This document shows, one piece after another, positions 1 through 52,062 of a stretch of 52,062 nt of DNA. Each line of letters starts with the position of its first letter. Positions within the stretch are counted from its first letter, which is position 1. The position numbers and the translations under genes were made by a program. The stretch is from a virus: IMG/VR virus record IMGVR_UViG_3300032053_000111, positions 1-52,062 of that record. One strand, 5' to 3'. The notes beneath the pieces are model-generated. The model made no database searches. It was given only the letters and a program-made list of their open reading frames with translations, and had not been told where the DNA came from.

Positions 1-33
1 GACAAATATATACAGGATAATAAAAGTTAACAT
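1..33 (-). CDS. First 11 codons of the small membrane/coiled-coil protein (rest at 51809-51958)
   Basis: The start codon is the ATG at 31-33 on the minus strand, preceded by a GGAGGAAG ribosome binding site. The reading frame leaves the window at base 1 and continues at 51925 on the circle. In this copy the eighth codon is TAT (Tyr). In the copy at the right end it is TGT (Cys), because of the mismatch at position 11. Confidence 0.8.
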   Translation of the reverse strand, partial: MLTFIILYIFV

Positions 34-137
34 TGTTTTTCTTCCTCCTTTACTCTTGTAGTGAATTGACACATCAGCCCATCGTTTTCTGACCAAATGA
101 ACGAAGCACTTGCTCGATTCTTCTCGACAAAGCCCAT
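1..137. repeat. Terminal overlap, left copy
   Basis: These 137 bases recur at 51926-52062 with a single difference: T at position 11, C at position 51936. The overlap falls inside two genes that read straight through the join, which is what a circular or circularly permuted genome gives when a contig is closed by assembly. A packaged direct terminal repeat is possible but less likely at this short length and coding position. The unique genome length would be about 51,925 bp. Confidence 0.93.
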
Positions 138-1397
138 CTCCCAATGCCATTTATCAGAAGCGCACAAACTTGGCAACATACGGATTACAGTATGAGAGCC
201 AAGAGTATCAGCCTGCATGAACTCATATTCCATAATTTTATGGAGATGACCAGTATGAATCTCATGAAAATCAGCATCAGCCCACTCATGTTTGAATATC
301 TCAGCAAAAATACCGCGTTGACGTTCCCAAGAAGCTTTCCTTAGTGGATGAGAAAAACCGATACAATTCTTACCCCATCGATAGATTTTTCTGGATGCTG
401 GAGCATAGTCTACAGTTACACCACTATTGTATTTTCCATTTAGGTCCATATAGTGTGCAGCAAGTGCTCTGGTCAAATAATATGAAGTATGTGGATCATG
501 ATTACCAGGAATCCACAACAAGTGTACTGGTGCTATTTGACGAAATCGCTCTATGCCGCGAAACAAGGACCAATATCCTGTTTCAAACACTTTCAGTAAA
601 CGACCTTCAATATCTAATCGATGTTTTCCCATTGGTGTTTGATATGTAGGGTCATCACAGTGGAACCAGTCTTGACCTATAGGTATAATAATTTGACCTA
701 TATTGAACTGTGATGCTTTATTGAGGACATCAATAGCTGCAGCATCGAAGAAGTCAGCACTGATCTTAAGGTCCCAATTTTCATCTACTTCTGGCTTCCA
801 TGCAAGCAACCCATGATGCTGATCATATGGGCACCACTCAAGTAATACAGATTCTTTTGACATCTTATATTTATGTATAGATGGTTTATACTTACCACCC
901 AGAAGACGATTACATAAGGAAGTAATTGCTTGTTCTGAAATTGAACGCCGTTTCAATTGAATAGAAACATGGACATTTGTATATGTAACTGGAATATCTT
1001 CACGGTCTTTATTGTCTCGTTTACGGAGTTTCATGGTAACTTCACTACTTGATACTCTGACACTGTGGACTGCCCAAACAGATATATCTATCTCACACTC
1101 TTTAAGGAGCTTCTCTGGGTTTTTGATGTCAAGCCAGCGAGGTGGTTTATTTTTTGCATGGCTAACATGTATATCCAAAGAACCAACACTTTCACCGAGG
1201 ACAGTTTGAACAGTCTTTTTATCTGATGTATTGGTCACATTCAGAATAGGAACAACTGAAGACTTATTATTTTTTCTGGTCTTTGATACCAATGATTCTG
1301 ATATTCCAAGACTTTCTGCTATATCTTTTCCTCTTTCCCCTGCTTGGAGTCTTATAATAATTTGTTCTGCTATTATCTTATCGGGTGTTCTTGACAT
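27..1397 (-). CDS. Calcineurin-like metallophosphoesterase with N-terminal helix-turn-helix
   Basis: A 456-residue protein. Residues 8-41 look like a helix-turn-helix (AGERGKDIAESLGISESLVS). The C-terminal two thirds carry metallophosphoesterase motifs in order: GQDWFH (241-246), GNHD (298-301), GFSH (347-350) and GHLH (383-386), which bind a two-metal centre in this family. Phage members of this type are often annotated as DNA repair exonuclease-like. The gene sits two bases beyond the ERCC4 nuclease gene and its last codons overlap the start of the next small membrane protein gene. A role in DNA processing is inferred from these neighbours. The exact substrate cannot be read from the sequence. 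The start is the ATG behind AAGGA. Confidence 0.85.
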   Translation of the reverse strand: MSRTPDKIIAEQIIIRLQAGERGKDIAESLGISESLVSKTRKNNKSSVVPILNVTNTSDKKTVQTVLGESVGSLDIHVSHAKNKPPRWLDIKNPEKLLKECEIDISVWAVHSVRVSSSEVTMKLRKRDNKDREDIPVTYTNVHVSIQLKRRSISEQAITSLCNRLLGGKYKPSIHKYKMSKESVLLEWCPYDQHHGLLAWKPEVDENWDLKISADFFDAAAIDVLNKASQFNIGQIIIPIGQDWFHCDDPTYQTPMGKHRLDIEGRLLKVFETGYWSLFRGIERFRQIAPVHLLWIPGNHDPHTSYYLTRALAAHYMDLNGKYNSGVTVDYAPASRKIYRWGKNCIGFSHPLRKASWERQRGIFAEIFKHEWADADFHEIHTGHLHKIMEYEFMQADTLGSHTVIRMLPSLCASDKWHWEMGFVEKNRASASFIWSENDGLMCQFTTRVKEEEKQC

Positions 1398-1398
1398 A

Positions 1399-1884
1399 TT
1401 ATAAATCCTTTAGTTCCTGGTAGACGTGGTAGAAGAATGACTCGACATCACTAGTCTTCGAACGGAAATTCTTACCTACAAACAGAATCGGAATCCTATA
1501 CTTCATCACTATCTGGCACAAAAGCCAATATAGCGTTTGCTTGGTCATCTCGGACTTACCAATATGTCTGAGAGCATCTGCAATGTTATCAGCAGAGTCT
1601 TCAACTACTATAATTGCAGTCCTTACTTCAGATAGTCTTTGAAGAACCTGCTTGAACCATTTCCTGTTTCTACCGGATACATCAGTAAGTAGTTCATTGA
1701 TACTGGCTTTCCTTTCAATGACAAACACATCTTCGAAACCCTCGAATGAGTAATCTCCAACCTCAAGTTTATTAGTCTTAGTCTTGAAATCGGAGAACTT
1801 CCACGGTTTCTGTTCGCGCGTGTCTATTATAATGACCGGTTTCAAACCGCGATTTTTATGTCGTTTTGGCAAGAATGTTCTCAA
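1399..1884 (-). CDS. ERCC4-type nuclease (XPF/MUS81-like)
   Basis: The core has the ERCC4 nuclease signature: DTREQKPW near residues 21-28, GDYSF near 43-47 and the catalytic ERKA near 57-60, followed by a compact alpha/beta remainder. The family cuts branched DNA. I chose the TTG at 1884 because GGGAGGAG lies nine bases upstream; this gives 161 residues and a 29-base overlap with the 3' end of the polymerase gene. The open frame extends to a TTG at 1956, but that adds residues unlike the family. The gene lies directly downstream of the DNA polymerase, so a role in recombination or repair intermediates is likely. It may be the phage's only branch-cutting nuclease, because the endonuclease VII gene at 41 kb is broken. 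Confidence 0.83.
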   Translation of the reverse strand: MRTFLPKRHKNRGLKPVIIIDTREQKPWKFSDFKTKTNKLEVGDYSFEGFEDVFVIERKASINELLTDVSGRNRKWFKQVLQRLSEVRTAIIVVEDSADNIADALRHIGKSEMTKQTLYWLLCQIVMKYRIPILFVGKNFRSKTSDVESFFYHVYQELKDL

Positions 1885-3811
1885 AGGATTTCTTCTCCTC
1901 CCAATTTGTATCAGACCATTTACAATCAACCAAAAATTTGAATCTATGTTTAGCAAGTTGTAGTATATTCTCCATATAATCTTTCAGATGAAGAACAAAA
2001 TCAACATTCTCCTCGGGATGTGTTGATTTAATTTCTATTAGGAACTCGTCGTGGATAGGAACGAGTATATATGCTGGTCTCTCGAAATCTTCTATATACT
2101 CATCTATCTTGATGAAGGCAATCTTGGTTACTTGTGCACAACCACCCTGAATAAGCGAATTTACCGCTTTATATGCTTGCTTGAAATCCATATGATAACG
2201 TTTGCCAAACCAATCTTCCACATATCCATCATCTTTCAATTGTAGAGCACATTTCTCCTGGCATTCACCAATGAGTGGAAATTCATTCATATACATGTCA
2301 TGGAATTTTACAGCTTTAGTTTCGGTTGTCTTGAGTGCTTGAGCAAGACCACCAATACCCATACCATAAATGATTCCAAAATTGATGGACTTGATTTTGC
2401 TTCTTTCTGCTGAAAATGTCTTATGGTCCTCGGGCACACCAGTAATGAGTGTGGTCATATATGAATGTAAGTCTTCGCCGTTCGCATAGGCTTTCAAAAT
2501 TCTCTTATCACCAGCAAGAAGTCCGAATAATGCCATTTCCATCTGCTTATAATCAAGGAAGAACATGAGAAATCCTTTTCGCACACGGAAACAAGCACGA
2601 ATCGGATTATGTCCTACTGCACCAGTACTCGGACGAGGAATATCTTGCAGATTGGGGTCACGACCTGCCATTCGACTGGTTCGTGTATCAGACGGATTTA
2701 TCGTGTAGTATATGATACCATTACTGTGCAATGCTCTAATACGTAATGGTCTCAGATATGAGCCAACAGTATTAGACAATGATCGGTATAATAGAACCGA
2801 GTCAGTGAATTTCTTGATTTGTTTATCTTCAGTAGTCTCAGATAGTTTCTCAAGCACAATCTTGCCAGTAGTAAGTGAACCTTTCTTCATGAGAGATTCT
2901 TCAGGTACACCCATCTTAAGTAAACATGCAAGAGTCTTCTTTGCAGTTGGCTTGAATTCGGCTCCTACCATTCTACTTAGACGATGCATAGTCTTAGCAA
3001 TTTCTATGTTGCACCTGGTGGTTTCGGCCAATGCCATCTTTGTATCAAACAACATGCCACGAGTTTCCATCCTTGAAACAATCTCCGTAATTCTACGTTC
3101 TCGTTCATACAATTCTGGGTAAATTGTATCTATTTCCGGTCGCAACCTAACATTTAAGATGTAGCAAATGAATACATCCTGCATGGCATACTTGGATATA
3201 ATATCATCAGGTATGAATGAATAGTTGACATATTCTTTTGGGTACCCTGCTTTTGTATATGTCCTCTTAAGCCTTGTCAACACAACCTGAAGATCAGACT
3301 TCCAGCCAGACAACTCCGGACAAATAACTTCACATAAGTCATCCAAACTGAATTTCTTCATCCTGTCCCAGTAGATTCTTGACATTGTCAATGTGCAATT
3401 GATAGTAGGAGCAAATCGAATACCGTTGGTAGTCAATGTGCGCATATCAAACTTGGAGTTATGTGCAACCTTGTGCCCTTTAACCCCGAGAATTCCTACT
3501 ATTTCGTCATACATGTCAGTACCGAGTCTACCCCAGAACAACGCAATCTTATCTTCATATGGAATAGCAAGAGATAAACCAACTATCGCTGGATTGTTAA
3601 CTTTGATGTCTGTGTTGTTACCGATATGCAGGTAAGTCGGTATACCGAGAGTAAGACCAGTAGTTTCCGAATCGAATCCCATGGCTTGATATATAGGATC
3701 AGAATTGTGGTTAGTCCAGTGTTGGAATATCTTGTGTTGTTCAGCGCAAGACTTCTTGAATTTCACTGACCCATTATAGAGGTCAAGAATCATCTTACTA
3801 GAATCAATCAT
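1856..3811 (-). CDS. polA: Family A DNA polymerase with 3'-5' exonuclease
   Basis: The 651-residue protein has an N-terminal DnaQ-like proofreading domain: Exo I FDSETTGL (46-53), Exo II HNSKFD (117-122) and Exo III with D212. The polymerase domain follows, with motif A FFLDYKQMEMALFG (417-430), motif B R470-K474-F478-Y482 and motif C PIHDEF (585-590). All expected catalytic acids are present. The residue equivalent to E. coli Pol I position 762 is phenylalanine (F478); in surveys of phage polymerases, Phe or Tyr here is associated with virulent phages and Leu with temperate ones. No 5'-3' exonuclease domain is present. The start ATG overlaps the methyltransferase stop (ATGA). Confidence 0.96.
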   Translation of the reverse strand: MIDSSKMILDLYNGSVKFKKSCAEQHKIFQHWTNHNSDPIYQAMGFDSETTGLTLGIPTYLHIGNNTDIKVNNPAIVGLSLAIPYEDKIALFWGRLGTDMYDEIVGILGVKGHKVAHNSKFDMRTLTTNGIRFAPTINCTLTMSRIYWDRMKKFSLDDLCEVICPELSGWKSDLQVVLTRLKRTYTKAGYPKEYVNYSFIPDDIISKYAMQDVFICYILNVRLRPEIDTIYPELYERERRITEIVSRMETRGMLFDTKMALAETTRCNIEIAKTMHRLSRMVGAEFKPTAKKTLACLLKMGVPEESLMKKGSLTTGKIVLEKLSETTEDKQIKKFTDSVLLYRSLSNTVGSYLRPLRIRALHSNGIIYYTINPSDTRTSRMAGRDPNLQDIPRPSTGAVGHNPIRACFRVRKGFLMFFLDYKQMEMALFGLLAGDKRILKAYANGEDLHSYMTTLITGVPEDHKTFSAERSKIKSINFGIIYGMGIGGLAQALKTTETKAVKFHDMYMNEFPLIGECQEKCALQLKDDGYVEDWFGKRYHMDFKQAYKAVNSLIQGGCAQVTKIAFIKIDEYIEDFERPAYILVPIHDEFLIEIKSTHPEENVDFVLHLKDYMENILQLAKHRFKFLVDCKWSDTNWEEKKSFENILAKTT

Positions 3812-4647
3812 CTTGCAGGTCCAAACTTGTACATCACATGTTGTAAACTTACTTTGGTTATTGTGAATTTTCTATTACCAATCTTAGCAAGTTCTCTCAA
3901 AGCATACACAGACGGTTCTGACCAATCATGTGTATGTTGACTCAAATGGTAAGCAAGAGTCAAACCCTGATTGGAGTCCGGGTCGTAATCTACAATCATA
4001 ACCCCCTTCACACGGTATTTCGGGTTAAGAATAGTAGTCAGTATGCTTTTGAAAGCAGAGAAACAATGAAGTGAATTACCAAAGAAGACAACATCTGGAA
4101 AATAAATATCCAGTATTTGTTCAATATTGGTAGTTGTAACTGTCCACTGTGTAGTCTCTGGGATAGGAGATTTATCTATACCAACATAATCAAATAGTGG
4201 AACTTTCTTATTTGCTTCTTTGAAAATGCTCTTGAAAGGCATCAATCCACAACCAATATCCAAGATAGTTATTTTACCTGGATAGGAAACTTTGTGATAG
4301 AATGCCCCCGTTTTCCATTTTAGTAGGCTCACCTGTTCAGCCATGGCACCAAGATAGTGTTCCATTCTATTCTCGGTTACCCAGTCAGGAACACGACAAT
4401 TACCACGTTGAGAATAGAAGTAATGAGCCATGTCAAAGTAGGTATACTCAATGAGATTATGCATGTCAACAAGCAAAGTCTTCAAAGATATACCAAAATA
4501 TCGACACAAGTTATCTTTGGTATCATTGACTACAGATGAATCATCATTAGATATGATTGCTTGGTGTAAGAAGCAAACCATCTTATAATAAGAAACCATG
4601 TCATAGAAACGGTGTTCATACTTGGATCGTCTGTTGATACCGAACAT
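3808..4647 (-). CDS. Class I SAM-dependent methyltransferase
   Basis: A 279-residue protein. Its C-terminal half is a Rossmann methyltransferase: glycine-rich motif I LDIGCG (129-134), an acidic second-strand motif YVGIDKS near 155-161, and a later strand-helix series. The first 120 residues are helical and unassigned. No DPPY, NPPF or PCQ DNA-methylase motif is visible, so the target base or atom is unknown. A GAGGAGA ribosome binding site precedes the ATG. It lies between a radical SAM gene and the DNA polymerase in one tight operon, which suggests nucleic acid modification, but this is inference. Confidence 0.78.
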   Translation of the reverse strand: MFGINRRSKYEHRFYDMVSYYKMVCFLHQAIISNDDSSVVNDTKDNLCRYFGISLKTLLVDMHNLIEYTYFDMAHYFYSQRGNCRVPDWVTENRMEHYLGAMAEQVSLLKWKTGAFYHKVSYPGKITILDIGCGLMPFKSIFKEANKKVPLFDYVGIDKSPIPETTQWTVTTTNIEQILDIYFPDVVFFGNSLHCFSAFKSILTTILNPKYRVKGVMIVDYDPDSNQGLTLAYHLSQHTHDWSEPSVYALRELAKIGNRKFTITKVSLQHVMYKFGPAR

Positions 4648-4659
4648 CTGTTGTCTCCT

Positions 4660-5781
4660 CTAAAAGTATACGTTCGTCTGTTTACAGTCAAGAACTGTAT
4701 CTTTATCTTGCTGCGACAAACCGTAGAGTCCCTGGGTTGTAATTAAGAAGTCTCTAAAGCTTGTAGTTACGTATGACATGCTTCTCCAGTAATAACCGAA
4801 TGCCTTGATTAACGGTAAACTCCAGTATTTACCGATAAAATGCACATCTCTGCATATGGTATCAAGTGGTACAAAGTGTTGAGGAAAAGGTCTAATTCCA
4901 AGTTTAACACAGGTTGCAGCCCTGTAGAATGCTTCATCAAACGTATCATGGAAATTGAAGATGCAATATGACATTATGCTTGATGGCCGCACACCAGCAT
5001 CAATCAACATTTGAATTGCTTTAGTGAATACCTCTTTTTCTGATAATCTGTCGAACGACAGTCTCAAACCTTCTTTATAGAATGAAACCCTTGCAAGGGC
5101 TACACAAACTTTCGGTGTTACATGCTTTGGATCTAACCCGTTATCTATTATTACTTGCTTACCAAGTTCACATAGATAATTGGCAACATTACAAACATGC
5201 TCGGTCGGAAACGATGATATGTTGTTATCACTAATCATTGCATACTGTTTGCTTGCTACAATATGTTCTCGCCAATTACTCACAATATGCCTATTTGGTT
5301 CTAGTCTCCATACACCACAATAGGCACATTTGTTAGGACAACCACGTGAGGTAAATGTAAACGAGAACTCATTCCATGGGCTTGCTATTTCCCAGTCTAC
5401 ATGTTGATAGTCAGGTACACATTGATCGAGTACATCAGACGTACCAACAAATACATTGATACCCTCTGGAAACATCTCAGGTATGAGAGAAGCACAGATA
5501 CCACCGACAATAATTGGTACATGCTGATCATATGACCTGACCTCACTGATGGCAAGTAGAACTTGAGGTAGATCATAGGTAAACAAAGAAGAAATACAAA
5601 CAAGATCACATGGGTATGATTTATAATACCTATGATATACAAACTGTTTACCGCTGATATATGTAGCAATCTTGGCCAAACCGAGCGGTAGATATTTACG
5701 GCTGTAGTTCGGTTCAAGCAAAAGCACAGATTTTGCTCCATCTAACATCCGAAGCATCTGTTGCTCATTTATCGTTGGCAA
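4660..5781 (-). CDS. Radical SAM protein with B12-binding-like N-terminal domain
   Basis: The 373-residue protein carries the radical SAM cluster motif C148-x3-C152-x2-C155 in TSRGCPNKCAYCGVW. The preceding 130 residues have the layout of a cobalamin-binding Rossmann domain (LLEPN, LPLGLAKIA, VGG), as in B12-dependent radical SAM enzymes; the classical DxHxxG histidine motif is not evident. Such enzymes methylate or rearrange unreactive carbons. The start is the TTG at 5781 with GGAG six bases upstream, and it overlaps the glycosylase-like gene by 17 bases. Its neighbours are a methyltransferase, a UDG-like protein and a U32 protein, all of possible use in base modification. The substrate is unknown. 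Confidence 0.85.
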   Translation of the reverse strand: MPTINEQQMLRMLDGAKSVLLLEPNYSRKYLPLGLAKIATYISGKQFVYHRYYKSYPCDLVCISSLFTYDLPQVLLAISEVRSYDQHVPIIVGGICASLIPEMFPEGINVFVGTSDVLDQCVPDYQHVDWEIASPWNEFSFTFTSRGCPNKCAYCGVWRLEPNRHIVSNWREHIVASKQYAMISDNNISSFPTEHVCNVANYLCELGKQVIIDNGLDPKHVTPKVCVALARVSFYKEGLRLSFDRLSEKEVFTKAIQMLIDAGVRPSSIMSYCIFNFHDTFDEAFYRAATCVKLGIRPFPQHFVPLDTICRDVHFIGKYWSLPLIKAFGYYWRSMSYVTTSFRDFLITTQGLYGLSQQDKDTVLDCKQTNVYF

Positions 5782-6424
5782 CTGGTACTCCTTTGAATTT
5801 GTCCATCAATATGCTGAGCTTGATGACCCAATCTTTCGAACCTATCAAACTTGAATGGAGGAAGCTGGCTGGATGTTTAACCGAATGTAGTTTGCAATCT
5901 AATCCTTTCATGACATCATATTTCACAACAATATCCCTTGGTGTTGTACCGAGGGTTACCACCAGTGCAGGTTTTATTATCTGTAGCTCTTGAATCAGAA
6001 AATGAATACAGTGTCGAATCTCCTCTGGTGTAGGCTGTCGATTCTTATCCGGATGACAGTGGATAATGTTTGATATGAATATATTCTCCCTTGTCAACCC
6101 ACTCAGTCGTAAGGCGGCATCAAGCATATAGCCAGAACCACCAGAGAATGGAATCTGTGTTGCCATACATGGTATACCAGGAGATATACCTATGAAGAAG
6201 ATTCTGGCATTCAATGTACCAAATCCAATGACAGATTCAGTGAACGCTTTGATATTCAGACCTTTACAACATTCACAGTTTCTTATCCGTTTATTGACCA
6301 CCTTCATCAAACATGATTTCTTGTATAGTTCCTGTTCATATTCAAAACAGGTCATATACAATGACTCATGTTCAAAATCCATCATCCGTGATAAGGCAAC
6401 AACTTTGTCGTGTCTGATTGACAT
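5765..6424 (-). CDS. Family 4 uracil-DNA-glycosylase-like iron-sulfur protein
   Basis: A 219-residue protein of the UDG superfamily. It has a motif 1 equivalent IFFIGISPG (75-83), the segment NIIHCHPDKNRQP (119-131) and a HPAS motif (184-187). Cysteines at 50/53, 123 and 139 match the four cluster ligands of family 4 enzymes, including the 16-residue spacing of the last pair. The acidic residues that usually follow PG in motif 1 (PGxxED) are absent; PGIPCMATQ is seen instead. Glycosylase activity is therefore uncertain, and a substrate-recognition or altered-chemistry role is possible. It sits between the DUF6378-like gene and the radical SAM gene. Confidence 0.8.
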   Translation of the reverse strand: MSIRHDKVVALSRMMDFEHESLYMTCFEYEQELYKKSCLMKVVNKRIRNCECCKGLNIKAFTESVIGFGTLNARIFFIGISPGIPCMATQIPFSGGSGYMLDAALRLSGLTRENIFISNIIHCHPDKNRQPTPEEIRHCIHFLIQELQIIKPALVVTLGTTPRDIVVKYDVMKGLDCKLHSVKHPASFLHSSLIGSKDWVIKLSILMDKFKGVPVANDK

Positions 6425-7063
6425 CTATTCTACAGTCTGAAAAGTGGACATATCTGGATATCGTCTTATCACAGGACAATCCTTCTGGTTACAATTACCT
6501 TCACGCATGGCATTGTTCCGCGGATGATTACAGCATGATGATGAAATGTCAAACACAGTGTGACTATCTCTTTCTTCACCTTTCCATGAAAAGAATGAAC
6601 AAAGTGGGGCAGAAGAAGTTTTAGGTATACTTTGTGTATTCATCGATTGTACACCTACAGATGGTACATGGTTTGTTTCTGTAACTTTTACCAGATTTTG
6701 TCTTTCTCTTTCTGTTAAAGCCATATAGACCATACCATCCAAAGCACTGTCTTTGATAGTCTTTGTTAACCTATCAACCTCCATGGGGTCATCCTGGAAA
6801 ATCTCAAGTAGTTCAAATATGTTGCCATATCGTGCCATCTTCATCACGGTAAAAATCATAGTTATATCGAATGCAGTTAATTCCTTACGCAGGATGATAG
6901 ATGAAATCATAGCAGTATCTTTGAATACATTCTGACTACTTCTTTCATATACTGCTCTTCTTGCCCGGTGTGTATTAAGTGCATCTTCCAACATACCTTT
7001 TACTACTTCGTTCGGGTCATTACCATGTTTGAGTTTGTCCTGATTGGTATTATTGTTGTCCAT
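6425..7063 (-). CDS. DUF6378-like protein with cysteine-rich tail
   Basis: I chose the ATG at 7063, seven bases behind AAGGA and inside the end of the U32 gene, giving 212 residues. Residues about 20-100 resemble the DUF6378 domain of phage proteins: an AVYERSSQNVFKD stretch followed by an LTAFDITMIFTVMKMARYG helix. The C-terminal 60 residues contain Cys and His (SCCNHPRNN, GNCNQKDCPV) and could bind zinc. The function is unknown. The tight overlaps with the U32 and UDG-like genes indicate translational coupling and a shared pathway. Confidence 0.6.
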   Translation of the reverse strand: MDNNNTNQDKLKHGNDPNEVVKGMLEDALNTHRARRAVYERSSQNVFKDTAMISSIILRKELTAFDITMIFTVMKMARYGNIFELLEIFQDDPMEVDRLTKTIKDSALDGMVYMALTERERQNLVKVTETNHVPSVGVQSMNTQSIPKTSSAPLCSFFSWKGEERDSHTVFDISSSCCNHPRNNAMREGNCNQKDCPVIRRYPDMSTFQTVE

Positions 7064-8156
7064 CTTTTTGTCCTTCAATAATTTGTTGATATAGACGAGT
7101 GCAGTGTTCACATGTATCAGAACACGCATCACTACTACAAGCAGGATTTAGGAAATATCTCTTATCAGCAAGAAACTCGATTGGGATATTCGGATATTTC
7201 TGAAGCATTTCCTTCTGAATTTGATTCTGTCCTTGATTTACATACGTAGCTTCGAGTTGACCCCACAATGCAAGCAGATTACCAGACCCCTTACCGGTGA
7301 TATACATCTGACCCACATTGCGAATGAATTCTGCTGGATGAGTTCTACCTGTAATCTTGAATCTTGTAATACCAGTCTTTTGGGTGTAAGCCACAATCCA
7401 ATCAGGCAGAATAAACTTGGCTTTCAACCATGCTTCAGGGTGTTCAAATCGTGATGGTCTACAAACATCCATCGGATTCCATGTTTGATCTGTACATTGG
7501 GCCAAGTAGCAAGATTGCCTATACAGCCCTTCACACTCAATACCGCCAATTGTACAGAATTCATTGACAAGAAGCTCAAGTGGTATAATTTCGTTTGCAC
7601 GAGCAAGCCATTCGGTGTCACGGTTTCTCCATAAGGCAGGACAAACCGAGATAACATTAGGCCAGTGTTTCTTTATCCACTTGAGATGTGCTATGGTGTG
7701 TACATTCATGATTGTACTAATTGTGACAGGTAGAGTAGGTTGTCTCACAACACGACCAAAATTGTTGGTGGATGATACCAGAAGATCCATTATTGCAGGA
7801 TGAGATACTATCAGAGAATCGAACATATATCTGTTATATGAGTTTTGTATCCAATTGACTACATCGGTGTAGTTTGAGGCACCATCTCTGAAGGCTGGCA
7901 CTAATGAGTTCATTGTCCATGTTATCTCAACATTTGCATCCCTGAGAAGTTCTATGCCATCCATATAATCAGACATAGTTACATCTACTTCACGTCTGCG
8001 AGGTCGAGTAGAACCAAATGGGTTTAATATACCAGGGGAACCATATACTCTGGCTATCCTGTTTGGATAACCATTATCCCTCTGAAAGGTCACCAGACCA
8101 ATTATTGCTTTTACGTGGTCAGAACTGAAGTTACAACCGATGTTTAGGTTTGACAC
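7050..8156 (-). CDS. Peptidase U32-family protein (TrhP/RlhA/UbiU-like)
   Basis: A 368-residue protein. The family signature is a cysteine cluster (C201, C208, C216, C221, C232) after VNEFC, then a helix and the segment FKITGRTHPAEFI, matching the FKIEGR motif of U32 proteins. Despite the peptidase name, characterised members carry an iron-sulfur cluster and hydroxylate substrates without oxygen: TrhP (tRNA uridine), RlhA (23S rRNA cytidine) and UbiU/UbiV (ubiquinone ring). Which family members share this exact cysteine set cannot be decided here. The start is GTG at 8156 behind TTGGAGA. It opens the run that contains UDG-like, radical SAM and methyltransferase genes. Confidence 0.72.
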   Translation of the reverse strand: MSNLNIGCNFSSDHVKAIIGLVTFQRDNGYPNRIARVYGSPGILNPFGSTRPRRREVDVTMSDYMDGIELLRDANVEITWTMNSLVPAFRDGASNYTDVVNWIQNSYNRYMFDSLIVSHPAIMDLLVSSTNNFGRVVRQPTLPVTISTIMNVHTIAHLKWIKKHWPNVISVCPALWRNRDTEWLARANEIIPLELLVNEFCTIGGIECEGLYRQSCYLAQCTDQTWNPMDVCRPSRFEHPEAWLKAKFILPDWIVAYTQKTGITRFKITGRTHPAEFIRNVGQMYITGKGSGNLLALWGQLEATYVNQGQNQIQKEMLQKYPNIPIEFLADKRYFLNPACSSDACSDTCEHCTRLYQQIIEGQKDGQQ

Positions 8157-8301
8157 TATAAGGGTCTCCAAAATTGAAATGACTTTGTTTTGCAGCCAAC
8201 ATCATTATTCCGAGAACGACGATAGTCCTATCTCTCGTCGAGAGTTTGGACTTCATCTTCCTGTCAGGATTATCGGGTATCTGGTTGTTCGATTCACTCA
8301 T
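8131..8301 (-). CDS. Small basic protein of unknown function
   Basis: A 56-residue product, rich in Lys and Arg near residues 14-25 (DRKMKSKLSTRDR), then a short hydrophobic stretch (TIVVLGIMML). The start is the ATG at 8301 because it forms an ATGA overlap with the stop of the upstream gene and AAAAGG precedes it. The open frame continues further upstream but lacks such signals. No family is recognised. Its 3' end overlaps the U32 gene start, so it belongs to that operon. Confidence 0.55.
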   Translation of the reverse strand: MSESNNQIPDNPDRKMKSKLSTRDRTIVVLGIMMLAAKQSHFNFGDPYSVKPKHRL

Positions 8302-8495
8302 GCTCGCCTTTTCATCGGAATCATCAAACCCTGTTTCCTGAAGTAATTCTTCCACAGTGCTATAGTCTTCATCGTTGCTCGAGACTTTGGAAACTTACTC
8401 TTGAGCAAGTTCATTACCAAATCATCCGATATTAAAGAGTCTTCATTGTATACCTCAAAAAGATAGCCAATTTCCGTTTTGAACTCAACATCCAT
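8298..8495 (-). CDS. Small protein, first gene of the enzyme operon
   Basis: About 65 residues from the ATG at 8495, preceded by AAGG at short spacing; a GTG at 8516 is an alternative. The C-terminal half (residues about 22-55) looks like a compact helical DNA-binding type segment ending in KNYFRKQG. No family is recognised. It is the promoter-proximal gene of the leftward operon that continues into the U32 gene and polymerase. Confidence 0.55.
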   Translation of the reverse strand: MDVEFKTEIGYLFEVYNEDSLISDDLVMNLLKSKFPKSRATMKTIALWKNYFRKQGLMIPMKRRA

Positions 8496-8519
8496 TAGCC
8501 TTAATCCATTAAACACGTT

Positions 8520-8640
8520 TTTCGTACAACGTAATATACTCTATTAAAAATCTATTAGAGTGCCTAAATATATGCCAATTTGTGCAAATATATCGCAAAT
8601 CGGATAATCTCCAAATATAAGTGATAGGAAGAAATCCTTT
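8520..8640. promoter_or_regulatory. AT-rich intergenic region between structural and enzyme operons
   Basis: This gap separates the last structural gene from the first gene of the next leftward operon. It contains an imperfect inverted repeat with arms ACTCTATTA and TATTAGAGT near 8537-8562 and a second with ATTTG/CAAAT arms near 8578-8600, both suited to protein binding. Several TATATT/TATAAT-like hexamers occur but no hexamer pair with good spacing stands out. A promoter here is expected from gene layout and is not proved by the sequence. Confidence 0.4.
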
Positions 8641-8641
8641 T

Positions 8642-8665
8642 CTCCCTACCACCGATGAAAGGGAG
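8642..8665 (-). terminator. Possible weak hairpin after the structural operon
   Basis: CTCCCT (8642-8647) and AGGGAG (8660-8665) form a six-pair stem just past the tail fibre gene stop at 8676. The U-rich tail of a classical intrinsic terminator is missing on the minus strand, so this is a tentative call supported mainly by its position at the operon boundary. Confidence 0.3.
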
Positions 8666-8675
8666 GCAGATGCCA

Positions 8676-10322
8676 TTATGACCATGTTGCTGTTGCACCA
8701 CTCGATGCAGCAGTAGTCTTTGCTGTTAGTATGCCACCAGCAAATGTCATTGTAATGCGCCAGTTTGCTCCATCATCGAGAGTCAACACGGAAGATATTC
8801 CATCAGTACCATTTAGGTTGAATGCTGTGAGTGCACGAATCTTACCTGCAACTTCAAGAAGCTCGTTTGGTACTTCGGTACCGATGCCAGTTTTACCGCT
8901 ATTCTTTATGGTCATTCTTATTGTTGATGTACTAGAGCCATCTGGTACTGTGGAGAAAACCAATTTACCAGGACAATCGGAAGTATCTCCAGCAGTGTCC
9001 CATTCTCCGTCAGCTTTTGCTTCAAATTGTGCAGCTATTTTCCATGCAGAGTTCACAGCAGAATACCCACTAAATATGAAGGAACCTAGTTTATCGCCAT
9101 CCTGCACAACAGTAGGTACTGCAATAGTTCCTCTTGCATGTCGAACATAGAACTGCGAACAGTTAGTGGCAGTATCAGAGTACGTTTCAAAAGCTACTCG
9201 CATAGGGCCAGTTTGGTCTTGTATTGATAATGCCATAGCACCTGACGCACTACCTCGTATTGATAAAATATCGACGGGTCCGGTAGCAGCTATACCACTG
9301 GCAAGACCTATTCCAACATATCCTGCAGATGAGACCTTCAGGCCACCTGTCAAACCACCAATAGTTCCTCCACTTGACAGAAGAATATCTGCAGTATAAT
9401 CAAAACTGTCTCTATAGATATGCAACCCATAACTTGTAGTTGCAATGTTTGCTTGGAAATTCTGAGATATTCTAAGTCCAACAGCAAGTGTAACTGCAGC
9501 ACCTGATTGACCATCCAAAATAACTTCCATTCCACGAAAAGTTACTACTGTTTTGTTCTTGGCATCTGCGTCGATTGATGCACCTTCAAGTGTGGTAATG
9601 TTACCACCAGTCAGATCAGATAGGGCAGCTCGAGCTTTAACCTCGATACCACGAATGGTACCTGTCGAAGCGAATGGTCCGTTGGTAGCTACAAAATAAC
9701 CGGCACGTAAAGTACCTGTCAATGGATTAGTAACCTGTATTGCATCTGCATAGATACAGTTAGCACCACCAGCGCCTGTATTATCCAAATCGACAAGTAG
9801 TTTACCGGTGAGAGTAACTAATCCAGTGGAACCGTCAAATATGGTCGGTATCACATACAAGTCAGGACATAAGAAGATTCTGGTGATATGTGCAGCAGTT
9901 GTAGTCTTAGCTATACCAATAGGTTGTGGATACGAACTTACCGGTGTAACTGTCAACCTACCAGCAGTTGAACTCAAATAAATATAGTTATTTGCAGTGG
10001 CACCGAGTGCACCACCAAGTGCTGTATCGTTATAATCAATCCAACCAAATTTTTGGACCTTTACAGATGCACCTATTCCAGCGGCAGTAAGTGTAATGCC
10101 TATGCAAGGTCTTTTGGTTATAACATCTGCATCTGCTTTACTCACTTTGCCAGTAGAAGAGATATATACTGATTCATATTGTATGAGTACTTCTTCAGCA
10201 ATGAAGGTCATCACAAAGCCTGCATCAAGGCTTGTCAATACCCCGTTTTCCACTGCTCCCCAATTACTTGCACCTGTATCGAGTAGCGGGAATAAACCTT
10301 CACTTGTATAGGCGATTGTCAT
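8676..10322 (-). CDS. Tail fibre or tip-associated fibre protein
   Basis: A 548-residue protein, rich in Gly, Ala, Thr and Ser, with the beta-repeat texture of trimeric phage fibres. Hydrophobic-polar strands recur, and segments such as YVGIGLASG and KTGIGTEVPNELLEVAGK resemble the repeat motifs that precede the C-terminal region of many fibre and spike proteins. The gene is last in the structural operon, next to the tail tip genes, and starts behind GGAGT. Its middle region has the same flavour as the head-proximal fibre at 22369-23466. A receptor-binding role is inferred. No enzymatic domain is seen. Confidence 0.7.
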   Translation of the reverse strand: MTIAYTSEGLFPLLDTGASNWGAVENGVLTSLDAGFVMTFIAEEVLIQYESVYISSTGKVSKADADVITKRPCIGITLTAAGIGASVKVQKFGWIDYNDTALGGALGATANNYIYLSSTAGRLTVTPVSSYPQPIGIAKTTTAAHITRIFLCPDLYVIPTIFDGSTGLVTLTGKLLVDLDNTGAGGANCIYADAIQVTNPLTGTLRAGYFVATNGPFASTGTIRGIEVKARAALSDLTGGNITTLEGASIDADAKNKTVVTFRGMEVILDGQSGAAVTLAVGLRISQNFQANIATTSYGLHIYRDSFDYTADILLSSGGTIGGLTGGLKVSSAGYVGIGLASGIAATGPVDILSIRGSASGAMALSIQDQTGPMRVAFETYSDTATNCSQFYVRHARGTIAVPTVVQDGDKLGSFIFSGYSAVNSAWKIAAQFEAKADGEWDTAGDTSDCPGKLVFSTVPDGSSTSTIRMTIKNSGKTGIGTEVPNELLEVAGKIRALTAFNLNGTDGISSVLTLDDGANWRITMTFAGGILTAKTTAASSGATATWS

Positions 10323-10324
10323 AA

Positions 10325-11851
10325 CTAACTCCTTGAATCATCTGGTTGGATACTTCGTTTATCTGCCTGTGTCAAACTTCCCGGTGTTAACTTTACCACT
10401 ACCGGATCATGCCCATCCCTCATTGCAAGTGTAATTGTTTTTGTATATGTTAGATCAGTTGATGCATCAACATGTTCAGATTCTGAATATATCACAGTAC
10501 CACCTACTTCTTCTACGGATAAATCCATGGATGAAATACCAGGGTCACGTGCATAAGAACCCCATAAAACAGAATCTACACCACCTATATTGAATCCAGA
10601 TTCTTTACTGGCAAGATTTACCACTACATCAAAATCGTCAGTAGCATAGTCCTCAACCCCTTCACGTCCAGCTATTCTAGCAATCGATACTGGGGCAGGT
10701 TTTGAGTTGTTACCAATAATAGTATAAGTAACAGGTGTCACATCTTCAACCTGCTGGACATCAGACCCGTAGAATGTCAAAACTTTGAAATACATGATTT
10801 TGCCAATATCTTCAACATTGTAGGTAAAGGCAAAATCAGGTATTAGTGTATGCCAAACTGTACCAACGCTATGACTAGATGGAATAGTATTAAATAGACC
10901 GCGTATGAAGCAAGACACATCGAAATTAATACCATTCTCTACTACTGTCTTGTATGCTACCACCTCACTGCCTATCTTCATAAGAGATAGATTGTTAAAA
11001 AATCGAAGATCGGAGCAAGATTCCAATGATAAGAAAGTTACATTCTGCGATACAGTCACAGCATCATCCGGTGAATATATCACTGATCTCTTACTGCCCA
11101 ATGTAGTAACAAGTTCACCATCGAGATTACAGTCCAATATACTCGATGTACAAACACCAGCAAGATTATAGGAAATATCGTCATAGGAGTAGTATATTAC
11201 AAACCCATTGAAATACTGATCCTGCGGACAAATATGAAAGTTTACTTCTTGTGCATTCCTGCCTTCAGTGAAATATACACTTGGTGATACAAGTGTAGGT
11301 TTGACATAACTCACATGTTTATTTACAGAATAAGCTTGATCTGGACTGAGATATAAAAACTGCTTATCACTTATAGCTTCAACACCGAGTCTACTACCAT
11401 TAACAGCTTCTACTATTTTAGAAATACGAACCCTATGTCTATAAATGCCAAAGCCATCAGACAAGTAACCAACTTGTCCAACTTTCAAAGCCATATTACG
11501 GTATGCCAAAGTGAAACTATAAGTAGAGAACCTATACATTGATTCTGCCAGAAGTCTATAGGCGGTTTTAGTAGCAAGTTCTGCAGAAGTGAAACCCCTT
11601 AAATCCATAGTCCTGTTTCGGACTATACCTGTTATTCTCTGATCAACTGCGTCATTCACAGTGACAAAAGAATACGAGTCTTTAGCACTATGATCAGTCC
11701 ACTTCACTATGATTCTGTTGAACGTATCCTTAGAATCACGTTTAGAGACAAGCACAGGTGGATTACCACCTTCAGAATAGAGATCATCTCTCTCTATGGA
11801 GAATTCCGTAACTTGATATTTCCAGACCCCAAACTGTAGTCCTATACTCAT
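10325..11851 (-). CDS. Tail tip/hub protein, C-terminal half
   Basis: A 508-residue protein. Its first residues (SIGLQFGVWKYQVTEFSI) read as a direct continuation of the preceding protein, whose end (DWLDYIMSHYFGYM) is the usual upstream context in single-chain tip proteins of the GTA/lambda J type. The rest shows beta-rich hub domains followed by fibronectin-like segments near residues 360-500. The start ATG overlaps the previous stop as TAATG, so the two halves are translationally coupled. The hub therefore appears to be encoded by two genes. It likely sits at the distal tail end. Confidence 0.7.
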   Translation of the reverse strand: MSIGLQFGVWKYQVTEFSIERDDLYSEGGNPPVLVSKRDSKDTFNRIIVKWTDHSAKDSYSFVTVNDAVDQRITGIVRNRTMDLRGFTSAELATKTAYRLLAESMYRFSTYSFTLAYRNMALKVGQVGYLSDGFGIYRHRVRISKIVEAVNGSRLGVEAISDKQFLYLSPDQAYSVNKHVSYVKPTLVSPSVYFTEGRNAQEVNFHICPQDQYFNGFVIYYSYDDISYNLAGVCTSSILDCNLDGELVTTLGSKRSVIYSPDDAVTVSQNVTFLSLESCSDLRFFNNLSLMKIGSEVVAYKTVVENGINFDVSCFIRGLFNTIPSSHSVGTVWHTLIPDFAFTYNVEDIGKIMYFKVLTFYGSDVQQVEDVTPVTYTIIGNNSKPAPVSIARIAGREGVEDYATDDFDVVVNLASKESGFNIGGVDSVLWGSYARDPGISSMDLSVEEVGGTVIYSESEHVDASTDLTYTKTITLAMRDGHDPVVVKLTPGSLTQADKRSIQPDDSRS

Positions 11852-13713
11852 TATCCAAGCCTCATATATCCAAAGTAGTGACTCATTATGTAATCAAGCC
11901 AATCAAGTAATGGTTGTCTTCGATCTATTATTATTGCTAGACCAATACCATTATCTTCACAATGCTGCCATACTGATTGTGCTGAATCATTGTTTATCAG
12001 TGAACTACTAATACCACCACCATATCTCGTATTAGTAATTAGATCTTTCTGTATATCTATTGGATTCCAAACCTGAACTTCTTCCGGAACTCTACTATTT
12101 ACTTCTGACATTGCCATATCCAAAAATGGCATAGAAGTATCTAAAACCCAACCCCTCAAAAAGTTAAGTTCAAGATCGAGCATTGATACATTACATAGTT
12201 TTCCACCTTCACCGATTGCAAGATCATGTAACACAAATAGATAACCACCAATTCTTTTAATCTTATGGACTGTTCCGATCGTATCATAATGATATAAGAG
12301 ACCAAAACCACTAGCAACTCCATACAATGTTGCCCCGATCACAACATCCCTTGTACCACCTACATAAATTGTAGTAAGCGATGGTGAACCTGTAAGTACA
12401 AAAATCTCTATTGCATTAAGCGTCTGGCTTCCAACGGTTCCGGATACAACCACACTACCAGGAATTTGGTTTTTCCATACATTTTTACCACTAACTACAA
12501 CACCACATGTATATACTACATGGGTGTCTTGATCTATTATTAGATGGTTTGCACCATCTGTTCCATTTACAATCCTTGTAGTAGCACCATCAGATTTATT
12601 CTTTACTTCTATTATCCTTGGATGAATACCATAAGCCGATGTAGAGGTAATGAATAGTTCATCCCCATAGAAATCACAACCTTCTGGAGTAGGCCAATTC
12701 TCAGAAACTGACCATAATTTGGCACCAGTAACTGGGTCTATCTTAAATACGTGGGGGTGTGAATGTAAAGAGCCACCAGTTGCATAGATATATCCATCTA
12801 TCAGGTCAACGACGATAGTATTACAATAGGAGCTGGCGAAACTCACTACACTAATATAACCAATACCACCAAATGATGTGATCAGATTACCTTCCTTATC
12901 ACATTTATACATTAGGTCACCTACTGTATAGTAGACAAAACCATTAGGATGAATAACTACATTATAGGCGAATTTACCACTTGGGCCAGCCATTGCAAAG
13001 GTCTTCTTCAAAGACCCATCATCATTAAATGCTTGCACTACAGGTGATGAAGAACCCTGACCCGATACAAAGAAATTGAACATGTAAACTGGTTGTGTAT
13101 TGACTTCAAATGTGAACATTGGTAATGCATCGGAACTACCAATATCATATTCTTGGAAATATGCACAACACAGATTCTTATAGTGTGAAAACTCTTTACC
13201 TGTCAAAGCGGCAAGACCAATGTTACCATCACCTCTAAAAATCGTAGCACTACCTATGGAGATTTGATCTTTACCTGCCCATATTGCTCCTACATCTGCA
13301 GGTCCTTCACAGATACCTATTAAGAAACTTCTTCTGTATCTAAGTTCTTCTGTGTCTGGTGCCTTGGAACCACCACCCATACCTTTCCCCCCACCTCCCC
13401 TTGATTTGTGTTTAATTGTATAAGGATGAGGATCACCAAGTATTATTACATTTCCAGCAGCCTTGCAAGTACCATATATAATAGGAATAGGTGATCCTGA
13501 CAAAGTCATTTGGGTAGCAAAACTTCCTGCCTTAGGTAGTGAAGTGTCATCAGCAGATTGTGGAAACAACATACTACCAAGATAAGCTCCGACGAAGCCA
13601 CCAACTATGGCTCCCGTTGAACCCATCGCCCAACCGCCAAGCATTTGGCCACCCAAACCGAATACTAAAGGTATCGCAACAGCACCTGAATTTCTATGTG
13701 TTCTTCTGATCAT
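11851..13713 (-). CDS. Tail tip/hub protein, N-terminal half, with beta-propeller-like insertion
   Basis: The start is the ATG at 13713, which forms an ATGA overlap with the NlpC/P60 stop and follows GAGGA, giving 620 residues. A glycine-rich hydrophobic segment (about residues 16-52) and the sequence PIPIIYGTCKAAGNVI are typical of phage tip attachment proteins. About residues 205-480 look like a beta-propeller, with repeated blades such as FVYYTVGDLMYKCDKEG, YIYATGG and KIDPVTGAKLW. This is an unusual insertion for a tail hub. The last 50 residues return to tip-protein sequence. The insertion may add a carbohydrate- or surface-binding surface. Confidence 0.72.
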   Translation of the reverse strand: MIRRTHRNSGAVAIPLVFGLGGQMLGGWAMGSTGAIVGGFVGAYLGSMLFPQSADDTSLPKAGSFATQMTLSGSPIPIIYGTCKAAGNVIILGDPHPYTIKHKSRGGGGKGMGGGSKAPDTEELRYRRSFLIGICEGPADVGAIWAGKDQISIGSATIFRGDGNIGLAALTGKEFSHYKNLCCAYFQEYDIGSSDALPMFTFEVNTQPVYMFNFFVSGQGSSSPVVQAFNDDGSLKKTFAMAGPSGKFAYNVVIHPNGFVYYTVGDLMYKCDKEGNLITSFGGIGYISVVSFASSYCNTIVVDLIDGYIYATGGSLHSHPHVFKIDPVTGAKLWSVSENWPTPEGCDFYGDELFITSTSAYGIHPRIIEVKNKSDGATTRIVNGTDGANHLIIDQDTHVVYTCGVVVSGKNVWKNQIPGSVVVSGTVGSQTLNAIEIFVLTGSPSLTTIYVGGTRDVVIGATLYGVASGFGLLYHYDTIGTVHKIKRIGGYLFVLHDLAIGEGGKLCNVSMLDLELNFLRGWVLDTSMPFLDMAMSEVNSRVPEEVQVWNPIDIQKDLITNTRYGGGISSSLINNDSAQSVWQHCEDNGIGLAIIIDRRQPLLDWLDYIMSHYFGYMRLG

Positions 13714-14156
13714 CTTATCCTCGTATCGTTGATACGCCAAACTTGTACAAGTCTATCTTTCCATCTTTTGCAGGAAAGTACTCCATAACAAGTACTTGCT
13801 GGATAATAAGAATGGACAAATACCTGATTACTGACAATTATACCAGCATGACTTATTGTCTTGGCAATTTGGAATAAAGCTATATCACCTCTGATTTTAT
13901 CGGTTATACAAACCTGATCGCAATACTGGGGAATATATTCCAACAGGTGGTTCTTAACAACCCTATGAATGTTCCACTCAAAAGAATATACTGGCATCAC
14001 AAAATCAGATAAGAATCCCATCGACTTCAGGACACCTATCAATAAGCCAGTACAATCACAACCATTAACAGAAGAACCTCTATGTTTGTAAGGAACCTGC
14101 AATCTTGCCCATTCTTCTGCTATTGCAGCAATCCTATTATTTAATTCTATACTCAT
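13710..14156 (-). CDS. Tail-associated NlpC/P60 cysteine peptidase
   Basis: A 148-residue NlpC/P60 domain. The catalytic cysteine is in NGCDCTGLL (C35), the histidine in ISHAGIIV (H103) and a third polar residue is probably H115. In lambda-like and GTA-like tails this protein follows the DUF2163 protein and helps the tail tip breach peptidoglycan. The gene order here is the same. Its start overlaps the DUF2163 stop (ATGA). Confidence 0.85.
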   Translation of the reverse strand: MSIELNNRIAAIAEEWARLQVPYKHRGSSVNGCDCTGLLIGVLKSMGFLSDFVMPVYSFEWNIHRVVKNHLLEYIPQYCDQVCITDKIRGDIALFQIAKTISHAGIIVSNQVFVHSYYPASTCYGVLSCKRWKDRLVQVWRINDTRIR

Positions 14157-15058
14157 AGACTTTCCTCTGGTGGTGGAAGATACACAAACCCGAAGAAGTT
14201 CTCATGATTATTCCATCTATCTCTACATGTTTCTGGTGTGTAATCACAGCCCGGATAGAAATCAAAGGTAGTACCAACTTGGATTATACTGGAAAATGGT
14301 ACTGACACAATAAACTTCCCATCCTGTGTGAGAAGTATGTTGCGTCTTTCACCATTACAGTTTCCACTGGTTATTACCATTTCACCATTATTGTATTTCT
14401 TAGGATCATCAACAGGCAGAGTAAAGGTAATATCTACAACAGAATAATCATCTTCAGCTGTACTTGTGGTTGTACTAAATTCCCTATAGTCTGCCCTAAC
14501 CAGTGTACAACCATCATCAAACAATGTATAGTTACAGGATTGCTGGAATGTGTTTCTGGGTACTATGATATTCAAACTGCTCAACACAGAATAGAATGTA
14601 ATAACTATTTCATTTCTATTTATTTTACAGGTTCCGGTACCAGCAAACAATGGATATTCCATACCAGATGCAGAATTTTGGTCCCATAATGCCTGCTTTA
14701 ATGAGAGAGTGATACCATCCAATTGATCGTTCAAAGCGGCTTCATATAGTTCAGCAGATATACCTGCTAATCTAACCTCCATACTATCTGCTTCAAGATT
14801 CAGATGAAAACTGATTTGACCCCTTGTAAGTGGTATAGACATATATCTGACTGATGGGGTTCCCCAGTCGATGAAGTCATCATGGTTAGTGAACCTATAG
14901 ATAGTACCAACTTTGGTAGTAAACTCATAAAGTTCACACGATTTTATCACTCCATGCTTTACCAACTCCATCAGTATATCAAGGTTTGTCTTGAGTATGG
15001 CAGAACCACTACTCACTCCTCCACCTGTTGCTGTCAGTTCTCTTATTGTGGCTGCCAT
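14153..15058 (-). CDS. DUF2163 tail tip protein
   Basis: A 301-residue protein. It has the DUF2163 layout: an N-terminal beta domain (LYEFTTKVGTIYRFTNHDD), a cysteine-containing core (FDDGCTLVRADYREF) and the diagnostic C-terminus (YPGCDYTPETCRDRW, then NHENFFGFVYLPPPEE). In GTA and related siphophages this protein and its DUF2460 partner form the distal tail and hub ring. The neighbours are DUF2460-like upstream and NlpC/P60 downstream, as expected. Confidence 0.85.
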   Translation of the reverse strand: MAATIRELTATGGGVSSGSAILKTNLDILMELVKHGVIKSCELYEFTTKVGTIYRFTNHDDFIDWGTPSVRYMSIPLTRGQISFHLNLEADSMEVRLAGISAELYEAALNDQLDGITLSLKQALWDQNSASGMEYPLFAGTGTCKINRNEIVITFYSVLSSLNIIVPRNTFQQSCNYTLFDDGCTLVRADYREFSTTTSTAEDDYSVVDITFTLPVDDPKKYNNGEMVITSGNCNGERRNILLTQDGKFIVSVPFSSIIQVGTTFDFYPGCDYTPETCRDRWNNHENFFGFVYLPPPEESL

Positions 15059-15061
15059 AGG

Positions 15062-15436
15062 TTAATCCAAGTTTACTACCAGCTGACCAGCAGAAAATCT
15101 AGGTATATCACCCGATACAATTATCTTAGAATCAGATAATACAAAAGACATCAATAGGTTCCCTAATGTCTCGGCATCAAACAAACAGAAATAAGTAACA
15201 GTTCCCCAACCACCAGATGCCTCAATGAAGGTAACAGTCAATCCGTTGTCTTTACTACCACCAGAAGCTGGATCCCAAGTAGCAGTAGTAACAGCCACTC
15301 TTGCATATCCATTACCTACAGGCTCAGCAAGACCAGTAGCATCATCGAGTGGATTAGCTGTCGACAAACCAACCCACAGGTTGTCTTCCAAAATAAGGTC
15401 AAGAATTACATCTTCCCAATAGTCAGAAAAACTCAT
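15062..15436 (-). CDS. Small virion protein of the tail tip module
   Basis: A 124-residue protein. It matches a recurrent phage structural family with the layout NLWVGLSTANP, GNGYARVAVTTATWDPASGG, VTYFCLFDAETLGNLL and a short C-terminal SAGQLVVNLD. The family is found near tail genes and is usually annotated as a minor structural or tail protein of unknown role. It sits between the DUF2460 and DUF2163 genes and starts ten bases after the DUF2460 stop. Confidence 0.65.
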   Translation of the reverse strand: MSFSDYWEDVILDLILEDNLWVGLSTANPLDDATGLAEPVGNGYARVAVTTATWDPASGGSKDNGLTVTFIEASGGWGTVTYFCLFDAETLGNLLMSFVLSDSKIIVSGDIPRFSAGQLVVNLD

Positions 15437-15445
15437 TTGTAACTC

Positions 15446-16294
15446 CTATTCATAAATTGATCTTGGTCTTTTTGTTTCAAGTAACCATATTGCATCGGGA
15501 TTATAGAGAGACATTGGAATACAAGCATCTTCCAGTGTATCTGTCGAGAATTTCACCCTATAATAGAAAGAAAATGCAACAGATATTGACTGTCCATTAG
15601 TTGGTGTACTGGCAGATACGAATCTAATTATTCCGTCTGTATCTGTAAGTGTGTAATTAGCACCCTCAGTTTTTCCAGATCCAGCAACTGTCACTACACA
15701 AATACTTGGTTGAATATCCTGCTTTGGTTCATCAAAGGTATAAGCCTCACCGGCATAGTAAGTCTTATACAACTGGAAGAACATTCTTAGAACTGTACCA
15801 TTAACAACAGCACTTGGAATGTTGACTGTAACATACAAATATGTATATGTTGCATCTTGGGATATATCGCTGACAGTATAAACCCCATCATTCCCTGTTG
15901 AACCTGTTACTTTGAAAGTATACCCAATAAAGAAATTGCTGGCATACTGCCCAGTGATTCTGAAGTAGTCCTCTGTTTGACTGACAGCAGAAATGGTATA
16001 TGCAGTCTGTGTCCAAGTACAAGTAGAAGTATAGTCAATCGGATCCTCAAAATAGATCTGACGACCTCTACCCCTACAAGCATCAAATATCTCTATTAGT
16101 TTTGCTCGTTGTGCTACAGACATCAACTTATAAGATATTCCCCAAGCTCTAACCGGAAATGAGTACAACTCATTGGTCTGTTCTATTGGAGAATCATAAG
16201 TTACAATGTCAGTTCCCCAACTTCTCTTTCTTGTAAGAGGGTGTATAAAATTCTTACCTATGAATGCAGTATTCAATACAGGAAAAGCAGCCAT
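15446..16294 (-). CDS. DUF2460 distal tail protein
   Basis: A 282-residue protein. It has the DUF2460 start (KRSWGTDIVTYDSPIEQTNE), the fold-defining RAWGISYKLMSVAQRAKLI, and a YKTYYAGEAY segment followed by a C-terminal beta domain (ISVAFSFYYRVKF). The middle (residues about 105-165) is an inserted beta domain. DUF2460 proteins form the distal tail ring that connects tube to tip. The position just after the tape measure supports this. Confidence 0.85.
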   Translation of the reverse strand: MAAFPVLNTAFIGKNFIHPLTRKRSWGTDIVTYDSPIEQTNELYSFPVRAWGISYKLMSVAQRAKLIEIFDACRGRGRQIYFEDPIDYTSTCTWTQTAYTISAVSQTEDYFRITGQYASNFFIGYTFKVTGSTGNDGVYTVSDISQDATYTYLYVTVNIPSAVVNGTVLRMFFQLYKTYYAGEAYTFDEPKQDIQPSICVVTVAGSGKTEGANYTLTDTDGIIRFVSASTPTNGQSISVAFSFYYRVKFSTDTLEDACIPMSLYNPDAIWLLETKRPRSIYE

Positions 16295-18363
16295 TATCTT
16301 CTCCTACGAGCAGGACTATTTTCACCTACTGATTTTTGGAATAGTCCGGCTATCATATTTTGATTCTTAGCAAGAAACTGAAGACCAGATTGTGTATCAA
16401 TTGCACTCAAATTGAGGGTGATATTCGTGGCAGGTTGACCATTCGAAATTACTTCACCCTCTTTAGCAATAATAGCCTGTTCACCTTGCTGCAATCCATG
16501 ATATTTTTTGGCTCCAGCAAATGTACTCGATGGTACCATTCTGGTATTAGGTAAGCTTCCAACTTCTCCACCACCATGTGCCACACCAGAATACATTGAT
16601 TGACCAAAGCTAGTAAGTCCCTGTGATAGCATATTGACGAATGGTTTGATGAACTGAATCTTTATGAATTCCTGGACTATAGCCCTTCCAATATTTACCA
16701 TAGTCTCTTCAAAACTCTTAGCTTGGAATATCATATCCTCAAACGCTGAATTCATTGAACCCCTAATTGCATTACCAAACTCTTCCCATCGTCTTGCTAA
16801 CTCCGACTTTGCAGCAAGTGCATTCACTTGTTTCATAAGGGTAGCAAGCAGTTCTGTATTATCAGCAGAAGCTTTAACTGCCAAAGCTTGGAGTTCAGTC
16901 ATCTCTTTGGTATTACGCCACGTATGAACAATCTGCTTCTGTACATTCAGTTCAGCATTCATGTCAAGCAAACGTTGCTTCAAAGTTTGTTCTGCTTCCC
17001 TAGCCTCTCTTGATCTTGCTGGCTGCATATCTGCTGTAGCTGAAATTTCTGAGAGCTTTTTGAGTTCTTCTGATTGAGCTTTCTCCAAATTGATTATTTC
17101 TACACCCTGACTTGACTTTATATCAATCAACCTCTGTTTTAACTCTTCGGAAGAAGCCGTTATATTCAAATTTGATTCTTTTACAATCTTATCTAGATTG
17201 TTAGATGTTTCTCGAGCTATTGTCTCAAGCTCGGGCCCGATAGGTGCTATCTTGAAAAATTCCGGTTTCCAACCTTTGAATTCCTTCGATTCCTTCGATT
17301 CGGGACCAACAAGTTTATCTACTATTTTGTCAATTTTTTCAAAAACGGAAGAGTTTACAATGGACGAAACAAAACCCTGTATAAAAAGATTTCCAGCTTT
17401 CAAAGCAGCAGCACCGAGAATCACTGCAAGACTTTCTCCAAATCCTTTAGCTAGTTCCAACACTAGTTTGAATGCAATGTTACAACCACCAGTAAAATCC
17501 TTTTTCATGTATCCTACCAAATCAATTATTACATCCTTGACAAATTCTATATGGGCAAATGCTTTTGCTGCAAATGTACCTATTGCTTTCTCATTAGTTT
17601 GGGCCCAGGCTGTTATTGTCTTTATAGAATCCGAAAACACGGGTAACATACCCAAACCTATTACCTGTACCAAGTCTTTTATTTCATTCCACATCTTCTT
17701 AATAGAACCAGACGCAGTTTCAGCTTTAGCACCAGACAACCCGAAAGCTCTGGTAGCAAACTCCTGTAATATGGCAAGCTTCTCTTGCTCTGTATTGACA
17801 GTCTTTAATAGTGGAATATACCTACTCAACATCCTGAATTCACCACCAAGAGCAAGTGAAACGTACCTCGTCGATGCTTCCAAGTCCAAACCTAGTGCAT
17901 CTGACAAACCTATTGCCCACATAGTAGCAACTTTCAACTTATCAGATGACACATCCAAACTTTTGGCTAACCGCATATTCATCAGTACTTCCTCATTACT
18001 GTGAACAGTTAGTCTTTGCAGTGTATCAGCAAATGCTATATAGTCTTCCATAGCACTCTTAGAATACTCACCAGAGATTTTGAGTGACGAGCCAAGCAAG
18101 AAGATGGAATCTTGTGTCTTCATTGCTTCTTGCGCAAAATACTTGAATGTACCTATGACACCAGCACCAAACAATAACTTCTTGACAGATGAAGCCACAT
18201 TGCCGATTGCACCGGAGATAGAATCAGAAGCTTTTTTCCAGTTGTCCTCTGCTTCTTTAGCAGAATCCTTTACTGCCTTTTTAATTTCATCCAACTCTTT
18301 CTTTACAGCATCTACGTCCGCACGAATTTCCACATAAGCTGTCATGAATGAATTATCAGGCAT
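16294..18363 (-). CDS. Tail tape measure protein
   Basis: A 689-residue protein. The N-terminus is a heptad-rich helix (DVDAVKKELDEIKKAVKDSAKE), then a hydrophobic membrane-active centre (around residues 230-340), coiled coil and a Gly/Ser-rich end. The C-terminus with TSFGQSMYSGVAHGGGEVG and a QGEQAIIAKEGEVI segment is typical of lambda H/GTA tape measures. At about 0.15 nm per residue a tail of roughly 100 nm is implied. The start overlaps the end of the frameshifted chaperone gene. Confidence 0.88.
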   Translation of the reverse strand: MPDNSFMTAYVEIRADVDAVKKELDEIKKAVKDSAKEAEDNWKKASDSISGAIGNVASSVKKLLFGAGVIGTFKYFAQEAMKTQDSIFLLGSSLKISGEYSKSAMEDYIAFADTLQRLTVHSNEEVLMNMRLAKSLDVSSDKLKVATMWAIGLSDALGLDLEASTRYVSLALGGEFRMLSRYIPLLKTVNTEQEKLAILQEFATRAFGLSGAKAETASGSIKKMWNEIKDLVQVIGLGMLPVFSDSIKTITAWAQTNEKAIGTFAAKAFAHIEFVKDVIIDLVGYMKKDFTGGCNIAFKLVLELAKGFGESLAVILGAAALKAGNLFIQGFVSSIVNSSVFEKIDKIVDKLVGPESKESKEFKGWKPEFFKIAPIGPELETIARETSNNLDKIVKESNLNITASSEELKQRLIDIKSSQGVEIINLEKAQSEELKKLSEISATADMQPARSREAREAEQTLKQRLLDMNAELNVQKQIVHTWRNTKEMTELQALAVKASADNTELLATLMKQVNALAAKSELARRWEEFGNAIRGSMNSAFEDMIFQAKSFEETMVNIGRAIVQEFIKIQFIKPFVNMLSQGLTSFGQSMYSGVAHGGGEVGSLPNTRMVPSSTFAGAKKYHGLQQGEQAIIAKEGEVISNGQPATNITLNLSAIDTQSGLQFLAKNQNMIAGLFQKSVGENSPARRRR

Positions 18364-18682
18364 TTGTATGACTTTCTCTATAGGTTTCTTGGTCTACCCT
18401 GAAACACTCAAGAACACCCATGAAAGTTTTCAATCTATCTTCTATGTGGAACAGTTCCAACATATTCATGATTGCAAGATGGTTGAGGCTTATAACCTCA
18501 CCCATCGAACTCAGAGTCACTTGATCCCTAACCAAATCGTATAGTTCCACTATTCTAGTATTCTCGTCGAATAGCACAACCACACATTTACTACAATCTG
18601 GCTCCTTATTGTGCTCCTTATAGGTTGCCTCACAACCTATACAGTCTGGTTTTGTGTTAAGCCATCCGAAGTACTCTCGGAG
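18356..18682 (-). CDS. Tail assembly chaperone T part, made by -1 frameshift (GT fusion)
   Basis: This is the C-terminal extension reached by a -1 shift from the G gene. The frame after the shift is 108 codons with a zinc-ribbon-like cluster PDCIGC...PDCSKC, then a helical domain. The GT fusion (128 residues of G plus 108) is 236 residues long. The stretch has no convincing independent start; an internal GTG/ATG would remove the cysteines. In lambda-type tails the GT product recruits the tape measure to the tube. The stop overlaps the tape measure start. Confidence 0.83.
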   Translation of the reverse strand, partial: LREYFGWLNTKPDCIGCEATYKEHNKEPDCSKCVVVLFDENTRIVELYDLVRDQVTLSSMGEVISLNHLAIMNMLELFHIEDRLKTFMGVLECFRVDQETYRESHTNA

Positions 18683-19065
18683 TTTTTTAGTTGGGCTTCA
18701 TCGATGGCTTTATTCTGTATTGCCAACTTCCTAATGCAGTCACCAACAAATCGTGCAAAATCCAAACATCTCATCATCACAATCTTATTTTGGATTGTAC
18801 AAGAAATAGGGTTACCATCAAGTAGAACATTAGTCCAATCGACAATACAATAGTTGTAGATAAGCTCAGACTCCAACTTATCATTGACCTTTTTTGATTC
18901 AACTACCTGACCCCCAACTACCGTCTTATCAAGTTTAGTGCACTCCCTTTCAATCCTCTTCGCTTCATCAGGGGCCAACAATCTAACACAAATCCCTCCA
19001 AGGCCAGGGTGTTCCTCGTTGAAATGAAACTGTGTTCCACTATTAGATGTGCTGAAGTTTGCCAT
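18637..19065 (-). CDS. Tail assembly chaperone G
   Basis: A 142-residue protein between the tail tube gene and the tape measure gene, the standard place of the G chaperone. The core (ICVRLLAPDEAKRIERECTK...) resembles gpG-like phage chaperones. A canonical slippery sequence lies 14 codons before its stop, in the correct phase, which allows a minority of ribosomes to make the longer GT product. Confidence 0.83.
   Translation of the reverse strand: MANFSTSNSGTQFHFNEEHPGLGGICVRLLAPDEAKRIERECTKLDKTVVGGQVVESKKVNDKLESELIYNYCIVDWTNVLLDGNPISCTIQNKIVMMRCLDFARFVGDCIRKLAIQNKAIDEAQLKNSESTSDGLTQNQTV
18682..18688 (-). other. Programmed -1 ribosomal frameshift site A AAA AAC
   Basis: On the minus strand the sequence CTA AAA AAC is read in the G frame, which places the heptamer A AAA AAC in the exact X XXY YYZ phase. 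After a -1 slip the ribosome continues as KK-LREYFGWLNTKPDCIGC and reaches 18356. Position and phase match the conserved G/GT frameshift of lambda-like tails. Confidence 0.88.
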
Positions 19066-19145
19066 GATACTGCCCTTTCATCTGCACTCAAGTGAGGACC
19101 ACTAACATCAATGTGTGATCCTCACCGTCTATTATCGTTTCACCA

Positions 19146-19892
19146 CTACGCCGTAGTGAATGAATAATTCCTACCATACCATTTGTTAGTATCAGCATCC
19201 TCTGCTACTGCTCTATAGTGGTAGAGTGTTCCAGTGGTCAAATCAGTCACTTGAACATCAAACAGTTCTGGAACGTCAGCAACATGAGTATGACCAGGTG
19301 CATCACGTGTAGAACTACCGTATGATGTAGTAAGACCATACTCAAAGTAGCAGAGAACAGCTGCAGCAGCATGCCCACCCAGGCCGGTCAATTCACCAAT
19401 CAAGGTTACTGTAGTAGCATCAATATCAATCTCACCTCTGGTTTCAACACCAACATCAACAGATGTTGCATTGAGCTTCAACATACCACTAACCTTCATC
19501 GAGCACGAGAATGACATCAAACCTGCCTTAGTGTGTGCAACATCATCCAGTTTGGTGACCGTTACAAAACTTGCAGGTGTAAGTGCAGAATCTGGTGTAT
19601 AATATAGGACACCAGTTTCATCAATATACAACCGCAAATCTGCAATTTCTGTGCCAGCAATAAAGTCAGTTCTCAACAGTTGCTGACCGACATCCGAATC
19701 CATTAGGAAGTTACCGGAGATGTTTACTTCACCACCTTCGATCTGCATAGGAATATAAGTCTTATGGAGATCACCAAACTCCGAGTCATCTTCCACAGGT
19801 CTTGCAGACCCAGAGTAATTCCATGTAGCCATACCAGCAATAACTGTCGATCCAATTTTTACTCTTCCCTTGTATCCTGGTTTTGCAGCCAT
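19146..19892 (-). CDS. Major tail (tube) protein with C-terminal fibronectin-like domain
   Basis: A 248-residue protein. The first 150 residues have the pattern of a tail tube protein (YKGRVKIGSTVIAGMATWNYSG; EGGEVNISGNFLMDSDVG). The last 90 residues form an Ig/fibronectin-type domain (YFEYGLTTSYGSSTRDAPG, TGTLYHYRAVAEDADTN), a common surface decoration of tail tubes. It lies just upstream of the chaperone gene. A short spacer of 80 bases separates the two. Confidence 0.85.
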   Translation of the reverse strand: MAAKPGYKGRVKIGSTVIAGMATWNYSGSARPVEDDSEFGDLHKTYIPMQIEGGEVNISGNFLMDSDVGQQLLRTDFIAGTEIADLRLYIDETGVLYYTPDSALTPASFVTVTKLDDVAHTKAGLMSFSCSMKVSGMLKLNATSVDVGVETRGEIDIDATTVTLIGELTGLGGHAAAAVLCYFEYGLTTSYGSSTRDAPGHTHVADVPELFDVQVTDLTTGTLYHYRAVAEDADTNKWYGRNYSFTTA

Positions 19893-19903
19893 AAATTGTC
19901 CTT

Positions 19904-20317
19904 TCAGGTTTTTTGTATCTTAAATCTGTACACTATCATCCAGTTCCAAACGGTCTTACCTTCAACCTCCCATTTCAGAAGTTTTGAGTTTTCACGCACC
20001 AACGATATTGGTAAGTACCCACTGATTGTAAGATCAGCAAAATCGAAACCTGTATCAATATCCCTATTACCAGTAACCAAAGCATACAAATCTGCAATCT
20101 CTACAATTGTTGGGCTTTCACTGTATATATCAAACTGAATTGTACCATTTTCAAACAACTCAGAGAATGTCCAATCTTGTACATTATCCACATTGAAAGA
20201 CATATATGGAAAAGCAGTACCAGCTGGTGCCTCTACCAGATGCAAGCCACCTATCATACTTGCAGCCATAGGGTCAGCTTTGAACCGATCTATAATTGCT
20301 TTCAAGAAAGCTTTCAT
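19904..20317 (-). CDS. Tail terminator/completion-like protein
   Basis: A 137-residue protein between the HK97 gp10-like gene and the tube gene, the usual position of the tail terminator. The N-terminus (AIIDRFKADPMAASMIGG) and the WTFSELFENGTIQFDIYSES segment resemble tail terminator proteins. It is expected to cap the tube and join the head. The start has AAGG upstream. Confidence 0.7.
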   Translation of the reverse strand: MKAFLKAIIDRFKADPMAASMIGGLHLVEAPAGTAFPYMSFNVDNVQDWTFSELFENGTIQFDIYSESPTIVEIADLYALVTGNRDIDTGFDFADLTISGYLPISLVRENSKLLKWEVEGKTVWNWMIVYRFKIQKT

Positions 20318-20706
20318 ATTATACCTTCGCTCTTCGCTAACTCTTCTATGTCCTTCTTACTTGCTTCCAAGGCAGGACGAAGAAAAGGTATTGGTCGTGT
20401 TCCAGGGTGTTTTACTCTTTTAACTGGGTGGTCTAAACCTGGCCAAAACAATGCAGCCTTTACATTTGGTAATATAGTGTGCGGTTTAGACCCAAGTTCC
20501 ATAATTGGTGCTTGTGGTAGATTAGACCCTATCAAAGCGCGGTTTTCCTCTATTATATAACTTATACTTCTTACAAGTTCACCAGACCTTCTTGCACAAA
20601 GTTCCCTCGCTTTTCGGTTTACTATAATAGCCGCTTGTTCAAGAAACCGTCTAACCTTCACTTTCAGATTTTCTTCAAAGGCAGCAGAATTATCTTGAAT
20701 CTTCAT
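20314..20706 (-). CDS. HK97 gp10-like neck protein
   Basis: A 130-residue protein with HK97 gp10-family features: an N-terminal helix with RFLEQAAIIVNRKARELCARRSGELVRSI, then HTILPNVKAALFWPG and a C-terminal PFLRPALEASKKDIEELA helix. The family bridges head and tail. The start and stop overlap both neighbours. Confidence 0.8.
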   Translation of the reverse strand: MKIQDNSAAFEENLKVKVRRFLEQAAIIVNRKARELCARRSGELVRSISYIIEENRALIGSNLPQAPIMELGSKPHTILPNVKAALFWPGLDHPVKRVKHPGTRPIPFLRPALEASKKDIEELAKSEGII

Positions 20707-21014
20707 TACTGCACCAATCCAAGTTTCAACCTTAGGAATCTACCTTCCTTGTTAGATATACCGAGTATCTCATACCTCAGTAAACCATCAATCACCCTGT
20801 CTTTGGCAACTATGTCAACAATCTTACAATACATAGTATGAGAGCTTGTCTGTCTTTCACTGCCAAATGTTTTTCCTTCATCTCCTCTATTCTCTGTAAT
20901 CCTACACGGAAGATTGTAGTGTAAGATAACTTCCACTTCAGATTGAGTACCATAATCGTCTTTGGTAGCAGTAATTCTTACAACATTAACCTTCCTATTG
21001 ATCATTTGAATCAT
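20706..21014 (-). CDS. Head closure/stopper-like protein
   Basis: A 102-residue protein of the size and place of a head-tail joining stopper. It is beta-rich (VNVVRITATKDDYGTQSEVEV; SSHTMYCKIVDIVAKD) and begins with an ATGA overlap with the adaptor gene. The family assignment is by position and secondary structure pattern and not by a strong motif. Confidence 0.65.
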   Translation of the reverse strand: MIQMINRKVNVVRITATKDDYGTQSEVEVILHYNLPCRITENRGDEGKTFGSERQTSSHTMYCKIVDIVAKDRVIDGLLRYEILGISNKEGRFLRLKLGLVQ

Positions 21015-21898
21015 ATTGCACCAAGGACTGGTCTTCTAACAATGAATGGAACCAGCTCTTTATCGGCTTCAACTACACCTGTGATATACTTAGACTTAGT
21101 ATACCCATATCCATCAACCGATTCAGAATCGAAGTGTGAATACTTCTGATACAGTGTAGAATCATTCTCTACTTGACATAGTATAATGACTGCCTTCTTT
21201 ATACCCGGGGGACAAGCAGCATGCCCACATGTGCCAGTGACAACTATATTACCTGTACCCTCGGGAAATAGAATATCCTTATGTTTAACCAGAAAATGAA
21301 ACTCTACCAAATCATCGGATGATGCAACTTCCGGATTGAGGAATATAGCATTCGAATCAAATGCAATGTAATCGATTGGTATTTCAACACCACTCGATTC
21401 AACTTTGGTTACATCGAGAATTTCTTGCCGCAACCCAATGAACAATCTATCGCCGTCATTGCCATCCAAAATCTGAACGAATGCTTTGGAGTAGAACACA
21501 TCATGAGTAACAAACTCAACGATATTTTCTGCTCTATCAATTGTTTCCTGTCTTGCAGCAGTACTTGAACCCTCACCAACGTCCACATGGTGTACACCTG
21601 AACCCACGGTAGTAATATCAACGGGTGTACCTGCTGTAGCATTTACTGGGTTCGCTGCTACCTTGATGTGTGTAGAATCGACGCGAATCGCATAGTAGTG
21701 TGTACCGTGAACAAGTGGCACAGGAAGTGCACCACTTGACGAGAATGTTATAAGAGAACCAGTGGCAATATCCACACTGACAGTGACTTTATCAGTTGCT
21801 ATAACCACATCAGTCGTGGCGAAGTTGCACTCGGCAGATATTGCCACCGGCCAATTTGTAATGTCTGACTCAACAACATAGTGACCAATAGCACTCAT
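21011..21898 (-). CDS. Head-tail adaptor-like protein with N-terminal beta insertion
   Basis: The ATG at 21898 follows GGAGA and gives 295 residues. The last 110 residues match an adaptor: LFPEGTGNIVVTGTCGH, a helix PPGIKKAVIILCQVEND and a YGYTKSKYITGVVEAD segment. The first 150 residues contain a beta domain (ATGSLITFSSSGALPVPLVHG, YYAIRVDSTHIKVA) that resembles small beta modules seen in other virion proteins. It joins the portal side to the stopper. Confidence 0.68.
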   Translation of the reverse strand: MSAIGHYVVESDITNWPVAISAECNFATTDVVIATDKVTVSVDIATGSLITFSSSGALPVPLVHGTHYYAIRVDSTHIKVAANPVNATAGTPVDITTVGSGVHHVDVGEGSSTAARQETIDRAENIVEFVTHDVFYSKAFVQILDGNDGDRLFIGLRQEILDVTKVESSGVEIPIDYIAFDSNAIFLNPEVASSDDLVEFHFLVKHKDILFPEGTGNIVVTGTCGHAACPPGIKKAVIILCQVENDSTLYQKYSHFDSESVDGYGYTKSKYITGVVEADKELVPFIVRRPVLGAI

Positions 21899-21956
21899 TG
21901 TCACTCTCCATACTTATAATGCCTGTAGTAGGGAATTGAATCCCTACTACTCGGTA

Positions 21957-22316
21957 TCAAGAAACCTTTTCCTGCTCATCTCTGGTCAGACAGAAAAGCA
22001 TATACAATTGAACGTGATCTGCAGCCAACTTTTTCGAGCTGTCCAAATCCTTCAAAACCTTGGCAACCAGTGCAAACGCTGCTTCGGAAAACACTATTTC
22101 CTTATTACCAATCTTATCTGCACTTTCTGGACTCCAAGCCACTGCTCCATCAGGTCTCTGTGTAAGACATAGGTCAACTCGTTCCTTGTCACTTACAATC
22201 AAATCATCCTTGATACCCTTCAGCAGCATCAACTCGAGAAAACTGCCTTGACTTGGCAATGTTCCTAATAGAACCAAGCGATCTTTCACACTCAACTGTA
22301 CAGTTTTCATACCCAT
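21957..22316 (-). CDS. Hypothetical protein of the head-tail region
   Basis: A 119-residue, mainly helical, acidic/basic mixed protein between a fibre-like gene and the adaptor gene. No family is recognised. It starts with ATG at 22316 or at 22310 and has a complete frame with normal codon use. A minor head or assembly role is suggested only by its place. Confidence 0.55.
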   Translation of the reverse strand: MGMKTVQLSVKDRLVLLGTLPSQGSFLELMLLKGIKDDLIVSDKERVDLCLTQRPDGAVAWSPESADKIGNKEIVFSEAAFALVAKVLKDLDSSKKLAADHVQLYMLFCLTRDEQEKVS

Positions 22317-22368
22317 ACTACAACCTGCCTTTCATCTTCCATCTTCAAAGATCTGCCAAATCCGGTAT

Positions 22369-23466
22369 TTACATTGTGATTTGTTGCCACAGACCCGAAC
22401 TATCGGTCATAAACAGAAGTCCATCCGTAGTATCGAGTCCAAGGGAACCTGGAGCAAAACCACTGTCAGCACCATCAACAAAGTTGCCAGTAACAATTAC
22501 GACATCCTCTGCTGCAGTCTTACCCAAACGAAGTTGGGCAATATTCCAAGTCTTGGCAGCAGATTGAGTATCGTAGAAATCCATTCCATAGGTAAATCCA
22601 ACACAACCAGATGTTCCAGCATTCTTCACAGCAAAAGCTGCAGTAGGAACAGCATACACACCATCCGTGTTATTCCAAACTTCCACACCAGCCGAATTTG
22701 CAGGACAATTGCCATGGAGTCTCATGTCAACTTGAAGTCCTTTAATTTGGGTACTGACTACACCAGGACCAGAACCACCAGTTTCAAGCTCAACAGCCAG
22801 ATTCAATGCGCGCAAACTGGTAATAGCACCGCTGTTCTTCCGTTGTCTAACAGAAATCAGTGCACCCTCAAGTAGGCTCAAAGTACCAGCTGTATAGTTA
22901 TTCAACAGCATACTGATACCACGCATTACAAAACTGGCATCATTCGGAGCATAGTTAGTATGGGCCAACTTAAACAACGCAGCATTAGAATCGTTATACT
23001 GCGGAGCAGCAGTTCCCCTATCACCAGCAATATACAACCCATAAGTCTTCATCAACTGTTCAATCACAACCGAAGAACCCACTGCTTCAGCAGTCAAATC
23101 ATCGGTAGAAAGAATAGTCAAGACTGTATCGGTAACGCTATACAGTGTAACACCCTTATTATTCGATCCGGAACCGGAGATTACTACTTTCATTCCAGCT
23201 TTGAAACCCGCTGCAACAAATCCACCAGCAAGTTTAGTAATGGTATCACTGGCAGGAGTGTTCTCCTGGAATGAGATTGCAGTTGAAGCAATCCGTGCAG
23301 AACCAGTGTGAAATGCTGAAACATCGATGGTGTGGCCATACATATATTCAGTATCACCACGTACAAGTGCAGAATACGAACCATATTTGAAAGCATCCCG
23401 CAAAGGGCGACTCAAACCTTGGTTCATATCATAATCAAGATTCGACAAAACCACTGGAACCGTCAT
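22369..23466 (-). CDS. Head fibre/decoration-like structural protein
   Basis: A 365-residue, Gly/Ala/Thr-rich protein with fibre-type beta repeats. The C-terminus (SLGLDTTDGLLFMTDSSGLW) is like the terminal segment of phage fibre and head-decoration proteins. It resembles the 548-residue fibre at 8676-10322 in composition and in a central SLRALNLAVELETGG-type repeat. Because it sits between the capsid and connector genes, a head-mounted fibre or decoration protein is likely. The exact placement on the virion is inferred. Confidence 0.62.
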   Translation of the reverse strand: MTVPVVLSNLDYDMNQGLSRPLRDAFKYGSYSALVRGDTEYMYGHTIDVSAFHTGSARIASTAISFQENTPASDTITKLAGGFVAAGFKAGMKVVISGSGSNNKGVTLYSVTDTVLTILSTDDLTAEAVGSSVVIEQLMKTYGLYIAGDRGTAAPQYNDSNAALFKLAHTNYAPNDASFVMRGISMLLNNYTAGTLSLLEGALISVRQRKNSGAITSLRALNLAVELETGGSGPGVVSTQIKGLQVDMRLHGNCPANSAGVEVWNNTDGVYAVPTAAFAVKNAGTSGCVGFTYGMDFYDTQSAAKTWNIAQLRLGKTAAEDVVIVTGNFVDGADSGFAPGSLGLDTTDGLLFMTDSSGLWQQITM

Positions 23467-23478
23467 AAATCACCTCTT

Positions 23479-23679
23479 TCAAATAGGTAGTCCACTTACT
23501 TTTTTGGTTACACTGACCATATACTGAGTACTCATGAACTTGGCGAACTCGTCATCTTCCGTGAAGATCACTTGTTCTCTGGTAAGATTCCAGGGTACCC
23601 CATTGAAACTGAATACCCTGGTCTTACCAAAGTTCGTTATACGGAACTGCACAGGTCTTGGTTTCCGTTCGGGATTCAT
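23479..23679 (-). CDS. Small structural-region protein
   Basis: A 66-residue, basic protein (MNPERKPRPVQFRITNFGKT) with a short beta pattern. It ends just before the head fibre gene and starts two bases beyond the next small gene. No family is recognised. It could be a head decoration or a small assembly factor. Confidence 0.5.
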   Translation of the reverse strand: MNPERKPRPVQFRITNFGKTRVFSFNGVPWNLTREQVIFTEDDEFAKFMSTQYMVSVTKKVSGLPI

Positions 23680-23681
23680 CG

Positions 23682-23912
23682 TTACACCTCTTTGGATTCC
23701 TTACCTGTATCTTTGGACTTTACACACAAAGATGGTTTCTCATCTTTCTGTGTAGGTCTTTCAGATATTGTAATACCCTCAAAACCCTTGCCGCGAAACT
23801 GTGCAGCAATCTCTGGGTCATCGGTAGTCACAGCAGTTTCCATATCCATCGTCACATTGAGTTGTCCAATTTTCACGCTCAGTTTCTGGCCATTATTTCT
23901 GATCACTATCAT
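23682..23912 (-). CDS. Small structural-region protein
   Basis: About 76 residues from the ATG at 23912, which has AAGGG seven bases upstream; the open frame extends to a TTG at 23933. It has a beta pattern at the start (MIVIRNNGQKLSVKIGQL) and a charged tail. The place between capsid and fibre genes suggests a head-associated role. No family is recognised. Confidence 0.5.
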   Translation of the reverse strand: MIVIRNNGQKLSVKIGQLNVTMDMETAVTTDDPEIAAQFRGKGFEGITISERPTQKDEKPSLCVKSKDTGKESKEV

Positions 23913-23974
23913 CTGCATACCCTTTTCAATCAATACTGGTTATTGTTACTAACTACCAGTCATACCGGCAGATG

Positions 23975-25033
23975 TTACCCTGTGGTAAGATTTTTTATTA
24001 GAACCACTGCATCAACATTCTCAATGCAGAACGTCAAACGCATACTGTAGAACCAGTAGGTAGCTTCATCAGCCGCTTCACGCTGAGATTCAATCGTAAT
24101 CTCACGCTGAACACCCATAATGAAGTTGGATGCTGGAGTGACGATACTGTCAGTATACGCACCAGCACCTATGACACCATTGACATCAATATCGGTAGGC
24201 ATCAAAGGACAATCTACGATTGGAACCTTTGCATACTTCATCTGAGTATCACCAAGGATGGCATTGTCGCCAAGAATGGTAGACCTCGAAGCAAGGGCAC
24301 CAATGTAATCCTGGGTAACCTGATCGGAGTTCCAAATTCGAATACTGGCAAGCCCACCCTTCTTATACTTCGAAGGCATGGTCTTCAAAGCCTTGTGCCA
24401 CTTGAACTCCCAGTTGTATGGTGCAGAACCATTCTGCTCTACGATCTTACCGGCCAACGAGTAGCTTGTGGCTGCAGCATTTAGAATATGTGCAGAACCA
24501 GTCACAGCATTGTAGTAGGTCTCGCCTACACTGCTGTGCATGATCTGATAACGCCAGCCATCCCACAGACTGCGAATATCTGTAGCAGCAAACCCACTCA
24601 AGCTATGAGTATCTGCCACAAATGCAGCCTCGTCGACCTCATTGGCAATCTTGCTGGCAATCATTCTCAGAAGATGGTCCTTGAAGGCAGCACCTTCAAT
24701 CCCGTCTTCCAGATCATCATCAAACACTGCCACACAACCACGAACCTTCTTGGTGGTCAACGTAATCTTCTGATCGGTCCATGTTTTCTTATAATCACTG
24801 GAAGAGAATGTAGCAGCTGGTTTCAGGAACCGACCAGTCCCAAAACCGATTGCTCGAATATTCTTCTCAGGACCAGTCATTCTGACAATTCTCGCGTTGT
24901 TCTTAAGGACAGATTCATCGATCATATAGTCGAGAAACTTGTCCGCTTCTTGAGCAGCCAATACAATGGTAGGCATTGCAGTCATCTTGGCAATCTGCTC
25001 AGCCTTGCTCAACAGTTGTGCAATGGTCTTCAT
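23975..25033 (-). CDS. Major capsid protein
   Basis: A 352-residue protein with the HK97-fold layout: an N-terminal helical arm (IAQLLSKAEQIAKMTAMP), an E-loop-like beta region (TWTDQKITLTTKKVRGCVAV), a spine helix (LLRMIASKIANEVDEAAFVAD) and a C-terminal P-domain/A-domain with REITIESQREAADEATYWFYS. The position, after scaffold and protease, and the length are as expected. The start ATG follows GAGGTG. No long N-terminal delta domain is present because the scaffold is a separate protein. Confidence 0.85.
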   Translation of the reverse strand: MKTIAQLLSKAEQIAKMTAMPTIVLAAQEADKFLDYMIDESVLKNNARIVRMTGPEKNIRAIGFGTGRFLKPAATFSSSDYKKTWTDQKITLTTKKVRGCVAVFDDDLEDGIEGAAFKDHLLRMIASKIANEVDEAAFVADTHSLSGFAATDIRSLWDGWRYQIMHSSVGETYYNAVTGSAHILNAAATSYSLAGKIVEQNGSAPYNWEFKWHKALKTMPSKYKKGGLASIRIWNSDQVTQDYIGALASRSTILGDNAILGDTQMKYAKVPIVDCPLMPTDIDVNGVIGAGAYTDSIVTPASNFIMGVQREITIESQREAADEATYWFYSMRLTFCIENVDAVVLIKNLTTG

Positions 25034-25093
25034 ATTACACCTCTAAAAAACACTTTCAATCAACCCATGAATCCATTCGTGCATATCCGATTG

Positions 25094-25606
25094 TTACATC
25101 GGAATACTTGGGAAATGGTCTACCATATCCGTGTTTTTACCCTTGTTTTTGTCATCCGTAGTAGTAATGACGTTACTTCCTGGTGCAGCCTTTTCTACAA
25201 CCTCAAGGCGTTTGGTGATCTCTGTCAAGTCAGAGACTAACTTCTTGTTAGCCTCATTACTGTCATTGACCGACTTAGTCAATTCAGTTATCGACTTGGT
25301 AAGAGCATCCGATTTTTCAATATCACCTTTCTTGGCGGCAGCTGCCGCAACTTCAGCTTCCAATCTCTTTTTCTTTTCCTCTGGTGTTTCTTCTGCCTTA
25401 ACTGGTGAACTAAATTCACTGGCAGCAAAGTCAGCTAATACACCAACAGCACCAGTAAGCTCTTCGGGGAAGTCAGCCTTGTATTTGTTTATCAGTGCCA
25501 AAGCTTCCTTCAAAGCCTTGATTGCATCCTCAGACAAATCTGCTTTCTTCACTACCCACTTGTTACCAAAGTATGTTTTCAGCAAAGCCTCAAGTTCTTT
25601 GTTCAT
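25094..25606 (-). CDS. Internal-start scaffold protein (short form of the 25094-25948 frame)
   Basis: At 25606 an ATG in the same frame is preceded by AAAGGAGAT at good spacing, inside the longer gene. Translation from it would give a 170-residue protein, MNKELEALLKTYF..., consisting of only the coiled-coil scaffold part. Lambda (C/Nu3) and other phages use the same nested arrangement. Whether both products are made needs proteomics, but the binding site is stronger than that of many real starts here. Confidence 0.65.
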   Translation of the reverse strand: MNKELEALLKTYFGNKWVVKKADLSEDAIKALKEALALINKYKADFPEELTGAVGVLADFAASEFSSPVKAEETPEEKKKRLEAEVAAAAAKKGDIEKSDALTKSITELTKSVNDSNEANKKLVSDLTEITKRLEVVEKAAPGSNVITTTDDKNKGKNTDMVDHFPSIPM

Positions 25607-25948
25607 CTGTGTATCTCCTTTGTTCAAAGTGAATGTTTCTGTCTGAGCAAAACCATTTTCAATGTTTACAACTCTACTATAAGAACAACTGAGAGCAGGT
25701 CCACAGACACTGTTCGCAGGGGCATCAGGTAGTGGTTTATTATACCAAATATTCAGACTGGTTAAATCTTTGATCTCCTCACCATTTACCTTAATAAGGG
25801 TACCTTCAGGAGTTCCATCACTGGAGATGGTTATCTCAAGGCTCCCGTCACTCTTCATAACCAGAAACTTCGTCAGATTAGCAGGTCTATCGACGATCGA
25901 AACTTCCGTTGGTTGTATGACAATCATCTTTCGTTTCGGTTTGAACAT
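25094..25948 (-). CDS. XkdF/scaffold-type protein (long form)
   Basis: A 284-residue protein. The first part has the VSIVDRPAN motif of XkdF-type phage proteins, then a hydrophilic domain. From about residue 115 on it is a charged helical and coiled-coil protein of scaffold type (EEKKKRLEAEVAAAAAKKGD, ITELTKSVNDSNEANKKL). Scaffolds guide capsid assembly and are then removed. An internal in-frame start with its own ribosome binding site may make a second, shorter product from the same frame. Confidence 0.65.
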   Translation of the reverse strand: MFKPKRKMIVIQPTEVSIVDRPANLTKFLVMKSDGSLEITISSDGTPEGTLIKVNGEEIKDLTSLNIWYNKPLPDAPANSVCGPALSCSYSRVVNIENGFAQTETFTLNKGDTQMNKELEALLKTYFGNKWVVKKADLSEDAIKALKEALALINKYKADFPEELTGAVGVLADFAASEFSSPVKAEETPEEKKKRLEAEVAAAAAKKGDIEKSDALTKSITELTKSVNDSNEANKKLVSDLTEITKRLEVVEKAAPGSNVITTTDDKNKGKNTDMVDHFPSIPM

Positions 25949-25956
25949 AGTTCACC

Positions 25957-27315
25957 TCATTTAGATTCTATATCAGTATAGCCGGTATATCCAGCCATAC
26001 TAAAACCTTGGAAGTCACCGTCCTTTATACCCTTCCAGATTTTCTCATCATTAACTCGAACTGACATTACCCATGAACCTTTCTTTACTGGTCTTCCCTC
26101 TACTACAAAATCGGCAGGAGCAATGTAATTTTCCAACACAGTCGCATCTATCCTCGAACCTTTATGGTTTAGTCTGATTTCTCCACCATGTTCCATAAAA
26201 TAGAAACATGCCTTTCTAATCTCTTCAGCATCTGTAGTATCACCCTGAGAATCAACTTCATCTGGCTCATAGACAATACCACAAACAACTTGCTCATCAT
26301 TCTTCTGTAATGGAATAATAGTAATTCCCTTTTCTATTTCCTTGCTCAGAAGTGAAGCCACCCATATACGTTGGCCTTGTGCAACTGGAACATATGCAAC
26401 AAGCAGAATCTTATCTCCAAATAACTTGGAACCAGACAACTCAAGTTTTTTTGCATGCTCGTCAGCTTGAATAAGTTTCCATTCGAATTCGTCAAGCCTA
26501 AGCATTGCACCGTACTTATTGACAGAGCCACCTGGCTTACCGGGTTCAAAGATTTCTATTCCCTTACTGCCAGCATTCATCCATGACATTGATTCCTCAA
26601 CGTGTGTATCTTTCCACCCAAAACGTAATTTCTTACCATCGAGAAATCCATCAATCTTTGACAACCCAGTAAAGTTGCCAACCATTATCTCCCCACCCTC
26701 GAAATAATTATCACCTTCCCTCTTAAGACGAATATCAAGATGACAGGCTTTCTCACCAACTGCACCCTTGAGAAGCATCTTCAGTTTGGTAATACTCGCA
26801 GTCTTTGCTTCACTCGATATATCTTTCAGTTTAGCAACCTCTTCCTCTTCAATACCCATGATGTGAATCTGGGTGACACCTTTACCGGTATCATCCAGTT
26901 TGTAGTCTACATCTACTTTCTGCAGAACATTAGACTTATTGGCCAAATCAATTACCTGGTCAGCAGTATATGGCTCAGTTATATCCTCATCAATACCTAT
27001 CACTTGAGGATCGAGCCACTGTAATTTCCTTCCTTTGAGAATCATTCCCTCAACCCCAACAGTCAGGATTTGTTTTGTATTCGCCATAAGTTTGGTCACG
27101 AAAGTCTTACCCAAATCGACATATTGCTTGCCTTTGAACTCTACTGTATCATACTCTTCTTTTGTAGCCAACAAGCCACTTTTATACCTGTATTGGTTGT
27201 CCTTTGTTTCAAACCTTTCAAGCACCAATACTTTGATTTCTACAGATTTTTCTGTAAATTTCCCAATATCAAAATCATCAAGGAAATTTGCACCTATTAC
27301 TTTATGCCTTTTCAT
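25957..27315 (-). CDS. XkdF-like prohead protease with long N-terminal extension
   Basis: A 452-residue protein. The last 110 residues match XkdF-type phage proteases: CGIVYEPDEVDSQGD, an HKGS segment (H384), VLENYIAPADF, KKGSWVMSVRV and DGDFQGFSMAG. Residues about 185-310 contain H192-x-D194-x-R196 (HLDIRL) followed by a glycine-rich beta region, similar in spacing to the 3'-phosphoesterase domain of LigD; this likeness is weak. The first 170 residues are unassigned. The protease would process the scaffold and capsid proteins encoded next. The start overlaps the stop of the previous gene by one base. Confidence 0.7.
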   Translation of the reverse strand: MKRHKVIGANFLDDFDIGKFTEKSVEIKVLVLERFETKDNQYRYKSGLLATKEEYDTVEFKGKQYVDLGKTFVTKLMANTKQILTVGVEGMILKGRKLQWLDPQVIGIDEDITEPYTADQVIDLANKSNVLQKVDVDYKLDDTGKGVTQIHIMGIEEEEVAKLKDISSEAKTASITKLKMLLKGAVGEKACHLDIRLKREGDNYFEGGEIMVGNFTGLSKIDGFLDGKKLRFGWKDTHVEESMSWMNAGSKGIEIFEPGKPGGSVNKYGAMLRLDEFEWKLIQADEHAKKLELSGSKLFGDKILLVAYVPVAQGQRIWVASLLSKEIEKGITIIPLQKNDEQVVCGIVYEPDEVDSQGDTTDAEEIRKACFYFMEHGGEIRLNHKGSRIDATVLENYIAPADFVVEGRPVKKGSWVMSVRVNDEKIWKGIKDGDFQGFSMAGYTGYTDIESK

Positions 27316-28568
27316 TATATCTCCTTTACACTTACCTTGAATGTACCAGTAGAAGTAAGTTCAGTACTGGTCACTTTCAATTTTGTACCCTTTGATATAA
27401 CTACTTCAGATGTTGGAGTTATACCTGGAATATCATAGAAGTCTCCTATACCTTTTGCACTTTTCAGATCTGCTGTAATAACCATCGGATACATGCCTTT
27501 AGGAATAGGTTCTCCTGTTCCGCCGGGTGATGTATACTCGGTCGCATAACCCTCGTCATCAGCATAGGAAGATACATGCTTAACCACTATTACATCTCCA
27601 ACTTCCAAGTCAGCCATATCTTCATCTTTAATCCTGGTTCCCCTGTAAGCAGTAAGCTGTTCAGACGGAAGTTTATCAATAGCACGATAGAAATCATCTC
27701 GCAAAGCTATTGATTCTTTATCCGTAAGATCGCCAGTATCGACATGAGAAATCCTCGAACTAATATCAGGGTCCAACCAACTCTCTATTGAGCCCTTATC
27801 ACTACTCGATAATTTATTTGGTGGAGTCTTACTTCCACCTCCGCCTCCGCCAGATTGACTGCCACCTACTTCTCCAGGTCTACCTTCGTGACCATAGTTG
27901 CCTGATGTTGAAGATCCTTTATCAATCATCCTACTATGCAGTTCTTTAACCAAAACAGCAAGTTCTGTAGTAAACTGCTCATCCCAAACATCTGGAGTAT
28001 CTAAATCACCAAAATGATCAGATTTCACAACATGTATCTCAGTATCACCCTTCTTCCGGATTACCAAATCAAACAGAGGAATGTAAGAACTATGAGGACC
28101 GAATGCGGAATATATAAAACGCAAAGGTAGATCAGTAAGTTTCCCGATTGCACGTTTCAGTAGTAATTCTGTACTCTCATCCCTATCCTTTGTCCGTATG
28201 ACGACATCCATATCAAGCGCTTTACTTTTATCTACCACAAATGAACCTGCGATAGATACAAAATCAGGGATTATAACCTTATCCCCTACACCAGAAATAT
28301 CTAACCCAATTTTCTTGGCAAACATCGATTTCTTGAAAGCTGCACCATCAATATCACTTGTATTCATGGTCATTTCCCTTGACCTCATCTCCCTTGCAAG
28401 TGCAATATACCTATCCAAGAAATCCTGTCTATGGAGTGAACCGGCTCTCTGTTTCTTATTCCCCTTAAAGCTCTTAGACCATAATTGGATAAATCTGAGA
28501 CGCAGAGAATATAGCTCTTTCTCAGAAGTATCAATCAGACTATCTCTATCAATATCTTCTATCCTCAT
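27315..28568 (-). CDS. Nucleotidyltransferase and ADP-ribosyltransferase fusion
   Basis: A 417-residue protein. Residues about 60-185 have the polymerase-beta-type nucleotidyltransferase signature: AGS (107-109), a D119-x-D121 pair and a third acid at D167. A Gly-rich linker (about 232-247) leads to a second domain with ADP-ribosyltransferase features: LTAYRG (305-310), HVSSYA (331-336) and SEVVISKGTKLKV (387-399). The first position of the usual ExE motif is Thr or Ser here, so arginine-specific activity is uncertain. MuF-linked ADP-ribosyltransferases are often injected virion toxins. Head location is inferred from the neighbours. Confidence 0.75.
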   Translation of the reverse strand: MRIEDIDRDSLIDTSEKELYSLRLRFIQLWSKSFKGNKKQRAGSLHRQDFLDRYIALAREMRSREMTMNTSDIDGAAFKKSMFAKKIGLDISGVGDKVIIPDFVSIAGSFVVDKSKALDMDVVIRTKDRDESTELLLKRAIGKLTDLPLRFIYSAFGPHSSYIPLFDLVIRKKGDTEIHVVKSDHFGDLDTPDVWDEQFTTELAVLVKELHSRMIDKGSSTSGNYGHEGRPGEVGGSQSGGGGGGSKTPPNKLSSSDKGSIESWLDPDISSRISHVDTGDLTDKESIALRDDFYRAIDKLPSEQLTAYRGTRIKDEDMADLEVGDVIVVKHVSSYADDEGYATEYTSPGGTGEPIPKGMYPMVITADLKSAKGIGDFYDIPGITPTSEVVISKGTKLKVTSTELTSTGTFKVSVKEI

Positions 28569-29419
28569 GTTTCCTCACCAGGTTGAGTTAAACTCTCTGG
28601 AAAATGTCTTACCGGTGTTTCGAGGGTCTTATGGTTTATAACAGGTAAAAGTATACACCGACAATTTGGGTGAACAGGTATAATTTCTTCAGCCTCGCCA
28701 GCTTCAAATTTGTTACCATTGAGAGGAATGCAGTATTCTTCACATGCACCAGGATATATGGAAAACTCATACTCGGTAACACCGATAGAACCCATAGCTT
28801 CTACATATCCATAATTCTGAGCTCTTGCAGTTTCAGTTCTGGCTATAGTAGAAACCCTATCATTGATGAGTTTGGATTTATATTGGTCTAACTTTCTACT
28901 CATCTCCGATGTAGACATATTAGGATATTCTTTTGCCAGCCATCTCTCGAAAGAAACCAGTGTTCTCGTCTGTTTATCCGAAAGACCAATTATGGAAGTC
29001 AACTCACCCATAATCTGACGAAGATTCATACCCTCTTCAATTGCAGCAGAAATTCTACTATTGAGTGCCTTCTTGGTTTCATTGGTTATGTTCTTCACAA
29101 GTTTGGAGCAAATCTTATTTACTATTTCCATTGCTTCCACAGTATACACATCAAAAGCACCAGTCAGACCTACAATACCGTAGGCACTTTTGCCTGCTTG
29201 TGAAAATGCATCAAAGATAATTGGCTTTACATAACCAATACCAATCTCCTCAATCTTACTCCAATCAACAAACTTCGATTCATCTGCCTTGCTGAACCTA
29301 TTATGCACAGCTTTGGTTATCAGGTTAGCAGCACTCTTAAGCCAAGTGTTTACTTGGACAGCAAGGCGTCTTTCGAATATCTGCCTTTGTCGATCAAGTC
29401 TTATGTGAATTTGATTCAT
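28565..29419 (-). CDS. MuF-like minor head protein
   Basis: A 284-residue protein. The C-terminal half has the SPP1 gp7/Mu F signature: STIARTETARAQNYG, ACEEYCIPLNG and IIPVHPNCRCILLPV. The family helps assemble heads and is packaged beside the portal. The first 120 residues are helical. It overlaps both neighbours and sits directly after the portal gene. Confidence 0.85.
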   Translation of the reverse strand: MNQIHIRLDRQRQIFERRLAVQVNTWLKSAANLITKAVHNRFSKADESKFVDWSKIEEIGIGYVKPIIFDAFSQAGKSAYGIVGLTGAFDVYTVEAMEIVNKICSKLVKNITNETKKALNSRISAAIEEGMNLRQIMGELTSIIGLSDKQTRTLVSFERWLAKEYPNMSTSEMSRKLDQYKSKLINDRVSTIARTETARAQNYGYVEAMGSIGVTEYEFSIYPGACEEYCIPLNGNKFEAGEAEEIIPVHPNCRCILLPVINHKTLETPVRHFPESLTQPGEET

Positions 29420-30809
29420 GGAATGCTTTCACCAATTGGTCAATACTACCAGGTTCTTGTGTACCAGAAGCAGTCTCAATAAGGTTAGCCATAATGTAGG
29501 TCTTGTCACCACCATCATAAGGCTTAAGACCGAGTTCATTTCGAGCCTCATTAGGCTTGAGAACCCCATGTTCTATCTGTTTAGATTGTCTATCAGCAAT
29601 CACAGTCATGTTTCTGATATCCAACACCTTGAACTTCATCTTATATTTGGTAACTCCCAGTCCGACAGTCAGAATCATATTGAAGATTGCTTCCAGGTCC
29701 TCTTGCAGTGGCTCAACAACACCATTAATGTAAATCTTCGTAGATTCCTCAGCAACATTACCACCTAACTGACCTATGACTCTCATACCTATACGCTCGG
29801 GTGGCATGGAATATGCAATCAGGATGTTCTCTTTCCTTGTCTTCTCATACCTCTCAAAACTCAAATCACGATCTTTGGCTGCAACATCAAGTGGATTGAA
29901 ATCAAGTTTGAATTCATCAGTCTGTGACAAGATTAAAACCTTATGTGCATTACTGGCACTCTTCAATTCAGTCTTGAAGAAGTTTCTTATCTGCTGCTCT
30001 GCTTTAGGGTCCCACTCGCCAGACAAGGTAACTATAGAAGATGGAATACCACAGTTATCGAAGAATGAAAGATTATAATCCCTACATCCAATAAGTCCAA
30101 CCACATCACCTATCGCAGAGATTATGTTTGGGGCACCGTAGAAATCAGATCGCGGGTACGGAGCTTTATAGTGAATCATCTCGTGTGCTGAAGGATCAAC
30201 TGAATTATTGTTAGCCTCAGACTTGACTTTACCATCCTTGCTTGATCTATCTTCCTTGTCTCCGAACTTCTTGAACCACACATGCTTGTCATCTCTCGTC
30301 TGACAGTATACAGTTTTCTCGTTATTCACCTTCATAGTTTGAGCTGGGACACGATACAATTTGGCAACATTCCCTGTATTATTTCTAACGACTTCCATGT
30401 AGAAATTACCTATCGTACCCCAATCAACTATAAGTTCTATAACCATTCCACGTAGGGACTTACCCTCACATGCATTACTGAAGAATTCTTTCGCTTTTGC
30501 AGATTCACCTCTATCCTCTTCTGCTTCTTCCTCTTTTTGTAATGTCCAACCATGACCAGCAACATCTTTACCTATCTGATTGACACAAGCCCAAAAGACA
30601 GAACTTGCTTCATATAGAATCAGCAACGCATCAGCAGAAAATGGCAAATCTATAAGCCCATGTTCTGTGAGATAGTTAGATTCGATCTTCAACTGACTAC
30701 TATTTGGACCCTCATCCAGATCAGATACTGACTTAACCATCTCAGTCAGTTTGCTTGGTCTTTCAATGACTATCGCACTGACCTTCTTATTCTCCATCTG
30801 TTCCGTCAT
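29394..30809 (-). CDS. Portal protein (HK97 type)
   Basis: A 471-residue protein with HK97-type portal features: ALLILYEASSVFWACVNQIGKDVAGHGW near the start, a central domain with KLYRVPAQTMKV and HEMIHYKAPYPRSDFYGAP, and RENILIAYSMPPERIG plus the helical stem toward the C-terminus. The gene order terminase-portal-MuF is as expected. Twelve copies would form the vertex through which DNA enters. Confidence 0.9.
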   Translation of the reverse strand: MTEQMENKKVSAIVIERPSKLTEMVKSVSDLDEGPNSSQLKIESNYLTEHGLIDLPFSADALLILYEASSVFWACVNQIGKDVAGHGWTLQKEEEAEEDRGESAKAKEFFSNACEGKSLRGMVIELIVDWGTIGNFYMEVVRNNTGNVAKLYRVPAQTMKVNNEKTVYCQTRDDKHVWFKKFGDKEDRSSKDGKVKSEANNNSVDPSAHEMIHYKAPYPRSDFYGAPNIISAIGDVVGLIGCRDYNLSFFDNCGIPSSIVTLSGEWDPKAEQQIRNFFKTELKSASNAHKVLILSQTDEFKLDFNPLDVAAKDRDLSFERYEKTRKENILIAYSMPPERIGMRVIGQLGGNVAEESTKIYINGVVEPLQEDLEAIFNMILTVGLGVTKYKMKFKVLDIRNMTVIADRQSKQIEHGVLKPNEARNELGLKPYDGGDKTYIMANLIETASGTQEPGSIDQLVKAFHESNSHKT

Positions 30810-32142
30810 ATATTATCCTACCTTTCTTTGCTTTTCTACAAAGGGAATACAGGACATACCTAAGTGCACTAACAGCATGGTCATTCTTGGGAACAGGTAA
30901 TTCCTTAGCATCCCTAAGTCTAGTACCTTTCGGATGACTATAGGTGAAAAACTCATTGATTGTATTTCTGCAGTTGGCAAACACGTACAGACTCGGCCTA
31001 CCATTCTCCTTCAACCTCAACTTGGATTGTACCAATTCTATACCAGGAAGCACATCCTTCTTAGCCATCTTGGTAGGAATTCCATGCTTGGTCATTTCAC
31101 TGCGATCTTCTGCATTTTCTGGATCAGCAAATGAGATTTCAAAAGTTTCACCCTCACTCTTAGCAAGGACCTTTTCTATATGATCGATGATGGAAGTCTG
31201 TGGTCTGTAATACTCCCTATATACATAGAATTCATCATCAGGACTTCTTGCTACCCACAAGCATACAAACGGATTTGTAAATCCAAAGTCGAACCCTCTA
31301 TATCTGGTCCAATCTGCAGGAATCTCGAATGGTTGCACAACGTTATTCAGTTTATTGAAGTCTTTATACACAAGCCCAAAGTATTTGGTAAACCTACCAT
31401 GGATTCTAGCGGCTTGGACTTCATCCGACCACTCATTAATCTTCTTATCAATCACTGCATCCGGAATATAGCCACCACGACTTTTCCTATTCCATTCCAG
31501 GTCAACCACAAAAATATCATCCGAATCGGGTAGGTTTTCTACACGTTCTTCAAGAGTAGGTTGTGACATGATAGGGCTGAGAGACCAAGATAATCTACCA
31601 TTCTTCACAAGCAATCTTGCCTGAATTTCCTCAAATATACTTTGGAAATCACTCAGACACTGTTCATCACCGTGGAAGGTATCAATCTTTCTACCCTGAA
31701 ACAAACTCCTGCCTTGGTTGAATGCTTTGAATTCGATATTATGACCGTTCTTAAGTTCTATTCGTTTGGGAACTCTATCTTGTCCATAGTTAATATGAAG
31801 TATATTACAATTAGGAATAAACTTGGATAGATAGTCACCCCAAAGAATATCTCTAACCTGATCCCACGATTCGATTGCTGCCCAGTGGGTACCCCTCTCA
31901 ATCTTAATATATGGATGGACTTCAAGTGCAATCATCGCTAAGTCCATCATATTAGTGTAGGTTTTACCGGACTGATTACCACCAAATAACCACCGAACAG
32001 ATTTATCTGAAGCATGGAATCTAGTATGTTCCGCGGTCAAAGGCTTATATAATGACATAACATCACCCACTAATCTTATAGTAGCATTAGAAGGCAACTC
32101 ACCAGCAACTTTACAGGGTTTTATCTTGGTCTTCACTCTCAT
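30787..32142 (-). CDS. terL: Terminase large subunit
   Basis: A 451-residue packaging motor. The Walker A motif is FGGNQSGKT (53-61), Walker B is IDTFHGDEQ, and the RNase H-like nuclease has GFDFGFTNP and a later FADPEN. These cover ATPase and DNA cleavage. The ATG at 32142 overlaps the preceding gene by 32 bases. An internal ATG at 32058 could also serve, since Walker A would still follow by about 25 residues. The small subunit candidate is two genes upstream. Confidence 0.92.
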   Translation of the reverse strand: MRVKTKIKPCKVAGELPSNATIRLVGDVMSLYKPLTAEHTRFHASDKSVRWLFGGNQSGKTYTNMMDLAMIALEVHPYIKIERGTHWAAIESWDQVRDILWGDYLSKFIPNCNILHINYGQDRVPKRIELKNGHNIEFKAFNQGRSLFQGRKIDTFHGDEQCLSDFQSIFEEIQARLLVKNGRLSWSLSPIMSQPTLEERVENLPDSDDIFVVDLEWNRKSRGGYIPDAVIDKKINEWSDEVQAARIHGRFTKYFGLVYKDFNKLNNVVQPFEIPADWTRYRGFDFGFTNPFVCLWVARSPDDEFYVYREYYRPQTSIIDHIEKVLAKSEGETFEISFADPENAEDRSEMTKHGIPTKMAKKDVLPGIELVQSKLRLKENGRPSLYVFANCRNTINEFFTYSHPKGTRLRDAKELPVPKNDHAVSALRYVLYSLCRKAKKGRIIYDGTDGE

Positions 32143-32449
32143 CAGGGTTCACACCGAGAAGTGCTTTGATGTCTCTCATTTGTTCCATCATGAAACTTTT
32201 CAGTTCATCTTGCCTTTCCTTCATGTTCAAATCTATAAGATTCATCTTAACGTAGATGTTCAATTCTTGCACATCTCTACGTTTTTCCACTTCTTCACAG
32301 GTTTTAGGTGATACAGTTCCTTCCTTACCTACATGCTTACCAGTATCACCTATATGGCCAGTCAACATCTTACCAAAACCTACAACAACTGTAACCAGCC
32401 CAAGAAATGCAGGAATTATAATAGCAAGATCACCCTGTGCAAGAATCAT
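32111..32449 (-). CDS. Membrane-anchored coiled-coil protein (XhlA-like)
   Basis: A 112-residue protein. A single transmembrane segment (LAIIIPAFLGLVTVVVGF) is followed by a charged helix with heptads (NIYVKMNLIDLNMKERQDELKSFMMEQM). The layout is similar to XhlA-type holin-associated proteins, so lysis is possible, but the order (membrane segment first) is reversed from some members. It lies between the small terminase-like and the large terminase genes. Confidence 0.55.
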   Translation of the reverse strand: MILAQGDLAIIIPAFLGLVTVVVGFGKMLTGHIGDTGKHVGKEGTVSPKTCEEVEKRRDVQELNIYVKMNLIDLNMKERQDELKSFMMEQMRDIKALLGVNPDESEDQDKTL

Positions 32450-32457
32450 ATCATCAC

Positions 32458-32814
32458 CTACTTTTTCTTCGAAACCTTTTTGGTTTCAGATTTCTCTTCA
32501 GTGAGTTCTTGTTTCACATTCTCCATACTTCTCTTCAGTGCAATCCGTACAAGTTCTGCTTCCTCAGAAGACATCCTGTCTTCAACAACATTGAGGAATG
32601 CATCGAGAGATTTCAGATCAGGCAACAACTTCCTCATTACAGCAATAAGTACCGAGTCATCCGCTAATGCTCGCCTCACGAAGTGCTTCAACAGATTTTT
32701 CTTTGTATCCTTCTCTACACTCTTTATAGCTGCAATGAATGCATCATTCAATTCACCACGTGGTCCAACTGGTCTTCCATACGGATTACCTGATTGACCT
32801 TTCGTGAACGGCAT
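32458..32814 (-). CDS. Small terminase-like protein (DUF5681 type)
   Basis: A 118-residue protein starting MPFTKGQSGNPYGRPVG, the hallmark of DUF5681 proteins located next to large terminases. The rest is helical and ends in a Lys-rich tail. A DNA recognition role in packaging is likely from position. The binding site GAGGTG lies just upstream of the ATG. Confidence 0.72.
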   Translation of the reverse strand: MPFTKGQSGNPYGRPVGPRGELNDAFIAAIKSVEKDTKKNLLKHFVRRALADDSVLIAVMRKLLPDLKSLDAFLNVVEDRMSSEEAELVRIALKRSMENVKQELTEEKSETKKVSKKK

Positions 32815-32817
32815 AAA

Positions 32818-33063
32818 TCACCTCTTCAGTTTTCTCATTATAACAAGTGCTGCCAGTGTTCCACCAATAGCACAAGCCATAACATCAATCGCAGTTCCAT
32901 ACCTTGCTAAATAGATACCTGTCCCTATACCAAGCAACTCGTCTATGAAAACTGTGCTGCACAACAACTTGGTATGCCGCTGTTCCAATGCATACCCGCG
33001 CAACAGTACCAAGAACCATGTTACAAACCCTACTACAAACATGATCAACGGGTGGAGGATCAT
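32818..33063 (-). CDS. Small membrane protein, possible holin
   Basis: An 81-residue protein with three likely membrane segments (IMFVVGFVTWFLVLLRG; ELLGIGTGIYLAR; MACAIGGTLAALVIM) and a basic C-terminus (RKLKR). The size and layout fit a small holin, but many small phage membrane proteins look alike. It starts behind a strong AAGGAGG. Confidence 0.55.
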   Translation of the reverse strand: MILHPLIMFVVGFVTWFLVLLRGYALEQRHTKLLCSTVFIDELLGIGTGIYLARYGTAIDVMACAIGGTLAALVIMRKLKR

Positions 33064-33093
33064 CGCAATCCTCCTTGTTTATTTGAATTATTT

Positions 33094-33486
33094 TCACAGT
33101 AAATCACTTGTCTTTTTGGGTAACGAGTATTTATTATAGTTTGGAATCTTGTGTTTAGGTGAAGATGGCTGTATATTGAATGTTGCGGTTGGTGAGTTTA
33201 CATCCATGATCATAACACTTGGTGTAATAACCACATAGGTTATATTCACCTTAGAAGTCATACCACATCTGTACTTGGCCAACTCAGTAATGAAGGTTCC
33301 AGTAGATACAGCCAAAACCAGCAATACCACACCCAAGAACATAGCAATGATTCGCTTCATCCGTCTTGGTAAAGCTTTCATTATCTTCCACATATACCTC
33401 AATACGCGTTTAGCACAGCCAAGTGTAGCTGTTTCCACGTAAGTCAGTTTCATTTTCAGCCAACTCATTATCATATTCAAGCTCAC
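33094..33486 (-). CDS. Single-pass membrane protein, first gene of the structural operon
   Basis: A 130-residue protein. A basic N-terminus (RRMKRII) precedes one membrane segment (AMFLGVVLLVLAVSTGTFI) and an external-type C-terminal region. A spanin-like role is possible but not supported by motif. GTG at 33486 has AGGAG seven bases upstream; an ATG 12 bases downstream is an alternative. A small frame ends at the same point (GTGA overlap), but its own start is weak. Confidence 0.55.
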   Translation of the reverse strand: MSLNMIMSWLKMKLTYVETATLGCAKRVLRYMWKIMKALPRRMKRIIAMFLGVVLLVLAVSTGTFITELAKYRCGMTSKVNITYVVITPSVMIMDVNSPTATFNIQPSSPKHKIPNYNKYSLPKKTSDLL

Positions 33487-34168
33487 CGTAGTACTCCTAT
33501 CTTAGTGCATAACCTATCTACGCAACACTCAAGCATGTGTTCACCAATAAGATTGGTTTCTCCCGTCAATCCTGCACGGTGAAGGCTGGGTACCATATTT
33601 ATAGGACCATCAATGATTATTATGGGACCTATCTGAAATATCCAACTTAGTCCTATAACTATCACTATTATTGGTCACGCCCTATATTAGTGCAGTTACT
33701 GGGGAAACGCTTGCACATATTATGTAACCTTATACCATAGGGAACATAATTCTAGCCTATCCCAATCTGTGTGGCCCTATAATATATGGGAGAGCAACCA
33801 ACCGTATCCATTATTATTATACACATGTGTAGTCCCATAATAGCAACTTCTAAGCCTGTACCAGTGCCTATATTATGCACAAGGAGGAGCGATATTATGG
33901 GACGCAGCGAGGGACATGCAAGCGAGCAGCTTACACTATTATAAGACCAACTAGGTATTGATGTTGGCTTATATAATATGGTCCAGTCTGGACCGCGATT
34001 GGATATTTTATGAGACACTGTATAGGAAGATTGGGTCCACTTTTAATGATAATACTGTCCAATGGAATCACCTATTATGGGACCAAATATGGAGAGGATA
34101 GAATGAGTCCTATAATATATCTGGGAAATAATTATAAGACTTAATGATAATGTCCTATAATATGTGAA

Positions 34169-34465
34169 CTATTTGCTTGTTATTTCAATAAAAGTTGGGT
34201 CACATAATAAAGCCAATCTAATAGCTTGCAGGTCACTTTTGCTTGTTGGTCTTATATTGTTGGCATTTTCGACACACCAAGTGAAGAAATTATGTGGACA
34301 AGTTATTTGGTGGTCTCGGCCAATATTATAAGACTTTGCCAATTGGCACGCTTGGTCAAAAGTGAACTTATTATTGGACCTTATTGCTGCACAAAGAACG
34401 TCACAAAATGTTTGACCGTGTTCAATCAAATGCATCACATTATTAAGCGCTTGTTCGGTTCCCAT
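34169..34465 (-). CDS. Hypothetical protein inside the repeat region
   Basis: A 98-residue protein with ordinary composition and no low complexity (ALNNVMHLIEHGQTFCDVLC, HNFFTWCVENANNIRP). GGAG lies seven bases upstream of its ATG, and the motif TATTATGGGA overlaps the start codon. Another motif copy (TATTATAGGAC) lies just after the stop. No family is recognised. Confidence 0.6.
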   Translation of the reverse strand: MGTEQALNNVMHLIEHGQTFCDVLCAAIRSNNKFTFDQACQLAKSYNIGRDHQITCPHNFFTWCVENANNIRPTSKSDLQAIRLALLCDPTFIEITSK

Positions 34466-34760
34466 AATAAGTCTCCAATTTGGTTAGAATTGATTGGTCA
34501 CATAATAAACTTGCCAATGGGCTTTGCCAATGGGCTCTAATATATTATAGCATGCAATTTGTTCAAAAAATAGTTAACTTACTTATGGGGCGTAAAATAG
34601 TTCAAATTTAATTATAGGACTAATGATAATATCCTACGTTCATTAAATGGCACTATTATAAGATCATATGAGCCCAAATAAAAATGAGTCCCATAGTCCA
34701 GTATGGAACCAGATTATGAGACCAACAGAAAAGGGGTGGTCCTATAATAATGATAATGTT

Positions 34761-34933
34761 AACCAACCGTTACACTCCCCATAATGTATCACTCACTGAT
34801 AAGAGTTTGCCACTATTATGGGGAGTTAGTGGTGTCTCATAATAAGTTTAATCTGATAGCCGTTTGAGACATATTATAGGATATGTCTCTGGTAGTCAGC
34901 GCGGCAACTTATTATGTGGCGTAACGGTTGGTT
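34761..34933. repeat. Nested perfect inverted repeats
   Basis: AACCAACCGTTAC (34761-34773) and GTAACGGTTGGTT (34921-34933) are perfect inverse complements of 13 bases. Nested next to the left arm, ACTCCCCATAAT (34774-34785) pairs perfectly with ATTATGGGGAGT (34815-34826). The pairing could form a cruciform in DNA or an RNA hairpin. It lies amid the repeat array. Confidence 0.8.
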
Positions 34934-35087
34934 TCAACACCCCATAATGTTGTTTATGCATCCTACATCTGACACATATTATAGGGTGTTAAAATCGATC
35001 GTTGGGAAGAGAAGTCCTATAATGGTGCTTAGTATTGACATATGCTGCAACCATTATAAGACTAAGTCCGAAGTCTCATAAGAATGC

Positions 35088-35423
35088 TTAATCGCGGTTG
35101 TTATAGGCATTCTTATACCACGCGTAGTGGTATTTGTTGAACTTGGTGGTTGGCTTGATAGATTTGGCCACCTTATAGGACTCTTCGTACGTCACCTTTT
35201 CGACTCCCTTCTTGTCAAAAATGGCAAAGATGGCTTGTGTGATGCTCTTTCGAACCTTTTTGCCCTTTTTGCCCTTTTTGCCATCCTTGGAATCCTTTTT
35301 ACTGGACTTTGGCGTTTTCTCGGTCGATTTGACCTTCTTATGGGTCGTTTCGACGAGTTCCGAAGTTCCCATAACAGTGGTTCCCTCAGCCACAACAGCA
35401 ACTCCATTATTGGACTCTAACAT
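35088..35423 (-). CDS. Lysine-rich protein with C-terminal AWYKN domain, copy A
   Basis: I chose the ATG at 35423 because AGGAG lies seven bases upstream; it gives 111 residues. A long Lys/Ser-rich tail (about residues 26-58) is followed by a compact C-terminal domain with ITQAIFAIFDKKGVEKV and KFNKYHYAWYKNAYNNRD. The same domain occurs in the proteins at 44046-44306 and 44656-45099. The basic tail suggests DNA or RNA binding. The function is unknown. This copy lies within the repeat array, and motif-like sequences occur inside its coding region. Confidence 0.75.
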   Translation of the reverse strand: MLESNNGVAVVAEGTTVMGTSELVETTHKKVKSTEKTPKSSKKDSKDGKKGKKGKKVRKSITQAIFAIFDKKGVEKVTYEESYKVAKSIKPTTKFNKYHYAWYKNAYNNRD

Positions 35424-36077
35424 TGTGTTACTCCTCATAAAAATGATACTTTGGAACGTTAGTGACCACAATTATGTGACCTATTTTGTGTCCCATAAAA
35501 CGTTCAAGGGAACACTATTATGGGCTCTTGTTGTGTAGGTCACATAATAGTAGCCACTAACTCCCGACATGGTACATTATTATATGCCGTATACTCAGTC
35601 CTATAATGTACCATGTCATCCATTATATGAGCGTTCAATACGCTACATAATCTTCTCCTTTCATCCCGATTTGGTTGTCAAAGAACATGGTTTTTATAAG
35701 ACTGACTTTGAACTTGTCTGAGCCACTGTATACATGTATATTATAGCATATTATTTATTAAATGAAAACCAAATAGTTTAATTTTGTTCAAATTTTATTA
35801 TGAGACCTACAATATAATATGTCCAATATCATCCAAACATTGGCTATATTATGTATGAAGTCCTATAATAGGAATTCTATACTTAGAATGTACAGAATCA
35901 AGATTTTTGCCAACAACACCTCGTTTTTGATAATGATAATAACCCAAAAAGTTATACATAATTGGAACTGAGAAAAGTGACGTTCTATTGGTAGTTAACA
36001 ATTGGTCCAGTTAGACAACTATAAAATATACTTGTTATAGGACCAAACTAGTCTCAAGTCCTATAACTGACTATTTG

Positions 36078-36320
36078 ATACAGATAGTACTAATGACAAT
36101 GTTGATATATACAGCACAGATAGTACATATGGTATGAATGAATTAAATGGTACAAATAGAATAAGTAATACAGATGATAAGATTGATATAGATGGTACAT
36201 ATGGTATAAACGACCCTAATGATAATGTTGGTATGGATGACATGAATGATACAGATAGTACACTAGTCAGATATGATATGGATTGTACAGATTGTATAGA
36301 TTGTACAAAACAGTACAAAA
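36078..36320. repeat. Degenerate GATACAGATAGTAC-type low-complexity repeats
   Basis: The 14-mer GATACAGATAGTAC occurs at 36078 and again near 36248. Between them GTACATATGGTAT recurs with flanking similarity. All copies keep the same reading frame on the plus strand, which would encode an Asp/Asn/Thr-rich chain (36134-36358 from the first ATG), but no ribosome binding site is seen. A tandem-expansion origin is likely. Confidence 0.6.
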
Positions 36321-36436
36321 CGTACAACCAGTATAGTCATAATAATCGGCACAAATGATATGTTTACTTTACATGATACAAAGTGTATAATGATAATACA
36401 CAGAATAAGCAGTACAGATGATACAAACAGAAATGA

Positions 36437-36530
36437 GTCCCATAATGCTATAGAGTCCTATAATACTCAGGTCCTATAATGTTATGGTCCTATAATAATT
36501 CAAGTCCTATAATAATTTGAGTCCCATAAA
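36437..36530. repeat. Six-copy iteron-like array, 16-18 bp period
   Basis: GTCC(T/C)ATAA(T/A) begins at 36437, 36455, 36471, 36487, 36504 and 36521, giving spacings of 18, 16, 16, 17 and 17 bases, all on the plus strand. This is the tightest part of the repeat region. Iterons with near helical-multiple spacing are classic binding sites for replication initiators. No initiator is identified here; the AAA+ helicase at 45.8-47.2 kb or the lysine-rich proteins are candidates. Confidence 0.85.
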
Positions 36531-36633
36531 AGGAGAGAGAGGGGAAACCAGCTATTGGAACTCAAGAAAAGTTGGGCGGTTATACCCCAGAATTTGACTT
36601 GAACATTTCAGAATGCGAGTAGATTTGATTCAT

Positions 36634-36819
36634 CTATAGAATGACAGATTCCAGTTTGACGACAGATTTCTGCAGATTTATCCAGGAATCTACCAATTCT
36701 ATATATGATTTGTAGTGAGACCGCTTTTGAAAGTTACAACATGACAGTCGAAAGTATCGTTGTCTATACTTTGTCACGTCGGAAACTACTGCAAGATACC
36801 TAGTGGCTGCATTACGCAA
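36634..36819 (-). CDS. Uncertain small protein
   Basis: A 61-codon frame with protein-like composition (RNAATRYLAVVSDVTKYRQRYF, YIELVDSWINLQKSVVKLE). The only usable start is TTG without a convincing ribosome binding site, and the frame closes 30 bases upstream. It may be the remnant of a longer gene. The rest of 36535-36957 shows nothing else I can support. Confidence 0.3.
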   Translation of the reverse strand: MRNAATRYLAVVSDVTKYRQRYFRLSCCNFQKRSHYKSYIELVDSWINLQKSVVKLESVIL

Positions 36820-36957
36820 CTCGACATGTTTAGAAATTAGTATATCATGTCATCGCAAATGGATGGCAGTAATGATTTCTGTGGATATTTCAATTTGAAT
36901 TTCATAGTGAATTACCTTTCTAAAAAGCCAAAATGCCGGTGGAAAGTCCTTTTCAAA

Positions 36958-36988
36958 TAGGCCCCCTAGGACCCCCTGGATAGGGCCT
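36958..36988 (-). terminator. Possible hairpin terminator after the accessory operon
   Basis: Right after the 36989 stop the minus strand reads AGGCCC, an intervening C/G-rich loop, then GGGCCT, with an extra CTA/TAG pair. The stem is at least six pairs and is followed by a short T-containing stretch (ATTTG). It is a plausible end for the 45.1-37.0 kb operon, but the weak T-tail makes it uncertain. Confidence 0.45.
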
Positions 36989-37219
36989 TTACAGATCTAA
37001 ATCTTTCCTTATTAGTGTGTAGATATATTTACCAGCAAACTCAAACGACATATTCAGATCCCTTGTGTGTTGTATAAGTACAGCCACCTTGGTTGTATAG
37101 GCAAGGTTAGATGCTTGCCCTACAAAATGTTTGATGATGTGTTTAGCAGCTATCTTAGGTTTACACCGTCTGTAGTTGAAGAGGATATTAGCAACTACTT
37201 CTCTCGGGTAAGTAGGCAT
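36989..37219 (-). CDS. Small basic hypothetical protein
   Basis: A 76-residue protein starting at the ATG at 37219, five bases behind AAAGG. It is basic and helical (YRRCKPKIAAKHIIKHFVGQA). No family is recognised. It is the last gene of the accessory operon. Confidence 0.55.
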   Translation of the reverse strand: MPTYPREVVANILFNYRRCKPKIAAKHIIKHFVGQASNLAYTTKVAVLIQHTRDLNMSFEFAGKYIYTLIRKDLDL

Positions 37220-37272
37220 CATCACCTTTCAAAACTTAGCAATGATTACTTTGATTGAATCCACAGTACACA

Positions 37273-37347
37273 TTATTCCGTGGATAACTCGTTCCAACCT
37301 AAAGCTGAAAGAAGAACACCAGCAAATATACCTTCCAGAAATCTCAT
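37273..37347 (-). CDS. Micro-protein with hydrophobic segment
   Basis: A 24-residue frame (MRFLEGIFAGVLLSALGW, then NELSTE) with a strong GGAGG six bases upstream of the ATG and directly after the cysteine-rich gene. The hydrophobic stretch could insert in a membrane. Its shortness means it needs proof. Confidence 0.4.
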   Translation of the reverse strand: MRFLEGIFAGVLLSALGWNELSTE

Positions 37348-37350
37348 GGA

Positions 37351-37521
37351 TTACCTCCAACAGGAAAAAGTAGGATATTTAACTACACAAATGAATCTCT
37401 TCGAACAGGTCTCACATATCTTTGGTGTTGTACACTTATCACAGTCAAACAAACACCGATGCCTTTCGATACACTTAGTCTTGAGTTCTTGGTATAGTTG
37501 TTCTTCAATTGATCTACTCAT
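37351..37521 (-). CDS. Small cysteine-rich protein, zinc-binding type
   Basis: A 56-residue protein with cysteines CLFDCDKC, then ICETC and further C residues, suggesting one zinc site. The ATG overlaps the previous stop as ATGA, supporting the start. No known family. Confidence 0.6.
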   Translation of the reverse strand: MSRSIEEQLYQELKTKCIERHRCLFDCDKCTTPKICETCSKRFICVVKYPTFSCWR

Positions 37522-37730
37522 TGTTGATTATTCTCCAAACCTTTAACTTTTGCAGATCTAACCATAGTCACAAAATTCTCAAGTGTAGATGGGCACAAGT
37601 TAACATCAAACTGATCACAATAATTATTCTTTAATATACACCAGTCCTTAGAGAATGAATCAGTGGTATTAAGTATTCTCTGCCCACACTTAATACGACC
37701 ACTTCCATCTTCTTCTGTTAGATATAACAA
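37518..37730 (-). CDS. Small hypothetical protein
   Basis: A 70-residue protein starting with TTG at 37730, seven bases behind AAAGGAG. It has three cysteines and ends with NNQQ over the next start (ATGA). No family is recognised. Confidence 0.6.
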   Translation of the reverse strand: MLYLTEEDGSGRIKCGQRILNTTDSFSKDWCILKNNYCDQFDVNLCPSTLENFVTMVRSAKVKGLENNQQ

Positions 37731-37797
37731 GCTTAATCTCCTTTGACTTCAATTGTGATTGATCTACACATGGATGTATAGGGATAGATGTTCTATC

Positions 37798-38076
37798 TCA
37801 CAAATGGTTTCGCTTGTATTCCTTTCTTGTATAGTATATCAGCATTGCTACCCAGACTATATTGGCAGTAACAGTACCTATTCCACCGAAGAACGACAGC
37901 CACTGATTAAGATGAGGATAGTAATACAAATTCCAGAAACCCCATAAGACAAAGGTAGTAACAGCAGCAATACTCGTACCGCGCACCATCTTCTGTCTAT
38001 AGAGTTTGATACAGTGGAGAGTAATAAAGATTCCACCACAAAGTTCAAAGACTCCGTTTGTTGTATCTTGCCACAT
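37798..38076 (-). CDS. Small multi-pass membrane protein
   Basis: A 92-residue protein with about three membrane segments (GVFELCGGIFITLHCI; TSIAAVTTFVLWGFWNLYY; GIGTVTANIVWVAMLIYY) and a basic end. Phages often carry such proteins. The function is unknown. The start overlaps the ligase stop as TAATG. Confidence 0.6.
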   Translation of the reverse strand: MWQDTTNGVFELCGGIFITLHCIKLYRQKMVRGTSIAAVTTFVLWGFWNLYYYPHLNQWLSFFGGIGTVTANIVWVAMLIYYTRKEYKRNHL

Positions 38077-38951
38077 TACATATCTCTCTCATCTCTGAGC
38101 CCGATGAATGTAGGAAAGCGTGGTCCATCTTTGCAGCCATAAGGCTGGAATCTATACTTCACAACCTTACCAAGATACTTCTTTCGATTAGTCCAGATTT
38201 CTGCACGCTGTTCATCATCAAAACCAGATCCTACACTGAGGGTCCAAGCGTGCTTTTCATCTGTACAGAGTAATGCACCAAGTACACCCATTGGTATCAT
38301 ACCCTCTTTGTAAGTGTGTCGTTTGGTAGTATGAAGTTCATCACCAATCAGCACATTATCGTTGTGTACCTTTTCTTCGAATCCGATGATTACTGCTTCA
38401 CTATCTTCGAAGCGTTTGAGTTTGAGAAAATAACCCTCCTTCTCAGTAGATCGACCAAACTTGTAGGGTCCACCTGGTGATCGAATGATGATACCCTCAT
38501 AACCTTCAACCAGACACTTTTCTTCAAACTTAACCAGCTCTACTGAATTACAGATAGTAACAGGTAGAAGTTTTCGCATTCCAGGTGGTGCAACAAGACG
38601 ATCAAGATCGTTCATACGACAATTATATGGAACAGTAGGACAATCATCCATTAGGTCAAATGTCCAATGTTCAACCACACTTGATACACAATCTCTTGTC
38701 ATTACTATACTGGAAACCTGGTTGAGCCTCAACCCCGGTACCATCAACTCACAATCGATACCATCCGGAAAGTCCCTCTCGATTCTATGCCTCAAACTGA
38801 TATTGGGTATCGGCTTTAATGAGCGAGTTACTGCCTTGCCATCTCGCTTGAGACAGCGTATGCCATCGAGTTTCGGAGTGCACATTACAGGATACCTAAG
38901 TCTGGATACATCTGTACATTTACCAGCAAGCATGGGTTTGAATGATGACAT
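38076..38951 (-). CDS. ATP-dependent DNA ligase
   Basis: A 291-residue compact ligase. The adenylation lysine is in CTPKLDG (K27 in motif I, KxDG). A further nucleotidyltransferase motif EGYEGIIIRSP and the FLKLKRF segment (motif V) follow, then a C-terminal OB-like domain with GVLGALLC and KVVKYRFQPYG. No BRCT or DNA-binding extension is seen. It seals nicks during phage replication or repair. The start follows GAGGAGGAG. The 38952-39090 gap holds only tiny frames. Confidence 0.9.
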   Translation of the reverse strand: MSSFKPMLAGKCTDVSRLRYPVMCTPKLDGIRCLKRDGKAVTRSLKPIPNISLRHRIERDFPDGIDCELMVPGLRLNQVSSIVMTRDCVSSVVEHWTFDLMDDCPTVPYNCRMNDLDRLVAPPGMRKLLPVTICNSVELVKFEEKCLVEGYEGIIIRSPGGPYKFGRSTEKEGYFLKLKRFEDSEAVIIGFEEKVHNDNVLIGDELHTTKRHTYKEGMIPMGVLGALLCTDEKHAWTLSVGSGFDDEQRAEIWTNRKKYLGKVVKYRFQPYGCKDGPRFPTFIGLRDERDM

Positions 38952-39090
38952 CAGAGTTACTCCTCCTCAAAGTCCAAGTTTCTACGTGTTGCTTCATCAG
39001 AGTCTTTAACGGAAAGCACAAGCCCCTGGGTGTACTAAGACCTTACAACCAAAACATATACGCCTACATTTCATGTTAAGCCTTTCACTC

Positions 39091-39369
39091 TCATGGTTTG
39101 TTGTACACTCTTCTCCAACCGAGGCGCCAGAGAAATCTTGCTATATCGTCTGTCTTAGCTATTCCATCCGCATGATGGAGGGCTTTATCTGGTATGCCAA
39201 TGGCATGAAGTGCTTCATGTAAAGCATTATCGAGAGTATTGATTGTAGTACCATCTACAAGTGTTATCAGGTGGTACCCCTTTTCTCCTATATCAGTAAT
39301 ACCACCAATATAGTTAGCATACTGGATGTTATACTTTACACCGTTGAATGTATGAGTTCTGGGTTTCAT
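39091..39369 (-). CDS. Small HExxH zinc-metallopeptidase-like protein
   Basis: A 92-residue protein with the motif LHEALHAIG, a HExxH zinc site, and a later HH pair (ALHHADG) that could supply the third ligand. The remainder is a short beta-alpha fold. Similar small HEALHA proteins occur in phage genomes as uncharacterised metallopeptidase-like genes. A role in lysis or in protein processing is possible but not shown. Confidence 0.6.
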   Translation of the reverse strand: MKPRTHTFNGVKYNIQYANYIGGITDIGEKGYHLITLVDGTTINTLDNALHEALHAIGIPDKALHHADGIAKTDDIARFLWRLGWRRVYNKP

Positions 39370-40058
39370 ACTGTTGTAAGAATCTTCTCATCAACCAGTT
39401 CTTGCTTAACCTCCTTGACTAATGCCTGAGTCTCAGGTTGTTGTGTATTTAGTACACTCTTGAGACTGGCAAAAATGCTACTTGATGCTGATGCAACACC
39501 ACCGACAAATGGGATAGTAGTCTCTGATCTAAGTTTGAGATTATCCTTGAATGTTTGAACTGTACCAACTACGTCTTTGAATGCACTCTTGAGTTGGCCA
39601 GCAGTGAGTGCCTTTGTTTTAAGGGTACGAGTAGTCATCACAACAACCACAATAAGTATGACACCCACGAAAATCAAGCCAGATAACATGTATACACTCA
39701 CTACTGAAAAAGCGGCTTTCATCCCTGCACCAAGTATACATCCAGCAGAAACGAGCCATCCGGATTTTATACCGTGCAAGCCAGCAATGGCACCCAAGAC
39801 AGTGACAACTATGAATGCAGTCATGAGCCAATCTGTCGAGTGTACTGTTTGTATGATGGTTCTTGTATCACTTGCTGAGGGTGAGAGGATCCTGTTTAAT
39901 ACTGTAGGTGAAGTCACAGGTTGATCTGTGATCGATGGTGCTTTCACGTGTGGAAAACATCCACCACATGTGAAGGCAACTATACACACTCCAACAACTG
40001 CAAGCACTCCAACAATAAGGTAGATGAGTGCAACAATTCGCGTGTTCTCGGGTTTCAT
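39366..40058 (-). CDS. Multi-pass membrane protein
   Basis: A 230-residue protein. It has an N-terminal membrane segment (IYLIVGVLAVVGVCIVAFTC) with a CGGC close to its end, a central hydrophobic region of about three segments (WLMTAFIVVTVLGAIAG; LVSAGCILGAGMKAAF; SGLIFVGVILIVVVVM), and a charged coiled C-terminal tail. The function is unknown; holin-like or anti-superinfection roles are possible. Confidence 0.55.
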   Translation of the reverse strand: MKPENTRIVALIYLIVGVLAVVGVCIVAFTCGGCFPHVKAPSITDQPVTSPTVLNRILSPSASDTRTIIQTVHSTDWLMTAFIVVTVLGAIAGLHGIKSGWLVSAGCILGAGMKAAFSVVSVYMLSGLIFVGVILIVVVVMTTRTLKTKALTAGQLKSAFKDVVGTVQTFKDNLKLRSETTIPFVGGVASASSSIFASLKSVLNTQQPETQALVKEVKQELVDEKILTTV

Positions 40059-40091
40059 CTTCTGTTACCTTTCATAATGGGTATATTTCAT

Positions 40092-40226
40092 CTACTTACA
40101 AAGTAGACGAAGACCAAAGTTATGTTCCTCGTCAAGTATTTTCAATTCCCCCTTAAGTTTTCTATTTTCAGATCTGAGTTTCTTGTTCTCTGCAAGAACC
40201 TGTACAAATTTTCGATTAGACGACAT
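40092..40226 (-). CDS. Small coiled-coil protein
   Basis: A 44-residue frame (FVQVLAENKKLRSENRKLKG, then ELKILDEEHN) behind GAGG with eight-base spacing. It has a clear heptad-like Lys/Leu/Glu pattern. It lies between the DUF4326 and the membrane protein genes. The function is unknown. Confidence 0.5.
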   Translation of the reverse strand: MSSNRKFVQVLAENKKLRSENRKLKGELKILDEEHNFGLRLLCK

Positions 40227-40235
40227 AGTTGTTCC

Positions 40236-40685
40236 TCAAAAATCGGGTAGTTTTTGTATCCACATTGCGATGGTTCGTAAAGATTTACCATCAGCAAACA
40301 TTGCAAGTATAGTACCATGACAGTTATAGGGAGTACACCAACACAAGAGGGTTCTACCTTTCAACCTCTTAGCCTTGCGTTGGAGTACCTTGTCATCCTT
40401 GAATCCAGGATGACCAGGTGTACCATGAAAGAACTTGGAGATGACTTGACGCCTGTTGCCATCCTTAAGACTTATCTTGTATGGATTACCAAACTCACTT
40501 GGTCGCCCAACAAATGTAGTCTTCAATCCTTTCGCATGACGGCGAGTATGTGCTACCGAAGTTGGCATCTTCTTCATGCTACCCTCCCTATCAATCTTGC
40601 CAGTGAAGTGTTGTTTATCACGTATCTTAGCAATACGGTCTAAACCGTCTGCAAAGTCACTCAGTGTAAATTCATCTTTTGTCAT
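40236..40685 (-). CDS. DUF4326 protein
   Basis: A 149-residue protein from the ATG at 40685. It has the DUF4326 layout: a KTTFVGRPSEFGNPYKI segment, a central helical region and GRTLLCWCTPYNCHGTILA near the end. The family is widely spread in phages and its chemistry is unknown. It is in the same operon as a broken NADAR gene. An inverted repeat about 110 bases upstream may regulate it. Confidence 0.82.
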   Translation of the reverse strand: MTKDEFTLSDFADGLDRIAKIRDKQHFTGKIDREGSMKKMPTSVAHTRRHAKGLKTTFVGRPSEFGNPYKISLKDGNRRQVISKFFHGTPGHPGFKDDKVLQRKAKRLKGRTLLCWCTPYNCHGTILAMFADGKSLRTIAMWIQKLPDF

Positions 40686-40798
40686 CTTCAAAATTCCAGA
40701 AATCAGAAATTATTCACTTTGAGTCTACTATAACAAAGGTTGAACTGATCGAACACAAAATTATTGTGGAACCGAGTCAAGTTTTCGTCCAATTTTTA

Positions 40799-40909
40799 CG
40801 TAACGTTATAAGGCCCCCAGAGTATATCTACAGTGTAATAAACTATTAAAACCAATATATTTAAGTATACCCCCCTAATATATTATACTGGGGGTGTAAT
40901 AACGTTACG
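40799..40909. promoter_or_regulatory. Large imperfect inverted repeat with competing C5/G5 arms
   Basis: Left arm (40799-40826) and right arm (40884-40909) are near inverse complements, with a perfect outer 11 bases CGTAACGTTAT, then CCCCCAG and AGTATA. Within the loop a second CCCCCC run (40870-40875) could also pair with the same G run. Such mutually exclusive pairing is a feature of attenuators or RNA switches. It could also be a protein binding site. The rest of 40692-41021 is AT-rich with no supported gene. Confidence 0.7.
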
Positions 40910-41021
40910 AGGAAAAGAAACAAAAGTGCATTACCGACATCAAAAAGGCATTCACCTATAGAAAACGATAACACCTAATCGATATGGAAAGAAGTTGTTA
41001 TTTATCGGATTTAATCAACTT

Positions 41022-41348
41022 TTAATTGGTTTTCTGCCTATTTTTGATCGATCTACTTTGATCGATATGGTGTTTCAAAATGATATTTGTTATATCGTCC
41101 CATTTAAGATATTGACATATCCATGCGAATGCCATTGGACCGACTCGATCAAATAGACCAAGAACACTATTACAGTGAGAACACAAAAGACCACGTTGTT
41201 TTCCAGTTCTATGGTCATGATCATCCTCGGAATAGAAACCAATGGTGGGAGGGTGGTTTGCAGTCTTCCTGGGATGATTGGGAACGCGGTCGACTGGATC
41301 ACCTCGAGCGGCTTAAGCACCTGGAGGTCGCATGATCTCGCGGTGCAT
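41022..41348 (-). pseudogene. Truncated or interrupted endonuclease VII-like HNH gene
   Basis: The C-terminal part has the endonuclease VII signature: DDHDHRTGKQRGLLCSHCNSV. The gene begins at an ATG (41348) behind GGAGG, but a TAA codon (41313-41315) stops it after 11 residues; beyond that stop the frame is open to 41022 and has no other good start. The usual first CxxC pair is missing. The 5' part is GC-rich and the 3' part AT-rich, so the break may be a recombination joint with the foreign-looking segment to its right. Confidence 0.75.
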
Positions 41349-41366
41349 CTCTGCCTCCGCGAAAAA

Positions 41367-41792
41367 TTATTCAAACCTGCCCTTAATACCTTTTACGGTT
41401 GCGTAAAAGCAATCAACCATTTTTCCAATCTCAGTCTTCACTCGGTTAGTTGGACACCACGAGTCCAGTTTTTGCTGGACAATAGGCAGCGACTCAGAAG
41501 TGAATTCCATGTGTTGATACCGAGGATTTGTGCTTGACAGTATTCCTCCGAGCCGAAAGAGGACGTCTTCTAACTCCCTCGAATGAGGGACCCCTCCCCT
41601 GGTAATGAAATAGAAATCCCTGAAATACTGGGGGTACTCTTCTGAGAGCTTCTTGAACCCAATGTATATGGCGTCACGTGAGATTGAGGGGAGCTTGTTG
41701 TTGTGGAAGGTCAGACCGAGTATGAGGTACACCAGATCCGTAGGCGAGAGTTGCCCCTGCGTTGTGCGTTTCGATCTCACGCTCCTGTTCAT
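41367..41792 (-). CDS. Hypothetical protein of foreign base composition
   Basis: A 141-residue protein (LSPTDLVYLILGLTFHNNK, FYFITRGGVPHSRELEDVL, then SESLPIVQQKLDSW). AAAGGAG lies upstream. The gene and its flanks are clearly richer in G and C than the rest of the phage, which suggests recent gain. No family is recognised. It may carry a short DNA- or protein-binding domain. Confidence 0.7.
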   Translation of the reverse strand: MNRSVRSKRTTQGQLSPTDLVYLILGLTFHNNKLPSISRDAIYIGFKKLSEEYPQYFRDFYFITRGGVPHSRELEDVLFRLGGILSSTNPRYQHMEFTSESLPIVQQKLDSWCPTNRVKTEIGKMVDCFYATVKGIKGRFE

Positions 41793-41842
41793 AGTGTCTC
41801 CTTTCCCAAAGATTAGTCGAGGCCGACAAAAAATGTATTATA

Positions 41843-42031
41843 TCACAAGAGGGCTGGGTGGTCGAGTTTACCAATCCAAGACATCATTGTAGAACATCTT
41901 CTACACAAGTGTCTTTTTATTCCATCAACCTTCTTGGTGTCTCTAACTGTAGTTAATCTATCGCAAATCCAGCAAAGTTGTGTTTGAAACTCATCTGGTA
42001 TATTGTATTTGACTTTATCTACCGTCTTCAT
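41843..42031 (-). CDS. Small zinc-ribbon protein
   Basis: A 62-residue protein with CWIC and CRRC pairs 28 residues apart, a simple zinc ribbon. The ATG follows AGGAAAG. The function is unknown. Confidence 0.65.
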   Translation of the reverse strand: MKTVDKVKYNIPDEFQTQLCWICDRLTTVRDTKKVDGIKRHLCRRCSTMMSWIGKLDHPALL

Positions 42032-42046
42032 AATTCTTTCCTACGG

Positions 42047-42196
42047 CTAAGCAGTGGAGTCCCAGGCGTCCCAGCAGTAAGTACTAACTGAAAGAATAAG
42101 CCCAGTATAAAATGATACAGTTAACGTCTCTTTCGTGTCAGGGGAGAACCGTACGAGCACATTTTTGCGTCGGTTGTGGTCGAGTAAACGATTCAT
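42047..42196 (-). CDS. Small hypothetical protein
   Basis: A 49-residue protein (MNRLLDHNRRKNVLVRF...) that overlaps the stop of the preceding gene as ATGA. Basic N-terminus and hydrophobic middle. No family recognised. Confidence 0.5.
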   Translation of the reverse strand: MNRLLDHNRRKNVLVRFSPDTKETLTVSFYTGLILSVSTYCWDAWDSTA

Positions 42197-42429
42197 GGCA
42201 TGCGTTTGACATCCTGTGTATGCTGTTGGATGAAATGAAATGAGGGTGAATTCTTCTGTAGGTCTTTCAAAAAATCACTCACAACCTTGTCTATTAAAAG
42301 GTGTATCGTGAATTGTCGGAATGCCGTGTTTGCAAGATAATGTATTGCTCTTCTGTGCTTACCTGACATCCATAGACGTGCTGACATTCGGACCATATGA
42401 CTCAACTGTTTATATTGAAGTTTAGTCAT
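42193..42429 (-). CDS. Small basic helical protein
   Basis: A 78-residue protein with basic helical sequence (HMVRMSARLWMSGKHRRAIH). AAGGA precedes the ATG. No family is recognised. Confidence 0.55.
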   Translation of the reverse strand: MTKLQYKQLSHMVRMSARLWMSGKHRRAIHYLANTAFRQFTIHLLIDKVVSDFLKDLQKNSPSFHFIQQHTQDVKRMP

Positions 42430-42432
42430 TAG

Positions 42433-42584
42433 TTATCCTTGTAGAAGACTTGATCTAATCTTCATGAGCAATCTACCAAGATAATTCTCACCAAGATCAC
42501 CTTTACATGTTTACACAGACAACAACCCCAAAAGTTAGAGAGCCAACGATACTTACCTATGAATGGCCCTATTGATGATTGCAT
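42433..42584 (-). pseudogene. Remnant NADAR (YbiA-like) gene with internal deletion
   Basis: The frame from the ATG at 42584 (behind a strong GGAGG) begins with the NADAR start IGPFIGKYRWLSNFW, then runs out of frame. In a second frame the 3' end reads KGDLGENYLGRLLMKIRSSL, which resembles the NADAR C-terminus, up to TAA at 42433. The whole is only 152 bases, so most of the domain, including the middle, has been lost. NADAR proteins act on ADP-ribose conjugates, and members reverse DNA ADP-ribosylation. Confidence 0.78.
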
Positions 42585-42587
42585 TTG

Positions 42588-42860
42588 TTACCTCCGAGAT
42601 TTGCACTCTATACTTTGAGCGAACTCCAATGGTGTACAGCCGACTGAATCAGCATACATAGTACAAGCAATACAAACTGGAAAAGCTATATTACCAGGTG
42701 GTAAATATGCACCAAGTGTATTTCTTCCACAGCAAATGCACTGTCTCTCAGTGATGTGTGATCCTCTAATATACAGGTGTGACTTGTAATCGCGGTGAAG
42801 AACGGTATAAAATACAATCCCAAGGATCGGAGCAAGTATAATACAAATCAACAAAAGCAT
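42588..42860 (-). CDS. Membrane-anchored zinc-ribbon protein
   Basis: A 90-residue protein: one N-terminal membrane segment (LLLICIILAPILGIVFY) and a C-terminal zinc site (CICCGR...CIACTMY). It starts at the ATG behind AGGAG at 42860. The function is unknown. Confidence 0.6.
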   Translation of the reverse strand: MLLLICIILAPILGIVFYTVLHRDYKSHLYIRGSHITERQCICCGRNTLGAYLPPGNIAFPVCIACTMYADSVGCTPLEFAQSIECKSRR

Positions 42861-42869
42861 TTTCATCTC

Positions 42870-43334
42870 CTATGTAATACCAAAGAAGGTTGGTTTCAAA
42901 CGAAAGTTGAACTCGGCATTGACCATCTTTATAAGTTTGTAGGTAGAATCCTGTGCATTACTGATGTATTCAGCGTAGGTCATATTTGTACCCTCAAATA
43001 CATCAATATCATGCCTCAAAGCTTCGACCAGCATATATTTGAAATCAACCAAATCAAACTTATCGTTCAGTTTTTGTTTCTTGTGTATTGTAGGTGTAAA
43101 GTTTGGCTGTTTAACGGGTGGTACATAATCACATGTTTTGATTGAAGATTCTGAGTCATCATCATCAGCATCAGGTGCAAGAAAACTATAGTCAGGATGC
43201 TTTTCTTCTGGCTCAGGTGCAGGACGAATGTTAACAACAAAACCACAGTTTGAACACAAGAAACTCCTTGTTTGATTATCCAAGTTTTGCATTGGATCGA
43301 GTATATTACCACACTGCAAGCAGAAGAGTTTCAT
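42870..43334 (-). CDS. Zinc-ribbon protein with RPB9/RpoM-like N-terminus
   Basis: A 154-residue protein from the ATG at 43334 (MKLFCLQCGNILDPM...FLCSNCGFVV). The paired CxxC motifs with CGN/CG are like the N-terminal zinc ribbon of RNA polymerase subunit RPB9 and archaeal TFS/RpoM. The middle is acidic (DADDDDSESS), and the end is a helical domain. A transcription-related role is possible, but the C-terminal ribbon of those proteins is absent. It is a two-part protein of unknown function. Confidence 0.6.
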   Translation of the reverse strand: MKLFCLQCGNILDPMQNLDNQTRSFLCSNCGFVVNIRPAPEPEEKHPDYSFLAPDADDDDSESSIKTCDYVPPVKQPNFTPTIHKKQKLNDKFDLVDFKYMLVEALRHDIDVFEGTNMTYAEYISNAQDSTYKLIKMVNAEFNFRLKPTFFGIT

Positions 43335-43396
43335 ATTATACCTATAAAATAACCTCCCCCGCATGGTACGAGGGAGGTATCGGAGGGGTGATGATG

Positions 43397-43591
43397 TCAA
43401 CTCGGCACACTCACACTGATAGTGATTCTCTCTGGCTTACCGAGCACTTCAAAAGCTGTGTTCTGTAGGTACAAGGAAGTTGTAACCTGATCGCTGTCAT
43501 CCTCAGACCTGTATCGAACACAGGATTTGCACTTCTTGTCAACCTTGAGAGTAGTTGTTGCAACCTTTGTAACTTCTTTCGCTGCTGGCAT
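43397..43591 (-). CDS. Small hypothetical protein
   Basis: A 64-residue protein from the ATG at 43591, behind AAGGGAAG, with a CKSC pair near its centre. It ends as ITISVSVPS. It starts directly after the zinc-ribbon gene stop. The function is unknown. Confidence 0.55.
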   Translation of the reverse strand: MPAAKEVTKVATTTLKVDKKCKSCVRYRSEDDSDQVTTSLYLQNTAFEVLGKPERITISVSVPS

Positions 43592-43592
43592 C

Positions 43593-43799
43593 TTACTTCC
43601 CTTTCTCGATTGGGGCATCCTCATTGAGGAAATGTCCACTGTTCTTATTGATACATACCTGAGAACAACACAATTGCCCATTAGTTGGAATGAACTTGTT
43701 ACCACAGACTGGACACACCTTTTGTACTAATTGGTCATTATTGATTCCTCCTATTTCAGTTTGATGTATAGTAAACAATAGTTGAGAATCTTCCATCAT
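43593..43799 (-). CDS. Small zinc-ribbon protein
   Basis: A 68-residue protein with CPVCGNKFIPTNGQLCCSQVC, a treble-clef-like zinc site of FCS type. AGGAGG precedes the ATG. The function is unknown. Confidence 0.65.
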   Translation of the reverse strand: MMEDSQLLFTIHQTEIGGINNDQLVQKVCPVCGNKFIPTNGQLCCSQVCINKNSGHFLNEDAPIEKGK

Positions 43800-43916
43800 A
43801 CCTCCTAATAAGTGGGTTTCCTGCTTCCCATCCAGTGCTTGGCATCAAGTTGTACCTTGATGTGGTCACTCCAGACACTGGTAGGGAAGGAGGAACATCG
43901 TGCTCATATTATTCCA

Positions 43917-44027
43917 GTGGGGCGTAACCCTTGATTAGCCGCAGCTTCATCAGAAAGAGTATACGCCCCACGTTGCAATCTGGGTGCACAATCTACTGGA
44001 TTTAGTTCACAGTTCGAGTTGTGCACC
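43917..44027. other. Twin hairpins downstream of lysine-rich copy B
   Basis: GTGGGGCGTA (43917-43926) pairs perfectly with TACGCCCCAC (43962-43971), and GGTGCACAA (43983-43991) with TTGTGCACC (44019-44027). Both are in the 246-base gap 43800-44045. The gap also contains weak small frames without convincing starts. It may be an RNA element or binding sites. It lies downstream of the 44046-44306 gene. Confidence 0.55.
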
Positions 44028-44045
44028 ACAGTGGAGGAAGGGAGT

Positions 44046-44306
44046 CTACTGGTTCCTGTACTTGTTCTTGTACCAAGCCAGATGGTGACCATCAAAAGTC
44101 GTATCGGGTTTGGCCTTCACTGCAACCGCCTTTGCCTGTTCGAGCTTGACCTTCTCGACTCCGACCTTGGCAAACAGCTCGAAAATGGCTTTGGACACAG
44201 CACCTCGCTTTGTCTTGCCACTCTTTCCATCCTTGATACCCTTGACATCCTTGGTTTTCTTGGTATCCTTATCCTTATCCTTATCCTTTTTGATGAACTT
44301 ACTCAT
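44046..44306 (-). CDS. Lysine-rich protein with AWYKN domain, copy B
   Basis: An 86-residue protein. The N-terminal half is rich in Lys and Asp (KKDKDKDKDTKKTKDVKG), and the C-terminal half has the shared domain: VSKAIFELFAKVGVEKVKL and TFDGHHLAWYKNKYRNQ. It is the shortest of three paralogues. The likeness to copy A (35088-35423) is strong over the last 55 residues. A nucleic acid binding role is inferred from charge. The start overlaps the next gene's stop. Confidence 0.75.
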   Translation of the reverse strand: MSKFIKKDKDKDKDTKKTKDVKGIKDGKSGKTKRGAVSKAIFELFAKVGVEKVKLEQAKAVAVKAKPDTTFDGHHLAWYKNKYRNQ

Positions 44307-44496
44307 CTGACACTCCTAAAACATGCTTGATGGGTGAACCACCTGCTGCTGGTGGTTTACTATCGATTGATGTGTTGGGGGGATTCTTACATGTTTTGCA
44401 GACATCACTACCTCTACTGAAGCAAGTAATGTCTAAAGTCCACCCACATGCAGCACACACTTTACGCCTGATCCACTTACCACCCGCTCTTAACAT
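44299..44496 (-). CDS. Small zinc-ribbon protein
   Basis: A 65-residue protein with CAACGW...CKTC, a zinc ribbon, and a basic N-terminus (KWIRRKV). AGGTGA precedes the ATG. Function unknown. Confidence 0.6.
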   Translation of the reverse strand: MLRAGGKWIRRKVCAACGWTLDITCFSRGSDVCKTCKNPPNTSIDSKPPAAGGSPIKHVLGVSDE

Positions 44497-44499
44497 TGG

Positions 44500-44652
44500 T
44501 CACCTGTCATCTGGCTTCAATACCTGTATTTCAATCCTCCTGATATAAAATGCAGGACACTGTTGCTTATTCTTTCTGTCACGGTTAAGATTCATCTTCC
44601 TACATGAACCTTCACACTTACCACCAGAAGCACACATTTCCGTACGATCCAT
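44500..44652 (-). CDS. Small cysteine-containing protein
   Basis: A 50-residue protein (MDRTEMCASGGKCEGSC...) with CxxxxxxC and CxxxC pairs. An AGG lies upstream, and the stop overlaps the next gene's binding site. Function unknown. Confidence 0.5.
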   Translation of the reverse strand: MDRTEMCASGGKCEGSCRKMNLNRDRKNKQQCPAFYIRRIEIQVLKPDDR

Positions 44653-44655
44653 AGC

Positions 44656-45099
44656 CTAAACCTTTCTTTTGAGTTTTCCCTTCTTCCACTGGTTGAGATA
44701 CCAATTGTAATGATTTTTGTTGAATGGTGAGGTGGCTTTGACTGCAATAACCACATCATGCATTTCTTTGTAGGTTGGAACCTTCTTACCTTTGCTTTCA
44801 AGTAAATCAACTACTGCATTGGTTACTGAACCTTTACGGAGTGTAGGTTTTCGTGTAGTAGGATTAGAACTAGGATCAGTGAGTGCTCGTTTGGCATCCA
44901 TGATGCACCAGCATTGAACACACAATTGATTGGATATGCCGTTCAATGCATTCATGGCTTTATTACTACACCCTGGAGTGATGCATCTTAGATAGTCAAT
45001 ATCGAGTGAACTGGTACCATACTTGTGAGAGATGGGACCAATATCAGATTCTGCATCCGCATGTTTGGAATGCTTGAGTCGAAACTTACTGGCATTCAT
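44656..45099 (-). CDS. Zinc-ribbon plus AWYKN-type domain protein, copy C
   Basis: A 147-residue protein. The first half has a zinc-binding segment (CITPGCSN...LCVQCW), absent in the other two copies. The second half has the shared domain: SVTNAVVDLLESKGKKV and PFNKNHYNWYLNQWKKGKL. It is the promoter-proximal gene of the accessory operon. The three copies share the same fold but differ in the N-terminal attachment. Function unknown. Confidence 0.75.
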   Translation of the reverse strand: MNASKFRLKHSKHADAESDIGPISHKYGTSSLDIDYLRCITPGCSNKAMNALNGISNQLCVQCWCIMDAKRALTDPSSNPTTRKPTLRKGSVTNAVVDLLESKGKKVPTYKEMHDVVIAVKATSPFNKNHYNWYLNQWKKGKLKRKV

Positions 45100-45148
45100 A
45101 ATTTACCCTTTCACTTGTCAAAGAACACTGTGGCAAATAAAGATATTC

Positions 45149-45198
45149 AATCGACACAATACCTAATAGGTATAATCGACACAATGCCTAATAGGTAT
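45149..45198. promoter_or_regulatory. Two tandem operator-like palindromes
   Basis: A 25-base unit is directly repeated (45149-45173 and 45174-45198) with one mismatch. Each contains a 15-base odd palindrome, ATACCTA-A-TAGGTAT (45159-45173) and ATGCCTA-A-TAGGTAT (45184-45198). These are well shaped as dimer binding sites in the leader of the operon that starts at 45099. A phage regulator is expected; none is identified. Confidence 0.75.
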
Positions 45199-45223
45199 AT
45201 TTCGCCGTAGTTAACATTCGACG

Positions 45224-45238
45224 GTGATCTCAGATCAC
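45224..45238. promoter_or_regulatory. Perfect 15-base operator-like palindrome
   Basis: GTGATCT-C-AGATCAC is a perfect odd palindrome of two 7-base arms, upstream of the first gene at 45099 and downstream of the promoter at 45441. It differs in sequence from the two operators next to it, so a second regulator may be involved. Confidence 0.65.
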
Positions 45239-45440
45239 TTTCAGGGGATGCAGACCTGCGAACGATTATAATGGAAGCTGGTCTAAGATTATATGGACTT
45301 AAGAAGCAGGACCAAGTAAGGTCAGCTCGGCACATATAATCTATCCAGTTAATCCCTCCCTATCTTCTGCACCGATAGGGGTTATCGTCCCTCAGCCGAT
45401 TGAATATCTTTAATTGCCAAAGAGCGTTCATTATGACAGT

Positions 45441-45469
45441 ATTATAACACATTGGGAAGTTATTGTAAA
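45441..45469 (-). promoter_or_regulatory. Near-consensus sigma-70 promoter
   Basis: On the minus strand TTTACA (45464-45469; five of six) is followed after 17 bases by TATAAT (45441-45446; six of six). Transcription would start near 45433 and run left, leaving a leader of about 330 bases before the gene at 45099. The leader (45100-45433) holds the operators described here and small hairpins, and no supported gene. Confidence 0.8.
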
Positions 45470-45496
45470 CAAATAAATTATGGAAAGAGTCAAAAA

Positions 45497-45853
45497 TTAG
45501 TCAGTTATTAGTAGACTCTGGTTCTGTGTGTATTTAATCATCTTTGATACCATATTTGGTGTACCTGTTATAACAACTATGAAGTGGAAATATATGGTGC
45601 CAAAATCAAACTTATCATGTTGATTAAATCTTAATCCAATATAAAATGGGCAATATCCGAAAGATTTGATAGGAGTTCTGCCAACTCCAGCCCCTCTCAA
45701 TTTAATTTTGATTTCAACTATAGCAGCATCGAATATGTTAGTAGGTGGTTGTCTATTAACCCAGCTATTGATGAAACTTGGAACATGTATTGGTATATCA
45801 TAGAACTGTGATGCTTGAACAATAACGTGGGTAGTATAGTTTGATCTACTCAT
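45497..45853 (-). CDS. Hypothetical protein after the helicase-like gene
   Basis: A 118-residue beta-rich protein (VIVQASQFYDIPIHVPSFI, FGTIYFHFIVVITGTPN). The start overlaps the upstream stop as ATGA. No family is recognised. It lies just before the accessory promoter. Confidence 0.6.
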   Translation of the reverse strand: MSRSNYTTHVIVQASQFYDIPIHVPSFINSWVNRQPPTNIFDAAIVEIKIKLRGAGVGRTPIKSFGYCPFYIGLRFNQHDKFDFGTIYFHFIVVITGTPNMVSKMIKYTQNQSLLITD

Positions 45854-47163
45854 AGCGTTCTATACCTATCAAGTTTGCGAGACGATTTGAATTTTACTGG
45901 AGGACAATAACTTTTGAATAGATCAAGATCATCTATTATTTCAGCGGTTTCATCATCCAACGTATATTCGAGTGAACGACCTCCTTGAATTGAACCAACA
46001 CGAATCTCTAATATCCTAAGTATCGAAAGATCTTCAAGAATTTGACTTACTGAAGTTCTACCTAAGCCTGTTCTCAGTGTAAATTCTCTGCTGGAAAACC
46101 ACACACGTTTACCGTTATCACCATCAACAGATAATTTACGTGCTACATATAAGGAATATGTCGTGAGTTCAGGTACAGAACAAAGTGCCATGTACAAAGT
46201 TATGTCTAAGTGCTTTCTTTTGACAGTAAAATCACCCTGAATAATCGATAGTGCAATGGCAGCTTGTGTTAACTGCTGAACAAGTCTACCACCACCTTCT
46301 TGTCTTGGAAGGGTAGTAACATGTTTGCCTGAAACATCTCTGAGAACATGGGTGCGCAGTCGAGCCAAGAAGTTAGAGCATAGAATCAAATCTTTGTTGA
46401 TACTTGTTGGTAGATTAACCTCGTCAATGTTAACAGCTGGCATTTTGTCGAGGAACTTATGAACCTTCATTCTGATCTTATCATATACTACAGCATGTGC
46501 ACCAGAAAGTAGGTTTTCAGAAGCACGTTTTGTTAAAGCACCAGGGTCAGGAATTTGTAATCGGAAATTGATATATCTTTCACCAAGTGCTTGTGTATAC
46601 TGGAAATATCTATCAATGACAGGTGTGGCAGCAACCAATATATTAAAGTGTGCTTTGGCTTCGACAACTTCCTTGATATTACCAAATGACTTAGAAATTT
46701 TACCGTCATATGCTCGACGTAGAACTGCTTGAATGATATTACGGTCTTCAGGACGTTGTTCCATTAATGTAGATTCATCTGATATGACGACAACCTTACC
46801 ATCGAACTGAGGAATCTTAGATGGATCTTCACCGCGACCTCTATATCCTGACATCAAACTTTTGGGTGTCAACTCATCGAGGGAAATAGAAAGTTCATGT
46901 TCATCAAGGAGTGAGATGTGGGCAGATTTGCCAGATGATGACGGTCCTATGATACGGACCCAAGTTGGAGATGATTTCCATTGGAGTGTTATATACGGTA
47001 TCAAGATGATCTGTCCAAGCCATGAATCTACAAGTGTTCCATAGTAAAAGTACCTACTGAACTGCTCTTGCAGATCCAAAAACCTAGATTTCACATGTCC
47101 AGTATCCATAGACTTCCAGGTCATATTCAAAATAGAAAGGCAGGAGAGACCGAACTGAATCAA
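45850..47163 (-). CDS. AAA+ ATPase, probable replicative helicase
   Basis: A 437-residue protein. It has Walker A GPSSSGKS (73-80), Walker B VVVISDES (124-131), a sensor-1-like NILVAATP (174-181) and an arginine in GERYINFRL (194-202). The C-terminal 100 residues look like a winged helix (FTLRTGLGRTSVSQILEDLS). This combination suggests a helicase or initiator of the SF3/MCM-like type, consistent with adjacent ssDNA-binding and annealing genes. Start: TTG at 47163 with GGAG nearby, or ATG at 47124; the ribosome binding site lies in a hairpin. Confidence 0.72.
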   Translation of the reverse strand: MIQFGLSCLSILNMTWKSMDTGHVKSRFLDLQEQFSRYFYYGTLVDSWLGQIILIPYITLQWKSSPTWVRIIGPSSSGKSAHISLLDEHELSISLDELTPKSLMSGYRGRGEDPSKIPQFDGKVVVISDESTLMEQRPEDRNIIQAVLRRAYDGKISKSFGNIKEVVEAKAHFNILVAATPVIDRYFQYTQALGERYINFRLQIPDPGALTKRASENLLSGAHAVVYDKIRMKVHKFLDKMPAVNIDEVNLPTSINKDLILCSNFLARLRTHVLRDVSGKHVTTLPRQEGGGRLVQQLTQAAIALSIIQGDFTVKRKHLDITLYMALCSVPELTTYSLYVARKLSVDGDNGKRVWFSSREFTLRTGLGRTSVSQILEDLSILRILEIRVGSIQGGRSLEYTLDDETAEIIDDLDLFKSYCPPVKFKSSRKLDRYRTL

Positions 47164-47178
47164 ATCGATCTCTCCGCC
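47139..47178 (-). terminator. Hairpin before the helicase-like gene (terminator or translation control)
   Basis: TCGATCTCTCCGCC (47165-47178) pairs with GGCAGGAGAGACCGA (47139-47153) through about 12 base pairs with one bulge. On the minus strand the stem is followed by TTTCTATTTT, as in a terminator. It also covers the GGAG that would serve the TTG start of the helicase-like gene, so it may instead control translation. Confidence 0.55.
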
Positions 47179-47217
47179 TTAAATCCATTCAATCCTAACT
47201 ATTAACTCAAGGTACTG

Positions 47218-47859
47218 TTAGAGGTCCATCTCATCGATGATGGCCTTGGCGAGATCATCATCTTCCTCATAGTCCGTATCATCGGCATCAACCTTGAGCT
47301 CAAACTTGCCAATGAGCTTTATCATCTCCTTGCGCTTCATCTTCTTGATTTCCTTGGCAGAGGGTTTCTCTTCTTCCTCTTCTTCCTCTTCAGCCTTTTC
47401 TTCCTTGTTCTTGTCTTTGTTCTTTTTGTCTTCCTTATCAGTCTCTTCAACAGACTCGACAAGGTCACGGAAGTAGATGTTGATATATTCGTCATTCTTT
47501 ACTGCGGCACCTTGAACGCACAATCCTTGAGTTTCCTCAAGCGAATCACCCAGATCATCGACTGAATCAGGGATATTTACCTCAAGCAACTCAAGGTCAC
47601 CCTGCAAGAAACTCAGTCCATCTTCAGTCTCAATACCAGACCAACGATTGACCTTCTTGCCTTCAAGATCACCATCAACAACTGTCAAAGCCCACTTAAC
47701 CTGAAGATTGCCAGCCTTGGATTCCTCGATTGTGGCTCCATCGATGCGGAAGATGTAATCACCCGGAGGAAGTGGTGCTCCTGCATGTCGTGGTTCAGCC
47801 TTCTTCCAGGACTTGTTGAGAGCACTCAAACGATCTGCAAGACTTTCTTTCTTTGCCAT
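47218..47859 (-). CDS. DUF669-like single-stranded DNA-binding protein
   Basis: A 213-residue protein. The N-terminal 110 residues resemble DUF669 proteins (PLPPGDYIFRIDGATIEESKA, NLQVKWALTVVDGDLEGKK), an OB-like ssDNA-binding family of phages. A long Glu/Lys-rich linker (around residues 140-170) leads to a small helical C-terminus ending in acidic residues, as in many SSBs. It likely protects ssDNA and recruits the Sak4-like protein and helicase encoded around it. Confidence 0.72.
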   Translation of the reverse strand: MAKKESLADRLSALNKSWKKAEPRHAGAPLPPGDYIFRIDGATIEESKAGNLQVKWALTVVDGDLEGKKVNRWSGIETEDGLSFLQGDLELLEVNIPDSVDDLGDSLEETQGLCVQGAAVKNDEYINIYFRDLVESVEETDKEDKKNKDKNKEEKAEEEEEEEEKPSAKEIKKMKRKEMIKLIGKFELKVDADDTDYEEDDDLAKAIIDEMDL

Positions 47860-47904
47860 ACTCAGTTTGCTCCTAATGAAAAGGTTTGATTGATACTGTA
47901 CTAA

Positions 47905-48108
47905 CTACAAGACGAGAGCTGGTTGGTGCATTCCACCCCCTTCCTGACTATCGTCATCTTCTTCATCTTCATCTTCATCTTCATCTTCATCTTCATCTTC
48001 ATCTTCTTCCATGTTTTCTTCTACATCTTCATCCTGATCTGACTCCAATTCTGGACCAGGTGCTGTTTCAAGCTCAAGCTCAAGCCCTGTAATAGCTCTA
48101 CACCGCAT
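47905..48108 (-). CDS. Poly-acidic protein built on a hexanucleotide repeat
   Basis: A 67-residue protein with a strong AAAGGAG upstream. From residue 25 it is almost only Asp and Glu: the run of alternating Glu/Asp is coded by a tandem GAAGAT-type hexanucleotide repeat near 47955-48005. Such tails can mimic DNA or bind basic proteins. The repeat number may vary between genomes. It lies between the Sak4-like and SSB-like genes. Confidence 0.68.
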   Translation of the reverse strand: MRCRAITGLELELETAPGPELESDQDEDVEENMEEDEDEDEDEDEDEDEEDDDSQEGGGMHQPALVL

Positions 48109-48109
48109 A

Positions 48110-48955
48110 CTAATCTCCTTTCCGAAATGCTCTAATGATTTTGTCAACGAGTTCTTGCTCTGTTTTGAACGGTATAACTGAAGGAAGTCGATGCGTCCTA
48201 TCTCCAGCATCTTGGTCTTCCGTTGGTTTAGTAAATACACACCGAGTAACACCAGGTTCGAGGTCAAGTTTCTGTCTGTCAACTTTTTTGACGTACGTCA
48301 TGTGGAGAATAATATCACTCAAATTGTTGATGAAGTGATAACAAGTTTTAGGAATAGAAGGTGTAGACTTTGTAATCTTCATACTCCTACTTATTACCTC
48401 ACGATCTTGCTCATGACAGACAAACGTAATCCCAGGACCAAGTGATACAAGTCTACCTACCCAATGTGCAAACTCATCGCCGAATGCTTCCCAACCTTTG
48501 CCCCACTCCTCATCGCTGGGGTGTGAAGTACCTGATCTACCACAAGTGTAGAGCATGCAGAACTTAGCAAGATTATCTGCAGTATCTACAGCCCAGACTT
48601 TGACAGTAGCAATCAACTTCGGACTTTTCTCCATTTTCTTAACAAACTCAATGAAGGTAATCCAGTTGGGTATGTATGTCTTCCTGACATCGAGAACCTT
48701 ATAACCAGGTTCAGTGGGTAAGAAGTACACACCAGGAAATTTACTCATGGTAGTACTCTTGCCAATCTTTGGAGGACCATAGAGGATGGTGATCACATCC
48801 TGAAATCTGGTACCCTCAATACTTGATTGCTCCTCAAAATCAATATCTGCTGGCTCTGCATCATATGCCTGTGAAGCAAGCGAGTCGGACTTCTTACCAT
48901 TTGTAGGTCTGGTTGAACTTTTCTTGGAACCGTGTTTTGAGAGATATTTACTCAC
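48110..48955 (-). CDS. Sak4-like RecA-fold ATPase
   Basis: A 281-residue protein with Walker A YGPPKIGKST (59-68) and a strand with VWAVDTADNL (120-129), of the AAA_24/Sak4 family of phage single-strand annealing/recombination ATPases. GTG start with GGAG seven bases upstream, overlapping the MazG-like stop (GTGA). It sits in the recombination-replication block next to SSB-like and Cas4/RecB-like genes. A basic/disordered N-terminal 45 residues precedes the core. Confidence 0.82.
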   Translation of the reverse strand: MSKYLSKHGSKKSSTRPTNGKKSDSLASQAYDAEPADIDFEEQSSIEGTRFQDVITILYGPPKIGKSTTMSKFPGVYFLPTEPGYKVLDVRKTYIPNWITFIEFVKKMEKSPKLIATVKVWAVDTADNLAKFCMLYTCGRSGTSHPSDEEWGKGWEAFGDEFAHWVGRLVSLGPGITFVCHEQDREVISRSMKITKSTPSIPKTCYHFINNLSDIILHMTYVKKVDRQKLDLEPGVTRCVFTKPTEDQDAGDRTHRLPSVIPFKTEQELVDKIIRAFRKGD

Positions 48956-49455
48956 AATGATTCTCCAGTTTGAACTGTTAAAGAGGTATGACCTTTGCCG
49001 ATAGTATCGATATCATATAACGGTAATGGATTCCCTGCGTTATCATGATTACAGGCTACTATCATTGCTGCATATTCTGCAGTTTTATTTCGGAACAAAG
49101 CATGATGTCTATTATACTCACCCTCGGGGTATCTTGTTTCGAGTTTGGCCCTATTGACACGAAGAACCATCTCAAATGCTTCTTCGACTGTGATATGGTA
49201 TAATCGTGCAATAGCCATCAATCCGAGTGTTTGATAATACCAGAGATCACCAAACTCCTCCATGATTTCAACAAGTCTGATCTCTTGTGCATAAAACATC
49301 GCGGACTTGCAAATCTTGTTGAGCTCTCCAGCCTCATCAACTATACCCATTATAGCATGGAGAAATTGAGCATCGATAGGATGAACTTTCCACTGTTCAA
49401 CCTTTGATACCACATCAACAGACTGCTGAACATGTTGTTTGAGTGACTTATTCAT
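48952..49455 (-). CDS. MazG-like nucleotide pyrophosphohydrolase
   Basis: A 167-residue, all-helical protein with the MazG/dUTPase type metal-binding motif: GIVDEAGELNKI, then IMEEFGDLWYYQ. These proteins hydrolyse nucleoside triphosphates, such as dUTP, or alarmones. Substrate cannot be told from sequence. Next to a UDG-like and modification-type genes, removal of unwanted nucleotides is plausible. Confidence 0.78.
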   Translation of the reverse strand: MNKSLKQHVQQSVDVVSKVEQWKVHPIDAQFLHAIMGIVDEAGELNKICKSAMFYAQEIRLVEIMEEFGDLWYYQTLGLMAIARLYHITVEEAFEMVLRVNRAKLETRYPEGEYNRHHALFRNKTAEYAAMIVACNHDNAGNPLPLYDIDTIGKGHTSLTVQTGESL

Positions 49456-49682
49456 AGGTCTCTATCTCCAGGTATTTCTTGTGTATCAAGAAAACTTACT
49501 GGACCATTTTCTTCCTTAGAAACAACTGCCTCAAGAACAGTTATTGTACATTTACAATCAGAACATATATATTTCTTGAAAGTAAACATACCACAGACAC
49601 CGTTTAAACATTCAGACATATCAACCATAATACCTGTAGAAACTGGTAACTTTGCAAGCAAAATGTTATGTTGGCACTGCAT
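49452..49682 (-). CDS. Small zinc-binding hypothetical protein
   Basis: A 76-residue protein with several cysteines (CLNGVC, CSDCKC) that may bind one zinc. The start overlaps the nuclease stop as TAATG. Function unknown. Confidence 0.6.
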   Translation of the reverse strand: MQCQHNILLAKLPVSTGIMVDMSECLNGVCGMFTFKKYICSDCKCTITVLEAVVSKEENGPVSFLDTQEIPGDRDL

Positions 49683-50704
49683 TAGTCTTTCTCTCTTTTA
49701 ATTTTTGAAACTGATTTAGTTAATGCACGAGTCTTATCCAATTCACGGTCTTCAAGGTCATATCTTAATTCTCGTTGTTTGAATGCTTTCATGTACAACG
49801 GATATTTTTTACAATTGGCGCACAATCTGAAATATGGGCATATACCAAAGTTGAAGCACTGACGATCGTTACGTGGCCAATTATATGGGTCAAGAAGTTG
49901 AGTTGTTGTAAGATAACTATACTTTGAGAACAAATCAAATGTGATGCCTTCAATATCTTGAAGTACATCGTTGGTAGCCATCTTACCAAATCGATGTTTA
50001 TAGTGAATATAATACCAATCTGCTCTGGCTTCCAGGTCAGCGCGTAACCTATCGAGAAATTCATCTGGTGTTTCAGTTTTCTTGACTTGAATCTGTGGTT
50101 TACGGAATACAAGATAGTGGCATGTACTGAACGATGGACGACCACTCTTTAACATACCGGCTTTGTACCCGTTGATTTGTTTGTCGAACTGCAAATGGGC
50201 AAAGTATTCACTGTTCAAAGACTGGGAAGATGCACTCTTGATCTCAAACATTGTATCTTCATGATCTGCCTTACCTTCGCCGTCAAGAGTACCAGTGAAG
50301 ATTATAGGTGATTGTGATAACTCAACACTAAACTTCGACTCAGAAGCAGTTATCTCAACCGATTTGATATATTTCAATCTAACTTTAGCCCAAACTGTAA
50401 CTATGATTTCCAACATCTTCAGTTGAAAATCTACTTCTTCACTTACCCCTGGTGTCAATAACTGGTCTTTCAGTTCTTCCTCGTGTTTGACACGCATAGC
50501 CTTGATGGCTTTATCAATCGATTTTGTGGCAAGAACTACTTCAACTCCTTCCCCAAGAACAGAACCCCACCAAAAGTTAGTATTAAAACCTTTGGGTATC
50601 ATGTTCAATACATACATCCAAAAATAATACCGTGAGCAGGATGTAGCCTGGAGTTTGTGGACATTTACCACTAATAGTTTTGTCGAAGGGATGATAGGAG
50701 TCAC
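49682..50704 (-). CDS. Cas4/RecB-like PD-(D/E)XK nuclease with Fe-S cysteines
   Basis: A 340-residue protein. Nuclease motifs are GTLDG (D141), E154-x-K156 in FEIKSA and the QxxxY motif (Q176-Y180). Cys23 with Cys283, Cys289 and Cys295 (a further Cys is at 298) matches the four-cysteine iron-sulfur site of Cas4/AddB-type nucleases. It starts with GTG (GTGA overlap). An exonuclease in recombination, feeding the Sak4-like annealing protein, is the natural role. Confidence 0.83.
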   Translation of the reverse strand: MTPIIPSTKLLVVNVHKLQATSCSRYYFWMYVLNMIPKGFNTNFWWGSVLGEGVEVVLATKSIDKAIKAMRVKHEEELKDQLLTPGVSEEVDFQLKMLEIIVTVWAKVRLKYIKSVEITASESKFSVELSQSPIIFTGTLDGEGKADHEDTMFEIKSASSQSLNSEYFAHLQFDKQINGYKAGMLKSGRPSFSTCHYLVFRKPQIQVKKTETPDEFLDRLRADLEARADWYYIHYKHRFGKMATNDVLQDIEGITFDLFSKYSYLTTTQLLDPYNWPRNDRQCFNFGICPYFRLCANCKKYPLYMKAFKQRELRYDLEDRELDKTRALTKSVSKIKREKD

Positions 50705-50979
50705 TCTAGTCTATCCTTAATATCAACATCGTTACTGGAACTTATCCACACACCTGTACCATGGTCTCTTGCTACGATCTCAAATCGATAATGCCGAAAA
50801 TTCTTCCTTGCCTTGATGATTTGTATAGCAAGTTTGGTTATCAACGGTATAAGTATGAACAAAAGTTTTGATAGATTACAATCTATACCGTGTAACATAT
50901 CCATACAGGAATTATAGGTAGCTTCCAATTCCTGAGGAATATAGATTGTACCATATCGCTTTTTATTCTTCTTATACAT
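50701..50979 (-). CDS. Small hypothetical protein
   Basis: A 92-residue protein: a basic N-terminus, a hydrophobic centre (LSKLLFILIPLITKLAIQII) and a charged C-terminus. It starts at ATG 50979, eight bases inside the previous gene end. Function unknown; a membrane association is possible. Confidence 0.5.
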   Translation of the reverse strand: MYKKNKKRYGTIYIPQELEATYNSCMDMLHGIDCNLSKLLFILIPLITKLAIQIIKARKNFRHYRFEIVARDHGTGVWISSSNDVDIKDRLE

Positions 50980-51409
50980 CTGGTGTTATCAAATCATTGT
51001 AGTTTAGTATCAATTTGTCACGATCATTGAAGAATTTGTATTCTTGGTTACACCCATTTGAATCTTCCCATCTTGGTGCAAGTATTAACCCACAAAAGTT
51101 AGTTTCATGCAGGATGGTAAGATCTATATTCATCATGAGTTTATGCAGACCCATAAGATCATTACGACAATGGCGAAGAAATTGAACTGAAAGTGATTGC
51201 ACAAGATGGGATTGAACTATAGGTGAAAATATAATCCAACCCGATTCAATCAATCTAATTGTACGACGAAGACAAAGTTGGAAGTTAGCTTCCTGAATCA
51301 GGTATCTTTCTGGTATATCATCGTAACAGGTATATGGGTGAGCAAAATACCATAGACCGTTTTCTTTCAAACCACCACTGATAACCTGTTTTAGTAATTC
51401 ATTTGCCAT
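50972..51409 (-). CDS. Nucleoside 2-deoxyribosyltransferase-like protein
   Basis: A 145-residue protein from the ATG at 51409 behind GAGG. It has the start YFAHPYTCYDD, then ESGWIIFSPIVQSH and MMNIDLTILHETNFCGLILAP with a later NQEYKFF. This is the layout of nucleoside 2-deoxyribosyltransferase-like (DUF1937/DUF4406-type) proteins, which act on nucleosides or related N-glycosides. In phages a nucleotide salvage or modification role is likely. Confidence 0.7.
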   Translation of the reverse strand: MANELLKQVISGGLKENGLWYFAHPYTCYDDIPERYLIQEANFQLCLRRTIRLIESGWIIFSPIVQSHLVQSLSVQFLRHCRNDLMGLHKLMMNIDLTILHETNFCGLILAPRWEDSNGCNQEYKFFNDRDKLILNYNDLITPDV

Positions 51410-51416
51410 TTTTACC

Positions 51417-51812
51417 TCACATTCCTGCATCTTCATTATAATATGGTTCTAACGCAACGGTTTGTCTCTCTATCTTGGTCACACGTTTTTCAAGTGTTTC
51501 GATATTGATCTTAGGTTTGATATGATCGTCGGATGAAATATGAAGTCGACTTTCAATCCACATTGAAATCTTAACTCCAGTAACTGAACCAAACATTGTT
51601 CCGATACAATACCATGGGAACAGTGTCATGGTCATATTGCTCGTTACCAAAGATCGGAAAGTTAGGTACCAAACTGCATTGGAGAAGAATGCAGCAACCA
51701 AGTGGTATTTAATTGATGAACGATTACGACTTCTGCTTACAACAGAGAATGATATATTCTGAGCATAAGCTAAAAGCATCAATGAGATTGAACCGATAAG
51801 ATATTCTATCAT
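51417..51812 (-). CDS. Multi-pass membrane protein
   Basis: A 131-residue protein with about three hydrophobic segments (LIGSISLMLLAYAQN; HLVAAFFSNAVWYL; WYCIGTMFGSVTGVKISMW) and a coiled-coil C-terminus. Similar proteins are common in phages. Function unknown. It starts with an overlap with the next gene (ATGA type). Confidence 0.6.
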   Translation of the reverse strand: MIEYLIGSISLMLLAYAQNISFSVVSRSRNRSSIKYHLVAAFFSNAVWYLTFRSLVTSNMTMTLFPWYCIGTMFGSVTGVKISMWIESRLHISSDDHIKPKINIETLEKRVTKIERQTVALEPYYNEDAGM

Positions 51813-51958
51813 TTTAGGAGGTCCTTTGCTACCTGCCCGAAAATCTTCTCTTGTGCTTTACGGTCACGATTAATGTCTTCCAACTTCTCAATACGTTCAG
51901 TTAGGCAAACAGTAAGAACTAGTTGGACAAATATACACAGGATAATAAAAGTTAACAT
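51809..51958 (-). CDS. Small membrane/coiled-coil protein across the contig join
   Basis: A 49-residue protein: a hydrophobic segment (MLTFIILCIFVQLVLTVCL) and a charged helix. A strong GGAGGAAG lies upstream of the ATG at 51958, which overlaps the 3' end of the phosphoesterase gene. Its 5' part also appears at 1-33 of the window because of the terminal overlap. Confidence 0.65.
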   Translation of the reverse strand: MLTFIILCIFVQLVLTVCLTERIEKLEDINRDRKAQEKIFGQVAKDLLK

Positions 51959-52062
51959 TGTTTTTCTTCCTCCTTTACTCTTGTAGTGAATTGACACATC
52001 AGCCCATCGTTTTCTGACCAAATGAACGAAGCACTTGCTCGATTCTTCTCGACAAAGCCCAT
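51926..52062. repeat. Terminal overlap, right copy
   Basis: This is the second copy of bases 1-137, with C at 51936 in place of T. In the minus-strand frame this changes residue 8 of the small membrane protein from Tyr (left copy) to Cys (right copy). Confidence 0.93.
51952..52062 (-). CDS. Partial phosphoesterase gene, C-terminal end (duplicate of 27-137)
   Basis: This fragment encodes the last 36 residues of the phosphoesterase at 27-1397. It is present twice only because the contig ends overlap. Confidence 0.85.
   Translation of the reverse strand: MGFVEKNRASASFIWSENDGLMCQFTTRVKEEEKQC

Follow-up and report, generated by a model that had tools for sequence, protein, structure and literature searches.

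A U32-family gene run beside a DNA polymerase gene is a probable viral DNA base-modification cassette

Introduction

The DNA of phage T4 contains hydroxymethylcytosine, and that of phage Thanatos contains glycosylated 5-hydroxycytosine. In RB69-type phages, the DNA carries arabinosylated 5-hydroxycytosine derived from 5-hydroxy-dCMP, which is made by a thymidylate synthase (TS)-superfamily enzyme, 5-hodCMP synthase (PMC13390438). The U32 hydroxylases TrhP and RlhA depend on prephenate and have RNA substrates (PMC6599085, PMC11574389); both need an essential Glu-Cys-Cys set (PMC6599085). Prephenate also enters phage DNA modification by way of Cx-SAM, through CmoA and CmoX (PMC12783734). The literature that we searched, which covers the field in part, mentions neither U32 nor chorismate mutase in connection with modified phage DNA; priority is uncertain.

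From the sequence of one virus record, it had been proposed that U32, radical SAM, uracil-DNA glycosylase (UDG)-like, and methyltransferase genes beside a DNA polymerase gene are translated as a coupled series and may form a new DNA base modification pathway (here, the original prediction). We compared this locus with the systems described above and with related viral loci.

Results

We analyzed the whole 52,062-base virus record (referred to here as the window) using ORF calls and profile searches. All of the predicted genes are present and belong to an overlapping minus-strand run of six genes, in which the five that precede the polymerase gene span 3808-8171:

7050..8156, minus strand: U32-family protein, proposed prephenate-dependent pyrimidine C5 hydroxylase (phrog_5757, E 1.3e-35; alignments, HHalign, AlphaFold model)
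6425..7063, minus strand: DUF6378-like small protein (Pfam E 0.0013, under cut-off)
5765..6424, minus strand: family-4 UDG-like protein (Pfam E 2.9e-24)
4660..5781, minus strand: B12-binding-type radical SAM protein, proposed tailoring enzyme (phrog_9298, E 4.7e-29)
3808..4647, minus strand: class I SAM methyltransferase, possibly an O-methyltransferase (Pfam E 0.07; the weakest assignment of the run)
1856..3811, minus strand: DNA polymerase family A, PolA (Pfam E 2.2e-62)

The DUF6378-like gene was missing from the gene list of the original prediction. The polymerase gene directly follows the methyltransferase gene, with a 4-nt overlap. By coordinate arithmetic, the junctions from U32 to PolA are -14, 0, -17, +12, and -4 nt; the first presupposes an ATG start at 7063 for the DUF6378-like gene, judged from the sequence, and the mechanical ORF reaches 7132. 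The likelier start of the U32 gene is GTG at 8156, which is preceded by GGAG; the mechanical ORF starts at TTG 8171. With junctions of -14 to +12 nt, the coupled translation that had been proposed is plausible. The 52-kb window has no tRNA gene, and neither a TS-like gene nor a chorismate mutase gene was found in this record, which may be incomplete. Most relatives do have a TS-like gene, and the model used for such genes detects those of contigs L027, L030, and L032 (see below) and T4 gp42. No glycosyltransferase was found among the window proteins scanned.

We then assessed the U32 protein. Against Pfam U32, the window protein has an E value of 0.0012, which is under the cut-off, and its relatives pass (5e-11). 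HHalign aligned it with RlhA at an E value of 6e-5. An AlphaFold model (pLDDT 75, pTM 0.79) has as its best PDB match 5d88, a solved U32 protein (E 3.7e-7, target TM 0.67), consistent with a U32 fold. Unrelated barrel enzymes account for the remaining top structure matches, so the fold class can be regarded as secure but the chemistry cannot. Alignments revealed eight Cys residues common to the compared U32 proteins; in a 16-row alignment, seven occupy invariant columns, and a gap shifts the remaining one, C213. Conserved residues in the window protein are E199, a Cys cluster (C206, C213, C221, and C237), and K272 with G275-R276, the last belonging to an F-K-x-x-G-R motif of the subfamily in which K and GR are common to RlhA and TrhP. 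Equivalences to RlhA E161, C169, and C176 were assigned by eye, and the spacing is unlike that of RlhA. The viral protein resembles RlhA and TrhP in its U32 fold, Cys cluster, and K-x-x-G-R motif, and in a gene context that points to prephenate; it differs in being shorter, in having an extra C-terminal four-Cys group and a DNA context, and in that its sequence similarity to them is remote. The window U32 protein is probably an Fe-S enzyme.

A tblastn search of 50,697 phage records identified U32 homologues in 218, and the records that we opened were all Straboviridae. In the collections scanned, the subfamily was confined to viruses, chiefly phages of the T4-like group (RB69 and Thanatos among them), and a scan of bacterial and archaeal genomes with a pattern of limited sensitivity did not find it. 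The whole T4 genome lacked U32 in the same search in which RB69 and Thanatos were positive. We opened the U32 neighborhoods of 10 Straboviridae (SHSML-52-1, Thanatos-2, EcS1, Pm5461, Pectobacterium PM2, HMGUkp2, TG1, PSTRCR_127, CIP9, and RB69). A TS-like gene is no more than two genes from U32 in all 10. It is downstream in nine, with at most two intervening genes; in Thanatos-2 it is upstream, two genes and about 1.5 kb apart. In RB69, SHSML-52-1, EcS1, and their relatives, U32 is inside the arabinose/TS-like cluster. The window resembles the RB69-type pathway in having, near a DNA polymerase gene, a U32 protein of the same subfamily (28-32% identical, with the eight Cys retained); it differs in lacking a TS-like 5-hodCMP synthase, arabinose genes, and a glycosyltransferase, and in having a family A polymerase together with genes for UDG-like, methyltransferase, and radical SAM proteins.

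Chorismate mutase produces prephenate. A chorismate mutase gene is close to U32 in 7 of the 10 Straboviridae, recognized by Pfam CM_2 in EcS1, Pm5461, and Thanatos-2 (E 5e-12, 3e-12, and 8e-8, respectively) and by alignment and tblastn in PM2, TG1, PSTRCR_127, and CIP9; one chorismate-mutase-like phage protein matches PDB 1ybz (E 8e-8). None adjoins U32 in RB69, SHSML-52-1, or Klebsiella HMGUkp2, and the small ORF after U32 in SHSML-52-1 and RB69 has no chorismate mutase match. We identified chorismate-mutase-like genes in 56 phage records; in all 15 for which coordinates of both genes were listed and compared, the distance to U32, read by eye, is at most about 1.3 kb. Because the carriers are related phages, these represent few independent events. 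In environmental viral contig L028, the gene directly after U32 encodes a DAHP synthase (E 1.4e-48 to 1zco); a KDO8P synthase was rejected for this gene (E 2e-11).

Single-sequence scans of viral contigs with the U32, radical SAM, and methyltransferase proteins gave no relatives; alignment-based scans gave the following U32 relatives in environmental viruses:

L029: family-2 glycosyltransferase, second possible glycosyltransferase (no Pfam match), U32, DUF6378-like, UDG, methyltransferase, PolA, ERCC4-type nuclease
L028: PolB, epimerase, UDG, 423-aa protein related to the L032 glycosyltransferase, kinase-like, U32, DAHP synthase
L027: ribonucleotide reductase, dCMP deaminase, TS-like, U32, 350-aa protein, dNMP-kinase-like, DnaE
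L030-L032: ribonucleotide reductase (by eye), methyltransferase, TS-like, U32, kinase-like 195-aa protein (by eye), glycosyltransferase, UDG, DnaE (by eye)

L030-L032 are near-identical, and the Pfam score of their glycosyltransferase is just under the cut-off. L028 and L029, both short contigs, have no TS-like gene detectable with the model described above. In a U32 phylogeny, the window groups with L029, and L027 groups with L032. L029 is the closest sister locus: its U32 is 45% identical to that of the window, its PolA is 40% identical and occupies the same slot, and its DUF6378-like protein is in the same position (Pfam E 3.5e-5, under cut-off). The order U32-DUF6378-UDG-methyltransferase-PolA is therefore shared at 23-45% protein identity, and its recurrence indicates that the order is not due to chance. 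A search for the gene set in other phages had been suggested; in L029 the set recurs except for the radical SAM gene, which is absent between UDG and methyltransferase. The absence of known hypermodification genes, claimed for this record, held for it but not for the sister locus, which has the family-2 glycosyltransferase (E 1.5e-12).

The UDG-like protein had been viewed as a possible recognizer or remover of bases. It matches TmUDG 1vk2 (E 1.1e-28) and NCBIfam family-4 (E 4.5e-29, under its cut-off), and it shares with family-4 uracil-DNA glycosylases the sequence family, Fe-S-type Cys residues, and the N and HP motifs, all kept in an alignment of four U32-associated UDG-like proteins. It differs from them at motif A, which is GISPG rather than GEGPG; the acid at the aligned position is replaced in all four proteins, by I (window), Q (L029), R (L032), and Q (L028). 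With the motif-A acid lost, the protein may be something other than a standard uracil glycosylase. U32 and UDG genes are close together in further lineages (L028 and L030-L032). Family-4-like UDG genes also occur in many phages without a known U32, so the U32-UDG link is suggestive only.

The methyltransferase has class I SAM motifs, identified by eye, and a homologue with 22-23% identity in the same slot of L029. Its fold model (pLDDT 54) gave low-confidence matches to O-methyltransferases (E about 1e-4, TM about 0.3). The radical SAM protein has CxxxCxxC, a B12-binding-like N terminus (Pfam B12-binding, E 1.2e-5, under cut-off), and a relative encoded by a Marinitoga virus to which it is 28.7% identical. 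Comparison of both proteins with PDB sequences gave nothing useful, and we regard the two assignments as weak. Since the radical SAM gene is missing from the sister cassette, it looks like an add-on.

Discussion

Because the same U32 subfamily is found in the DNA-modification clusters of 5-hydroxycytosine phages, the cassette very probably modifies the virus's own DNA. Our preferred reading of the comparisons is that the run is probably a viral DNA base-modification cassette in which U32 performs or enables prephenate-dependent hydroxylation of cytosine C5 for DNA. A pathway starting from a U32-type, O2-independent hydroxylation, as originally predicted, has strong comparative support from the RB69-like clusters, the absence of U32 from T4, and the nearby chorismate mutase or DAHP synthase genes of several viruses. 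The novelty claimed for the modification fared less well: 5-hydroxycytosine-derived phage DNA is already known, which makes it improbable that the first step creates a new modification.

In the proposed mechanism, judged from family and context, U32 would hydroxylate C5 of cytosine (uracil is less likely), in a nucleotide or in DNA, without O2. Prephenate would be the required metabolite and probable oxygen donor, as for RlhA and TrhP on RNA, and would come from the virus's own chorismate mutase or DAHP synthase in related viruses and from the host in this virus. The new 5-hydroxyl would then be masked. Elsewhere, the mask is arabinose in RB69-like phages, and a family-2 glycosyltransferase is present at the sister locus; here, the radical SAM enzyme and the methyltransferase, which perhaps methylates oxygen, may act instead or additionally. 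Such a sequence would resemble the ho5U to mo5U/cmo5U tRNA pathway (TrhP, TrmR, and CmoB), in which hydroxylation introduces an oxygen that is then alkylated in a SAM-dependent step; it differs in that the window methyltransferase has no sequence match to CmoB or TrmR and the likely target is DNA. Deamination of 5-hydroxycytosine yields 5-hydroxyuracil, which some UDG-superfamily enzymes remove. The UDG-like protein probably patrols the modified DNA, for example by binding or removing 5-hydroxyuracil formed in this way.

U32 may only assist, since a TS-superfamily enzyme, named as 5-hodCMP synthase, is credited with making 5-hydroxy-dCMP (PMC13390438). U32 and chorismate mutase would then supply or activate the oxidant, and the TS-like partner of this virus would be supplied by the host, have been lost, or be encoded in a part of the genome that the record lacks. 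The TS-like genes near U32 in every one of the Straboviridae examined and in L027 and L030-L032 are consistent with such an accessory role, and the cassettes of the window and the short contigs L028 and L029, with no detectable TS-like gene, argue against it. We regard this as possible, though on the unlikely side. We propose more tentatively a TS-independent route, and consider it unlikely: using prephenate from the host, U32 would by itself and without oxygen generate 5-hydroxycytosine in DNA or dNMP, which would be O-methylated and extended by the B12 radical SAM enzyme to an undescribed base, with the UDG fold repurposed as a reader or eraser.

It is doubtful that these are ordinary replication-module genes with no joint pathway, adjacent only through modular phage evolution. 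Such an origin would fit the missing radical SAM gene and poorly conserved methyltransferase of the sister locus and the UDG genes of other phages, but not the gene order kept across two contigs at such low identity or the proximity of U32 and UDG in further lineages.

We consider it very unlikely that U32 acts as TrhP or RlhA do, on the tRNA or rRNA of the host or the phage in the course of infection, and that its neighbors are unrelated genes. The characterized nucleic-acid U32 hydroxylases do act on RNA, and SAM methyltransferases methylate ho5U on tRNA. However, the window has no tRNA gene, U32 is present in 5-hydroxycytosine phages and not in T4, and the U32 context in every virus examined consists of DNA replication, nucleotide modification, or nucleotide metabolism genes. 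A restriction of the homologues to RNA-modification contexts, which would have counted against the original prediction, was not seen. We rejected the tRNA-modification reading on this gene context. It is least probable, despite the phage CmoA/CmoX precedent, that the prephenate-supply genes serve CmoA-type carboxymethylation with Cx-SAM, as in phage S-B43, rather than hydroxylation, since a CmoA-like protein was named in none of the scanned neighborhoods and RB69-type DNA has hydroxy-, not carboxymethyl-cytosine.

If the preferred reading, prephenate-dependent cytosine hydroxylation for DNA, is correct, the U32 "peptidase" family would extend from RNA and ubiquinone to DNA, and the association with chorismate mutase and DAHP synthase genes would offer a directly testable source for the oxygen in phage 5-hydroxycytosine. 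Environmental phages would have variants of this chemistry without a TS-like enzyme, and an O2-independent route would allow DNA hydroxylation by phages of anaerobes.

Viral genes with a potential connection to prephenate supply lie close to the gene for the U32-family protein in four loci:

L004:9134-9391, chorismate mutase, Straboviridae
L005:4152-4496, chorismate mutase, Straboviridae
L006:4393-4779, chorismate mutase, Straboviridae
L028:9384-10130, virus-encoded DAHP synthase, immediately after U32, on an environmental contig with two ambiguous residues

These chorismate mutase genes are mostly annotated as "hypothetical."

Two proteins were recorded in the window:

8298-8516, a small protein just upstream of U32; by eye, it and the similarly placed protein of the sister locus L029 (L029:1616-1921) resemble each other
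40236-40691, DUF4326/phrog_464 protein (E value, 2.8e-16)

The L029 contig terminates in a long poly-Glu-encoding run (about 11540-11686), possibly an assembly artefact. For the radical SAM relatives from a Bacteroides phage and Methanomassiliicoccales viruses (L024, L025, and L026), the annotation shown for their loci names no U32 gene. In the environmental contig L032, an intein-like insertion with a nuclease-like open reading frame apparently splits ribonucleotide reductase (L032:4439-7924), as read by eye.

Follow-up and report, generated by a model that had tools for sequence, protein, structure and literature searches.

What a compact phage could gain by giving up 3 kb of its genome to copies of one short word is the question raised by this locus. 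The window (the whole stretch of DNA analysed, 52,062 nucleotides of an IMG/VR record) represents an uncultivated tailed phage. Almost all of its identifiable genes are encoded by the minus strand, among them those for terminase, portal, a Mu F-like protein, head protease and tail proteins, as well as a family A polymerase, exonuclease, ligase, Sak4-like protein and uracil-DNA glycosylase. The ends of the record (1-137 and 51926-52062) were identical bar one mismatch, an overlap of 137 bp that exact-match tests miss. Thus, the genome is probably circular, as the original prediction had assumed, and the record probably represents either the full circle or a terminally redundant map of ca. 51.9 kb. 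The early genes occupy 36989-52021, and the repeat-filled block lies between them and the first late genes. The region 33487-36988 corresponds to 6.7% of the genome, matching the earlier estimate of about 7%. Phage genomes are compact, so devoting 6%-7% of one to binding sites implies that the benefit is strong. The features of the block and of its surroundings are listed in Table 1.

Enrichment and form of the repeated half-site

Dozens of motif copies in both orientations had been noticed by eye, and a matrix scan for this word (motif A) bore this out. In 33487-36540, 57 sites of at least 10 bits were found (18.7 per kb; 29 forward and 28 reverse), compared with a mean of 2.0 and a maximum of 6 in order-2 Markov copies of the region. 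Outside the block, there were seven sites (0.14 per kb) against 6.0 expected; the motif is not equally frequent elsewhere. Because the matrix (16 columns, iteratively refined) was trained on the region itself, two less circular checks matter. Sixteen of the 17 exact copies of GTCCYATAAT in the window fell in 33487-36988, and in L002, a related IMG/VR contig outside the matrix training, 13 of 18 motif A matches lay within the first 500 bp. The matrix, the pair units and the thresholds were picked during exploration.

The half-site, as represented by a logo from 31 arms, is asymmetric and ca. 16 bp long, reading GTC[CA][CT]ATAATA followed by a weak G/T-rich D-K-K-K tail. The CATAAT and TATAAT variants were roughly equal in frequency, and G was the sole letter never seen in column 5. 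The information content (R_sequence) was 14.8 bits, where 10.8 bits are needed to find the sites in the phage genome alone and 16.7 bits in a 3-Mb host. Site density was lowest at ca. 35,610-36,430. The flanks of the sites were dissimilar to one another, suggesting that most sites owe their persistence to selection on the site rather than to simple duplication. Mobile repeats and simple duplication were therefore rejected as the source of the array, which is also collinear with that of L002; only the direct-repeat block at its end resembles a tandem duplication.

The sites do not behave as RNA elements or promoters. The folding of 100-base pieces was ordinary (mean z of -0.5/-0.7 inside and -0.4/-0.4 outside the block), and the arms of pairs spaced by 38-40 bp matched in 8.1 of 22 columns, compared with 7.6 of 22 for random pairs. 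With no paired changes in the arms and no Rfam match, an RNA or hairpin array was rejected, and the ordinary folding and unmatched arms indicate that any function of the sites is exerted as duplex DNA. An array of sigma-70 promoters was rejected as well: a -35 element 16-18 bp before the core was found 28 times, against 22.4 ± 5.7 in shuffles. The earlier argument that the CATAAT variants speak against simple promoters is thus in line with the lack of enrichment of full promoters. Overall, we consider it very probable that the block is a double-stranded protein-binding array.

Arrangement of the block

For every site, all partners were tallied by distance, orientation and side, so that each pair was counted from both ends. 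The sole strong relation was an inverted partner on the ATAAT side, 38-40 bp away from start to start (D). Such partners were found in 14 of 68 cases at D = 38 (z 13) and 9 of 68 at D = 39 (z 8), i.e., in 23 of 136 directed tests, and 17 of the 23 scored pair units in the window and L002 had a D of 38 or 39. When orientations and gaps were shuffled in the window alone, P was 0.003; this test was conservative because it retained the 39-bp gaps. Several spacings and measures were inspected before this relation was singled out; nevertheless, chance is unlikely given the z of 13 and the recurrence in L002. Hence, the inverted pairs described originally were confirmed and their geometry could be fixed. 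The spacer between paired half-sites was not conserved, and no clear 10.5-bp signal of helical phasing was seen across all spacings. One pair and its L002 orthologue had a common spacer word, GTTGCTCTCC, read on the minus strand. The array closes with a tandem run of direct sites.

A second word, TAATGATAAT (motif B), occurred seven times, always in the block and on the plus strand, against 0.04 copies expected. The original prediction had taken AATGATAAT as a general spacer between half-sites, which did not hold; its seven copies were all on the plus strand and only some of them lay between half-sites. The block contained five of the 100-bp stretches with the highest A+T content in the genome, the top one among them, which is a candidate unwinding element. 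Separately, 36061-36430 contained degenerate GAT/ACA-rich short repeats open in one plus-strand frame, which may represent either coding sequence or a decayed simple repeat.

The block had also been called almost non-coding, which was not quite right; it encloses a real gene on the minus strand, encoding a 111-aa protein with two paralogues among the early genes. Four strong motif A sites lie within this gene and none in the paralogues, indicating that the array runs through the gene.

Table 1. Positions of the array, its component sites and the genes discussed in the text
Feature	Position	Strand	Basis or remark
Large terminase subunit	30787-32142	-	70% identical in L002
Probable small terminase subunit (DUF5681)	32458-32814	-	68% identical in L002
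Small membrane protein	33094-33486	-	First gene downstream of array; L002 relative in same place
Motif A array, GTCNYATAATA	33587-36535	both	Matrix scan, Markov controls, half-site logo
Inverted half-site pair, 39 bp start to start	33679-33728		Pair scoring
Inverted half-site pair, 38 bp	33774-33822		Orthologous to L002 291-339
Motif B copy 1, TAATGATAAT	34044-34053	+	Kept in L002 in same orientation; neighbouring half-site differs there
Motif B copy 2	34142-34151	+	Exactly between two divergent motif A half-sites
Inverted half-site pair, 39 bp, weaker	34249-34298		Pair scoring
Motif B copy 3	34621-34630	+	
Motif B copy 4	34748-34757	+	Fused to motif A half-site
Inverted half-site pair, 38 bp	34776-34824		Pair scoring
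Inverted half-site pair, 38 bp	34834-34882		Pair scoring
Inverted half-site pair, 38 bp	34939-34987		Pair scoring
Inverted half-site pair, 38 bp	35014-35062		Pair scoring
Embedded gene, 111 aa	35088-35423	-	GAGGAG ribosome-binding site; Lys-rich N-terminal part and predicted three-helix C-terminal domain
Inverted half-site pair, 39 bp	35366-35415		Pair scoring; within CDS of embedded gene
Inverted half-site pair, 38 bp	35432-35480		Pair scoring
Inverted half-site pair, 39 bp	35539-35588		Pair scoring
AT-richest 100 bp of genome	35729-35828		82% A+T; mostly without motif A sites
Motif B copy 5	35931-35940	+	
Motif B copy 6	36217-36226	+	
Motif B copy 7	36388-36397	+	
Iteron-like block	36434-36533	+	Six direct motif A sites head to tail, period 16-18 bp
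Paralogue of embedded protein	44046-44306	-	50% identity over 62 aa, BLASTP E 2e-19 (pairwise)
Second paralogue of embedded protein	44656-45099	-	40% identity over 48 aa, BLASTP E 6e-12 (pairwise)
Candidate initiator or helicase, 437 aa	45850-47163	-	Walker-A-like GPSSSGKS and HTH-like C-terminal stretch, by eye

Conservation of the array and candidate binding proteins

Cultured relatives of the phage were remote (terminase identity of at most 27%), and the IMG/VR relatives comprised a near one, L002 (terminase 70% identical), and many at 54%-61%. The L002 contig breaks off at the start of its array, and over the part covered by the comparison (L002 1-545) it was collinear with window positions 34087-33552, with a score of 101 compared with 46-49 for reversed or non-syntenic controls. 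The pair spacing and the place of the array between the early and first late genes were kept, the sites were partly turned over, and the genes after the array (small membrane protein, then probable small terminase) followed in the same order. The collinearity and shared gene order suggest that the block was present at this place in the common ancestor and that single sites have turned over since. L002 thus provides a case in which the arrangement is kept while its single sites are replaced.

The comparison with relatives supported conservation of the motif type and, in part, of the motif positions in L002. Conservation beyond L002 did not hold, as relatives at 54%-61% terminase identity had no such array at this place, and a three-site pattern search of IMG/VR found a dense array only in L002. 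Taken together, it is well supported that the block is a real, selected and lineage-specific protein-binding array. The same pattern search gave four matches in an unrelated viral contig (L023 2862-3017), in which two 54-bp palindromic elements with the ends GTCTCATAAT and ATTATGAGAC, ca. 96 bp apart, resembled the inverted pairs of the array.

The embedded 111-aa protein is a candidate for the array-binding protein. The domain shared by the three paralogues was predicted to form three helices (pLDDT 91), and in the Lys-rich paralogues it ends in H-x-x-W-Y-x-N. Neither the Pfam, PHROGs and NCBIfam models nor Foldseek gave a significant match for this family. The weak, non-significant Foldseek matches of the predicted structure were largely to TetR-type and other HTH proteins, and this likeness to HTH regulators is a lead, no more. 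If the family binds the array, it would be a group of DNA-binding proteins not represented in the Pfam, PHROGs and NCBIfam models searched. Another candidate, the 437-aa Walker-A-like protein, had no match in any library searched, and its fold prediction had a pLDDT of 35. No relatives of the ligase, the polymerase, the embedded protein or the Walker-A-like protein were found in the viral contigs searched, and none of the terminase or the three-helix domain in the genome contigs searched. A weak match to the three-helix domain in contig L058 lay inside a structural-type gene region and was dismissed as chance, as were the PDB matches.

Proposed replication origin and alternative roles

The block had been proposed as a candidate origin or organising locus. 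The enrichment only here, the conservation in L002 and a skew minimum agree with this proposal. No initiator was identifiable by homology; homologues of Rep, O or DnaB (including DnaB_C) were not found in the genome. We put the probability that the main job of the array is to serve as a replication origin at roughly 0.45. An origin appears to be the most likely of the options considered, with control of the late operon as its main rival, and one block could serve both. A protein recognising the asymmetric 16-bp half-site GTCNYATAATA would place paired subunits on inverted half-sites 38-40 bp apart, further subunits would line up head to tail on the iteron-like block, and the 3 kb would be folded into one large nucleoprotein complex. 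This complex would most likely fire replication of the circular genome, presumably by opening the AT-rich DNA next to it near 35.73 kb, and the TAATGATAAT words, which all point one way, would lend it polarity. Gating of the leftward late operon, which begins at the left edge of the complex, may be a further task. The binder could be a host protein, the Walker-A-like protein or a member of the embedded family. Together, the embedded family, the pair geometry and motif B would provide a testable system for studying how a large nucleoprotein complex is assembled at a single phage locus. A further and tentative possibility, which we regard as rather unlikely in its full form, is a new type of hub with a role in replication or organisation: a 3-kb lattice of 38-40 bp inverted pairs with a strand-specific second word, bound by an undescribed Lys-rich three-helix family of which one member is encoded within the array and has binding sites written into its CDS.

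The skew analysis gave mixed support. The detrended cumulative GC skew had its minimum at 33577, at the edge of the array, as anticipated for an origin, and its maximum at 10208; these extremes are about half a circle apart, and the antipode of the array centre, at 9.1 kb, lies near the maximum. In contrast, the raw cumulative skew fell throughout and had no minimum. The coding-strand skew at third codon positions was 0.20 in the left arm and 0.01-0.02 in the right arm (gene-order permutation, P < 1/5000), for a gene set hand-picked from ORFs and with tests selected once the raw profile had been inspected. It also decayed along the late operon (Spearman 0.52, P = 0.008), which transcription alone could cause. 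The skew evidence is confounded because the late operon begins where the step occurs. Skew and the AT-rich stretch would thus fit bidirectional replication from the block, with left-arm genes read in the direction of the fork, as supportive but confounded evidence.

Comparison with known origins points both ways. In the satellite PLE, a 2.7-kb repeat-bearing non-coding region (non-coding region 3) was shown to act as the origin, to which the initiator of PLE binds (PMC7145576). The present block is likewise a kb-scale, repeat-bearing, largely non-coding region in a small phage-related genome; PLE, however, has few repeats and a recognisable RepA_N initiator, in contrast to the 57 sites and no recognisable initiator here. 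Similar to iteron origins (P1-like prophage RepA, lambda O and PLE RepA_N), many copies of a short word are clustered at one locus beside AT-rich DNA in a largely non-coding block. As to direct repeats with a near-helical period, the six sites at its end, spaced at 16-18 bp, are iteron-like, but the remainder point both ways. Unlike in those origins, most sites are in both orientations and fall into fixed inverted pairs, the copies are ca. 10 times more numerous and no RepA or O homologue was found. The number of sites, far more than most origins need, counts against an origin.

An alternative that we consider possible, albeit clearly less probable than not, is that the array acts as an oversized operator through which a phage repressor or activator holds down or switches on the leftward late operon from 33486. 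The asymmetric sites lie exactly between the early and first late genes in both the window and L002, and strong late transcription beginning at the array edge would likewise fit the skew step there. Such an operator would work in the manner of the asymmetric sites that Cluster A mycobacteriophage repressors bind in large numbers, except that here they would be concentrated at a single locus. Those stoperators are likewise present as tens of copies of one asymmetric 13-16 bp word in a phage genome; they are, however, spread over the genome, follow the direction of transcription and lose their function when reversed (PMC9283540). Here, the sites are paired, form one 3-kb block and point each way in nearly equal numbers (29/28), so neither dispersal nor alignment with transcription was found. 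Moreover, 3 kb and 57 sites far exceed the needs of an operator, full sigma-70 promoters were not enriched, and no phage repressor or integrase was found in the genome.

Other roles appear less probable still. A partition or genome-organising locus, in which a centromere-like array would hold or cluster phage genomes in the cell, would be consistent with the clustering of so many asymmetric sites and with a small Lys-rich protein family that has one of its genes inside the block. This role is improbable, as neither ParB_N nor a ParA-type ATPase (AAA_31) was found in the genome with positive controls detected, which led us to reject a ParABS system, and there was no integrase or other sign of a plasmid-like prophage. 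We attach little probability to a packaging start region recognised by the small terminase subunit. Both terminase genes are close by in the two phages, that of the small subunit 0.7 kb downstream, but the relatives at 54%-61% identity have conserved terminase without the array here, and known pac and cos regions are short. It is similarly hard to credit that the dense sites are a sponge that, during infection, titrates a DNA-binding protein of the host, either a regulator or the sigma factor of RNA polymerase. The YATAAT in the core is close to a -10 element, and R_sequence lies between the values for phage alone and host; a sponge, however, needs no fixed 38-40 bp inverted spacing, one-strand second word or fixed place in the genome, and the -35 part was not enriched. 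An array of recombination half-sites for a serine resolvase can hardly be upheld. The half-site resembles that of Tn3/gamma-delta res (TGTCTGATAATT; site I is given in PMC4499144) in the letters GTC..ATAAT, and nine of the ten letters of GTCTGATAAT fit GTCNYATAAT. However, the res subsites of ca. 28, 34 and 25 bp imply D near 15, 21 and 12, none of which was enriched (only D = 38-40 strongly was), the res letter in column 5, G, never occurs in the array, and no serine (PF00239) or tyrosine recombinase was found in the genome with positive controls detected. Resolvase or integron-like recombination was therefore rejected, the likeness to the Tn3 half-site being the only one found.

Several minor features were observed elsewhere. 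The large terminase matches in L020, L068, L069 and L070 extended over ca. 400-500 bp of DNA in excess of what the matched residues require; an intron, an intein or a broken gene may be the cause. The window also carries a B12-binding/radical-SAM-like gene (4660-5781) and a peptidase-U32-like gene (7050-8171), the second of which has relatives among T4-like phage proteins at < 30% identity. Between early genes, at 45149-45199, a 25-bp unit (AATCGACACAATACCTAATAGGTAT) is repeated twice in tandem.

Follow-up and report, generated by a model that had tools for sequence, protein, structure and literature searches.

Phage stoperator arrays, such as the repressor sites of mycobacteriophage L5, consist of many short asymmetric sites for one protein. 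These stoperators are spread between genes, whereas the sites of the array described here are concentrated in one 3-kb region. A precedent for a binder gene that holds its own sites is the lambda O gene, which contains ori-lambda (PMC3985674). Lambda has four iterons, compared with approximately 60 sites at the present locus, each 10-12 bp long and facing either way within a 3-kb stretch, and no similarity to lambda O was found by sequence. In addition, the globular domain of linker histone H1 is comparable to the proteins discussed here, as it combines a small winged-helix-like domain with a lysine-rich tail. H1.0 (7xvl) is a weak Foldseek match (E 0.83, probability 0.77) to the structural model of a wider phage domain family, the AWYR family. 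On the other hand, there is no sequence relation to H1 (no Pfam match), the tail is N-terminal here, and no wing is seen in the model of the three proteins at this locus. A further likeness is to the AWYR family itself, which has the same three-helix layout, a helix 3 of the WY(R/K)xN type, stand-alone members with lysine-rich tails and several copies per genome. The trio differs from this family in carrying HxxWYxN, in having one gene in a DNA motif array, and in having Phe in place of the Thr that precedes helix 3 and is near-invariant in the family (T44/T48). PHROGs already include, without a name, the kind to which these proteins are compared, a phage domain with multiple copies and no known function.

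The window, i.e., the whole stretch of DNA that was analyzed, is the 52-kb (52,062 nt) tailed-phage record IMGVR_UViG_3300032053_000111 from IMG/VR, which derives from an uncultured virus. Its ends overlap by 126 bp (12-137 = 51937-52062), which makes it probable that the record is a complete genome assembled as a circle. Recognizable genes encode a terminase, a MuF-like head protein, a family-A DNA polymerase, a Sak4-like annealing protein, an ATP-dependent ligase and a DUF669 protein. A TerL search of bacterial and archaeal genomes gave no confirmed match pointing to a host. Two unusual auxiliary genes lie near each other, one with a weak B12-binding/radical-SAM match (4660-5781) and one with a weak U32-peptidase-like match (7050-8171). 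Also, a 417-aa protein (27315-28568) adjoins the MuF gene; a possible ADP-ribosyltransferase-type fold was seen by eye at its end, and no Pfam match was obtained. The features relevant to the domain and the array are as follows.

8298-8495, minus strand: possible fourth copy of the domain, 65 aa, in the more typical family form (SDDLVMNLLKSKFPKSRATMKTIALWKNYFRKQGL)
32458-32814: small terminase gene, close to the array
33590-36531, both orientations: array of RGTCCYATAATA sites, about 3 kb, with the P1 gene inside
35088-35423, minus strand: P1, 111 aa, lysine-rich, net charge +14, pI 9.9, gene within the repeat array
35091-35252, minus strand: shared C-terminal domain of P1 (residues 58-111)
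44046-44306, minus strand: P2, 86 aa, short Lys/Asp tail, net charge +14, pI 10.0
44049-44207, minus strand: shared C-terminal domain of P2
44656-45099, minus strand: P3, 147 aa, Cys-rich N-terminal part, net charge +14, pI 9.8
44674-44835, minus strand: shared domain of P3 (residues 89-142)
44905-44985, minus strand: Cys39-x4-Cys44 ... Cys60-x2-Cys63-x-Cys65 of P3, a putative zinc ribbon by eye, no Pfam match

The preliminary description of this DNA had proposed three open reading frames for a small family with one common domain, and all three are found at the positions given above, on the minus strand, with a domain of approximately 54 residues ending P1, P2 and P3. The Lys/Ser tail of P1 and the Lys/Asp tail of P2 are as it described them, and the P1 gene does lie within the motif array, as it had placed it. 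Other details needed correction. The helix AIFxxFxKKGVEKV is true of P1 and P2 but is looser in P3 (AVVDLLESKGKKV), and in place of the proposed final segment, [HN]H/YYxWYxN, the true shared motif is H-x-x-W-Y-x-N. The Cys-rich stretch of P3 (C39, C44, C60, C63, C65) is present, but no model recognizes the suggested zinc ribbon in it. P1 starts with ATG and has GAGGAG upstream, P2 has AGGAG upstream, both good ribosome-binding sites, and the upstream signal of P3 is weaker (AAAGGG). The pI values of the whole proteins are 9.6-10.0. P2 and P3 are located 8-9 kb from the array.

By BLASTP, P1 shares 50% identity with P2 over 62 aa (E 2e-19) and 40% with P3 over 48 aa (E 6e-12), and a direct comparison of P2 with P3 gave no match. 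Between P1 and P2, identities at the first, second and third codon positions are 31, 35 and 19 of 52, so that third positions are least conserved, and different codons are used at 15 of the 25 identical residues. The amino acids are therefore better conserved than the DNA, indicating conservation at the protein level. Searches with the whole proteins and with the domains alone against Pfam, PHROGs and NCBIfam returned no usable match, leaving the domain unnamed; the best PHROG match was phrog_8191, for P3 only (E 0.0084). When the domains were compared by tblastn with 50,697 phage records, nothing or chance matches were obtained; scans of IMG/VR with P1, the query A2 or a motif pattern likewise gave no match or two chance ones, and query A2 did not find the domain in TerL relatives at 55-60% identity. 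Several candidates were rejected: EF-hand matches to a made-up consensus and matches of the A4 sequence search to designed repeats were judged to be chance, and TM0559 (2anu), from a PDB sequence search with A2, was a low-score composite match in which only scattered short pieces agree. No known histone or nucleoid-protein family matches the trio in sequence at the curated Pfam cut-off, and the earlier wording "like a nucleoid protein" is an analogy only.

The trio had been treated as a private family, and is instead placed here as one branch within a broader phage domain, of which a genome has many copies. This family was reached with a query of the "AWYRSKL" type, and the family link was tested with shuffles. 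The AWYRSKL-type query matched 69 phage records, at up to five places per genome. From six of these 69 records, 21 domain copies were collected, and an IMG/VR scan added 71 loci; 116 copies were obtained in all. The family is typified by the motif AWYR-KLR and is carried by Mesyanzhinovviridae, Pamexvirus, Achromobacter phage JWX and Roseobacter phage RDJL, with some members annotated as "putative TolA protein". Pfam has no model for the domain, and nothing on it was found in the open-access literature. It is present in PHROGs 17205, 38698, 34102, 17767, 16873, 21513, 35736 and 37268, all of unknown function, and no relative of known function was found. Among the larger phage records that were checked, 20 of 20 contain two to six AWYR copies, compared with three, possibly four, in this phage. 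The copies occur on different partner regions, and stand-alone members often have lysine-rich tails, e.g., MATKAKKTKKAAADKPAKKPGVGD.... In Stenotrophomonas phage QDWS359 (L028, 10923-14516), a 1197-aa head protein carries a MuF domain, two AWYR copies and a C-terminal ADP-ribosyltransferase domain. Weak family-HMM matches in MuF-like proteins of two relatives (G006 and G016) were left out of the members. No confirmed AWYR relative was found in 84,980 bacterial and archaeal genomes searched with one narrow pattern, a scope too narrow to prove that the domain is virus-only.

Multiple comparisons link the trio to this family. Profile-profile alignment with hhalign gave a probability of 93-94% (P 1.5e-7 to 3.5e-7), with similarity at the profile level spanning helices 1-3. 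The observed score of 34.5 was reached by none of 100 full column shuffles (maximum 18.6) and by none of 100 shuffles in which FNKYHYAWYKN was kept (maximum 25.3). When W and Y were masked, the probability dropped to 38%, indicating that these residues carry much of the signal, and the family HMM and the PHROG models gave no direct match to the trio. It is probable rather than certain, judged from these sequence profiles, that the trio is a divergent branch of the phage AWYR domain; as a variant of a multi-copy phage domain, it is new and divergent. The trio had also been taken as the full set, which missed a candidate fourth copy at 8298-8495. This frame scores 13.4 bits with the family HMM, compared with 11.0 for the best of 20 shuffled ORF sets, and has a family-HMM E of 9e-4 within its own genome and a profile-profile probability of 94%. 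It may thus be a fourth, more typical copy.

The shared domain was modeled once with AlphaFold2, from a three-row alignment of P1, P2 and P3 in which P1 was the modeled sequence. The model has three helices, at domain residues 2-15, 22-32 and 40-51, with a mean pLDDT of 89.9. An AlphaFold2 model of the family, built from 38 rows independently of the trio, has a pLDDT of 84.8, and helix 2 (11 aa), the following loop (7 aa) and helix 3 (12-13 aa) have the same lengths in both models. Foldseek and VIA-align place the trio model, at low significance, mainly near the N-terminal helix-turn-helix domains of TetR proteins, the DNA-binding domain of SETMAR/Hsmar1 and the Myb domain of PHR1. The neighbors of the family model include Fur/PerR, linker histone H1.0, mariner Mos1, PadR, SSV1 F-93 and a phage small terminase. 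All of these neighbors are weak, with Z scores of about 5-6, which fall within the range of common arrangements, and best Foldseek E values of 2.3 (trio) and 0.54 (family), none of them significant. In a viral library, a structural match was obtained to a "putative TolA protein" of Xanthomonas phage Xoo-sp2 (TM 0.67, E 5.8), a label that is also borne by AWYR family members in related phages. Another structural match, Cellulophaga phage gp030, was set aside, as no sequence resemblance was seen. All 104 relatives counted have a helix 3 with a net positive charge.

The array sits between the early genes and the terminase. It contains 40 sites with at most one mismatch to GTCCYATAAT, compared with 0.86 expected (maximum 4 in 200 simulations), and 66 sites with at most two mismatches. 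Its logo is RGTCCYATAATA, and the density is about one site per 45 bp. Rfam gave no family match in the region. A tandem run of six sites with a spacing of 16-18 bp is found at 36437-36530, and between two parts of the array (36100-36430), there are imperfect repeats of the GATGGTAYA/GATAGTACA type, which are unlike the main motif. Just upstream of the P1 start, a long inverted repeat (35458-35561) has 26-nt arms that are 88% complementary, a 52-nt loop and array sites in both arms; it could form a hairpin or a cruciform in the leader of P1. For a role in replication, partition or packaging, the array itself is a strong candidate. The relative with the closest TerL (70%), L004, has an array of this kind in the same place beside the small-terminase gene, with 12 sites in the first 520 bases and 9 in the other 5673; its contig ends within the array, and the P1 neighborhood lies outside it. 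No array was found in the examined stretches of TerL relatives at 55-60% identity, and in the phages of the AWYR relatives, the surroundings of the domain genes contain no repeat array that is comparable.

Array sites are also built into the coding sequence of P1. Two sites with at most one mismatch are observed, compared with 0.036 expected under synonymous recoding (none of 1000 simulations reached two), and four with at most two mismatches, compared with 0.7 expected (p 0.002). The same test gave no excess of array sites in the codons of P2 and P3. The sites in P1 are thus beyond chance, indicating that gene and array evolved together, which does not in itself identify the reader, and the spread of the array through the P1 gene may have had nothing to do with the protein that this gene encodes. 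To our knowledge, the link between the trio and a motif array is apparently new.

With a probability of roughly 0.55, and on the basis of the predicted fold, the basic helix 3, the lysine-rich tails and the array sites within the P1 gene, we consider the domain to be a helix-turn-helix-like DNA-binding module that is combined with lysine-rich tails, with P1 perhaps organizing the array. The suggestion of DNA binding in the preliminary description is thus supported indirectly. Such a small three-helix module would be reused by phages on several proteins. Helix 3 (ending in HxxWYxN here and in WYRxKLR elsewhere) would probably contact DNA, and the lysine-rich tails would add non-specific affinity for the backbone. 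P1 could then bind the array around its own gene, coating or bridging roughly 60 sites and thereby organizing the 3-kb region, be it an origin or a region for partition or packaging; the expression of P1 itself might also come under its control. P2 and P3 could be DNA-associated factors of the early region with a general role or with other targets; as they lie 8-9 kb from the array, the domain by itself has no fixed link to the array. We infer that sequence-nonspecific or array-specific DNA binding is probably the best explanation for the domain. That P1 is the reader of the array is more tentative and falls clearly below even odds, judged from the position of its gene and from the codon test. 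It is doubtful that P1 is the cognate binder of a new phage DNA element, i.e., a 3-kb array of approximately 60 sites with the gene of the binder inside, serving as an origin, partition or packaging platform.

The alternative that survives best, at slightly less than an even chance, is that the array is read by another protein, such as the adjacent small terminase, an initiator, a repressor or the host RNA polymerase, and that P1 lies inside it by an accident of gene order. The small terminase gene is close to the array both here and in the relative with the similar array, and the motif contains TATAAT, resembling a -10 box. Against this, the P1 codons contain more array sites than chance would give. 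This explanation and general DNA binding by the domain can hold together, and the probabilities given to the alternatives are not exclusive.

It is unlikely, but less so than RNA binding, that the domain is a protein-protein docking module or virion-targeting tag for one common phage partner, such as the capsid, the portal or a replication hub. Docking to a common partner would account for one phage bearing the domain on several unrelated proteins, and is in line with the two to six copies on different partner regions in all 20 records checked, and with the two copies in the MuF-ADP-ribosyltransferase head protein, for which DNA binding is not obvious. However, helix 3 is basic in every relative counted, the nearest folds are mostly DNA-binding, DNA itself could be the common partner, and in this phage no MuF or other structural protein bears the domain. 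Binding to RNA (messenger, ribosomal or regulatory), by a basic early protein taking over host translation or RNA turnover, is compatible with small basic early proteins with lysine-rich tails and with a weak structural match to a CRISPR-repeat-binding protein (2lvs, Z 4.4), but is improbable given structural neighbors that are mainly DNA-binding, array sites in the P1 gene that are features of DNA in both orientations, and the absence of an Rfam match in the region.

Returning to the preferred reading, a DNA-binding module, the AWYR domain is reused by dozens of phages, in proteins ranging from lysine-rich early proteins to a head-located ADP-ribosyltransferase, and has no Pfam model, name or function. 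The phage described here offers a natural test case, as the gene for one copy of the domain lies within densely packed repeats of one short motif. If it is true that P1 binds this array, this would be the first function for a domain that phages carry many times in one genome.
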